Of a stretch of 64,000 bases of DNA, positions 1 through 64,000 are shown in pieces. Position 1 is the stretch's first letter; every line of letters starts with the position of its first letter. Source of the stretch: Tubiluchus corallicola (lineage: Eukaryota > Priapulida > Priapulimorpha > Priapulimorphida > Tubiluchidae); assembly GCA_030141605.1 (NCBI GenBank), contig JAQGDQ010000003.1, positions 124,001 through 188,000 on the forward strand, given 5' to 3'. Below the pieces are notes generated by a model. The model was given only the letters and a program-made list of their open reading frames with translations. It did not search any database and had not been told where the DNA came from. The position numbers were made by a program, and so were the translations under genes.

Positions 1-117
1 TGACTGCTAAGCACCACTTAATTAATTTTTTCATCAATGTCATAACTTTGGAAAGACTATTTAATCAGCTTAAGCTACAAATAACATTTTTGTTGACATA
101 TTACTTATACTTTGAAG

Positions 118-3100
118 GTGCTAAACATCGAGTAGGCCATTCAGAATCATCAAGCAAAGCAGCAGAAAGGAGAAGAGGTAGTTTACTTTATTACTTATTC
201 AATAAGGAATTCACTGTGTGTTGTTTTCATAAATGAGTATTTTGTAGTATTCATTTAGTCACATGTGTCACAAATGTCTAGAGTTGCTACTGGTATTTGA
301 TTGTTTATAAAGACTTCATTCATTTGATGTGTTTGAAAAATCTAGAAGTAGAGAAGAAAGACAGCACTTCTTCACTGATGGGTGCAGACGATAACAGTTC
401 ACCATGGCTGCCTAATTATAAGGGGTTATACACAGTGTGTTTTCGACTTTCTTGGACTTTTGACAAAGAAGTGAGTAATTAATGATGTGGAGCCAGTTAT
501 AATTTGATCTGGGTATTGAGCAAAGTTAGTTTTATGCTTTTTGCCGGTAAATATATCTTTGCTCATGCAGTGGTGTTGCATCTGAAATTGCTTAGTAAGG
601 ACTTTTAGATCTGAGTAGGGTGCCTCGATCCCCAAACTCACTTTGAAGTTGCATGCAAACTGTCTAAATTGGTCATTCTGTACAGTTTGGTAAGTATTGA
701 TCTTAGTAATATTGCTTTTAATGTTAATCTCTTAGATCATTTGAATTTCAGACTGAACATTTCCTGAAATGTTCTCTCTTGACATTAATCCAGGTTTGAT
801 TCCCAAACTTGTCACATGTAATGTGGTTTTCTAAGTTCGTACACAAATCTGGTTGTTAATAATTGTAATTTCGAATCGTGAAAAGGCTGTAGGCGGTCAA
901 CATTAAAAAAGGACTAAATCACTTCACTCAATTTTTGGTCTTGGTAACATGTTTCATTTTGGTATTGTTATTGCTACATTTAAAGCTGGATTTGCCCCAA
1001 CTGATGATGTCTGAATTTACATACTCACATTAGTTGCTGAACATTTTGGCCTGTGATTTGCAAGTTTTCTGGCTAGTCTAATTCAATGAAACATTTCTGA
1101 TGACATGTTGGGATTGTTTCTGATAAGTTGCATTTTAGGTGGTCTCTGCATGCAAATTTTGTTTAAAGTGACTTGGGGGGGGGGGGCATCAGAGTGCCTC
1201 CAGGTATGAACACGCTTGGTAACTTCAGCTGCAACATTTATGCTTGAGCATGGGTGGGTCAAGCTAACTTTGTTAAAAAAATTCTAGGATTTAAATCCGA
1301 TCTAGCTCCTTGTCCATATGCTACTGATTCTAGACTCCAAAATTTAAGCAAATTTGGTTAACACATTAGTCAGGTGCTTAACTTTGCAGGCTTTCCAGTA
1401 TCCATTATCAGGTTTGTAATTTCTAGTTGTGTTAACCTACTAGTCCTACAGAATTATCAAGTGTTGTAATCTCTTACTGTTTGTTGTGTTTGCAAATTTT
1501 AGATAATGTTGTTAAGAATCAATTAATTATTTATGTTTTTAGTTAAAGCAGTTTTTGTTTGACCAGTTTTTGTTTGACCACCTCATTAATGTACAATGTG
1601 AGATTTTAGTATGTAGCCGTTCCTTCTAATCCAAAATCAACTATATTTTTTGTACTGTGTTGAAGCAGGATTGTAAAACAGCTTTGCCAGTTTGTCAAGT
1701 TGCTGTGGACACAGATATTAGCATTGTTTTAGTGCACCACTAGATGACTCACACTTCATAGTCATGCTTTGCAATTGCTATTCATATAACTTTGCTAAGT
1801 TGTTTCATTTGTCTTAATTAGTCTTTTCAATTATTACTTAAATTGCAACATTCCATCTGTAAAATATTGGTCCGGGCAAGCATTGTGTGATTTTATTGGA
1901 TATTCTGGAAAGCTAATGTCTGAGTATTCAGAATCAGAGATAGACTTCTGATAAGCAAATAGATGTAGATACACCTCCTGCGGCCCTTGTTCATTTCTGT
2001 AATTGGCTACTGCTGCTAGTCATTGTCAATTCACTAATACTAGTGTTGGAGTTAATCCCTCATTTTGCACAGATACTAATTCAAAAGTATTTGATGCAAT
2101 TAGATTTACCACTCGCATTGTGGCTTCCAGTACCGTGCATTTAAAAAGCTCTTTTTTCGTCCCATTACATTTAAGTCCTGCAGTTTCAAATTCGGCTAGC
2201 AATTTTTTGCTAACATCATCAGCTTGCTCTTGCCAAAACATAATTTCAGCAGGAGATTGCCATGGTAACATGTTCATGTTCACAGACCCTTTGAGTGTTA
2301 CTTGTGCCACTGTGCATGTGATGTTACTTTCTAGGCACAGCTGCATTATGGAGATTGACGAGCCTTTCTAAACAACATGGTCTGGCTATGAGACCTTGCT
2401 TGATATACTACATTCATTGAGTTTAAACCTGGAACATGTTGCATTAAAATCTTGACTGTTTGGCAAAATCACATGCTCTACATCGTATCTTATCCAGAAG
2501 TTTACCAGCTCATTCTCTGATGATAGTTTTCTATCTAGTTCTACGAAAAACATTGAGTCTAGACAGACAGCCAATGTTGCATCTGCTAATTTCAGTCACA
2601 AGAAGGCATCCTCTAACACAAATGAATCTGGTGTGTCAGATTTCAAAAAATTGGTTTCGTAGATTTTTAATGTCCTAATTTTACAATCGAAATCTGAATC
2701 ATTTGCAAAAAAGCTACTGTACTTTTCTGTCGGCACATACTTTCTTTTTACATTTTGAAGAAGATGTAAATTAAGAAGATTACCTTCTTTGCCATACTTG
2801 TCTAGTTGTCACTGTATCTGTAAAGTGCGTAGAAATATTTCCACATGAATGTTTCAGACAATATTGATTAAAGGTAAATCTGTTGCAGGTATGCCAACAG
2901 TAACAAAAATATGTGTAAGTTTGTCGGATACCATGGATGACATTGATTAAAGTTTTCACTGCTTCTTTTAGTTCTAAATCATTGAAGTTTAAAAGTAACA
3001 ATTTCATCCAACTGTTTAGCACCTTTACACTTCTCTGTTGCATAATGTCCAAGTGAATTATATCTGCCTTCTATGTGCGTTTCTGAGCTAACATTAGTAT

Positions 3101-6100
3101 GCTTAGTTTAGTCAATTTTACGTTTACTGGCTTCTGTTTTTCACTGTTTTTTCCTGGCTAATATTTTGAAGTCTTTTTAGTAACGGTTGGATGTTCAGAA
3201 TTTTTATTTATGAGCTTCTGACTTTATTGCAGTTTATTGTAGCGACCCAGTCTCAGGCTTTTCAGTGCAAATTCGGCACTCACTTTTAACGATGATCTGA
3301 CATTTTGCAGCATCTGACATTTGTCTTTCCTCCGAATACAAAAGGCATTCTATTAACACCGGACTGACTGAAACATAAGAGACCATTGGGATATTTATTT
3401 CTGCTTCATCTTCTTCAGCATTAAAAATACTCTCTTCTGTAGATGTCTTAGTTATTTCCTCAGTAACTGGTGCGATGGTATAAAGCTTCCGTAAATTTTC
3501 TGCAATTGAAATTGTAGCACTTAATTTGCTTTTTGTAGTAATAACAGTCGTACAATTTGCATAGAACAGTAAAACCACAAAAAGTGGTAAGACTGGCATT
3601 TTTTTAAGACAGCTCCCAATTTGAAAAAGTCAACTTTACTGGTTCGTGTTATGCTATTACGCCATGTTTAGTGAAATGAATAATGGTGCTTATATTCACT
3701 AACGACCCAAAGATCACGAAAGACATTAAGTGTTTTAAGTACCAAATGTTATTTCCTTTTCTTTCAAACATAATAAACATAGGGAGCTTTATAAGAAGCG
3801 TTATTGTTATGCATACTTTCGTGCTTACTTAATTTTTACCAAAAGTACTGAATAATAATCCTGCAGTTACACCCATAAATATTGACACTACACGTGCTTT
3901 ACTTAACATCTAACATATTAAGAAACTTTTTCAGTCTTTTACTGCATTCATGTGCACCTCTTTAGCTAATATGATTAGTGTTTTACATAAGTAGTAAATA
4001 GAGCACACATCACCTGTTACTGCGACAATCATAAAAGTTCAATAATGTTATATTTCATTATAATTGGCAGTTAACCAAATGAAATATTCAGCTTCTGCTA
4101 AGGATTCTTTAACGCAATATTGCCCGTTGTCAGGCCTAAAGTTTTTTGAAAGAGTTCGTTTTTTTAAACAGGCTTCAAACCAATAAAGGACTTATTTTTT
4201 GAACTCATATGATGGCAATAGTTCGGCTGTTTTTCCACATTTGCTTATTTTCATTCCGTGTTCGTTGATAATCTTTAATTTTTTTAACAGATAGTTCATT
4301 TTTTATTACAGGCTGTACGTAAAGAATTTTTGGCGGCCGGTGAAGTTGCTGAAGTTCATGCAGATGCAGGGTTTGTTATTAAAATTATAAATAATAATTT
4401 TATGCAGACCCATGTCCTCATGCAAAGAAAATTCTTACATGCTGGGTGACATTGCTATAGTAGATTCAAAAAATTTAACTGTCAACACACAAATAACAGT
4501 TTTTAAAAAGATTATAAAAAAAATAAGTTCAAAATTCCAAAAGTCAGTGAGTTACGTATGTACGTAAGTACGTACAACTATTAAGGACTGTCAGTTAGCA
4601 TACTGGGTTTATTTTTTTACTGCTATCACTTAAACTTAGAAAAATATAACAAGGAAATTTGCAAAAAACTTTCTGTAAAGTATAAAGTTAATGTATACTA
4701 CTGTTGAACAGAAATTTTCAGATGTGGCGGTGGTTGCCGCCTTTCACTTGAAAATTATATCGTAACTGGTGACTGTGTGACTTTTAGTCAGCACGTTGTA
4801 GATTCACGCAGAAATATCAAATTTTTTTGTAAAGTCTATATAATTTTTTTACAAAAACATACTTTTAACTCAAATTGATAGGGCACTGCTTTTCTTCAGT
4901 CAACAAATTGCATCATTGGTGAAAAAATAGGCTTTCAAAATGAGAGTGTCCAAGAGTGAAATGATCATGACTTAACTCAAGCGCCTTACGTAATTAGTTA
5001 AATCAAGTGATTTAACTAATTACGTGAGGCGCTTATCACACTTTTATTACTAAATCTTTTTAGCATTTTTCATGAATCAACCTAACTTCCCAGAAGGCTT
5101 GACTTTTTGTTAAGGTTTTTTTATTAATCTAACACTGCTTACTGTTTGGAAACATAATAGTTGTTACAATTCCCAATGGACTGTAATTAGGTCATCATTT
5201 TTTTACATTCAGAGTTTTACGTCAAGAATTTTTACATTCAGGTATAAAAACTTGCACAAAACAGTACAGCATTTGATATTTGTCTTACTATGCAGATAAT
5301 TGCCAATTTATTATAATAAAAGGTATTATTTATAGTAAATCTTAATGTCAAGATTATTAGCTAACTCGGAAATGTACCCACAATTATTTTTTATTTCTTA
5401 TTGCTTTATAGAATTGCTTTTCTATTTTTACAGCATGGTATTTGTAAGATACAAGACTTTGGAAGAAGCCAGCAAAGCGTTTGAACTGTTCGGACGAAAA
5501 TACGATCTGCGAAAGGGACACATAAAGAAGTCTAGTGCAAACGTGTCATTGCTAAATAAGAATGGTTATTGTTTAAAAGGTTTGTAGTTACTTGTGCATT
5601 GCACTGGCTCAACCATATGGAAGCCATAATTTCTTCAAAAGATATATTACGAATTCCTATTTTTTATAGTCTGGTTCTTGAAAATGCTTGAATGTTTGGA
5701 CCTGGTTGGAAACGTTTTCCACGTGCAGGTTAGATCTTTTCTTGTTTCTTGTTAAAGACCATATTATAACTTATATCTTCAAATATCACCAGTTTGCCAG
5801 CAATGTCAAGAAATCTAACAAGTATCAGATTACATCTGGCTTATCATGTTTAATTGTGTAAACATTGTCAGACTTAACTACATATCTATGAGGCCTGTAA
5901 TGATGCATGAGTGCGTCGTGATATCTTTTGTTACAAAACGCGTATCGCTAAAGTGCACCTGTATCGTGATAATTGGAGTCATTAAAATTTAGTACAAGCT
6001 TGACCATCCAAAAAACAGGACATAATTAAAGCTGTGGCATTCAACTGTAGAATGTAGAGACATGACAATCAATGCAGTGAGTGCTGTATTAGCAGACTTA

Positions 6101-9100
6101 ACATAGGCAGACCAGCTGTTAACAACCAAAGTGGCTGAAAGCACAGTTTGTGTTTATAATAATCTATACAGACTCATTATAGTTTTGCTTATAATCTTGT
6201 GAAACAAACTTGAACTACAAAATTTTCTTTTGTAGAGCTTTTAAATTAAACATATTGAGATGTTTTGCTTGTCTGTTGATTTATGGTACAAACAATACAC
6301 TGGTAATAAAAAAAATTCAAGCAGCGTATCGAGTTATTTTAGCATTTAGCAATTCTAAAAATTCGCTATTGTTTGATTCATAAATATATTTAGCATCTAT
6401 TTTCAACAGCTTCGTCTAGTTCTTTTTTATAAAGCCTAAAAACGTTGACTTAGTGCATTGTATTATATCACAATGTTAGTATTGTGATATGTATCGTATC
6501 TTGATATAGGTATATCATTACAGCCCTAATGTCTAGGATACTGATTTTAATTACAGTTCTAAATAAAAAAGAAATTTTGGTGCATTTGTACACATATCCT
6601 GGTAGATAAATTATATCAAATATATATGGAATTAGCATTTAATAAACCCTGTTTGTGCTTTATTTCAAAAGAATATACTATCACTAGTATTTTTGAGAAT
6701 GGGCTTGTACTCCTTCTGTACCAAATATTCATCATTTGAGTTCCTACATTAATCCCTTTCACTTTTACGTTTACGTATTTTCTATTAATACAGTAAAGCA
6801 AAAGGTATGATGGAGTTTGTTTGTTTATACTTTGGCCACTGTTTTAGCACGTTGGGATACCTGCAAGAGAACTATTAACAAGCAAACAATAATATAATAC
6901 TTTTATGTTTAATTCTGTTACCATTGTCAGTGAAACAGTTCCTAACAAAGTTTCCATTTTCAACAACTTGAGAAATTATGTTTACATTCAAAAAGTTGTG
7001 TTTCACTTGAGAAGTATGGAATGCTTCCAACAGTTCCTACTACAATTTCAGTCTTACCTGTTACTTCTTTCACAGTACTTTGTTACAGAACTCCGGACCA
7101 ACAATGCTGCTACTTCGCCAAGATCTGATGCCCTTACTTCACCGAAATCTAGAGCTGAATATGATACAAGATGGCTGCCAAACTCATACACAGGGCTGTA
7201 CACCGTTTGTTTTCTTATACCAGACAACTTTGACAAGGAGGTTAGTTGTGGACATCTTGGACATCTGATTGCACATAATTATTATAATATTAACTTTTTG
7301 TCAAGCATGTAAGTGAAGTAGTTAGTCACAATGATTATTTGTTTGATCCCCAGTCACACTTTTGTGAAATTCTACTGAAAACAGACAAAGAAAACATTTA
7401 TTTACCATCGCTCGTTTAATAGACAACATTAGCAGCTATTTAGTGACTCACATTTACAACAGTACAGGTAAGGACGTAACACACAACTGGCGAATAACAT
7501 GTACAGTATATGTTCTGGCATTGGCAGCGGCTAGTCTCAAACTCAAGACCGTAATTTAGACCACTTGGCCATCCAACCCAGGAAAAATGACTTAACCACT
7601 TATATTGTACAAAGGTGTAAACGCATATATACAAATTTTAAATGAAGTTGTTGCGAATTTTGGTGATCGCGGACACTGCATGAAATGGTGACCACTAATA
7701 ATTACAACAAATGTTGCAATCATTATAAACATTACTGTGTAACAAGAGTAACATACCGAGTAGTTACCAATAAAAGACTGCACTAATACAAAAATGAAAG
7801 TATTCACAGAATTATCTAATTTGAGGTGGGGTTCCCATGCAGGAACAGACGTACAAGTTCATTTTTTGCAAGTCTGTAAATATTTATGTTAAAAACTGGC
7901 AAAGAATGCAGAAATTTGTAACTAAATCATGTCTAGCTTGGTAGTAAAGTTGGCAGCTAATTGAGTAATGATCAACTGTTTTATCAGCAGAATCACATTG
8001 ATAACTAGGTGATACCAGCGACTCATTGTAATTTTCTGAGGTATAAATTGTAATTAAATTGACAAAAGCTTGCTCTCATTCCAAGTACTGTATGCATGAA
8101 TTGTTAGTCCACATCAGCTTTTTAGTGAAAACTGGGTATTAAAAGTTAATGTTAAGAAATTTTTACAGACGCCATGAAACACGTGTTATTCTTTCTTATT
8201 TCTTCCATTACAGGCTGTGCAGAAAGAGTTCTCAGCTGCTGGTGAAGTAGCTGAAGTTCATGCTACTGACAGGTGTGTTGGTAATATTGTTTTTATAAGT
8301 GATGCTCTTTTCTTTTGTGTTTCAGAGGCACTTAAATGCTGAAATTGCTCTGACTCCCCAAAATGTATATACTTTATTTTACTGTATTAGACTGTGCATG
8401 TCAGAGCTTTCCATTTTATAGTGTGAATAGTGTTTCACTAAAAACGAAATAACGTAGCTAAAATGATTTTTTGTGATCCAAAAACACTGTTTCCATTATG
8501 CCAACTAAGCATGTATTAGGTATTTTTCTTAAACTATTACAATAACATTTTAATGCTTTTAGTGACTGATTCAATATACCCAACATTTCATTTGCTGTAA
8601 TAATTTATTAGTTATTTTACTAACAGAGATGGTCCTTCTGCGTGCCTGCCTTTCTTTTAGAAAATGGGCTAAAACGTTCAAGGTCAATCGTACGAGCTGA
8701 TAGTAAATGGAGAAATTATTGTGTACGAGAACTTGTGCAAGGAAGGTATAACAAATTCATTTCCAGCACACAATAATTATTCAGCTAATTGAACAATACT
8801 ACATTCTAGTAGATTACCAGATGGTTTAGTGTAAGTGTAATATGTGACATGCTTGCTTTCTGTCTCGGAGGTTGTGAGCCCGATACCGCATCTGTGTCAT
8901 ACCAAAGATTCTAAAAATGGTACCTGCTGTTACTCTGCCTGATGCATAGTATTTCTGGTAAAAACAAGGTAATAATAATTCTGTTATGCAGAAACATAAT
9001 ATTTTTTGCTCGTTGAAAATGCTGATCTTTTAATACGAAATAAAATTATCTGTATTTAAAAAACATTAAACTTAGAGCAGCTACTCTACAGTTAAAAATA

Positions 9101-12100
9101 AAATGAAAGTCTGTATTTAAAGCAGAATCAGCACAATAATCTTTATCTAATGTTGGTTTTAAATTCATCAGACAACACAACTCATGAAGCTGTAAATAAC
9201 AAGCTACACCTACATAACAGAGATTGTATTTACTCTGCTTTTGTCAGAAATACCATGCGCCAGACAGGATAACAGCATGTATTGTTTTTAGAGTTTTTGG
9301 TATGACACGGCCATGGTATCGAACTCATGGGCTCCCAGACAGAAAGCTGGCACATCAGATATTGCACTGTACCACTGGTAAACTACAAGAATGTAGTATT
9401 GTTTAAATAGCTAAATAATTATTGTGTGGTGGAAATGATTATTGTTATATCTTCCTTGCGCAACTTCTAATACACAATAATTTCACCGTTTACTATCAGT
9501 TTGTGTGATTGGAGTGTGCAATGTTAAGCACAAAATTAAATACAATTATCCATATTTGGCAAATAACATAACTTTTTCAAAATAGAATTTTGTTGCCAAC
9601 CAACCAGTTCAGAACCATTACCATTCAATTTCAGGGCATCTAGAAAGCAAAGAAATTTTGCCAGAATGTAGACACAACTCAGAAGCAAAAGTTCAATAGA
9701 TAGTAATCAGTAGGTGCTGAATTTTTACTTTTAAGTTGCTTCTGCAGTCTGGAAAAATTTCTTTGCTTTCTAAAATACCCCGAAAATGAACAATAATAGT
9801 TCAAAACCAGTCGGCAATAAAATTCTATTTTGAATAAAATTAAATCACTCAAGACTAATTCATGTTTTTTTTTGTTGTTGTCATTTATAAATATTTTTTG
9901 TTTTACAGACGAGTGTTTGTCAGATTCAAAACAATTGAAGAAGGCGACAAAGCATTTGAACTGTTTGGACACAAATATAATTTGCAACAGGGACTTGAAA
10001 AACCATTAAAAAGCACTGGTACTCAGAATATTTATTTGCTATATTATGTGACTGTTTATCATTGACTCAGTGACATTCTGCTATTTGAACTCAAACTACA
10101 TGCAATTGATTTCAATCTTTGGTGTTGATGGTGGAAGAAATAACAACGATTGTGGTGGTTGAGGTTGTGGTGGCAATGACAGTAGTAGTGACGATCATAC
10201 ATTATATACATTATATAGACAAGTGACAAGCAGTATTTACATTCGGTTAAAAGTGTTACTAACATAAGAGAAGGTAAAAAATATCTACCAATAATGTGCT
10301 TTTTTTGTTTCGGACCTAATATAGACCGCTTTTGTAGTTTACGTTCCTGTGTATAGCCTCGGAAGCTTCACATAACTAGGATCTGGATTAATTTCGTAAT
10401 GTAAACAGAATATGTACCCAAACCGCATCCTTTCTACAGTCTGCTGGTACAGAAACCTAGAGTGATTACTAGCCATCGACTACAAAACATAATGTCACTA
10501 GCTCTGTAACCAAATAATAAGTTTTTATTGAAGTAATGCAGCATTATTTATCTTTTGACCATACAGTCAGGAACACAAGCTTTGTAGCATATGTTAACTG
10601 ATAACTTTAATATGCAAGAATATTGCATGTGACATGGTTGTAGCTTGCACAAGCTGCTATTTGATTTGCATTTTCAGATGTCAGGACAAGGCAAAGTAAC
10701 CACCAAAGGCATGCAGGAGTTCCGAATTCACCAAAGGAATTACACGGCGAAAATGTTGTGATAGTGTCAAATTTTGATAGCAACTTGGGTCTGGTAAGTT
10801 TCCTATTAAAATAGTTTGATCACTTAATTTTTCCTTTAATCTTAATGTTAATTTATATGATTTAATAATTGTAGATTTTGCAGTTAAATGAATAACTATT
10901 TGGCATCTTGCTATCTTCTAGTTTATTAGATCTGCAGTATTAATTAGGGATGTGAGAAATCTCAACCAGAAACAAAGCTTCAAAACCAAATCTGAATTTG
11001 AGTTTTCATTCGATTTGATTAGCTTAAATTCTATGTTACTTTAGATCTGACTCAATTCGACAGATTTTTTTAAAAAAAATCTGTAGTATTTTATTACAAA
11101 GGCAATTATAAATTCTTGTATCTTTACAATTTTCAACAAAATTACTTAAATTGTTGCCTTTTTTATAGTTTTGCCCTACTAGAAACAAGCAAATGCCACC
11201 GTATTCAGTTTCAACATGTGTACAACTCACGAAATTCTACGCGCAAGCTCGTATAACATTACGATTTTAACTGCTAGTGTCATCAAAAATACTAAGATTT
11301 CTTGTATTGCTTTAGCAGAACTAAATCATGGTTTTTATTATTGCAGAATTACTGTTGCTCACTGCTCCTACATGGCAATCTGTAATATTTTTTTGTGAAA
11401 ATCGCAGCAGCCTTATCACTCTGCCATAATTTTATTAAAAAGCTACGTAGATTTGAATAAGATTTAGTTTAAAAAGTAGTTAAAAATCAACATTCGAATT
11501 TGATTCGGTTTCGAAAATGATTTTAATTTGAGATTCAGATTTGATCCAAATTCGAAAATTATTTTAAACTGAGATTCAGAATTGATCCGGATTTGAAAAT
11601 CATCATAAAATAACATTTGATTTAGATTTGGTAATTTTAAATTTGTGTAATCCCTAATACTAATACTGTTGGAATTAGTTATGGAGTTGCTAGACATTTG
11701 ACAATGTTTAAAGTTCTAATATTGTATTTCAAAATTTATACTAATTATTGCAGCTGCTCCATCAGTTACTTATTTTTTAATCCCAGTGCATAGAAACAAT
11801 ACGGCTTGAAATAATGGTATATTGTCTGATTAACCCTAATTATATCGTATGATGTTCTGTATCTCAACTTTGATACATTTGTTGTGCAGGAGTTTTTCAA
11901 GGGACTTTTTTACAAGTATAAAGTGGAAAACATTCAAATTAGCAGAAGGTAAGGAAAATACAGCAGATTAATCACAGGTGTGGTAAAGTCACTGCTAAGC
12001 TGCTAAACGATGATGCCGTCAAAATGAATTAGATTATGACCGTGAATGTCAGAATGGCAAGTGCTAATTGCCAGCTAATTTGTAAAAAATTGATACCAGA

Positions 12101-15100
12101 TGTCAAAATTACTTGCATTGTTAATCACCAGATTATCACTGTTTGTAGAAGTAATGATGTGCAGTGCACCTGTTTACTTTTCAAAAATTTGATTCATGCG
12201 ACTTTTGTCCCTGCTAATATTTTATTACTTTGCATAAATAGACGATATGTACAAAAATATAATTTTTCCCAAAGCATGATACGTTTAACAGAATAGGCAA
12301 AAAGAAATGAAAAATGAATTTATTAATTTTTTTTCCTTAATATTGACACCATTCACTTAAATATTACATTGACAGATAGTGCAATCTTCATTCAATTCAA
12401 GCAGCTTTTTGCAAGCTTTCTAACACGAAAGTTTTTTCCTAGGAAATGCTACCTGCAGCTTTTGTCTAGAGAAGAAGCTGAAAAAGCTGTGAGCGAATTT
12501 AATGGTTTTCATCGTGATGGCCACTCACTTTTGGTAGCTCTTGATACCTCAAATAGGACAGGTACAGTTAAATCAGTCCATTAAATGTGATATTAGTATT
12601 GTTCAATTTTCTGTTATGTTTCAATGTTTCAATGTAAAACGTGCACTGGTTTAAAATAAATTAACAATTTTGAGTACTTATTTTTTGTTGTATACTTTAT
12701 GATAGTATTTGAAATCTATACATTCTTCATTTGCACTTTTGTTTATTAGAGATGATTAGCGAAAGAGATGTTTATGACGAACTGCCAACTTTACTTGATT
12801 TATGTGAATCTGATGAAGAAGATGCGACAGAAAATATTCGACAATTTCATTTAGAAGATGATGATCACCAGATCAACTTCAGCGTCGCAAGCCAAGAAAG
12901 GCGCCTTTTAAAAGTTTCTAATATTCCTGCCAAATATCGTGAGGTACAATGGTTGCTTTAATTTGTACTACCATTACTTTCTACTTGCAGTAAAATGAAG
13001 TGTACTTAAAAATGATCATTTTTTGTCTTTTTCAAGTACCACTGCTTGTTTCTGGCATTTCCAACTTTTTCTTACAAGTGTTCAAACCCATAAATATTGC
13101 GACCCAATCTAAATTCAGAACCATTTTCCTAAGTGTAGCATAGCTGCCACTGTCATATATTTGAATAGAGGAGCATGAACAAATCTGGAAGAAGTTGATT
13201 AATTTTGTTCATTAATTTTACTTGTTAATTTTCTCTAAATGTAGCTAGTTTCGTTAGTTTACTTGCACTTTACGTCTTTATTTTTCAGCTTGACATGCTG
13301 GAGATTTTTGACAGATATAATCCAGTGGATGTCCTGATGGTTACAGATAATGGATTAAAGTACGTTTTGACTTTTCATGTTACATTTGTCTGCTATTTTA
13401 AGTGCAGTAAGTCCTTGCTATGAGTTTTATTCATATTTCTATTGATTAGTTTCTTTCTGTTTGCTTTAAACCACCTTTCCTATCAATACATGTGCCTAGC
13501 TGGCTGTTTCTCTTCGTTAACGTTGAAGCTTATGCAGTTGTTAAATATAATAAGCACTGCATAATCAATGCCAAGCCCTGGGACGAGCTTGAGACAATTT
13601 CATGTAGGTTGCAGGCAGAATTCCTTCTTATATAGTTTACACCCAGGTCCCTATAAATTGGAGTGTATAAATAAGTCTCGCTTGATGCAAATGGCTAACA
13701 TTTAGTAGCTAGTCGGGAAGCAAAAACATATGTAATAATTGTACTGTTTTACGCATTAGTGCGTGCTTAGAACGGAATAATGCAATATGTGCTATTTTAG
13801 TGCTTCAAAGTAAGCAAAAATGTCGTTGCTTAAATAAAAACTGGCTTTGAGCAAAGTAATAAAATTGTCGTTAAAATGAAACATGCATTGTTAAGTGAAA
13901 AAATGTGTCAACGTGCTGCGTCATTAAAACTAAACATCGCTAAACGGGAAGTCATTAAGCGAGGACTTAGACTTACTGTAGTAGCAATCATTTAAGGGAC
14001 TAATTAGGGGAGGGGGAGAAAGTAGCCTATTATAATTGGTAGTTTGTTATAACCAGGGAACGTATTCCCTCTCCCTGTATACAGCATGCCAACTTGGAAT
14101 AACACTCTTTCCGTGTATAAATTTGGAATAATTGCTGTATACTTTTCTGATTATAATCCTGAATCTGTTTCAAGAGGATCATTTTGATACCAAGTTCAGT
14201 GTTCTACGTTATTTCTTTCTAACCTGAGATAATCCATGTTCAAGACGAGGTGCAGGCTGCACACTGAAAAACATAATCTTGAGAAAATCACTGTTAAAGT
14301 TTCCACTGTTTTTTGTCGCACCTATGCAAAAACACTTAGCAAACGTACGAATGGGTGGTTGCTTTGGACTTTGCAAGAGCACATTAAAATTACTGCTTCT
14401 ATAAAGTACTATTGCAGTTTGAAAATACGAGTTTTTGACAAATGCAATACTAGTTTTTAGGCAGGAAAATGGGTAAGGAGTTATTAAGTAAAATTTTTAG
14501 CATTTTTAAACAATTTCCCGGTGTTTTTATGTCAGATAATAAAAGCCTAATATGTTTTTGTTTGTTTTTGTAAAAAAAGATATTTGACTCAATTTTTGAT
14601 GCATTCTACTTTGAAGCATCATAACGCAATTTTAACTATGCCGACTTGCGGACGGTTTTGGTTTGCAAGCACACATACCTAAAATCTGTGATAACAAGAG
14701 TTAACTATAAGTTATAGAAAGGTTTGCCGCTTTTGGGTAGCACATTCTTCATTTCCACCAATTTTCAAAACTTTCTCATTAGGTTTTTATTTTTTTAGTA
14801 TTTATTTTATTATTAAAATACACATAAAACTTATTATATTTTTGTCAACATTAGCACAAGTGTTTTATTCAAGGAAAACTTTTTAGCATGCAAGTATGTC
14901 TTTAGTAGTGCTCTATCAGCTTAAAAACTCGTGTTCCTGACCGCACTCGATTCTAAAAAAAATTGTTCACATTTTATACTGCAGTGCAGGCACATCAAGT
15001 TCTAAGTTGGTTATTTTGTTACTTGATGGTGCAAGCCAGTACTTTAATTAGTTTTTTTGTTTTTTTTTAGTCATAGTTGCTACATTTGCTGTCAAACACA

Positions 15101-18100
15101 GAAGCTAGCAAATCTTGCCATGCGAGAGATGAACTATTCGGCGCTAAGTATGTCTTACCTGATTAATCGAATTAAGTGATTTATAAACAATTTTAGCAAA
15201 TTTAGCTCTTAAATTATCTTGTTAGACTACCTTAGATATTTTAAAGGGAAGTACAAGTCACATAGCATGTTGGTCCATTGGGTTTATTTTACTGTTATTG
15301 TATAATCTTATAAAAATATGACAAAGAAATTTGCAAAAAACTGTATGTAAAGCAGAAAGTTAATTTATACTACCACTGTATAAAAATTTTCAGGCGCGGT
15401 GGTAGCCGCCATTCATTTGAAAATTATGACGCCACTTTCTGGACTTTGTGACTTTTTGTAAGCACGCTGCCTAAACTAATTCAATCTGTAGCTCACCTAA
15501 TATTTTGGCAAAAATATCACAAAATTAACTATTTATCTTCTTTAAAAACTTGACAGTGCTCTGTTTTTGCTCAGCAAATTATAAACTACATCATTGGTGA
15601 AAGAATGGGCATTCAAAATGGGAGCACCCTAGCAAGGTGTTTATCACATTATTTTATTACTAAATCCTTTTTGAGAGCATTGTAATAAGCCTAACTTCCC
15701 AAAAGGTTTGATCTTTCTTTACAATTTGTTTGCGACCATTGATGGTATTACACTGGAAAACTGCAAAATGGTCTATGGTTTAGATAAAAAATACAAAATC
15801 TCCTGCTTTCAAGGAAAAAGCTGGAAAATCATTTTCAAAGCTACTAAAATGATCACGTGGCATATTGGTTATTAATGTTCTTATTGATAACAGTGTAAAG
15901 TTGAAAATGGTTTTGCTAGGTATGCTACTCTGACACACTGTGAGTCAGTAAAAATTTAATTGCCTTTTTTGCTGCCACATCCATTTATGCCAACTATTAG
16001 TATAGTATTTATCAGCATATTTTGAAGTACCACTGGTATATACCACTATTGACCAGTTCACTGTTTACTTTGTGTTGACAATCCTAAAGCATCTGCTTGA
16101 CACTTTATTAGAGATATATACTGAATTTTTTCTCAAAATTTGCTTAACTCCATGTACCGCTGAACTTTCAGCTACCTTGAAAGTAAAATTCATTTCACCT
16201 GAGGTTTCATTGTTTGAACTGTAATAGCATTAGTGTTGTGGCACTTTTACTCCAGACAAAATGCTAATGGAATCACATATATCAAAGATCCTGCCAATAA
16301 CAGTTATACTAGCAGAGCACTTTCGTTAAGCACAAGGTGGTGAACAACTATGTGATCTATGCTGCCTGCTGGAAATAAAACAATGATTCACCATTCTAAT
16401 ATGTTCTTCAAATCTCTAGCACTCTTAATAAAGTACAGATAAATGTAATGTATAGCGTGAGGACAATTGTATGCCTTGTAACAGTTCATGTAAAGTTCAA
16501 AAATACATGTTTGATGTGTATTGGCCTTGAAATTTTGCACCCTGCTAGTTTACTAGCAAGGAAGATTTTATAAAAAGACTAGATTACAGCCTCTTTGAGC
16601 AAGAGCAACTTTTTAGGTAAATAATGCTGACGGGTAAAGTGCATTCATCTGTTAAACTGTAGACACTATAGAATTTAAGCTTATAATTGGTACAAGCTCT
16701 GGCACAATCATGCAGGCTCTATTAGTTTTACACCTCAACTTGAACTAAGACTTTTGGAGTTAGAGTTTTGCATTTAATTTTCGATAAAATGACCTTGATG
16801 CATCGGCAAGTTAGTAGCGTTTTACCAAAATGGACAAATTCACTAATGTTTTGTGGCAAAGCTACCTATGGAGTAGCAGCGACGAGTTCAAAACTCAATG
16901 TACATGAACATAAACACGTGAAAGATTTTGCTGACATGCCTGGCTACAAAGGATTAGCTGGCTATTTAGATTTTTGCAAAAAAATTGCGAATGCAAAAAC
17001 ATTCTATGAGCAATTCATGCTGGATTTCGAAAAATTCAAAACGCACACTTTGAGGACAAAGTTTGTATTACGTGACATGGTCATCACTTTCAGCGTCGAG
17101 GAAGCAGCCAAGATATACAGATCTTCTGGGAAGTATCCTTCTCGTATTCCATTTGATCACATATTAGCATACTTGGAGGAGTCAAATGAATCTAAAGGTA
17201 TTCTTACATATGAAGGCACAGATTGGCACCGCATGCGGAATGCGGTAAACAAGCGCATGATGCGGCCACAACTAGTTATTGAAAACGAGGAAAGAATAAA
17301 TGATGTAATAACAGACATGATTGGGCGTATTAGATATATGCGTGACAAGCATGGCGGCTACATACCGGGGATGACCAATGAAGCATACAAATGGTCGATG
17401 GAGTCTATCGCTAGCATCTTATTTGAAGAAAGACTGGGATGCCTAAAGGAACCTGTACCAGCTGAATCGCAAAATTTTATCGATGCTGTTGGTGCTGTTT
17501 TTGAAAATGGTCCTTATGTTATTGGCCTAGCAAAATTACAACAGAAATTAAGAACACCACCTTGGAAGAAGTTCTCAGCAGGGTTCGATTACTTGTATGA
17601 CTTCACGCGTAAGACAATCAACAAAAAATTGCAAAAACTTGATTCTTCACCAGAGAATGAGAAAGATTCCTCACTTATGAGTTTTATTTTGTCTAGTGAG
17701 CAATTATCACGAAAAGAAGCATTTTCACTGATTTCAGAGCTTTTCTTTGCTGGTGTCGACACGACTTCCAACACACTGTGTTTTGCTTTGCACCTTTTGG
17801 CCCAGAATCCTAATGTCCAAGCACAATTACTCCATGAAGTTCTGTCCATTGGAAGGAACAAAATTCCATCTGCACACAATGTCCATAATATGTCATTTCT
17901 GAAAGCTGTATTCAGAGAAACTCTGCGTTTATATCCAATTGCATCAATTATGGCACGGGTGACAGAAAAAGATTTGGTTCTTGATGGTTACCACATTCCA
18001 AAAAATACGCTGTGTGGACTAGACTTGTACACAATGGGACGCAGTAAAGAGCTTTTTCGAGATCCTGAAAAGTTTGATCCCTCTCGCTGGCAACGGAGCA

Positions 18101-21100
18101 TCAATGCAGATCATGCACCTTCACCATTTGCCTCAACTCCTTTTGGCTTTGGGGTGCGCAGTTGTATTGGCAGGAGATTGGCTGAATTGGAAATGTATTT
18201 GATGATGGCAAGAATTATGCAGCAGTTTGAGCTAAAACCCCATGGTTCTGGGCAGTTAAATGTCATACAGCGTGGACTACTGACTCCCGGTCCAGAAATT
18301 CCAATACAATTTATAGACAGAAAGTGATAATTGAAGCTGCTATTATGAACCAGAAACATGTGCTAATTGTGGATAGCGAGCATATTTCCCAAAATTTGTA
18401 CAACTAGTTATTAGCAATTAGTGTGTTAGGTATTATTAACAGTTCTTTAATTTTTTTATTACTTTAGGTAATACTAACTTTCACAGGTGCTTGCACCTTG
18501 ATGTTTAACTGTAATTTACTGGTTGGTATTGTTTCCTAAACTTTTACTTCCGCAACAGTGTTATCCTGGTTACTAACTTTTGAAGCTGGAGACTGGTCTC
18601 CATTCATTTTTTTAGGATAAATTCATTTTTTAGGAAGCCTTAAATTATCACACTTTTAAGTTAACTTAGTGTTGTTTTATTATAATTTTATTATTATGAG
18701 GAAATAATATAAATATAAATAAAATATTGTGAGGAAAAGGAAACATGTTTAGATATTTTCCTTAAGTTATTTGCTTTCTTTGTACAGCCTGGCACCCTCA
18801 TTCCAGGATAGAGCATTCGTTATAAATGAAGTTAAACTATAGATTGGTTTCATATTGTTAGGCCTGGAAAACACTCCAGTTGCTTTGAAATTTTCTTATT
18901 AAGTGAATGTGTAAAAGTTGTTTGATTTTTGGTGTACGGTTATTAGAATGTTGAACCCAGAAGACTCCATAAATAGAAATAATCTAGTTTGTAAAAAAAG
19001 CAAGAACAAGAAAAAACTGTTTAAGCTAAACTCTTGGTGACTTTATGTTAACACCGATAAACAAAATTGATATCTGTGGAGCCATCAGTTTTTCTACATT
19101 CGCAGTGTCCAGTGCACAATAGCGGTAATGACACACACGGTTGTGATAAACGGTTGCAGCAATACACACGCCCTTCCTGATGTCTGGCAAACATGACTTC
19201 AGACAATTATCATAGACACCTTCAGGATGATAAGCAAGTGCTGCCACTAAATGCTTGACACTGTATTGTAGTGTGACTGCAATGTAAACATGAGATTATA
19301 CATTTATTTGTGCATTACGCTTCATTCTCTGTCCTTATTACATCATACTACTGACACCCATCCAACTCCAGTTAGACTAACTGTCACGTAGTTTTTTAAG
19401 AATATTACAGGGAGTACCCTTCAGGGACGTATAACACATTTCGACTCACTTGGAGGGGGAGGGTGTCAGTGGGTCAGAGCCTTCACAACATAAGTTTCGT
19501 TTCTTTTTGACAGATCGCTTAAACTTGGTTGTAGAAACAGTGCATCCTCAATCACCTCACAGACATCTCATGCAGGATTTTTCCTTGCAGTCACCCCAAA
19601 CACGGCTTGCTTCCTCCTCATCGACCTCTGGCGTGCACATTGCTCTGGAGGATATACTGCCATCTGGATGTTAGTTTTATTTTTTTCATTATTAATTTCA
19701 ATTGTAATAACCTTTATTTAAAGTAAGGCATAACTTTACTTTTTAGCTGTTAGCATAAACCTCTGAAGCTGTTATAATTGTCTACTGCAGTTAGTGTACT
19801 ATACTTGCATAACACTGATAATATTTATACTACTTTTACTCTCAATGCACACACCAGGCAGGCACAAGCATGAACTATTTTCAGCCTGCTCGTTTCAGAT
19901 TAAAACCTGCTGCTTAATCAATTAGATCTGTTTCTGGCACTCTGGTTAGTCTGTCTTAACTGACATGGCAAGCAAAGTACATTTATATTATATGCATGTG
20001 ACATCTTCGCCATCTATTGATAAAAAGTGTCATGTATTATAAAAGAATGCTTGCTTTCTTTACAATAAGCAGAATATAAGCTTTTATCCTGGCAATCCTG
20101 TAAGTGAAAAAATAGCTGCCTTGCAAAGAATGTAAATCTGTAAACATTTTACAAGGAAGTTGGTAAAGGTTCGTGTATTTTTTATATGAAAACAATAGAC
20201 TTTCTTAGTTTAATTACTTGATTTTTGCAAAATATGCTTTTTTGGACCAACTGTTGTTCCTCTGTAATAAACATGGCTGAAGGTAAAAAAAAATTCTGAA
20301 AAAACATTAACTTTAACAATTCTGAAAAAAAACATTAACTTTAGCATAGTAGCTTTACCCAAATCAAGTACAATAATTCACTTACAATTTTTTGAAAACT
20401 TCTTCAAGGAAAAACAGTTTGACATTTAATCTGGTCATCACATTATCACAAAGGTCTTGGTAACCTTTAGTCACACACTTTTTTACTATTTTACTATTTA
20501 AAATTTTTGCTATTTTCACTAGAACAATAATTGGTGATGTAAAGTTTACTCCATATAAATTTATTTTTCTGTTGCAGCTAAGCCGAAAGATGAGCACTTA
20601 CTTGAAACTAGTGAAGATAAACTGCCCGTATCAATGACAAGAATGGTATGTAAAATGTAACTTCGGTGGTTTGGTGAGAAATAATATGTGTGATTGATTC
20701 ATTCAACTTTATCTAATACATTGGAAATTGTGCAGTAGCGGCCCACACTCCCAGTATTAGCAAAGTGTAGCATTATCTTCAGAAACACTGCCAAAAATAG
20801 TCTGCTATACAATAAAACAAATATAAAAACAACATCATTTACGTGCTTCAGTGTTCTACTTGTTAATACCTAGCACTCCTGCCAGTTGCAACTGCCCACG
20901 TTGCACAGTTGCTCAAATTTGGAATTGTATTTGTATTTGTTAAATACTTTTGCACTATATCTATATAAGACTGCAGTCGAACAACTTTGGCTTTTTTGTT
21001 GGTTCAAGAGCTTTACGTAGTACTACATAAAAAGGAAATTCCTGCCAGTAACATCAATGGTTGTCCTTCCCAATGCAGTTTTTATATTTGGATTTGTTTA

Positions 21101-24100
21101 CTCTAACGGTTTTCTTTACTACATCACACAGATCATAAATTTATCATTTGAAATTTTTCTGGTCATTTGATACCTAATAACTTCTGTATAAATATTTTTG
21201 AAAATCATCTTTCTTTTTGTTGTTTAATTTTTATTGTCCATTATTCAGCATTGCATAAAAGTGCAGGTTCAACTGAAGTAGATGGAATTCTAACCTTGGG
21301 CTCTTCGGAAAACCTTTGTGAGATCTAAGCAGAGAAGGTGGAACTTTCCTCTATTGTACATTAGCTTCGGAGCTTCAGTGTCTAACACTTTGCCAAGATA
21401 TTTTCCCAAATTATCATCTCCATACTAAATCTGATGTTGGTTTTTCTGGTCGTATAATTGACATTGAGATTACATTTTTCTAGATGTCTCCTAATTATTA
21501 GCTTAACATCGTAAATTGTTTCTACCTTATTTGCTATGGAAGGGATATCAGGTATCCTTGTACATAGCAGACTTATCATGTTTTAGCCATTTCATCAGTA
21601 TCACCTCATCATTTCTTAATATTTATTTATAATTTTTCGTTTTTTCCTCCTTTTGTACTTACATTACTTACACCCTTATTTTGCTATCATGTTATCCATT
21701 TTCATTGCACATCTCTTACACCTAATGCAATTCTCCATTCTGCAGTACAATTGAGCTTTCCATGTCCTAACTTTTAACTCAGCTGCAAGCAGTTGCATAT
21801 TAATTGCTCACTTAATGAATATTGTTGGTAATTTTGTTTTCGTTTTGCCTACTATTGTGCAATTGTATATAATATAATTGTAATTGTGTGTTTGTCTAAT
21901 AAACAATCCATAAAGTTCCAGTTCTATTTTGTTTAAAACACTGGTGATGGTGGTGCCGTGTTTCATGTTTTATGAACTTTGCATTGAGTTCATTTTGTTG
22001 AAGATTTTTTTTTTGTTTTAGTGACTTTACTGTTGCTTATATGTTATAACTCGGATGCATTTTGCAAAGCTGTGGGTTCAGTATGTATTAATGCTTGTTA
22101 ATAGGATTAATAACAAAGATATTTTATGCTGAAAAGTTGACTGTTAAGCATGAGACAATATGCCTGTCATCCACAGCATATCAAAGCATTACGATGCTTG
22201 AGCTGATAGTTCAGTCTTGCCCATCTCTTGTTTAGATTTGTATTGTTTATATTTGAAACATAATTACTTGTGGTGTGTTAGTAGTAATGGCAAGCATAAT
22301 CAACTACTTGTAATCAGTTACTTGCTCACAAGTCTCTGGTGTCGATTAGTTTGTTAAGTGATTGAATACTAAATGATTGCTTTCTTATTAATGAATTCAT
22401 AATAATTTGAACTGCAAAGGATGCAAACTGCAAAAACATTCTGAAAAACAAAACCCCTATAGCTCCACCTTCAGGGATTTCAGTAAAGCTTTAGCATACA
22501 CTGGGAGCTACTCCGCTTTGAAACAGATGCTGACGAATGATCTTAAGAATCAACCACTAACTAAAATTAATCAGCGATTAATTGAAATTTGCAGTATCAC
22601 GCATCGCTAATTAGTAGCACTATTCAAATACCTAGTTTAAATGTTACCACAAATAGAAAAGTCTACTGGTAGCTAACTGGTTATTACTAATTACATGTAT
22701 TTACATAGCTTTTATATATTAGCTGATTGTGCAGCTGCTTGTGATATAATAATCATTACATAAATAGTTAATAATAATTAACTATTTATGTAATAATTGC
22801 ACTTATGTGTCAAATGGCTCATATAAAAGCAGGCGCAGTACTTAACTACTTGTGGAGTGTTATAAAATATGCACTTTGTATGAATATCAAAAGACGCAGA
22901 TTTTCCGAAAAGAATTTTATAACACTGGACTCCTAAATTCTGGCCCTGTGTAGCTGGGATCCCGTAAAGCCAATTTTTCATGCACAAGTGTATCTAATAT
23001 AAACTTCAAGTCATGAGCTAGCCTCTATTCTGTGCCAAGGCTTTTGTAATCATGGACAATCTTTCCATCACATCTTTGTTTTATTATATTTCTTACTTGA
23101 AAGTAATGAAGAACAAGAGATGAGAGAAGTATTGAATAAGTATTATGTTACATAAATCATTAGAAATTGTTAGACAGCTTGTGTACAAGTAACAGTTGTA
23201 GTAAACAACCTATGCTGCAGCTCACTAACACTTTTACTTTTTGCAGGTTTATAATACTATGTTTTATAATTGTTGTGGGCATCGACCAAGGCAAATGATA
23301 TCTTTGCCTCCAGAGTTTCGACTGATGGTGACTAATGTCGCAGACGGCGTTCACTTCTGGGGGCACATAAAGCACAGTGTAAGCTATTTTAATGTAGCTA
23401 AAAGTTTAAATACTTTTTTCGAACTAATTCTTTTGTATACTTTATTGCACATCATTATGTTTTAGTTTAACTCCTATTGTGTGGTGTGGTTTTATAAATT
23501 CAGCAATAGAGCTGCAGTTGACTTTAGAATACCTGTAGTTACCCTAACTTAGTGGGCAACTATAGAATTATTGGTTTTGTGTGTCTGTTTGTTTGTCTCT
23601 CCACCTGCCTGCCTGTCTGTTGCTCCCACTTTTTGGGATATTCTTGGATCAATAGGTGCAGATTTAAATTTTTCCAATTTTTTAAAGATTTGCATGTAAC
23701 AATTATAGCATGTTATAATATAGCTGCTACTAATAATGTGGCAGAGCAGTAAACACCAGTACCTGCCAAATGAACCATGGTTCATTAGTCGTTGTTGGGC
23801 AACAACAATCAGGAACTCATTTTAATTTAACCACATGACATGACTGTGGCTATGTTATTTCACAGACATTTGATATAATTAATATTTTAAGTGAACATTA
23901 CAATCCGTGTCAATGCAGAAAATACATTTTTGTGGTTGTCTTCATGTAGATTTGGATAATTATGCCCTTCTGCTGAGTGCTCTCTAGTTTATTTAATAAT
24001 TTTATTTACTTTACACACAAACAAAGTACTATTGTTTGCTTATTTAATAATTAGTTAAATAAATTCATATAAATTATCATTGACAGTAAATACTTGAGAT

Positions 24101-27100
24101 CTGTTCAGCCATACTTACTATCTACAGTTCTGCATAAGTGTAATTATGTAAATGAAATTAAAAGCAAGTAAATACACTCATAAAAATTATTGCTAGGATT
24201 GTATTTATTTTAGCTGCATGGGTCACAATTTTTTTGCTACCTTTTATCAAGGTTTTAAAATTAAACATGGAAAACTATATGTTTCAATTAAATTTTTAAA
24301 CTTCCTTTCTGTTCACAATGGCACCCATCTAAAATTAGATTACACTGAAGTGCACGCTACAGATCAGGGTAAATCAATTATCTGTTCTAAGTTACTGAGT
24401 TTAAACATTTGAATGTAATATGATTATGACTAACAGTTGAATTGCGCGTTCATGCAAAATCGTCTGGGCGATGCTAGTTCCTGTTTCCATTATCTGAACA
24501 GATCGTCAAGCATGATTGATATTAATGAATAGATGCTTTAGAAAAAACCTACTTCCTGGTTGCAAACCATCTTATTTTTTATTGGTAGTTTTGTTAGCAA
24601 AATCTCAACTTAATTTGACGTAGTTTCTGTGAACTGCATATCTCTACTCTTATGAAGTTCTTTGTGAAGCCTTGATAATAATTTAGCCAGAAGTGACAAG
24701 AAGTTTCTGCTGATAATGCTAATATGAATTCATTGCATTCTTGTATACATTTCAGTCTACAATTAATGAGCTAAAAAAGCTGGCTGAATTGAGATCAGCA
24801 CTTGACCAACTTCAGCAGTTTGAGTTTTCAAAGAGCATGATATTTTGTGCGGCTCCATATGAAGGTGAACTCTACAGGTAAATTGTTAGCTGAAATTGCC
24901 AGTAGCTTCAAATCTGTTATTGTGTCTATGTTACATTTATTGGGCTTAAAACAGCTTAGTCTTTACTTCATTTGTTTCTAACATGCTAAGATATCAAGTT
25001 ATTTTTTCCAGCAGAAAACATTGTTTAAATATTCATGGTTGAAGTTAGGACGGAATATTTGTTTCACATGATTTTTTGTTGGCTGTTTTCACGTTGAAAT
25101 AAACTTTATTTTTTGAAAGTAAAGAACAGTTTTCGGAACTTTTCTGAAATGTTATTTTATTTTACACTCTCATGAATTGTCATGTTTAGTCCTCCACTTG
25201 AACTGCATGAGAGCATCACATTTAATCAGCATTTTATAACTGGAGGGTGCTTGTTGTATAAAAATATAAAGTTTTTCTGGTAAAAAATAATAATTATTTG
25301 ATATGCATAACTATATAGCTTGATCTACTGACTTAATTTTTTTATTTTAAAAACATTAAATTTTATATCCTGCATTGTTTGATTTTTATAGTATTATTCA
25401 ATTTCTGTATCGTCTGATGATTGCAGGGGGTACACATTGAATCTGCTGCCTGGAGATAAAATGAGGGTGTTCTATATAGACTATGGGAACACCATTGACA
25501 TCAATAGAACGTTACTTACACGAATTCCAAAATATCATATGGTGTGCCTGCGACCTCAAGCTGTACCATTCAGGTTGGCATGTAAGTGGTCTTATTTACT
25601 CGTTTCCTACTAAAATACAATAAACAGGAAATCTAGGATTCTTTGAAGGTTTTTCTTTAATGTATTCGTAACAAGTTGTGCAAAATGAAAAGTGTCAAAA
25701 ACTACATAGGTTGTTGTACATTGCTCTGTTCTTTAATGATTTTACGTAGTATTGTTCAGTGTTATCTTTGTAATACAATGCATTTATATTTTTGCTAAAT
25801 GAAATGCCTAACTGCCTAACAAACGTGGTTCCCAATGCCAAAGTGTATCTGTTTGCACAAGTTAACACAAGATAAGAGCTTGAACAAAATTAAATTTGGC
25901 TTGATATCAAAATAAACATTCATTTTTTTACTGTATTGTAATTATAATTGAGAAAAATTGTGGAAAGTGTCCTTGCCTTTAACTTGTCTTAATAAATAAA
26001 TGAATTAAACTCCTGATATTTTCTTAAATGACTAAATGATGATAATAATAGTGAAAATCTAAGGTAATTGGAAAAATTAACGGATATCATCTGTTACGAT
26101 TACTCACCATTACGGGTATGACAGACAGAGTTATAAACTTAAAGGGTAAGAAAAAGCAATTTTAAATTGTGTCCTAAAAAGTTTCACACAAAGTTATGTT
26201 ACTTAGCATTATGCTCACCTGCTTGAAAGACTTAGGTAATGACAAAAAAATCCTAGCGTGTTAAAATGTTCACGCCAACTAGCAAAATGTTACTGACTTG
26301 TCTTCCCAGTGTAAACCACTGACTTACCAAAAACGTATTTTTTAATCTTATTGACAAGATACAATAATTTACAGTTTTGCTTAGTTAGTGAAACGTGTGC
26401 TACGAATGCTCTAATTATTTTTTCAAACAATTTTATGTAATGTTCTCTAAACTTGTTTCAAATGATCTACAGTTAACATAGCTCTACAGCTTTGTTAACA
26501 TAACAAATGATCTACAGTTTTCGCCATCCCGTCCTTATTTCTCTTTTGTAGACTATTATAATAATTTGAAGGCAAATAACTTATTCTGATTCTGATTCTG
26601 ATTCTGGTAAAACCACTAAATTGTGTTACTGTTATTTGCTTCCTTTTATGATTTAGTTTGTGGCTACAAAAATCTCTGACGAAATTCAGAATACACAAAA
26701 ATAATTCTTTTTTACAATTGCAGCTATAAAATGAATACAACATATGGCACATACGAATATAGTTACGGATTTATATTATGATGCAGGCTAATAAGAAAGT
26801 AAAGTGGTATACATTGAATTAATCTATAGAAGTGGCATAACCATTTTTTAAATAGTTGGCTTTTAGCGTCTTATCTGCTTTTTAATGTAATGAGACCTGC
26901 TTTCAGATAAAAAATTTATTTTATTGTTACTGTTGTTGTTACAGTTGTTAATGTGGAGAAAAATGGTGGTGCAACAAAACTGCAAGATTTGCTCTTGATG
27001 AAAGAAGTTGGAGCTAAACTAGCACTGACTTCAGTTAATGAACGTGTATGTATAACTTATAGCTTTGTAATTGTTTCTGACTTGATTGATTGATAAATTC

Positions 27101-27306
27101 TTCATTGCCATTAAAGTACATGCAATTAGTCAGTCATTTTATGATAACTAGACTGTTAATTGGCAATAACATCATTCTAAGCTAAATTATAAAAAATGTT
27201 GTAATTAAATGAAATCTGGCTACTAAAATGCATTTATTACAACACACATCTCACAATAGATTGCTAAAATGATACACACACGCATGCACACACTCGTGTG
27301 TGTGTG

Positions 27307-27342
<36 letters not shown>

Positions 27343-29438
27343 TGTATGTATGTATGTATGTATGTATGTATGTATGTATGTATGTATGTATGTATGTATG
27401 TATGTATGTATGTATGTATGTATGTATGTATGTATGTATGTATGTATGTATGTATGTATGTATGTATACAATTTTTTTATAAACATTTATTTGAAATACA
27501 GTAAGTCCTCAATTAACGACTCCCCGTTTAGCAAAGTTTCGTCTTAACGACGCTGAACATTTGACACCTTTTTCTCACTTAACGACGCATGTTTCATTTT
27601 AACGATGATTGTTTTATTTTGCTCACAACCGTTTTATTTTATCAACAACGTTTTTTACCTAATCTGAAGCATTAAAACGGTACATATTGCGTTATTCTGT
27701 TCTAAAAATACATTAGTAACCTAAACAGTGCAATTATTATTCTGCATTTGCTTCCCGACTGACTATATGTGCGCTTGCAAAAGTCGGCATAGTTAAAACT
27801 ACATTGCTTCAAAGTAAAATGCACCAAAAATTTGGTCTAATGTCAATTATTTGTATTTGATAAAAACCATGTATGTATATATATATATATTGGACTTTTA
27901 TATTCTAGCATCAAATTTTTAAGAAAGTGTTGAAGAAACACTAAAAATTTAATTTGATAACTCTTTATCCATTTTTCTGCCTGGAAACTAATACTATAAT
28001 TGTAAAAACTTGTATTTTCAAACTCTGATAGTAGCTCCTAGAAGCAGTCATTTTGCTTCGGGTTTTTTCTGTTGCCAAACCCAGACCTTCACCTGGAAAA
28101 GCCATCTACTGGATTTAAACAGAACTTCAATGTACTCTTTCAAAATCCGTAGCAACCAACATTTGTGCAGTTGCTAAGTGTTTTGTAGAAACACGACAAA
28201 AACAAAGGCTAACTTTAACAGTGATTTTCTCAAGGTTATGTTTTTCAGTGCGTATCGTGGATTATCTAAGCTTAGAAATAACATAGAGGGATGAGCTTGG
28301 TATCAAAATGATCCTCATAAAATGGAGATTAAGGATATTTGAATAACTAGAAAACCTTAGTTGTCGACTATGGACGATTTTGCTGTGCAAGCACTATACT
28401 ATACTAAATTATAGTGGTTCTAGCCCCTTGTATCAAACAAGATATTTGCCAATTTATAAGCCTCCACACACCCGAATTTAAACTTTATGCCAAGGAATTT
28501 TGTCTGCAACAAAGTTGTTGCTATAACAACCAGATTAGTATTACATGAAATTGTTTCAAGGTTGCTTCATACATGCTTGGCTTTCACTACTCAGTGTTTA
28601 ACTGCTAACTGTCTATATATAGCTTCAACGTTAAGGAAGGACAACCTCTAGTAAGTCTAGCTATATGTTATAGAAAGATGGGTGATTTAAAGCAAACAGA
28701 AAAAAAATATTCAGTAGAAATATGAATAAAACGCATAAAATGTTTGATTTATATGATTTAAGCAGCATTGATTTTTGCTTTTAGAACATATCTCAATTCT
28801 TTTACATTACTGTCTGTGTGGAAGTCTTGGTTTCATTTAACGACGTTTTGCTTAACGTCGCTTTTTCTGGAACGTATTGGCATCATTAAGTGAGGACTTT
28901 CTGTAATCGCCTTTGGCAAACAGCAAATAAATGCTGATTAAGTTGTCTCGGCTGCAAAATTTATAGGAGTGCAGTTTAACAGGAAAAACGTGTCTATTAC
29001 AAAATATACGTAGCTATTCCATTTGTTAATTAAAATAATTAAAACGGTTAGATGAACGAGTATATTGCTGTCCCACGTCAAATACGATGACATTCTGTTC
29101 ATAACTTAGTAGAGAACTACCAGAACGAAAAACTGAAATTTTTAATTGTGTCGAGTCAAAGTTATTTATATTAAAAAGTACTACGTTTGTTTGATAGGTT
29201 TATTAGTCGTTCTCTCTCTACTGGCAACGGGCAATGTTTAAATGCTTAACCAAAACTAAGTCACCTGGATTTACTTTATGCAATACATTCTTTCATTGAC
29301 TTTTTTCAGATTGAACGTTTAGTTGGTTAATTTATGGTTAGTTGGATTCTATTTCTATTTCAGTCATATGTGATAGATGTTGTGGTGACTTTGGATGGTG
29401 ACTCACAGACAGTTAATGAGAAAATGATGGTGTTATAA
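118..29438 (+). CDS. RRM-Tudor protein (four RRM-like modules plus extended Tudor domain), 5' partial
   Basis: Exons: 118-177, 346-470, 4312-4370, 5434-5579, 7089-7240, 8214-8272, 9909-10018, 10678-10793, 11890-11948, 12443-12561, 12750-12943, 13289-13359, 15071-15147, 19514-19669, 20578-20645, 23247-23378, 24756-24877, 25427-25581, 26945-27045, 29364-29438. All have GT-AG introns and matching phases, giving 717 residues to a TAA. RRM-like modules lie near residues 37-115, 150-232, 258-330 and 385-448; β3 strands such as VFVRYKTLEEA and VFVRFKTIEEG are visible, but RNP motifs are degenerate. After a Ser-rich linker (about 450-520) comes an extended Tudor domain (530-700) with the core RVFYIDYGNTIDI, whose aromatic/Asn residues form the methyl-arginine cage in this family. 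RRM plus Tudor resembles TDRD10; orthology is inferred. Tudor proteins of this kind usually act in germ granules. The first exon (118-177) is the weakest, supported mainly by phase. The start codon lies outside the window. Confidence 0.85.
2026..3599 (-). pseudogene. Decayed intronless secreted-protein-like sequence nested in intron 2 of the RRM-Tudor gene
   Basis: On the minus strand, an ATG at 3599 opens a 121-codon frame (3599-3234) beginning with a clear signal-peptide-like segment (PVLPLFVVLLFYANC). Further long frames follow in the same direction at 3052-2780, 2574-2386 and 2346-2026. They have spaced cysteines and N-glycosylation-type Asn-X-Ser/Thr sites, but lie in three different frames separated by stops. 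The last two share a frame and are separated by two stops. No consistent splice sites join them. This looks like a retrocopy or broken gene for an extracellular cysteine-containing protein, family not recognised. The first frame could instead be a genuine exon. Confidence 0.4.
4590..5070 (+). repeat. Dispersed repeat family, copy 1 (intron 3)
   Basis: Matches 15265-15725 in the same orientation and 37870-38265 in reverse. Shared stretches include AATTTGCAAAAAACT and a GC-richer core around GGCGGTGGTTGCCGCC. This copy alone contains a 56-base palindrome (4979-5034) as an insertion. Type of element unknown. Confidence 0.65.
4979..5034. repeat. Near-perfect 27-bp-arm palindrome
   Basis: Arms 4979-5005 and 5008-5034 differ at one position (T versus C, a G-T wobble in RNA) and have a two-base loop. 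It interrupts copy 1 of the dispersed repeat. Confidence 0.9.
5890..6528. mobile_element. hAT-like non-autonomous element, 639 bp, in intron 4
   Basis: Imperfect inverted ends (AGGCCTGTAATGAT at the left; the right reads TAGGGCTGTAATGAT on the other strand) are flanked by 8-base repeats ATATCTAT and ATGTCTAG that agree at 6 of 8 positions. That is the target-site length of hAT transposons. No transposase frame. Confidence 0.6.
7440..7585 (-). mobile_element. tRNA-Leu/Ser-like SINE head
   Basis: Reading the minus strand gives GGTTGGATGGCCAAGTGGTC (A box TGGCCAAGTGG, as in leucine/serine tRNAs) and then a decayed B box GAGTTTGAGACTAG at suitable distance. Acceptor and anticodon arms do not pair as in a functional tRNA. 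It is unlike the SINE family at 8.7/9.3 kb. Confidence 0.5.
8680..8965 (+). mobile_element. tRNA-derived SINE copy, left arm of an inverted pair
   Basis: Shares about 270 bases with the complement of 9228-9505. A tRNA-like head carries an A-box-like CAGATGGTTTAGTG and a B-box-like GTGAGCCCGATACC, followed by a non-tRNA body. Located in intron 6. Confidence 0.55.
9228..9505 (-). mobile_element. tRNA-derived SINE copy, right arm of an inverted pair
   Basis: On the minus strand the element has an A-box-like CCAGTGGTACAGTG and a good B box in GAGTTCGATACCATGG at tRNA-like spacing, with the same flanking body as the 8680-8965 copy. The two arms are about 260 bases apart and could fold into a long RNA duplex in the pre-mRNA. 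Confidence 0.6.
9577..9833. repeat. Long imperfect hairpin (foldback) upstream of exon 7
   Basis: The left arm begins TCAAAATAGAATTTTGTTGC. The right arm ends at 9833 and reads TCAAAATAGAATTTTATTGC from the other strand. Homology continues inward through TAGAAAGCAAAGAAATTTT in both arms, leaving only a short loop. It ends 75 bases before exon 7 of the RRM-Tudor gene. A foldback/MITE-type element is likely. Confidence 0.7.
10678..12561 (+). other. RRM module 3
   Basis: Exons 10678-10793, 11890-11948 (again 59 bp) and 12443-12561. β1 is NVVIVSNFDSNL, helix 1 is LEFFKGLFYKYKV, and β3/helix 2 is CYLQLLSREEAEKAVSEFNG, ending in a β4 HSLLVAL. The phase pattern is 1-0-2-1. Sequence identity with modules 1 and 2 is low, but exon architecture is the same. 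Confidence 0.8.
10945..11656. mobile_element. hAT-like non-autonomous element, 712 bp, in intron 8
   Basis: Ends are TAGGGAT and ATCCCTA, with longer imperfect inverted arms rich in AAATTCGAA-like repeats (10945-11045 and 11480-11656). Flanking 8-mers GTATTAAT and ATACTAAT match at 6 of 8, consistent with a decayed hAT target duplication. No coding capacity. Confidence 0.6.
13405..13978. mobile_element. Internally deleted copy of the Tigger-like element, inverted orientation, in intron 12
   Basis: Begins CAGTAAGTCCTTGCTATGAG and ends with the complementary terminus TTACTG. It matches both ends of the 27499-28903 element in reverse orientation, with the middle missing, for 574 bp in all. Confidence 0.7.
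14150..14720. mobile_element. Second fragment of the Tigger-like family, internal part only
   Basis: Resembles, in reverse complement, the internal segment of the 27499-28903 element around 27780-28320; for example, GAGGATCATTTTGATACCAA is shared. This is the segment missing from the 13405-13978 copy. No termini were found, so it may be a second truncated insertion or a rearranged remainder of the same one. Confidence 0.6.
15265..15725 (+). repeat. Dispersed repeat family, copy 2 (intron 13)
   Basis: Homologous to 4590-5070, for example AATTTGCAAAAAACTGTATG and a core GGCGCGGTGGTAGCCGCC. It ends near the shared motif TATTACTAAATCCTTTTT. No coding frame. Confidence 0.65.
16789..18327 (+). CDS. 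Mitochondrial-clan cytochrome P450, intronless, nested in intron 13 of the RRM-Tudor gene
   Basis: A single uninterrupted frame of 512 residues. The first ATG is at 16789 with A at -3; a TTG codon 21 bases upstream is in frame but not needed. The N-terminus (MTLMHRQVSSVLPKW) is basic and lacks the long hydrophobic anchor of microsomal P450s, fitting a mitochondrial presequence. Landmarks: I-helix AGVDTTS at residues 321-327, ExxR in FRETLRLYP (E377, R380), and haem loop FGFGVRSCIGRR with the thiolate Cys459 followed by LAELEM, as in CYP24/CYP27/CYP11-type enzymes. Such enzymes take electrons from adrenodoxin and hydroxylate sterols or other lipids; the substrate here is unknown. Lack of introns in an intron-rich region suggests a retrocopy that stayed functional. 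All key residues are intact. A poly(A) signal lies at 18718. Confidence 0.95.
   Translation: MTLMHRQVSSVLPKWTNSLMFCGKATYGVAATSSKLNVHEHKHVKDFADMPGYKGLAGYLDFCKKIANAKTFYEQFMLDFEKFKTHTLRTKFVLRDMVITFSVEEAAKIYRSSGKYPSRIPFDHILAYLEESNESKGILTYEGTDWHRMRNAVNKRMMRPQLVIENEERINDVITDMIGRIRYMRDKHGGYIPGMTNEAYKWSMESIASILFEERLGCLKEPVPAESQNFIDAVGAVFENGPYVIGLAKLQQKLRTPPWKKFSAGFDYLYDFTRKTINKKLQKLDSSPENEKDSSLMSFILSSEQLSRKEAFSLISELFFAGVDTTSNTLCFALHLLAQNPNVQAQLLHEVLSIGRNKIPSAHNVHNMSFLKAVFRETLRLYPIASIMARVTEKDLVLDGYHIPKNTLCGLDLYTMGRSKELFRDPEKFDPSRWQRSINADHAPSPFASTPFGFGVRSCIGRRLAELEMYLMMARIMQQFELKPHGSGQLNVIQRGLLTPGPEIPIQFIDRK
18718..18723 (+). terminator. Polyadenylation signal of the nested P450 gene
   Basis: A canonical AATAAA hexamer lies about 390 bases after the P450 stop and upstream of exon 14 of the host gene. 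Strong use would compete with full-length host transcripts if both genes are expressed in one cell (inference). Confidence 0.5.
22755..22794. repeat. Perfect 18-bp-arm palindrome, 4-base loop
   Basis: ATTACATAAATAGTTAAT at 22755-22772 is followed, after AATA, by its exact reverse complement at 22777-22794. In intron 15. Confidence 0.9.
27313..27467. repeat. (TATG)n microsatellite
   Basis: About 39 uninterrupted tetranucleotide units, preceded by a short (TG)n/(TA)n run. Because the unit length is not a multiple of three, reading frames through it give meaningless Met-Tyr-Val-Cys or Thr-Tyr-Ile-His repeats. Confidence 0.98.
27499..28903. mobile_element. Non-autonomous Tigger-like element, 1405 bp, in intron 19
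   Basis: Inverted termini CAGTAAGTCCTCAATTAACG at the left and its imperfect complement at the right (reading CAGAAAGTCCTCACTTAATG from the other end), flanked by TA. CAGTAAGTCCTC-type ends are characteristic of Tigger/pogo-related elements. No transposase frame is visible. Internal sequence is shared with copies at 13405-13978 and 14150-14720. Confidence 0.75.
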
Positions 29439-30067
29439 CACACATCATCGGCTAAGACAGCTGAAAATACTGCAAATGTGCTACAGGTCCTGCATGATAT
29501 TAATTAAATTATTTTTAATACGTAACAGTGCATGCAGAAAGAGCTTTACCTGTTACAGTTGACGAAGACTTATCAGGCATACATATTATGTTATCGTCAT
29601 TTGTTTCGTGCCTTACCTTCTGTCAGTAGCCAACTGCCTGTTGTACTGTCACAAGCAGTTCTCCAAAACCTGACAGAATACACAGGTTGCAGATGGACAG
29701 TAGTGACTTTGCTGCAACAATGTTGCAATTGTTCATAATTATTCTAGTAAAAATGTAAAGCTATCATGTATATTGAACCCAATGAATTATAATACACTTG
29801 TAACAAATGGGCAAACTGTGGTGTCGTAAAGATTGATAGTCAATACATGTCCAAGATAATATTTTGTTAGCATTAAAATAATTTGCTTGTACCACAAAAT
29901 TAAAATGTTTGTATAACTGAGCACTTGCATTCTGTAAAACTGAAAAATTCTGGCTTTAACCATCTGTTTTTGAAGTTTCGTTCAAATTCAGTGAAGCACT
30001 TTTTTGCAGAGTTGCATCCAGTTTATTGTTTTATAATTAAAATTGAGGTGTTCAGATAATTGAAGGC

Positions 30068-30073
30068 AATAAA
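30068..30073 (+). terminator. Candidate polyadenylation signal of the RRM-Tudor gene
   Basis: AATAAA located 630 bases after the TAA at 29436-29438. A weaker ATTAAA lies about 190 bases nearer. No transcript evidence is available. Confidence 0.35.
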
Positions 30074-30824
30074 ATGATCTTTGCTGCCTTCAATGCAAGG
30101 CCATTAAATGTCATTGTTTTAATGAATATCACAAATGGCATCTTTAGCACATTTATTTAATTAACATAGAGCATTAATTTCATAGTTCAAATTAACTGTG
30201 AGTATATGCTTTAGTTTTTTGACGACTAGGAAACATACTGCATAGTTGCAATAGCTGTTTTAATTTAAAGCAAGTTCTTGCATGTCTTAATATACGTACT
30301 TATGTATTTAACTGCTTTTAATATAGTGGCTTGGTCACACTCAGTATTTTCTGTAATATTAACACGTTCTGATTTTAAAGTGAAGTAGTATTAAATTATA
30401 GTACATATAACTGATTATAGTTGATACTTATGTAAAACTATGTTAGTAGTATTATAAAACTTTAATAGGATTTTATAAGAACAATAATTATACTGTGTTG
30501 TCATTATGTTTTGAATTCTTGCTTAACAAATTTACCATATGATGATACAAACCCATAATTGATTAAATTTTTACACACAACTCGAAAGACAGGAAAGTTG
30601 GAACACAGCCTTATTTTAAACTGGGGAAATTTGATTCACAAGGCCGATGCCACTGGGGCACCATATTCTAAGGTGATTATGACAGTCCTAAGTTCATCCC
30701 AATAACTGGACAACCCTTTCAGCATTTCCAATATTAGATCGCTCACACTAGAATGATTCTGACTACTTAGATGATTATTTTATCACTTTTCAAGCTCAAA
30801 ATTGATGAAAAAATCATTTAATTA

Positions 30825-31508
30825 CCGTATTTTCCCATGTATAAGAGACCCTTTTTTGCTCAGAATTTTCACTTTAAAAATAGGGGGTCTCTTATACATG
30901 GGAGTAAGTCTTTTCAATAAGATGCATAAATTGTGACACTAATGATTTTAAAGAAATAAGTGCTCTACAACTGTTTTATTTCGAATAATTATAGTTTCCT
31001 TTCAATAAATCTTCTCCATGGCTAAATTCTAATGATAAAATTAATGTACCGGGTAAGTTATTATTTTTTTAAATGTCTCTTTGGTATTGGAGAGAAATCG
31101 ATTGTTCTGCAGCCAATCAACGTATCTGCATAAGCTCTCTGCATGCCCGTCGACGTCATTGATACGTCGGCAGAGGTCAACGAGATGAGTCAGCCTAAGC
31201 AAGGCGTGTCGCGTTCGACTATGAAGCGGTTGTAAGCAATACAAGCATCGTGACACAGGCATTATCTCCTCGTTTTCTCTTATCTCCATGGACGGCACAG
31301 AGGACAATGCCATTTTTGAGCAGAGTGACTCCTCTGATGATGAACTGGCTGGAATTGCTGAAGGTCTGACTCCAGTTGATATTTTTGATGAGAGTGATGA
31401 GGAATTTAATGATTTCTATGATGAATAAAGTTATTCATTACTAAAAAACTTTTTTCCAGAATTTTTGCCTAAAAATTGAAGGGGTCTCTTATACATGGGA
31501 AAATACGG
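30825..31508. mobile_element. Pogo/Tc1-like DNA transposon remnant, 684 bp, TA target duplication
   Basis: Near-perfect terminal inverted repeats of about 35 bp (starting CCGTATTTTCCCATGTATAA) flanked by TA on both sides. Inside, on the plus strand, an ATG at 31288 begins MDGTEDNAIFEQSDSSDDEL and continues as a very acidic tail to a stop at 31426-31428. A DGTED motif followed by an acidic end resembles the C-terminus of pogo/Tigger-type DDE transposases. The catalytic region is deleted, so it would depend on a transposase elsewhere. Confidence 0.75.
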
Positions 31509-33145
31509 TAGTTAGGATTGCTCTAGTATGAGAGATCTAACATCGAAATGGTGAATTTGGTTGGCCAGCTATAAGGGATGAACTTTGTACCTTCTTGATC
31601 ACTGAGTGATATTGTGGTCTAGTTTCTGATTTGTGTTCCTACTTTTCACACTTCCTGTCTTTCAAGTTTGACATCAAAACTTAATTAATTGTGGGTGTGT
31701 ATTACAGTTAACGAAAATCTTGGCATTAAGATCATGAATAATTGAAGTTTACCTTACGACATGCTCTAGCTACTGTTTTTTAATTAAAGTATCTAATGTT
31801 AACTTAACTTGTTTTAAAGATGCGTGTTTTCATTAATATGTCATCACAGTGAAAACTTTAAAGCTCAAGGAACCTATGAATTAATTGACCTAGAAGTCCA
31901 AGATCAATAACAATTAAATTAGTCAGTAAGAGCAAGATTTGTGTACAAATGTATTGTTTGGAGTTATCCAATTTTTTGGCCATAATTGAATATTGTAACC
32001 TTATACCAATAACACATTAATTTTCATTGAATTTTGAAAGCATTACAATGATAGTATGTGACAATAACAATACACCAAATATAACAAAAATGAATATTAT
32101 TTTAATTTTCAAATTACAAAAATTTCTGTTAACACATTAAACAATAACATTTTAACAATAACTGTAAATTTATACACAACATTTAAACATCTATTTGAAA
32201 GTCTTAACAAGACTAAAATTTAATTGTGCATTGTTGGTAACAGAATGTTTGCTGGGAGAAAAAATTCAATTTTAACTTTTCAGCATTAAAGAGAGTTGGT
32301 ATACAGTGGAATTGGGCCATGCCACAAAAATGAGACAGTGTAAAAGTAGTGAAATACAACATACATGTAATGTGATTTCTATACTGTTACAAACGTCATG
32401 TTTTTAATTTTATCAATGCAAAAATACAATACAGCGCATTGCAGATCACGCCAGGTGTTTAAAAAAACAATAAACCAAACCTTTTACTTTTTGCTTGTAT
32501 ATTAAAGTATCGAAGGGAAGATCTGTGTCACATGACAAAAAACCAAAGATGTGAATGTTTTGCTATGTTACAACTTGCCGGAATGTTACTGTAATTTAAT
32601 TATGTACTTATTTATTTGATATGACACGAGAAAAGCAAGAACAGGGAAATTTAAATAGGATAAAATCTCTAATTATTAATGATCTTAAAATTAGAATGGA
32701 ATTTGAACAGGAGAAAATTTTCATAAAGAATAACCATTATGAAGCAGGCGCTTCAGCCCATCTCAAACTAGATGTCACCGAAAGGCAAAATGAGGACCAC
32801 TAAAACTTCTGATTCAGTAGGTCATCAGAAAATATGCTCATCTGAAGAGGCAGAAAATACTTGCTTCGCATGCAAATTAGCAAACTAATTTTCCCTCACA
32901 TTCATTCCTTGCCTTGAATGTATTTGTGTGGAATCCCTCAATTCTTAATAGAATTAAAAAACGAATGTTATCAGTTATAAAGTTACAACAATAAATCAGC
33001 ATAACGTATTTACAATAAAATACTAATATCACATGCATCACGAATCACTGACATTCTTTTTTGATCACCAATTCACTTTCTGAGAGTCACAAAAACCTCC
33101 AAATGTTTGTGTTTATGTTAATACTGTATTTGCATGGTCAGAAGT

Positions 33146-36100
33146 TTACTTTTTCTTTATTTCCTTGTAGTCCTTATTTCGCCGTGGATGAAATTTGATG
33201 AGTGTCGTGTATTTTTGGAGCAACTGTTTCCAATAACAGGAAACATCTTCCATTCTCAAATGATCCCAAATGAACCGAAATCCCCTAAAATAAAGATTAT
33301 TTTATTTTCTTTACCATTTCTTATAAATTAAAAACAAAATTACTTGATTTTTTCTTATTAATATTTCAAGAAACATCTATCATAATAGGCTAGATGCTCA
33401 TAAATTTTATTTACATGGGCACCTCGTGTTCATTTTCAACAACATCTTGCTAAAAAATTGCCCATCTTTTTTTCAAAACCAAGTTATTGCAAATAGTTTT
33501 AATATCTGAAATTGTAAATATTCACGAAAAAAGTTGTTAATCTATCCTTCATAAACAGCAGATATTACTAATATAACAAAACAAAGGGGAAAATGCTCTC
33601 AAATAATATGGTGAAACTGCAGCTGTAAAAAAAGTGCAGATCCCTAATCTTTAAGAATGAGACAGAGAAGGTCTCACAGTGAGATTCTCAATGCACTGTC
33701 ATCTTGTGCAATTAAATTGCAATTAAGTTAGCTATTAAAACAACAAACCTGTCAGCAATTTGCTTGGCAACTACATCATTTTCTTTCACAAATTCTAATT
33801 TGTCCCTGTAAAATGTTATAACTGTAGTAGCACAAAAAGAGGGAAAAATCATTGCTAAGAACCACAAGTGAAATTCTTCCAAGCAAGCTGCTTATGGTAG
33901 AGGTTTTAACAATAACCGTACATATTGATACAAAAAAAATGTATCGAAGTTATTCTGGGAATATCATTGTCATATAAATTTGGTGCATGCCACCTTTATA
34001 AAATCATTTCATAAAGGTCTTTCATTTATCCATTGGAATTATAAAAAAAAACTAAAAAAGTTATTTACAAGTTATCCAAGCTAATAGAAGTTTTATCTAA
34101 ACTCAGATATTCTTTGAACTTATGCCCTAATTTATTTTTACCTTCAATATAGCATCTTGGCATGGGGATCCACCTCTCAGACAACATTACAACCCCTTGT
34201 TACTCAACAGAATAAAATAGTTAAAATACTAACGTTTGCCATATTCAGAGGTCATGCCACTCAGTCTTAATGTTAAACTCAGCCTGCTCAAACTAACTGA
34301 TATACATAAATTAAAATTGGCCAAACTTGACAAATTGTACAAATTTGAAAGTCCTAGCTTACATGCAAATTATTACACCCATTTCTGACATCCGTTTTTA
34401 TTATACAAGACCTATCACAAATAATACTTTTTATAACAGACGTTTTAACACTACAACTACACTGGGACAAAAATCATTAAAATACCAGGGAGCAAAACTC
34501 TGGAATTCTTCAGCCCCTCAAATTATAACCCTTGGCACTCTTAACATATTAAGTAAAAGATATAAAAAGGATTGTTCTTGACCTATATTACTTGATGTAA
34601 GCATAAAAATTTTCAAAAATTTGTATTCTATTCAGCACTTTTAGTTATGAGTATTTTATGTTCTTTTCATTTTGTTTTGCTTAAATATTAAAGCATGTGT
34701 TTTTGAGTTATGTTATGATTTTTTTGGTTTCAATGGTTATTGCGAGTTGTTTCATTTATGATTTTGTTTTGTCTCATAGCTTACTGCACAATTTTGAAGC
34801 TTCACGCATGTATTGACTTCCGTAATTAGCACATTTAAATGTGCATGTCGCTTTAGTTGTTTAAAATTATATAATGTCAATTAATTCTGGTTTTGCATTA
34901 ATTTTGTTAATTTTTAACTGTGCTGTTGCTTATTATTCAGTTTTCCCATTGTGAACCTGTCATTTCTTTACTGTGCTCTAGTGTTCTTAACCAGGCATGT
35001 ATGAAAGCTACAGAATCTCTAAAATAAGGGTGGCTGATGTAATTGACCATATGGTCATTGAGGTGCATTTCTCCACACCACATTGTAATTGTATTTCCTT
35101 CTACACTACAAATATTCTTCATCTTAATAAATTTTAAAAATATCTGAATGTTTCTGTTCACTGTTAAACTTGCAGAAGATAAATAACTATATCTTATCTT
35201 ATCTTATCTTATCTTATCTTATCTTATCTTATCTTATCTTATCTTATCTTATCTTATCTTATCTTATCTTATCTTATCTTATTTTAAGGTTGTCTGAATA
35301 CTTTTCTGCAATAGTTGTCTTTAGTCAGTTCCATTGTCTTTCCGTAACATATATAAGAATATTTTATAAATGATTCTAACAGATAAACATGTCAACAATT
35401 ATGCACACTTATCAGAAATGAAATCATACCAAGCATCGCTGAAATCAGTCTTTAACGGAACATAGTGGACCCACGGCTTCATTGCAAAATAGAAAAATTC
35501 ATTCCATTCTTCCCCTACGTGAAATACAAGTGATTTGCACAGGAATAGATGCTTGAAACGAAAGCTTGCTGCCACGCCTCGGAAATTATATAAATATCTG
35601 ATAAAAACAAAAGTTATCATCAAAACTAACTAATAACAGCTATTCACTTTAATTATGATTAAAGTAAATTGAAACCAAGAAACACATTTGACACATTTCT
35701 TCTCTACCTGAAAACCTTGTCTTCAAAAATGAAAGATGACTGAGGTCACATAATCCCGACTTAAGTGATTCAATGACTACAGATACGTAGCTGCGGACTT
35801 AAAGTAAAAGTGTCACTAAATTTCAGTGAAAAATAAACTGTGGTGAAATTATGGCAAAACTAAACGAAAAAACTGTTTATTTCATTTTAAATTCTTTCTA
35901 CACTCATACAGTTAAAACAAATTGTTAAACTAAATACACTATGAGTTTTTATTACAGTACATTTCACATGTATATATCACTTTAATAGCTCAGAGATTCA
36001 CAGCATACAAGATCATTTCCATTGTGCTCCAGAGATTGCTTATTTCATCCTGTGACTAGCATGCTATAACTATGCTTGGCCAACTTTGAAAAAGCATCGG

Positions 36101-39100
36101 ATAAAAGATGTTCATAAAATAGAGTGCTTGAGTCATGATACAAACTTTTAATTTTAACTTTTTTTAAATAAAAATCTGTACCATTACAGTTTTGGCATGA
36201 CCTTATTCAGACCAGAAAAATGAACATGGTTAAAATCCAAACAATATTTACCAATAACAAACTTTAAAGAAATGATTTTAGCTTGTTAAGGCAGATATTA
36301 TTAAAATGTTAGTATTGCAGTATAAAGACATTTACAAAGGTGATTAAAATATTAACATCGCAGTACAAGGACAATTTTAAAAGTGATAAAAATGTTAACA
36401 TCACAATTTAAGGACAGTTGCAAAGATGTCTCCACGGCCAGCTATTCAATTAAACTAAATTATAGGGAGATAGGCTGACAGAATTAGATGATAAAATCAT
36501 TCTTTATTATTTTTTTCAAATTATTCATAACATGAGCCAGTCAATAAACTATATGCCTGATTTAGTAGCTTCTGTTCAATATGCCAACTCTTTTGTCCAT
36601 AGACGTTATTTATCTAATCTCAAAAAAACTTTGTGAAAATCTCTCAGAAAATCAGAAAAAATTCTCAAAAAATCTAGTAACCATTTTACGCTGGTTCTTC
36701 ATTTAAATATAAACAACATACTTGTACTGGCAGTGCTCCTCTAATTTTATTTCTTCTGCTGCCTCTCTTCCTAAAGTATCCTTCATTGACTTCCACGCTT
36801 GGTTCTTTGTGTACTGAGCATCCACTTCATCTGGATGCTCTCTGGAATACAGAACTAGTGGATCACGTTCAGCTGATGTCCGAGAGCCGCGAAAAAAAGC
36901 AATAGGAGATTTCTTTTCCCAAGGCCACTTTGCTGCTTCCCTAGTGAAAAAATGAGTTTTACATCAAGCTTTTATAAAATATATGACTTTACCTGTGACG
37001 ACATTAATGAAGATGTTACCTGATCAGGCAAGTACTATCTTCCACATAATGAAAACATTACCAGGGCAAAGCCATTGAAAGCATCGTAACTTACACTAAC
37101 ATTACACTCACTAACAAAATAAGGAATAACAGTAAACCTAGTGCTAAAAAGCAAAGCAACATACTAAATTACATGAATTTTTAAGCTGCACAGTAACCTT
37201 AATATATACACAAGCTAATACAGTAAGATTCATTGCTGAGTGGACAGGACAAGCTTTCATGTTGAAAAAAGACGTATATGCATTTCAACAATCGTGAACC
37301 ACGTTTCACTGCCACAAGCCTCTCAATGAGTAGGTCATGTCTTTGAATGCTAAATTTCTGCTTGCAGCATGCACAAATGTATAAATAAGAAAGGCATCAA
37401 GAATTACTACAAATACACTTCTTACTTGGTAACAATTTCACGTTGCAAATCCCATCTGCCAAGACCAGTTGGATAAACACTGACAGCTGGTCCTCCTTCC
37501 CAAAATGTCCATGCAGGATACATGATATCAGCATTGGAACTAGTCTTTTAAAAACAAGTGAAATATGGCAAAGTCATAAACTGAAGCATATTGTCAATTG
37601 TCTAAACAGAGATACAAACAAATTCAAGATGAACAAATGCATCAACTTGAAAAATAGTACGATTTGCTTATTTGAAAGTGCAGTTTTTTATCTATTACCT
37701 ATCATCAAAATAAATCCTTCTGCATCTACTTACATTAAAGGAGAGGCCAAGCCTTCTAGGAGGTTAAACTTATTTCAAATGTTGCTGTAGTGAACATCGA
37801 AACGTTAGAATGACTTAGCAATAAAACTGCAATAAGCGTCTTGTGTAACTAGTAAAATCACTTTAAAATCAAGATCACTTCATGCTTGGGTGCTCCCATT
37901 TTCAGTGCCTATTCTTCTTCTTATGATGTCATTCGTCTTGAAGAAAAGTAGTACACTGTCATCACCAAAGTATATAAAGTTTTTACAAAAAATTGGATAG
38001 CTAATTTTGTAATATTTTTGCATGAACATTAGGTAAATTGCAAAAGCCTGAATTAGTTCAAGCAGCGTGCGCTTACAGAAAACCACGACTCGCTAACGAA
38101 AAGTCACAAAGTCTCCAACTTAGTCATGATTTTTAAGTAAATGGCGGCAACCACCACCCCTGAAAATTTTTATTCAGAGGTAGTATATTTCAAAGTTACT
38201 TTCTATAGGCAATTCTTTGCAAACACCAAATATAGTAAGTGACTCGTTCAACTTTCAACAAAAATACTATATGCAAAAAATGCTGTATAGAAACCTAATT
38301 GTAATACACAGTGGAGCAATAACAATTCACAATCTAGACAAGTTAGACAAAAAGCAAACGAATTTCACTAATGAATTAGCTATCTAACAGTATCTGATAA
38401 TGTCGAAACTAACATTGCACTGTTACATATACGAAATACCGTATGTACATTAAATTAATTTTTAGCCACTTGACTAATCTGTACAACCGAAATAAACAAA
38501 TGACGAAACAAACCAAAGGTGTTTTAATGCTAAAAAAATTTGGTGCAGACCTTACTAAAGGAAAACACTGCTGCCGGATTCAAGCGTCTTATAACCTGAG
38601 GATAATCATGAGTATTGAGCACAAATTCAGTGTCTGGAAGCTCATCAATCACCTCTAATATAAAGTGCTCCACCCCGCTACATCTGAAAATTAGTTTGGG
38701 AAAAAATAATTTTCTTAAAACATGATTGCACAAAATCAAATACATTGCAAAAGATATTACCAAGATTTGAAACTGTTTTCAATTATCATAACTTTTCAGT
38801 TTTCCAATTCTCATCTCCAAATTGCTAATGCAGAAATTAAATGAAGAATGTCAAACTGTTCGTTAGCTTACAAAAAACTTAGCAAGTTTGCAAAATACAG
38901 TCAACTCGGCTTAATTCGTATTTCTACGGACTTAAGAAATCATTATGAATTATGCGAAGAAATTAACTGTATGTATGCAACAGGTGCACATAATAAACAA
39001 TTAAGCAAGTCACTTGCTAGCTCTAGTAACCACATACTTTAGAAAGAATGCAGTGTATTAAGTGCAGACAGTATGCATGTCTTATGATTCATACATCTGC

Positions 39101-42100
39101 TTGGTTAGCAGCAAAGGTATATTGCTGGGCATCTGCATGATTAGCAATCTAATTTATTTAAATGTGAAATACACATATTAAGCACAAATGGTCTAGAAAT
39201 TAACAACGTATGAAGCGAAAATACAAGATATCAGATAGGATTTAAGTGATTTTTATTATGTACGGTGTGAGACTTTAAGATGTGGTATGAAATAATTGAA
39301 ACTACGAATTTCTGTGAAGACCTGTGATAAGCAGAATTAACTGTATAGTTGTTACAGCGAATATAATAAACCACGAGCAAATTCACCAAGCAGTAGAGAA
39401 AAGTGAATAAGCTCAGAAAATAACGTGTATAAAGATGCATCTTACAAAAAATGCAGGCTATAGCGATGCAGCTTATCTAAACTCTGTGTTCTCTTACAAA
39501 TATTCTAATGAATAACATTTGGCTTAAAATTACAAATATGATGTGGTGTCCATATTACTTGCTATCAGTTTACTATTAATATCAATGAAAGGTCACACTG
39601 ACTTTGTAAATGTTTAGTGCAGTGCATATACAAATGCGCAGTATCTAAGTTTTTGGGTTAATGGTCCTCTATGTTGAATGGAAAAGTATTGTTCATGACA
39701 AATGTTAGCAATTTTTAATTTTTCATTAATTACTATAATTAGTTTGAGACTTCAGAAACCGAAAACACAGCGTGAATAATAACTTGCCTGAACGGAAATA
39801 TGCACTTGTCGGATCTATACAGTTTATGATCAATGATTTGATATGTGGTGCCTCTTTCTCTAACACTGTCTAACATCTCACGCTTGATGCCACTGTCCTC
39901 CCATAATGACAGGTCTCTCTTTATCACACTGCAAAAAAACACAATGCAAAAGAAATAAAATTATGGCAAACATATCATATAGGCCTACTTTTTTAATGAG
40001 TTATTTTTCAAAATTTTATAATTCATCAAACCAAAGTATAAGCACTTTAAGAATCATATAGTCTTTACTAAAATTATTAGTACAATACTGTTGTAAACTA
40101 TCTTGAAAAATTATTCCGAAGCACTAGAAAAGTATGAATTTGAAAGTTTTGTAACTCACATCTTATGTAAAATTTCTTGCTAAAAAAACAGCTTACCAAC
40201 ATTAAAAATATTAGTTTTATAATTCTTTACATTAACATTTTAATACCTTCCACAATTAAAACTATATAAAACGGTTAAAAACATTTATTTATATTTATCA
40301 AATAGGCATACTAATGTGAAGTTTATCTAACATGTATGGGCAACCTGAGACATACCTGAGCCTCTCTGCTAAGAAAAAAAACCTCATCTCATTGATATCT
40401 TGGAAAAATGATTCTATATCATTTTGTCTTCAAATGACACACTAAATTTCGTCTCCTTTGTGTTATAATGTCTTTAATGACATAAATATTGCAGTAAGAA
40501 AACATTCGAGTAGATATATACACATAAAATTAAATTGACATGTTGACTGTTATTTTGAGTAACTGATTAACTACACATTAGTGTCATACTTACTCTGCAT
40601 GGCAGCTACAGTTTTGTTGCGTACAAGGCACATAGTCTTTCAGAGCCGTTCCAATTTCTTCTAAGTAATGATTCCATCGATTTTCTAGAAAATTAGCAAC
40701 AATTAAAATGAAAGGATTTTGTAAACCAATTACTTTGTATGAATTTTAATAGAAGCCTTCGACAAAGAAAGAACAATATTTAGGTAGGTTTGGTAGATAA
40801 TAGAATACATAGTAATTAAAGCCTTTGACAAAAAAGGAACAATATTTAGGTAGGTTTAGTAGATAACAGAACCATAGTAATTATGCCTTTAGCTTATTTT
40901 AACTGGAGATGATGTATATTGTTCTCAACATTTAAACACCAACGATTGCTCACTGATATTCAATGTGTTTTTCTGCTCTGTAATCAGTGAGACAGCATCA
41001 CTTATACACTCCACAGTACATTTTAATATCAACTGACATTTGATGGTTTATCCTAATGTGTTTTATTTATAATGCCTTTAATAAGTTTAGGGGATTTAGT
41101 GGCATGAAATGTTATTCTGCATAGTGCATATTTGAATAAAAGATAATAATAGAATTTCCATAAGCCGAAGATAATGGCTAGGGCTTCCTTATGTATTTGG
41201 CTGTAGTTCCTTTCTGCAGCTGTGAGAGTCTTGGACACATTGGCAATTGGGCGCTCGCTTCCGTCCGAGTAGCGATGAAACAGGACAGCTCCAATTCCAA
41301 TATTGGATGCGTCACAAGCCAATCCCAGAAGCTTGTCTGGGTCGAAATGCACAAGGACTTGATCTGAGGATGGCACATTTTTCAACAGTTGAAATGCTGT
41401 TTGCTCCTCATCTCCCCATTTCCAGTGGACTGTTTTCTTGGGCAAGTGGTAAAGAGGCTCTGCCATAGTAGCCAGGTTTGGGATGAACTTCCCGTAGAAC
41501 TGAACCGAGCCCAAGAAAGACTTCAAGCTTGAGATGTCTGTAACAGGTGGCATCTTCATGACTGCCTTGACCTTGGATCCTTTCACAACTCCTTCGGCCG
41601 ATAAGATGTGTCCAAGATATTCAATACTTGGTTGGGCGAACAAGCACTTTTTACGACGACATCTGAGTCCTTTGTCATTCAGACAAGTGAGCAAGCATCT
41701 CAGATTTCTCAGGTGATCATTTGCACCTTGCTCGCTGACGAGCATATTGTCTTGGAAGACGGTGACTCCAGGCAGATCACTGGTCAGGTTCGCCATGATC
41801 TCCTGAAAGTAACCAGGCACTGACTTGATTCTGAAAGGAAGTCATTGCTGCAGGAGTACACCACGGTGGGTACTGAGAGCTAGCCTGCATTGACTCTCGG
41901 GTGCCAGCGACAATTTGGGCTTCTGAGTGCCCGGAGTGTAAGCTTTACGAATCGGCACCACTGGCATTCCGTATTCGTTGAACTGGATATTGACTTCAAC
42001 GTCCAAACTAGGAGAATCTTCGGGAACTTACATGAAGGAATTAAAGCCACAGAAACACAATTTTGCATTCGTGCAGCTAGTTCTTTACTGTTGAATGCAC

Positions 42101-42694
42101 TTTGCCATTTGCTAATTAGACAGGCACTAGCGCCTACATCTCGGAAACACATTGCATAAAACAGATGCTATATCTCTCAGTTCCAAGTTTAGTTCTGATG
42201 TAGACACAGGTTAGAGAGCTCATGCCATGAGCACAGTGGTAACTTGAATTTTAAACTTAAAATTGGCCAAATTTTTGTATACATCACACTGAATGTTGTA
42301 CAGTAGAGCTGTACTTCAATTTTCGCTTTTGCAAACACGTGCAACACGCTCGTGGAATTTTGTGTTGCTTGAAAACTATGTGCAGTTGTAATGTCTTCAC
42401 TTAGTTGGGCTCGCTTTAATTAAGGTTTTAACTTTTCATTTAATCATCAGAAACGCTTTAGCATTGTTACAGGTGTTAAAATTTATACTTTTCACCGTAC
42501 TTCCAAATGAGAAAGGCCAAACCTTTTTTATATTTAGACTTTCCGTGATCGTCTGCAGCTTTTGCTTCTTTGCAACCCTTTGAGGTATCTTTACAGTCAC
42601 TGCTGTCTAAATTAGCGATAGCACCAAACAGTAACAAGCACAAGGCAAAAATTACGCTACAGTAACAAAACCAACAGCTACCGTGCGCTGACAT
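33146..42694 (-). CDS. POGLUT1: Protein O-glucosyltransferase 1 (Rumi/POGLUT1), CAP10 family
   Basis: Nine exons on the minus strand: 42694-42523, 40684-40594, 39928-39788, 38683-38551, 37544-37426, 36940-36722, 35597-35430, 33805-33749, 33284-33146. All are in phase, giving 412 residues (human is 392). The enzyme adds O-glucose to EGF repeats of Notch and other proteins in the ER lumen. Seen: N-terminal signal segment (residues 8-27), Cys-rich [31 protein letters not shown]161 in DYPQV (the position of the proposed catalytic base), [26 protein letters not shown], and the CAP10 signature [18 protein letters not shown]. Intron 3 uses a GC donor. The reading ends in IKKK, without the KTEL/KDEL-type retention tail expected; a possible donor overlaps the last codons, so a further 3' exon is possible. 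Confidence 0.95.
34146..34581 (+). mobile_element. LINE (CR1/jockey-like) reverse-transcriptase C-terminus
   Basis: The plus-strand frames contain [20 protein letters not shown] followed, after frame shifts, by [13 protein letters not shown] and [16 protein letters not shown], ending in a stop near 34581. The segment with GQKSxxYxGxxxWN plus a lysine-rich end is typical of the C-terminus of non-LTR retrotransposon ORF2 proteins of the CR1/L2/jockey group. It lies in POGLUT1 intron 7, antisense to that gene. The pentanucleotide run 600 bases downstream may be the 3' tail of the same insertion (inference). Confidence 0.65.
35191..35280. repeat. (ATCTT)n microsatellite, 18 units
   Basis: Eighteen perfect pentanucleotides in POGLUT1 intron 7. 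It lies downstream of the LINE fragment and may be its 3' tail. Confidence 0.97.
36300..36425. repeat. Three-copy degenerate tandem repeat, about 45 bp
   Basis: Three units of the form AAAATRTTARYATYGCAGTA...AAGGACA, in POGLUT1 intron 6. Confidence 0.75.
37870..38265 (-). repeat. Dispersed repeat family, copy 3 (POGLUT1 intron 4)
   Basis: Reverse-complement match to the copies at 4.6 and 15.3 kb; on the minus strand it contains GGGGTGGTGGTTGCCGCCAT and AAAATGGGAGCACCC. It lies between exons 38551-38683 and 37426-37544. Confidence 0.6.
40748..40890. repeat. Two-copy tandem duplication, about 68 bp, in POGLUT1 intron 1
   Basis: GAACAATATTTAGGTAGGTT occurs twice, with matching flanks GCCTT(C/T)GACAAA and ATAGTAATTA. 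Confidence 0.9.
41053..42160 (-). mobile_element. Ty3/gypsy retrotransposon pol fragment in POGLUT1 intron 1
   Basis: Minus strand. From 41820 downwards a 255-codon frame carries the second half of a reverse transcriptase and the connection to RNase [40 protein letters not shown], then an RNase H start [14 protein letters not shown] and [20 protein letters not shown]. These are hallmark Ty3/gypsy motifs. Upstream (42152-41880) another frame has a protease-like [10 protein letters not shown], and broken frames bridge the two. The polymerase YxDD position reads FQDN, and the RT N-terminus, integrase, gag and LTRs are absent. A dead, internally deleted fragment in the same orientation as the host gene. 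Confidence 0.85.
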
Positions 42695-42879
42695 GTTGTA
42701 TTACCCAGAAAGCATTTCGAGCCCTTGTCGCGCTCCCTTCAGACAAATTTTTGCTGTGTGCTTGACAGCCTTGACTACCCATGTAATTGTGTTGTTGTTG
42801 CTAGTACCCAGGCAGCCAGGTGAGAATTAAAAATTACTTGAAATAATAATGTAGTGCACTGTGCAGGTAGCAATTAGCC

Positions 42880-42968
42880 TACTTAAAAAGCCAATCCTTT
42901 TAACTTTCTACTGTATCTTTAGCAATTAGCCTACTTAAAAAGCTAGCCTTTTAACTTTCTATTGACTT
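42880..42968. repeat. Two-copy tandem duplication, about 49 bp
   Basis: TAGCAATTAGCCTACTTAAA occurs twice, each copy followed by CTTTTAACTTTCTA, just upstream of the POGLUT1 start. Confidence 0.9.
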
Positions 42969-43884
42969 CAGGTGTACGAGTGTTGCATATCTGATTTGTC
43001 TGTGATACTGTTTAAACCAATTGTTTTTAGCTTGCAAGGTAAAAATATTTAGATCGTAGGAGGCCTACCCACACAAACTCCAAAGTACTGCAACACTAGG
43101 CTTACTTAAGACTAAGTTGTAATTAATAGAACTGTAAATAATTAATTCTGTCATTTCAGTAGTTTTTCTAATTATTGGTGATAACTAGTAATTACTAGTA
43201 ACTAGTAATAGTTGCTAAAGCGGTCTTCTCCTGTTCTGGTAATGTGTAAGTAGAAGCTTAATATAGTGGTACTTTTCCAGTTATTTCAAGAATTATCTTG
43301 TTAGTTACTGCATTACAACCATTTGCTGTTAGTGTTAGTGTTACAACTATGACTACAATTACTCAGTCATTTGTGCTAATTAGTTTATTACTATTATTAT
43401 TATCATAAAGAAAGGTGTCTAGCGCAAAATAGCAAATTTACATGCAACTAATTATGAGGTATTTAATCATCACATTAAATTCAATTTTCATCGTACATAC
43501 CATGGTAGCTCTGAATGAGGCAGTAGATAAATTTTTAATATTTTATAAGAAAGTATGGAATTTAAAAGAGAAGTGGTATTAGTGCAATATTTTCTGTCTT
43601 TTCGTATATGGCCTCAGAAATAGTCCAACAGCAATGTCTAATGACAATCTGCCAGCAGCCATACGCCCATGCCTATTACTATGATAACTACAGGGTCATC
43701 TAGGTCATAATGATCATGATCAAATTTCTGTGATTGCACCAATAATTTCTTTCCAACTTTAAAGCAAATTTTCAGAATTGTTACTCAGTTTTTTTTGTAA
43801 TACTGTATCTTATTTTAATATGAATGAAATAATTCAAATACACATCTGTTACAAGCTATAAGAATCACAATGGGAAAATTTCTA

Positions 43885-43975
43885 ACTCTGTAATAATTGT
43901 ACCAAGGATGAAAGGTACTTAACCCAGCCAAAAAGACTACTGTACCAAGGATGAAAGGTAACCCAGCCAAACAGT
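43885..43975. repeat. Short tandem duplication
   Basis: TGTACCAAGGATGAAAGGTA followed by AACCCAGCCAAA appears twice, in the spacer between POGLUT1 and NEK4. Confidence 0.85.
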
Positions 43976-44149
43976 CATGACTTACGAATTTGTGCAATTC
44001 AAATGTTAACTTATTTGATAGCAATTGGGATCACAGCCAATTCTGAAAATCAATCGCGATCCTGATTATGAATGCAATAAAAAAAATTCTAATGATTTTG
44101 ATCATGGTAGCAATCAATTTTTGCATTACTCTAGACAGGGGACTTATTG

Positions 44150-44980
44150 CCCTCATGCGGTGTCTGTCGAGCGTCGTCCAAGTTGACCTAATTTTCTAGA
44201 ATTAGCCCAACCTTTTGTCTCAGTCATAGATTTTTGGTGTGCAGCAATCTTGGCATAAGGTGTCAAAATGAATGAGCTAGGATTGAAAGGTCGCGACCCA
44301 GAGGATCATGGATGTTCAAGTTATACGAGATTTTGCACATTTTGCTAAAAATCTACATGATATTTGCAGTAAACAAAATGTTTTTATAGCAATTTTGGAC
44401 ACTAGATTATATGACCTTTCAAAATTCCAGCAGTTGCTATGGTGTACAAGATTTTAATTTGGCAGTTGCTAGGATGTAAACATGACCATTTCTTCCAAAC
44501 AGTCATCCAAAGGTCATCTATAGTGAATGCCTCAGTCATATCGAATAATATATCAAATTAAAGCTTGGAGTGAGGCGGGGCTGACACTAACAAATATTGG
44601 CCCAGCTGGGGTCTCCTAAAAGTCATCTGCAGGGAATGTGTCAAACACATTGTGTAAGATATTCAAATAAAGCTTATGCCGAGGCAGTTTGACATGGTTC
44701 ATTAAAACATCGAACGTCGTTAAGAAATGACTCAATTTTCTTTATTTTGCCAAAATCTTTTGTCCTTTGTCTTAGATTCTTTGATGTGTAGTAATCTTTG
44801 CATAAAATGCATGTCAAACTGCATGACCAACGTCAAAAATTTTGGGCCATCTGGGGCCATCCGAAAGGGCATCTAAAGGGAATGTCGCAAACAATTGTGT
44901 AATAATTATAGCAAATTTTTGCTTACCGAAAGGTGGGTTCATAAGGTCTATAAAAAGGTCAGTGGTCAATTGAAGAGCAT
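44150..44980. repeat. Degenerate tandem repeat block, unit about 550 bp with smaller internal repeats
   Basis: The segment 44150-44275 (TTTTGTCTCAGTCATAGATT, GTGCAGCAATCTTGGCATAA) recurs diverged at 44700-44830. The motif TCATCTxxAGxGAATGxxTC followed by a CAAATTAAAGCTT-like stretch recurs near 44515, 44625 and 44875. No coding potential; repeat type unknown. Confidence 0.6.
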
Positions 44981-46305
44981 CTCTACAATAATGCTAAGGT
45001 CACAGGAATGAAGGCTTCATTTTCATAAAATAACTAATTAGGTTTTTGAAACTACTTACTTACTTACATAATTGTTTATCAATTCACTCATGCACTTACT
45101 TAGTCCAATAGTTACTTTTGGTCTCACAGCAATAATAGTGCTTTGTTGTTTTTATCTATGCTGGACTTAGTTAATTGATTAGAAAATCAGATTTTTTAAA
45201 TGCAAAAATTTTTAATTTAATTGAAAATGGTTTCAATGAATTTAATTAAATCTAGGTCTACAACAAAAATTCCCATTATGTTCCATCGGTGTTATGCTTT
45301 TTGACTTGTGAATCTGTATCAGCTGAAGCATTTGCATTCAACCTTGTTTTTGTAAACCAGTTTTCCAAAACCAAATGCCAGATGTCTGGTTTGCTACGTG
45401 TAATTGTTTGTTAGCCCTTCAATGCTGTAAATAGGGATATTGACTTTTTATACTGGCTCTCAAATTTTGTGCAAATAAATAATAATTATTACATCAGTTT
45501 TAATTACTTTAGAAGGGGCAGTTTACAATCAGTTATTAGTTAAGAATATATTCATGTTTGCCTGTAGTGTGAATTCCTCATGTTGGGAGGTATCAAGGAA
45601 ATGTTCTTAACTAGTGTAGAAAACATTGCGCTAATTTGTTTTTCGTCATCTCATAATCACTGCTAACTGGCCATTAAACATTATGCGTTAACTGCTCATA
45701 GGGAATTATAAGCTTAGATTCTCAGTACTAGAATCATAATTTTAAGGATCCGCTCTGAACCTGACTTAGGAAGATGCTAAATGCAAAGTTAATAGGAAAA
45801 CAACAGAGAGCACAGCAGAATACAACAATCCAGGGCATTATAAACATGACCATTTCTTCCAAAACAGATAAGTACACATTCTTAAGTACATAATTTTTAG
45901 GACAAACAAATGTAATATACAAGGCTCAGTGTATGTTTCATTGCTATTTGCTGAACTGTGTGTATTTCTGTAACACGGTTTTATGACGTTTTTGTATTCT
46001 TTCAGTATGTACAGTAGAATAATTTCACTTCAGAACTTCTTGGAGTCTTGTTATATGAATTTTCAAAAACAAATGCAACTTACAGAAACCATTTTAATGT
46101 AGCAGTTCTTGACACCCCAAAATTTTGCCCCATGCAGGGTCACCACCATTTTACATAATATTATACAATTTTTCTTCACAGGCCTTATACCTTCATTGAT
46201 GGTCTGGTTTTGTGATTGCTATGCTGGGGGTCATAAATGCTATTGCCAAAAAACTAGCATTGAAAATGCATCATGGCAACACTGGCAAACTGATTGACGA
46301 TCATT

Positions 46306-49300
46306 ATGGAGAATTACAAAAAAATTCGAGTAGTTGGAAAAGGGAGCTATGGTGAAGTTTGGCTTTGCAGACATGTTGAAGATAAACGACAGGTAAGTAC
46401 CTTATTTGGTATCAAAGGGCAATGCAGCATGAAGTGGCAAGAGATGACATGTTATAAATATAATATTAAATGAAAAACAAGAAAGTCTTTCAAGAGCAAC
46501 ACACAAAGCCACTTGCAGCCATTGAGCCCTAGTTTTAGTCCACCTCTAAATAATTTGGATGATGATTTTTGGATAACATCTGAACTTAGAGACTTTAGAC
46601 TGAGGTATTCTTTGACCCGTTGTAATATTTTAACGTTAACATAACAAACCAACTCGCTAACGGCAATACTGTACATTTAAAATTTTGCAATTTTTTATGC
46701 ATTTTTTGATTTCTTGTCTTTTGGTGACGTTTTACTTTTATCATGATCTAAATTCATCAATCTGTCTTGACATTTATTTGAGCCACACTTCTCAAAGCCA
46801 CAGAAGCCATGCTTGTGCTTTTTCAAATGACTATTACTGCTTTAACCAGAGACACAAACTCATTTACGTAATTTAAATGTCTAAGTTATCACCTGCGTTT
46901 TTTTTTTTTGGTGTATATATATTCATCTTATGCATGTAAAAACAATTGTCCTTGCAAGTCTGCATCTACATAGAAATAATGATGAAATAGTGAATTGTGT
47001 TTTACTTTTTCATTTTGTAAGTTATAGAACTTTAGTACATGTAGTTACTTTTGCTATGAAGTACTTAAGTGATAATCTGCTATTTATAAATTACAGTATG
47101 TGCTGAAGCGGATGGATTTGAAGACTGCTTCAAAGCGTGAGAGAAAAGCAGCAGAACAAGAATCAAAACTTCTTTCTAAGCTTAAGCATCCCAATATTGT
47201 ATCATACAAGGTATGCCTGATTTGTGTCAACTCTAAATAATAAGTTATGCTTTCTACATCCAGTCAATGAGTTTATGAGATGGTGTAACTAAATCATATT
47301 TTGAAGCACATGACTTTAATAATTAATGAGCTGCTTAGTGCCAATCATTTTTCTCTTTAAACCTGTCATTTAGCAGCTTGTGGCATCTTCTTGTTGATTT
47401 TATTAAAGTAATTATCTCTTACTAAGAGAAATTTACTGATCCAATAATGGAGTCAACATTTCTTCTTGGGCTGTCCTTGGTAATCCTCTCCGTTGAAGTG
47501 TATTTATGCCAAACTGTGGAAATTGGCGAATCTGTTTTAAACTAGTTGAGTCAATTCCATTTGCTTCGCAAAATTTTTACAGACTTTTATGGCAGGCCTG
47601 AATCCTAGTACAGTAGCAAGATGAAATATTAATCCTCAGAGATGAAATACTCAATTGACATAGATGTCACAGTCACATTCAGATATATGTATGTCTTTTC
47701 TAAACACTAAGAAACAAACGAAGTAATTCAGAATCACAGTAAAAGACACTGCCCAAAAGTGAGATTCCTAAGCAGTCACCCAACAAATTAGTTACCAGGT
47801 CTGCCATTGCCAAATTTCAATAACCAAGCACACATCGAGATTACTCACATGTGCAAAGACCAACATTGATTCGCTATTCAATTGTTCTGACGTTATAAAT
47901 TTATTGACCTTTATTTTTGGTCAATTTTTTTAATGTATGATCCTTATTAATACACAGTTAAAAAAACTATACTTTTTATTTCCTACTGTGCATTAAAACT
48001 GATTTATTACATTTTCTGCAAATTTTATTTTCTATGTTTCTGAGAAATGCCAGTTCTGGGATGGTGTTTCTGTCTGGTGTTGGACATAACATTTGATTGC
48101 AATACTTATGATTTTCTATCTGTGGTGACTTCACTATATTTTTTGGGACAGTACTTTATGTGATTTTGTGTGATTTCAATTATTAATAAAGAATAAATAT
48201 TAAAATTTGTTTGTCTCTGATTCTATAATACTAATTTAATGCAAATAAACTCGAATGTAGGTAAAAATGGCACGCAAAAAAGGCATAGGTAATTGATTTT
48301 GATGATGGTAAAACACTGACGTGTGCATCTTTTGATGATGGAAAAACACCGACGTGTGCATCTTTTGATGATGGTAAAACACCGACGTGTGCATCTTTTG
48401 ATGATGGTAAAACACCGACGTGTGCATCTTTTGATGATGGTAAAACACCGACGTGTGCATCTTTTGATGATGGTAAAACACTGACGTGTGCATCTTTTGA
48501 TGATGGTAAAACACCGACGTGTGCATCTTTTGATGATGGTAAAACACCACCGTGTGCATCTTTTGATGATGGTAAAACACTGACGTGTGCATCTTTTGAT
48601 GATGGTAAAACACCGACGTTTGCATCTTTTGCTGATGGTAAAACACTGACGTGTGCATCTTTGCATACCAATTAAGCTTATAAGTTATACACATTAATAA
48701 GCAGCGGTTTTAGGCAGTGTTACACAGTTTTCAAGTGAAAACTTCTGAAAGTGGAATGTGGAACTAACTCGTAGTAGTTTCTCCTGGTGGAGATAATAAA
48801 AAACAAGTACCGAACACTCTTGGCTTCTGAGATCTCCACGAAGTGTTTCACGAATGATTTTTGTATATGGTGTTCGATCAAGTTTTGCGAAAAAAAAACT
48901 GCAAAGAAATTCCCATTTTGGCATCCTATACTACCTTCTCCACAAAGTTCCGTGGAAATCTGTTAGGTAGTTTCTGTGTAATAGGCTTGCTGATAGAACA
49001 AACAACAAACAAACAAACTGTGTTGAAGCAATCCCATTCTTCCGATGCTATTTTTATGTACTTTTCCACTTGTGCCATTTCTTCCTGTGCCATTTTTCTG
49101 GTGCCATTTTTTCTGGTGCCATTTTTACCAGTGCTATTTTACCTACATTCTTGCAAAACTTTTGCTGACACTTCTGTATTACTCTTCATAATTGCTGACA
49201 CGGTTGCAAAATACAAATTTTAGATAACAAAATGGGATATGTGCTTACTTTGTTCATTAAACTGTTCGTAAATTTTTCAACTACACTAATCAATTTCTTG

Positions 49301-49739
49301 CTTTGCAGGATTCCTTTGAAGGTGTAGATGGTTACTTGTACATAGCTATGGGTTACTGTGAAGGTGGAGATCTGTATACTAAACTCAAACAACAGAAAGG
49401 AATGCTTTTAGAAGAGAGACAAGTGGTTGAGTGGTTTGTCCAGATTGCAATGGCTCTTCAGGTGAATTGTATAAATGTGTTACTGGATTTTCATTGTCAT
49501 TCGCTGGCCACGTTTGATTCGTTCAGTTAATGCATATATAGCATGGCCGGTACTTCTACTTTCCCGATTAGTTGTATTTTCTTATAATTACATGCTTCCT
49601 TCTTGCAGTACCAATTTTGGGAACACATTATAAATAGCAACATGTGAGATTGTCATGGTATTCTGAGTCAAACTCAGGTGCTTCAGCGTAAGTTTCAAGC
49701 AAGACAGATCAGTACCTGCAAATTTAATTTCACTCTGTC

Positions 49740-49796
<57 letters not shown>

Positions 49797-52700
49797 CTGA
49801 CCACATATATGTGCTAATGCTAAATTGCGCTTGCATTTATGAATTGATCCTTACAGCCCTCTATACAGATAGTAAGATTTTATGGCATTGCCCTCCTAGA
49901 CATGAACTTTCAAGTAAAGGTGTAGTAATACCATGGCATTATGGATTTCCTGCTAATTTAGGAAATGTGATTTAACAACTACTGAATCAGTCATTAATTT
50001 TTAAACAGCCATCTGTTTGTCTGTTTTGGAAAGAGAAAACTGCTGTTGTTTTCTTCTTTATCTGCTGGATTTTATTATGCCTGTTTACACTAATTTGTAA
50101 TGCATTCACTCCTTAGTCATTCTTTTATTCTTTCTGTTGTTGCCATTATATTTTTTATAACTTGTGCAAAATTACTGCTTGCATATAGCGATGGTTCTAA
50201 ATGAACAAAAATGTGAGAGGTTTAATTGTTAGCAGTTGTTGTTATCTTTAAATAAGTATGTTTATTTTTTGCAAATAAGAGATTTGCAAGTATGAACAAA
50301 AGTAGGACATTTTAAATTTCACTTTATTAACTACTTTATTGTATAAGTCTTTTGAATTGTAAGATAAGATAGGATAGGTTAAGTTAGGTTAGGCTAGGTT
50401 AAGGTAAGCTAAGGTAGGATAAGGTAATATTAGATAAGGTAAGAAAAGGAAAGGTAAAGTAAGATATTCAAATAACAATGGTTTTTACTAAAAAAAAATC
50501 AAGTATTTCTTACTCATACGAATAAGTGTTTTTCTTACAATTCTTAGCTTAATACTCATAATTTTTGCAGTATCTACATGAGCGGCACATTCTACATCGT
50601 GACTTGAAGACACAAAATATATTCCTAACTAGAAGCAAAATTATTAAAGTCGGAGATCTTGGAATTGCTCGTGTATTAGAACGTGCAGACGACATGGCCA
50701 CAACACTTGTTGGAACACCTTATTACATGAGTCCTGAACTGTTTAGCAATATGCCTTATAATCATAAGGTAATTTAACTTTGCTACATATGAAAAATTTA
50801 CATAAATCTATTTTCTGTAGCTTCGCTGTCATATAGACATGGTAAGTCATATACAGTACATTGTTTTTTTTTGGTTTTTGCTAGATTGGAGGCAGTTTAT
50901 ATGTTTTTGAAGTATTTTATTATGCAAATGGCAGGAAAACAGTGTTAAACTGAAAGCTGTTAAAATCACTAGCTAGGTAGATTTATGCATGTGCCATACC
51001 AGTTTTTATGTCAGTCGGTAAAAAAATAATATAGTAATCAGATGTGTGCAGAGCAGACCTGGATTTGGCTTTGCCTTGGTTTCCTGATTAATCCCCAACA
51101 GTTTCTTGCTGAGATATAACGGATTTCTGACTTTAATCTGACTTTAATGTGCACTTATACATCACACTTTCTAATACAAATGTATTTTCTAATTATGAAA
51201 CTATTGCAATTTAGTCTGATGTGTGGTCACTGGGATGCTGTGCATATGAAATGGCAACGTTAAAACACGCTTTCAATGCAAAGGACATGAATTCCTTAGT
51301 ATATAAGGTTCTGAAAGGCAAGGTATGACTTTAAAATTTTCATTTTCAGTCATTCTCAGTTTATGCTGGTCAAAATAGTATTAGTGTAAAAACTAATAAT
51401 TATGCCTTACCAGATAAGCCATACATATCGTTGCATATCATTAATGAATTTTTTATGTTATGTTGCCTCTGTTTTTTGTTTTAATGCTGGACAACAGAAG
51501 TGCAATAGAAGAACATTTAGCTATGGTAGCAGACAAATTTACGTTGGTCAGCTTGCTAAACAAATTTCCTTTATTGTAGCCAATGTTACTAGTAAACACA
51601 AAGCTCATAATTTGAACTTGTAATTTTATTCAATGAAACTATTATACAAAACACGTCATATTTTTTATGTGTTTCAGATGCCGTCCATGCCAAAACAGTA
51701 TAGCAGTGATCTTAGTGATTTAATCCATTCTATGCTAGCGCAAGATCCTAGCGCGAGACCCAGTGTTGGACGAATCCTGCGCAACAGCTACATAAAAAAG
51801 CACATAGCATTGTTTCTAGAAGGGACCAAGAATATGTTAGAAAATATTGCTTTTGTTTGACTTTTGTTTCATGTAGTGCACATTTTGATGTAAATTGTCT
51901 ATTATGAAGCTTGTTTTATTAGTTACTGCTTGTTTTCAGTTTGGCAGTTTTAAATAGTAAGACTGGAATGAAACTATTTGTGCAGGGTTGCTTATATTAC
52001 CTTGTTGTATATATTTAGTTGTGCTACACAGTTATTTCATAGTACTATCTTATACAAAATGCATACAATTTATTATGCTTTCAATGGCAGCAGTGCAATT
52101 TTGATTTTTGGTAGCATTTTGTCATTTCAAGAATTTTTTATTACTATGTTTTCATATTGTAATTACAGCCAACAAGGAAAGCAGCTGAATGGTGTTGGTG
52201 AGAATGGTGATCATGGGGATGTAAAACTTCAACTAAAAAGAGAAATGCCAGTTAATCCAGTTAAAGTTTGCAAAGAAGAAGATGGTATAAAAAATGGCAA
52301 AATTTTGTGTGACAGTGAAATAAATGCAAAACCTGTGCTGTACGGTAGACGAAAGAGTAGCATTGAAAGTTTTCCACTTAGTCCTGTGCCAAATGATAAA
52401 AAGAAGGAAGATGATTTTATGGAAAATGTGATCTCTTCTAACCAATTAAAAACAGAATTGGCTGAGAACAGTGAACAGAAAAGAATTAAGAAAAAGGTTC
52501 AAATTTTAGATGATGAGACACATGAAAAGAAGGAGGAAAAGAAACAGGCATGGCCATGGATGTTAGAGAGAAACGAAAGATTAATCAGTCCATCTACAAA
52601 CTATGCTGAAATGTCTAAGCATTCAACATCAGCGTCTGATAAGAAGGATATACTAACAAAACCGTCAATGAAAAATGGTAATCTGGTACCTTCGCCAGTC

Positions 52701-55700
52701 TCAAACCCGTCCAGAAAATCTGATGGCAGTTCTTCCAGCCAGGAGGCAGATGACAAAAGTCCGTCCAGTATTTGTTTTAATGGCAATATTTTGTCTGTTG
52801 AAGAGAATATTTGCATTCCGTCCTATGAAAATAACAAGTGTAAAGCAAGTGATGGTGATAGTGTATTTCCGGTTCATAGTAAAACTCCTGTAAATAAAAA
52901 TGTAAAACTAAATGATGATAATGTGTTGTTTACAAAAGTACGACACAAAAACTTGGATATTGAAAGCGAAGTAGTACAGGACTGTTGTTTTAAGCGAAAT
53001 AACATGATTCCACCTATAAAACCGATGCTTCAGCCAATTTCAAAAATTCAGGTGAGTTTGTCTGATCTCAAAACAAATCATTTTTTGCATCCTGACTGTA
53101 AAATTGTTTTTTATTGTTTGTATTTTTTATTATTAACATTAACTGCTACGTAACTACCTATCTTTTTAAATATGTACATTAGAACAGCTAAGTACTTCAG
53201 TTAAAAAATAACTGAATAACAATTATTTATCTTTATTTCATTATTAGAACCCGAATACTTCAGTAACTAAAACATGAATTATGTTGACTTGTTCAACAGG
53301 AAAGACAAGCTGTCATACGTGAAGATAAAAAGACGGCAAAGCCACGAAGGAAAAAGAAGTTAATTCCTCCTCAAGCAAATAAGCCACGCCTTTCAAAAAA
53401 TGATTTCATCTTAGACTCAGTAAGCAACAGCATTTAAAGAGTTTTATGTAATTTATAAAAGTTTTTAAACTATAATATGATTTCTTCTTAATTACAGGTT
53501 TACTGTACCAGTATAACATTTGTTTTACATATGCTAGGCTTTGTTGTAAACTTACTTTTCAAATTCTTTTTAATAAATTAAGCTGTCACGTTTATGCAAT
53601 GGGTGTGTCTACACACTGAACCCGTTCACATGAGTGGGGTAGTCTCAATTTTAAGAAAATATTTACATCCACGGGCGGGCAAGCCTATTAGTTGAATGTA
53701 AATATTTATTAGCCTAAATAACGTGCCAGAAAAATGGTGAAATGGCCTAGGTATCTCTACGAGGGCACACCTAGACAGGGATTGGTTCTTTTGGATATCA
53801 TTACAATTCAAATTACTTCAAGTGTTGCTTTACTGTTAAACTCTCAAGAATCTTTCACTGATATTTTTTATTAGCCTAGTAGTTGTTTTAAAATTGTCTT
53901 TACCACTTGTTTAAGCTAATGAAAAAACATATTTATTGAGGTATAACAACATTTCTTTGAGCAATTATGTTTAACAAGTACCAACTAAACTACATTACTG
54001 AAATAAAAGGGTTAGTTCCTACCCACGTGTGCTACCCGCTTTCCTGGCTCTTTCTAGCTTCAACTGCAACATGTTCGCAAGATGTCAGCGCGTAGGAGTG
54101 TCCATCGGGCCTCCACTATTACAAATCGTATGCCTGCTCCATGTGTCTCCACCGGAGTTCCATATACTGCACACCACTTCCTCCAACCATGAATCGCACA
54201 TTCATAAACGTGTCCATCAGAATGTTGTACAGTTAGCGTCTCAGCTAAACGGGACGAACGAAGAATCCGTGTCAGATTGCCAGTAACAACCTCACTGCTT
54301 TGTGGTCGCCTCTGTATCTCGAAACCCAGCAATGGCTATCATTTTCATATTAGTCATTATGGTTTCTTTGGGCTCTCACTACTCGTTAAAGTCGATTCCT
54401 ATGGCAACAGCAACCATCGGTCAGCCTCACAACTGTTCTGGTATAACTATTTACATGACGACCAAACTGTCGTTTGAACCCAGTAAAAGTAACCTCTTTT
54501 CACGGACTTGTTACTCATCTGAATTCAATGTCCATGCTGGTATACAGCCTCACCTTTCTCGTCGTACACGGTTGATTCAGGTAGCGGTTGAAGCCCAACC
54601 CGGGAACTTAACAGGTTAAAGCAGTTCTATGTAGGTATAATTTTGCAATTCAAATTTAGTTTCCAAACTGTACAGTTATTGTGCCTTATACACAATAAAT
54701 TGATGGCTCTCTTTGGATACAAAACATAAAATGACTATCAAAGTTATAGAAACAAAAATTTCTGGGATGTAGCAGTAAATGAAATAATAATGTGTTACTT
54801 GCATATTTTGACTAGTTTATTGTATCAGAACATTACACAAGTCATTTTTGACTTGATAATATGTTTTAGTTTTTACTGAAATGAGTTTCATCTGTGTTTT
54901 ATATTCTCTATCGTCTTGGCAACAGTTTTGTAATGATGTCAAATTTGTTAAATCCTGTTTTTTCTCAAGGTATCAAGCGCTTCTAAGCCACGACCATTAC
55001 CTCAGCCACCGGCACTATCGGTAAAGAAAGTTAGTTCAACTTCTGATACAGAAATAAAACCTTTGCACCATCCACGAGTTGTCAAATCAGCTGGTCACCC
55101 TGTTGCAACATTTGATGGCAATTCTAGGCCTAGCTGTACAGCTATGTCTGCAGAAGTAAGTTTTTGTATAATTGTTAACAATAGCTGATTGTTTTATTAG
55201 TCACGTGTTTGAACTAAATCAAAAGTCGTGTGCAAATCATTTTCTAAGTTCATTCGAAAATGATTCTTTCACATTCATTTTAACTTTGACTGATGTTATT
55301 GTCAGAGCATTTATTATTTATTGTATGAAGAATGTTTTTACTCATGATAACTTGCTGTGTTTCATATAGCCCGGGAAGTAAACATTCAAAATAAGGTAAG
55401 GCTTCTGTTTGGGTGAAATGACCCCAAATGTTGTATTGAGCAATTGCAACTTTTGATAGTTTGAAAAATTCGAAAAATTTAAAAAAAACAGATTTTTTTT
55501 AAAAAAATTAGTCAAAATGAAACAAGAAAGTAAATTTCGTTCTTACAGGTATTTACATCGAAAACACTGTTTACAAGCCACTATAATGATTACAAAAAAT
55601 ATATAAATTTAGTATTTTGGTATTAACTAAATGCTAAACGCCTGCCATTTGAAATACAGGCTAAACGTAACTCACTTGCTAGAGCTCGTCGAAGGCAAAA

Positions 55701-58700
55701 GTTGCAGCAGTCTGCAGAAACTGGGAATGAGATTAGTCCACGGGTCACTTACCTTCAAGCAATAGCTGGACAAGAAAGGAAGCGTTCAGCACCAGCATTG
55801 TTACAGCGACCTAGTCAGGTAAGTAATTGTAATACTGGTTTTTATTAAAAGATAAAGTAGAAAAATCTGTTTTTACAGGCCACGGAAAATGCTTGAAAAT
55901 AATTGTAAAAACTGACTGTCAGTTACAATGATAATGTTTTTAAACTTACATTTTTAACACAGTCAAACATACGTGTGAGTTTAAGCATGGTGTGCAGCAA
56001 ACACTGTATTCAGTGTAGTCATTTTGTCCTATCATTAGTTTTTTTCGTATTTGTGAAAATGTAATTTGTAGGTACCCAAAGACAGGTATCCAAGGTATGT
56101 CAAATTGTATGACTTTAGGATATACTAAAATGTAAAAAGTTAGTGTTAATACTCTATACACCCAAATATCAAGGTTTGCAAGTATTAGTACAAGGTTAAT
56201 GTTGTATATTGTTGGAAACATATCTGTATAAATGAATATGTTCTAAATTAGTGAGGTAGATCATGGGAACATGCAGTTTAAGACAATTTAGAATTAATTA
56301 ATAAAACAACATTAATTATATTTAAAATGCTCAAAACAGCAAAACAGTTGGGGTTTGGTATGTTTATGTTGTATCGTATTTTTTGCTGCACCCAAGTAGT
56401 GTAATCAATGGAGTATGGTAAGTTTCCCATAAGAAGACGTTACGTGGAACGGACAATATACATATCATATTGCCAGGTCCGTCCCCCACTGGCCATGTAA
56501 AATGCCATTTTTTCCAGCAGAAACCATCTTACAAACTGCCTGTGTCCTATATGCTGACTGTAGAGGCTTAATATAGGCCACATCTTTCATTATTACATTT
56601 ATAATAGGTAGATATAGTAACGGAATATGACTAAATCGCGTTTTATACAAGCACTTCTATCATACATGTACTGAATGACTAGCACTCACCTACACAAGCT
56701 TGTAGCTTGATAATCTTGATACATCCCAGCAGCTACTAGTCACCACTGCAATAATAACTAAACGATCGATGAAAGAATCGTCTGTAAAATGTGAGTCATG
56801 ACTTGGGTTGCTGTGTCAAAAGAAAACCAACCATTTTTACTATTGAACAAAAGGTAGAATTTGAGGAAAAATAAACCTCTGAACATATTTAATTTGCTAG
56901 TGAGTTTTGGGATTCTGTACTATCATAGTGTAAAACAACACTATTTTGGTCAAATTGGAAACATAATTATATTTCTAGGTCTTATTAGAATTCATCACAT
57001 ATATGCATTATTACATTCTGTTTTATTGCAATAAGCAAAAACAGCCTTGGGCCTAACTGAGGGGTAAATGTTTTTTCTCAGGTTTGCATGTGTCTTATAA
57101 GGTTTGAAATATGGTGTTAAATAAAGAGATATTTCTACAAATGTGATCTCTAATTTGCGTATTGAAAAAGTATCTATTAAACATCTTACTTATTGACATT
57201 AAAAATGTCCAAAATTGCTTATTAGTATAAGAAATCACTTTAAAACTAGTTAACAGTAAAAAAACTGTTATAATTTTCTCTTTCTACAGAAGGACAACAA
57301 TGATGGCATATCGTCTCACCGTACATCTACTGGAGACAACACTAGTAGTGGTGAAACAATTGAACCAGTGGTTGAAGTAAATGCTGATGTGGAAAAACGG
57401 TTAGTTTTTAAATATAATATTAAGTGCAGAGTCCGATTAAGACCTCAAGAGGCCCTGAGCACTGAAAAGATTATGGTATTCCCATATTTGCGTAATGCAG
57501 AATGAAAACAATACTAAACCATAAAATGAAATTTAATCTTTTAACATGAAAAAAACTTGCAGAAAGATTTATTTACAATAATGACATATCACCGCCATGC
57601 GATAAAATACGTACATTATACTGTTTTCAGTATCACTACGTTTTTATAAGCATTACCACACTTGAAAATGTGACGCATTATATAGTCAATCAATGTCATC
57701 ATATGGGCAACGAGCAACTCAGGCTGCTCGGTAGCCAGAATTTCGATGATCGTCCATACCGGCATATTGTAAAGAAACCCAAAAATTTCGAGTATTCCAG
57801 TATGTTTTACTTTTGGGTAATTATTCAATTTGAAAAAACTGTATGGGCCCCTCTTCCACTGAGGTCATAATGTACTTATTTTGGTTAATCGTTATATCAG
57901 GGCTGATTTTGTATATAACTTAAGTATCTGCAAATTTTTGCAAATTTTAATGTGCCAAGTAAATCGTTGCCACATGCCATTTATTCATATTTGCACGATT
58001 TGACCAACTAAACACTTGATTTGGATTTTAGCACTATAAGTTTTTGGGCTAAATAGTAAATAATTCGTAGATTTTAATAATTGTTTGAACCAAATTGCTT
58101 AGTCGGTTTTCGTTGATTACGATGAGAGGAATAACTGCGTTGTCACAGTATACGCTTAATAGTCAAGCAATGTTTGAATCTGATCTATAAATGATTAAGT
58201 TACCACTGGGGAAAACTGTTTCTGGATCGTTTTATGTGCCACGACTGCCACTGCTCTTAACATTGTTCAGGAAGGATATATCACCATAGAAAAGTGACCA
58301 AGTTGTCTCTGCCTTTTCAGTGCCCCATTAATATGGTGAAGATTAATATTGGTGAAAGCAAAAACCACATGCAAAAAAGATTGTCAAATCAGAATACATT
58401 GTCAGTATTGACTGGTCACAAGTTTGTCATTACTCAGAGAAACTAAATATTTGTCAAAAGTACAAAAAAATGTTCAGACAGGAAATAAATTGATGCTAAT
58501 ATTTCCGAATAAAATGTTTTAGACGAAAAGAAATGGATCAGTTCATTGCAGTATTGAATAATACGCTAAAAATGGAAAATAATAACAATGGAGTCGATGC
58601 TGTTGATGAAGAATTTGCATTTGTTGTTGATGCTGTTCCTCCAGCACCTCTTGTTGTGAGGCCAGTAGCCAGTGCACCAGCATTGAGACAATATGGTAAT

Positions 58701-60166
58701 ACATTACAGACTGTCTAATGAATAATTTAGTTCTAGCTATAACAGACCAGCTGTGCTACGCTGGTTAGGTGCAGTGCATAAATTGGTAAACCTTATTATG
58801 CTTTAATCAGTTACGTCTTTATTATTTAAGACTAATCGACTTATCAGAAAAGCTTGCAAGGTAACTGAATGTAATGTGAGTAGATTAACATTATTTTGTT
58901 TAAAATGTTGGGTTCTCCTACAAATTTTGCAAACTTACTGTGACAGATTTCATCAAGCTTAAAACCTAATATTTTCACTGATGAGTTTCATAATCTTAAT
59001 GTAGATGCTTTACCCCAGTCATATGCAACCAGTCAGCTGTTCAGTGAATGCAGTAATCTGAGTTCATCTATGCTTACTTTAACATATGCCAAGGTTCAGA
59101 TTCGCACTGTGCTTATCTTATTTAGTCCTACGAACGAAGGCATTTTTATTAATAACGTGCTCTTGCTTTAACATAGAAAAATTATTGGATATCTTTTACT
59201 TTGTGACAATTTTTTATAGTCTTAAACTACAAAGAAACTTGGTAGAATATCTTGTTTCACGTTTGTGTGTTGTCAAATGCAAAGCAGTGTTTTTTGCTAT
59301 GTAAATGCAACGCATAGTCAATAAAAACTACATTGGTATTGAAACGCAATGCAAAATAAAAAGTTGCAGTAAGAACTTTTAGTTAAACATTGCCGAAATT
59401 GGCTGTTATATTAGCATTTGGTAGCTTTCTTAGTTAAGAATAAAATGCAACCTGAAGAAAACAAAAAACACCATCTCAGTAGGCACTAGGCAGCACATGT
59501 CGCTTTAGGTTCTTTAGTTTTTATTTGATATCTTGCAAGATACAAGTTAGGATTTACATTTAATACTATATCTTTTGTGTTAATTTTTAGTATCAGATGC
59601 AACAATCAACTCATCTGGACGATTGAATGAGCGAATTAATGCATTGAGAAAGGACTGCATACGAGGTCTAGGAATACAAGAGCTTAATACAGTTTATCTG
59701 CTGATGGACACATTAGAAGGAGATCAGTTGGAGGTAATGGCTGGTCTGTGATAATGTAGCTAAACATCAATTAAAATGTCTTTAAATTTGATTTTAAATT
59801 GCAAGTAATGATAGCCAAGAACTTGACACCAACCTCATATTTTTAAGCACTAAATGGTGGAACTGTGATAAAAAACATCAATTTCACGGAACATTAATTA
59901 TGTCAGAATATGAACATTAATAACACTGTCATTATGAATATTAACAGTATATAAATGCTTGTACTTTTGACACAATATATGATTAAATCCAATGCAAGAA
60001 CAATGCTAGATCTTTTACATAGTATGCCATATATTTTCATAAATTAAAAATTTCTATTACACAGGAAGAAATGGTTGAATTACTTGGTCGGGAAAAATTC
60101 GAGATGTATGCTGGAAAAATTTGGCAGCTAAAATTCTGCGAAGAATCTTTGCTACGACTCAACTAA
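46306..60166 (+). CDS. NEK4: NIMA-related serine/threonine kinase NEK4
   Basis: Fourteen exons: 46306-46392, 47097-47210, 49309-49461, 50571-50768, 51215-51322, 51678-51835, 52169-53051, 53300-53419, 54970-55155, 55660-55818, 57290-57399, 58523-58695, 59591-59733, 60065-60166. They encode 897 residues (human NEK4 is 841). The N-terminal kinase domain (7-263) has GKGSYG (11-16), Lys33, HRDLKTQN with Asp129, DLG (147-149, the usual NEK variant of DFG), and activation loop [12 protein letters not shown]. It matches NEK4 closely ([29 protein letters not shown]). A long low-complexity linker with a single 883-bp exon follows. The C-terminus (about 817-897: [30 protein letters not shown]) matches the conserved NEK4 tail, which fixes the subfamily. 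NEK4 functions in cilia and DNA-damage responses (family knowledge). Confidence 0.95.
47766..47850 (-). ncRNA. Possible 5S rRNA-derived relic (pseudogene or 5S-type SINE)
   Basis: The plus strand reads AGCAGTCACCCAACAAATTA, then GTTACCAGGTCTGCC. This resembles the reverse complement of the 5S rRNA internal promoter region (the CCCATCCAAGTACTAACCAGG segment) at roughly 60% by eye. Too diverged to be a functional 5S gene; chance similarity is not excluded. Confidence 0.35.
48301..48662. repeat. 33-bp minisatellite, 11 copies
   Basis: Eleven head-to-tail units beginning GATGATGGTAAAACACCGAC in NEK4 intron 2, with few differences between units (C/T at one site, one GCTGATGG, one ACCACCGTG). Since 33 is a multiple of three and units contain no stop, all three minus-strand frames stay open across it. 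The open frames are a by-product, not evidence of a gene. Confidence 0.95.
49743..49794. repeat. (CT)n microsatellite
   Basis: About 25 dinucleotide units in NEK4 intron 3. Confidence 0.97.
50361..50465. repeat. Degenerate pentanucleotide repeat (AGGTA/AGATA/AGGTT type)
   Basis: About 100 bases of AAGATAAGATAGGATAGGTT-like units with many substitutions, in NEK4 intron 3. Reverse-complement-wise it is related to the ATCTT repeat at 35.2 kb. Confidence 0.8.
54010..54640. other. GC-richer island in NEK4 intron 8, origin unknown
   Basis: Visibly richer in G+C than its flanks. It has a 90-codon minus-strand frame (54332-54060: [35 protein letters not shown]) and overlapping plus-strand frames. 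Probably a degraded transposon segment inserted into the intron. No motif was recognised. Confidence 0.4.
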
Positions 60167-60270
60167 CACTCGGAGTCGGTGCACTGAAAGATTAAAAGCT
60201 CGCTATCTAACATGGTTGCTTGTTCGTAAATTAAGATGATGTTATAAAATTAGGCAGTTTGAATGTCTAA

Positions 60271-60276
60271 AATAAA
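60271..60276 (+). terminator. Polyadenylation signal of NEK4
   Basis: AATAAA 105 bases after the NEK4 stop, followed by a T-rich stretch; typical spacing for a short 3' UTR. Confidence 0.6.
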
Positions 60277-60280
60277 TGTT

Positions 60281-63200
60281 TTCTTGATTCCATATCTAGG
60301 AAAGTAGTCAATCTTTTTTACGTGATTATGAGTAACGACTATGAAGAATCTTACAAATAATGCATTTGATAAACTAAGATTAATTCAGTTGGATGAAGTT
60401 CTGACTGTGTTGTATTTTCTACTGGACAGATGTAGCCAGAAAGATTTTGATTGATGAAACATTTGCAAAAAACCGCTATTTCCTATCCGCAAATACAGAA
60501 ATACATTACATTAAAATCTCTATGTTATTTTGGTTTCCAGTTAACAGTAAGTTCTCGCTTAATGATTCTGTTGTGTTTCAGCAAAACGTCTTAAATGAAA
60601 CATCATTAAATGAACACATGGGGCCCATGTCAAATAATTTGTTAGATCCTATCCAGGAGCAGATCTTAGCTTATGCTTGATTTTCAAGGCCTAGATGATA
60701 TAATTCACATTTTAAAATGCGAACTTGTTATTCTATTGGTAAAAAATAAACCTGAGCTTTTTCGTTGCAACAAAAATTTTGGAAAATATATTCCGTTCCT
60801 TATGAAACGTTTAATATTTTAATTATTTAATGTTGGTTTGATTATTACTAGTTTCTCACCACATTCCATCTCAAAAAACTTGTAAATGCATAAAGTTTAA
60901 ATTATTGTAAATAAGATTACTGTTGTACATATGCACGTAGTTATAAAAGAACTGATGTATATAGATGTATTTATTGTGGATTGCTTACGTGCCTCACTTT
61001 TCGTTTTTCTATTTTAACTTATAATATTAGTTGGCGGTGATTCTGGCAAGTTTGAAAATTTCACTGGTTGTGAACAACTTTTGTAATTATAATCATTGAA
61101 CTTTTCTACTAGTAGTATTTTCCTAAGTATTTTTTGTGTAAGTCCGTCCTTGCAGACCAATACAAATTAAACTTTAAATCAAACATAATTATCAAAAACT
61201 AGTTGTCAGTTTTTTCCTAGTTGTATTTTGGCAGTTTATGCTTTTGCAACGTAATAATAGTAATACATTATTCATTTAAAAACACCCATAAGTGAGTCTT
61301 CGAGTTCAAAACTGATTCTACAGTACCCTATACAAGATTTGGTTTTTGGACTAGATTGGGAAGATAATCTACACTGTACACGGCTTTGAAAGATGCAGTG
61401 CAAACTAGTTTTTAATATCTCGTCATAACTGAAATAAACAACGTTCTCTACAGTAATTGAAATGAGTCTATAAGGCTGTGGGACTCACAAATGTCATATA
61501 GTTTGTTAAAGAATGGCTGAAATTGTCTGACGCTTTCTTACAACTCACATCGATGTTATATTTTTGTAATTTTAATCGCTTTCTGTAAACTGTCCTTATG
61601 AATTGGCATTTGTATTTCTTGGTTTTCATTGTCAAGCGGTTTTAGTCGGCATTTTGTCATCTTATCTTGTTCACCTTTTAAAATTCTTATCTCTTAAATG
61701 TTTATAAAATGAAAGTGACCACCAGTGCTGTTATTTAACAATATGTTAAATCATAACTTCTAAGTGGTCAATATCAAATTGATGACAGCGAAGGTCAGCA
61801 AAAATGTGAAAATTGTAACTTGAATAATTTTTCGATGATTCTTTAAAAGATTTTTAAGAAATCTTAAAAATTGTGTAATTTTAAATATATAGATATTTAA
61901 CTGAGAAATTAAATAGGTACAGTATCACGTAAACAGAAATACAAATGCAGCTTCACTAAAATAAACTAATCCGGAATACAAAGCATTGGGTTTTTTCTTC
62001 CTAACTGCCTTGATATGTCATTTAGAACACAATTTAATGATGTCATGAATCTATTTTTCGTAAGAATTTACGAATCGCTATTACGACATAACAGCATAAA
62101 AAATTGATAAAACATTACATGGACAATAAAAGCGAGAATAGCACTAACCTCTTTACACAGTTACTTGGCAGGTGAGTAACACAAATATTCCTTAACATTA
62201 ATATGCATGCTACTAAATTTCAAAACTTTGTTGTTTCTCAATTACACTTAAAATTTATCATTTCATTTATGTTATTGAACATTTTTAATGTGATTAAATT
62301 TAAAGCCTTAAACTGGAACGAACTAAAATGGAAGAAATGTGTCATTGTCTACCCTGGACCTGCAGAGGAACATTACAGTGCTTCCTGCTAGACAACACTA
62401 AATAATTTACTCCCCAGGTCCTGTTTCTGGATATTTGCTGTTCAGTACTGCAGAATCCCTTTTTACATTTCAGCCACAGATTTTCACTACCTTTATGAAA
62501 ACTAAAAGTAAGCAAATCCTCCTAGTCCATAAATACACAAATACTGCCGACATTAAAGTTCAATAATCTACATCAAATTTTATTGTTGCAAGATAGTAAA
62601 TGTACACGAACAAATATAAAGCTAAAGGCAAAAATTCAACAGTACATTAATAATATTCTGAGCTGTCTAAACAATTTGTATGTAAATGTAAAATTATATC
62701 ATGTGTTTAATGGCACTCTAACCCGCAATGTAAATATATACATAATAAAATTTAAAATCTGCTACCGATACATAAATTACTATGTTATAACGTATAACTA
62801 TACCCTGATTATTTAAATTACTTACACCCCATTACATACAATTTAGTGCAACTACAATGATTATAACATATTTTTTCTAAGTTCTGCCAAAGAAATTTTT
62901 AGATAATATCAAATCAAAAGCTGCCCTACATAAATATATGTAATTATATATTGTACATGTATAATATGTTCTACAAAATATAAAAAAATTAAGTTCATAC
63001 AAGTTATAAATGTAATGGACTATATTCCATTGAAGAAATGCTTTATTTTGACAATAAATTTGTCGAGTGATGTCACAGAAGTCTACCAAATTTGACAAAT
63101 TTAATGGATATCCAACATCAAGAATTATAAAAATTTGCATGTGCATCCATGTCAGAAATTTTTAGTTTAAACTAATTTTGATAGCAGTAAATGAAGTACA

Positions 63201-64000
63201 TTACATCATACTAAACTTAAACTGAATGACAATTTTAAAATATTCAAACATGGTTAAAAGTGAACGGAATCAAATGACTAATTCAATTACAAGTTTATTA
63301 AAATATGGCATCAGTAAATAAAGATGGTAGTGGGCATGGTGGAATGATTTTGGCACGAAACTAAAACTACTAAGCTGCTAAAATTTTCGAATTAATCAGA
63401 ATTCATGTTAACAATTCTTCAGGGAGAGCAATAAAAACAAAAGTACCATATGAACTTATATACTCTTACTTTTCCACAAACTGAAATGGGATAGAAGATA
63501 GGATTTAGCATCAATAAAATTGTATAACAACTGTAGTCAACCGCAAACATAATACATGTGAATGCTTTTACAAATTTATATCATACATCGTAAAATGACA
63601 ATAAATTCTTCCTAGAATCTCCCACTGTATATAAAATGTAAAAGCACAAAGTATCTTGTAAAAAAAACTTTCAAAGAAAATAAATGCATTTTTTCCAAAA
63701 GGCTATTAATTATAAATCTTAACTATATACTAAACAAAAATTAATTTCAGTGAACAAATTTGCAATAACCACTTTTTCAAAATAAAGTGCCTGACTACTG
63801 TAGCCTGGAGAATAAGCACAATTTTTCAAAATAAATAAACCATAGCTGTTGACCAATGCACTGCCATTGGGAACAGTAGTGAAAAAATTCACAAGCAAAG
63901 TACATGAGACTCTAAATACAACTAGTAATATAGCATTTGCCAGGAGAGGCAATACTCATGTCAAACCTAAATTCCAAAAATCTTTGCTATTGCAAGCAAG
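60281..64000. other. Downstream intergenic region, no supported gene
   Basis: AT-rich, with only short frames lacking similarity or splice support. Apart from the Tigger fragment at 60545 I see nothing. The very AT-rich 62,580-63,960 stretch could be a 3' UTR of a minus-strand gene beyond the window, but nothing shows this directly. Confidence 0.5.
60545..60640. mobile_element. Tigger-like terminal fragment downstream of NEK4
   Basis: Starts CAGTAAGTTCTCGCTTAATG and continues with GCAAAACGTC-type sequence as in the other copies' ends. No partner terminus was seen. Confidence 0.5.

Follow-up and report, generated by a model that had tools for sequence, protein, structure and literature searches.

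The predicted gene studied here, from the priapulid Tubiluchus corallicola (contig JAQGDQ010000003.1), raises the question of how a Tudor protein could have come to carry a series of RRM modules, and whether these modules are the multiplied copies of a single exon cassette. In the window, that is, the whole stretch of 64,000 nucleotides that was analysed, the gene was modelled on the + strand as 20 exons spanning positions 118-29438, separated by 19 introns that are all GT-AG, an agreement that is partly by construction since the exon borders were placed by hand. Once joined, the 20 exons give 717 codons whose frame is open up to the terminal stop. On the strength of the sequence, we consider it probable, with some reserve, that this is a real gene encoding at least four RRM-type modules and then one extended Tudor domain, and that all four cassettes derive from one three-exon RRM unit. 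The number of modules is a minimum because the 5' end of the gene lies to the left of the window: the leftmost exon (118-177, with AG/GT borders and an open frame) is entered in phase 1 and left in phase 1, the gene runs past the window edge, and the model holds no start codon within the window.

The model exons are richer in GC (41.1%) than the introns (32.6%), in a window of 33% GC whose genes are of an animal-like kind. At intron composition, the chance of finding 717 open codons is about 3e-24, a figure that is only a guide given that the exons were chosen for openness. The donors of the model agree with the consensus at 4.7 of 7 positions on average, where the GT dinucleotides of the whole window average 2.3, and the stretches upstream of its acceptors contain 69% pyrimidine versus 50% for all AG; with only 41%, exon 346-470 has the weakest acceptor.

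Examination of the exon plan allowed us to recover, in all four modules and with AG/GT borders, the three exons with phases 1-0-2-1 that the initial annotation had ascribed to each RRM-like module. Module 1 is encoded by exons 346-470 (beta1), 4312-4370 (59 bp, alpha1-beta2) and 5434-5579 (beta3-alpha2 and a tail), module 2 by exons 7089-7240, 8214-8272 (59 bp) and 9909-10018, and module 3 by exons 10678-10793, 11890-11948 (59 bp) and 12443-12561. Module 4 is encoded by exons 12750-12943, which begins with an acidic linker, 13289-13359 (71 bp) and 15071-15147 (77 bp, beta3-alpha2 without a clear beta4). In addition to the gene model, the assignment of the first exon of every module draws on a Pfam RRM_1 score of the module that is below the cut-off, for module 2 also on its identity to module 1, and for module 4 on a match to the RRM of ASD-1. 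The lengths of the middle exons likewise agree with those given before, and the first three lie exactly where they had been placed. At 40 bp or less from the middle exons of modules 1 to 4, there are 1, 2, 5 and 1 alternative pairs of AG/GT borders, respectively, that are open and compatible in phase, and protein alignment backs the 59 bp exon for modules 1 and 2.

The initial annotation had suggested that each module be checked against an HMM, and this check gave a divided answer. Against the Pfam RRM_1 profile (PF00076), the whole protein scores 48.5 bits over three stretches (E 8.2e-13, cut-off 20.7) and modules 1 and 2 together reach 26.8 bits, whereas modules 1 to 4 taken singly score 19.0, 12.2, 18.3 and 17.7 bits, all below the cut-off. 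When PDB was searched at E up to 1 with a profile built from the four modules, 139 sequences matched. Poly(A)-binding protein and CELF1 come first among the 60 best matches listed, which bear the names of RNA-binding, splicing, paraspeckle, nucleolar or ribosomal proteins and are taken to be RRM proteins. The 442-residue RRM half has no match in NCBIfam. From these sequence comparisons, the modules are provisionally taken as RRMs. Canonical RNA-binding RRMs have aromatic residues at position 2 of RNP2 and at positions 3 and 5 of RNP1. Read by hand, the residues of modules 1 to 4 are V, V, I and K at RNP2-2 (a reading affected by the uncertain register of beta1, LYTVCF, in modules 1 and 2), M, R, K and S at RNP1-3, and F, F, Y and Y at RNP1-5. 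The canonical aromatic set is therefore incomplete by eye, one of the three positions being aromatic in each module.

Intron positions support one cassette plan for the four modules. Counted ungapped from the ends of the Pfam matches, on the assumption that no gap separates the match end from the intron, the first intra-module intron falls after RRM_1 profile positions 13, 13, 12 and 12 in modules 1 to 4, and the second after positions 41, 41, 40 and 39. Hence, for each of the two introns, the positions in the four modules differ by at most two codons on the RRM profile, and the phases are identical. The Pfam match ends were preferred over the MAFFT alignment of the four modules, in which a gap in alpha1 shifts the first intron of module 3 by three columns. 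The chance that an unrelated RRM with two introns would match module 1 in both positions and both phases is 7e-4, according to a uniform model devised for this analysis that includes no background of real RRM intron positions.

At the sequence level, kinship is very uneven among the modules. Modules 1 and 2 share 59% of their residues across 88 aligned columns (BLASTP E 8e-35), and over 70 codons they show 12, 14 and 35 differences at first, second and third positions, respectively. Omitting one residue found only in module 2, the NG86 method gives a dN of 0.19 and a saturated dS of 2.47, i.e. a dN/dS of about 0.08. When cassettes 1 and 2 are compared by blastn, 18 stretches are obtained at E up to 10, two of which are below 1e-10 and cover the middle and third exons, that of the third exon extending about 45 bp into the preceding intron, while the others have E values of at least 0.07. 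Since the introns of the two cassettes no longer align beyond these 45 bp or so, the duplication is old, and modules 1 and 2 clearly appear as an old tandem duplicate under purifying selection. Module 3 is likely to descend from the same cassette by duplication, as suggested by its matches to module 2 (BLASTP E 0.002-0.003 in the four-sequence set) and to modules 1-2 (hhalign E 0.002, with a probability of only 14%). Module 4 displays no sequence kinship with modules 1 to 3 in BLASTP (no score with any of them above 12.3 bits), and hhalign against modules 1-2 returns a probability of 0.1% and an E of 0.8, so that the case for its shared descent is the one made by its introns. The serial duplication of one RRM cassette that had been proposed thus stands for modules 1 and 2, draws on the shared introns and phases and, weakly, on module 3, but receives no backing from sequence comparison as far as module 4 is concerned. 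In search of further copies, tblastn at E up to 1 found nothing firm in the window beyond the 12 module exons, the extras being two weak matches (E 0.22 and 0.33); very short decayed exons could escape this search.

Module 4 may have another source. Among solved structures, the nearest to it is the Fox-1-type RRM of ASD-1 (phmmer, E 3.2e-5, 27.5 bits), and members of the ASD-1/Fox-1 family are single-RRM splicing factors without a Tudor domain. Modules 1 to 3 could then be cassette duplicates and module 4 an unrelated Fox-1-like RRM, its similar introns being due to chance or being an old trait of many RRM genes. The 27.5 bits obtained with ASD-1 against at most 12.3 with a sibling point this way, although the values come from two different programs and are only roughly comparable, as do the hhalign result and the middle exon of 71 instead of 59 bp; the third exon, with its 77 bp and no clear beta4, is another difference from the siblings. 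On the other hand, the introns of module 4 fall 1-2 codons from those of its siblings, in the same phases, for which the uniform model gives a chance of about 7e-4, and we regard such a mixed origin as possible though clearly the weaker reading. That the array is decaying or non-functional, as the weak score of each single module against RRM_1 might suggest, seems to us very improbable in view of a reading frame that is open throughout and of the predominance of third-position differences, with a dN/dS of about 0.08, between modules 1 and 2. The descent of all four cassettes from one unit remains our preferred reading.

Downstream of the RRM half, two linker exons (19514-19669, exon 13, and 20578-20645, exon 14) precede exons 23247-23378, 24756-24877, 25427-25581 and 26945-27045 (exons 15 to 18), which are assigned to the extended Tudor domain, and the last exon (29364-29438), which contains the stop codon. 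This C-terminal part matches Pfam TUDOR (PF00567) with 51.6 bits (E 1.3e-12, cut-off 23) and the Tudor part of SND1 with an E of 2e-7. The SND1 alignment shows that the FYIDYGN core, carried by exon 17 (VFYIDYGN), and two more aromatics are kept; which of the aligned residues make up the aromatic cage is our assumption. A profile match and a YxDYGN-like aromatic core, the two marks by which an extended Tudor domain was recognized, are thus both present, and there is one TUDOR stretch in the 717 residues in view. No MYND match was found at E up to 1 in these 717 residues, the upstream part of the protein lying outside the window, and they consequently lack the association of a MYND finger with at least two Tudor domains by which Vreteno was recognized. 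A comparison of the Tudor part (126 aa) with viral contigs gave 40 pattern matches, none of which was confirmed.

Whether the two halves belong together depends on a single intron of 4366 bp, which contains a complete, intronless P450 ORF (16789-18327) on the same strand. The RRM gene might end after module 4 and a separate Tudor gene begin at exon 13 or exon 14, the P450 gene then lying between the two. Such a division is suggested by the P450 ORF itself, by an AATAAA at 18718, 391 bp past its stop, by further AATAAA at 16374, 16427 and, within the P450 frame, 17295, and by the stop encountered after 10 codons when exon 12 is read through. Exon 13 had been considered as the beta4 strand of module 4, which was hoped to prove the join, and the scores do not support it. 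Against Pfam, the core of module 4, its read-through version and its version with exon 13 score 18.1, 18.0 and 18.3 bits; against ASD-1, they score 24.6, 24.9 and 26.1 bits, compared with 24.8-26.2 bits for the module with six control tails, and 77 of 300 shuffled tails do as well as the real exon 13 tail. The join gains no support from this test. Against the division into two genes, exon 12 ends with a phase-1 donor (GTATGT) that pairs with the phase-1 acceptor of exon 13, and the association of both domains in one protein is an architecture already described. RRM and Tudor domains come together in one phase-consistent predicted model, across a putative join. Given the matching phases and the precedents for this architecture, we are fairly confident that the two halves form one gene, and two separate genes seem unlikely; this division and the mixed origin of the modules are not mutually exclusive.

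Human TDRD10 has one RRM. In PMC12147562, vertebrate TDRD10 appears as a single-Tudor protein with an RRM, which is its likeness to the present gene, and its function is listed as unknown; the table gives no RRM count, as against at least four modules here. TOFU-6, a subunit of the PETISCO/PICS complex of Caenorhabditis elegans, also shares an RRM and a Tudor domain with this gene, but is described in the excerpts available with one RRM and an eIF4E-binding motif (PMC6601512). Similarly, the likeness to Vreteno and Aedes Veneno, both adaptors of the piRNA ping-pong, consists of an RRM and extended Tudor domains, while these proteins combine a single RRM with a MYND finger and multiple Tudor domains, of which Vreteno has two or three, where this gene has at least four RRMs and one Tudor domain (PMC10711660, PMC6411831); Drosophila Veneno has no RRM (PMC6411831). 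The expectation that known RRM-Tudor proteins have fewer RRMs is thus borne out, Vreteno, Aedes Veneno and TOFU-6 being described with one in the consulted portions of these papers. In the literature found on RRM-Tudor proteins, as far as its accessible parts go, no Tudor protein with four RRMs is named. The combination of RRM and Tudor domains is therefore already known, the RRM number of this gene is unusual and may be new, and the gene would represent an expanded version of a known protein type.

Regarding its mechanism, we propose for the four cassettes a common origin in a single three-exon RRM unit, whose phase-1 flanks would allow cassettes to be gained or skipped in frame. The protein may be a germline-type scaffold, whose Tudor domain, judging from its core residues, would bind dimethylarginine-marked partners such as PIWI proteins, and whose RRM array would contact RNA, or further RRM proteins, at several points. 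As most of the canonical aromatics are absent, protein-protein or weak multivalent RNA contacts would be favoured over strong sequence-specific binding. The RRM-RRM version of this proposal draws on the degenerate aromatics and on TOFU-6, whose RRM binds that of PID-3/PICS-1 in piRNA making (PMC8458385).

The published results on TOFU-6, Veneno and Vreteno cut both ways on these proposals about Tudor partners and RRM contacts. A two-hybrid test with the Tudor domain of TOFU-6 yielded no partner (PMC6601512), and Aedes Veneno does not depend on its RRM for granules or for the contact with Ago3 (PMC6411831); both results weigh against the proposed scaffold. The RRM surfaces of TOFU-6 and PICS-1 carry a positive charge and are suggested to bind RNA (PMC8458385), and the RRM of BmVreteno-L crosslinks RNA (PMC10711660), two observations that run counter to protein contacts. 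A bolder scenario, which we hold to be rather improbable, is that of a new Tudor family: through multiplication of a symmetric phase-1 RRM cassette, it would have gained a multivalent platform for RNA and RRMs, linked to PIWI proteins by one Tudor domain, with more modules to the left of the window and isoforms that skip cassettes in frame.

RRM-Tudor proteins described with one RRM in the consulted parts of the literature take part in piRNA production in insects and worms (PMC10711660, PMC6411831, PMC8458385, PMC6601512). An array of at least four RRMs would lend itself to testing how the number of RRMs affects RNA capture or the assembly of RRMs with one another, and the exon plan of this gene shows a route for adding a domain in frame. 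Furthermore, with the function of TDRD10 listed as unknown in PMC12147562, an expanded relative might shed light on where this protein belongs.

Intron 12 of the Tudor gene, whose model joins RRM modules to an extended Tudor domain, harbours a nested cytochrome P450 gene on the + strand (16789-18327). The gene is intact and intronless and its 512-aa product matches the Pfam p450 family with an E value of 5e-88; its top matches in the PDB are vitamin D 24-hydroxylase and CYP11A1, both of mitochondrial type. An AATAAA motif lies 3' of the gene, at 18718, and homopolymers of A or T in the surrounding intron all stay shorter than 9 nt. The P450 gene may be an old retrocopy.

Further along the + strand, a multi-exon protein kinase gene (Pkinase, E = 8e-40 with three exons joined) spans about 46300-60170, limits that were judged by eye, as was its NEK-like character. 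Between two of its exons sits an array of 11 tandem 33-bp repeats (48297-48662, 95% matches), which reads open in three - strand frames and a single + strand frame. The - strand carries a retrotransposon reverse transcriptase/RNase H fragment (41053-41841; RT_RNaseH_2, E = 5e-30) and a multi-exon Glyco_transf_90 gene (about 33160-40690, limits set by eye; E = 4e-44, three exons joined). Judging from this match, the latter probably encodes a protein O-glucosyltransferase (POGLUT).
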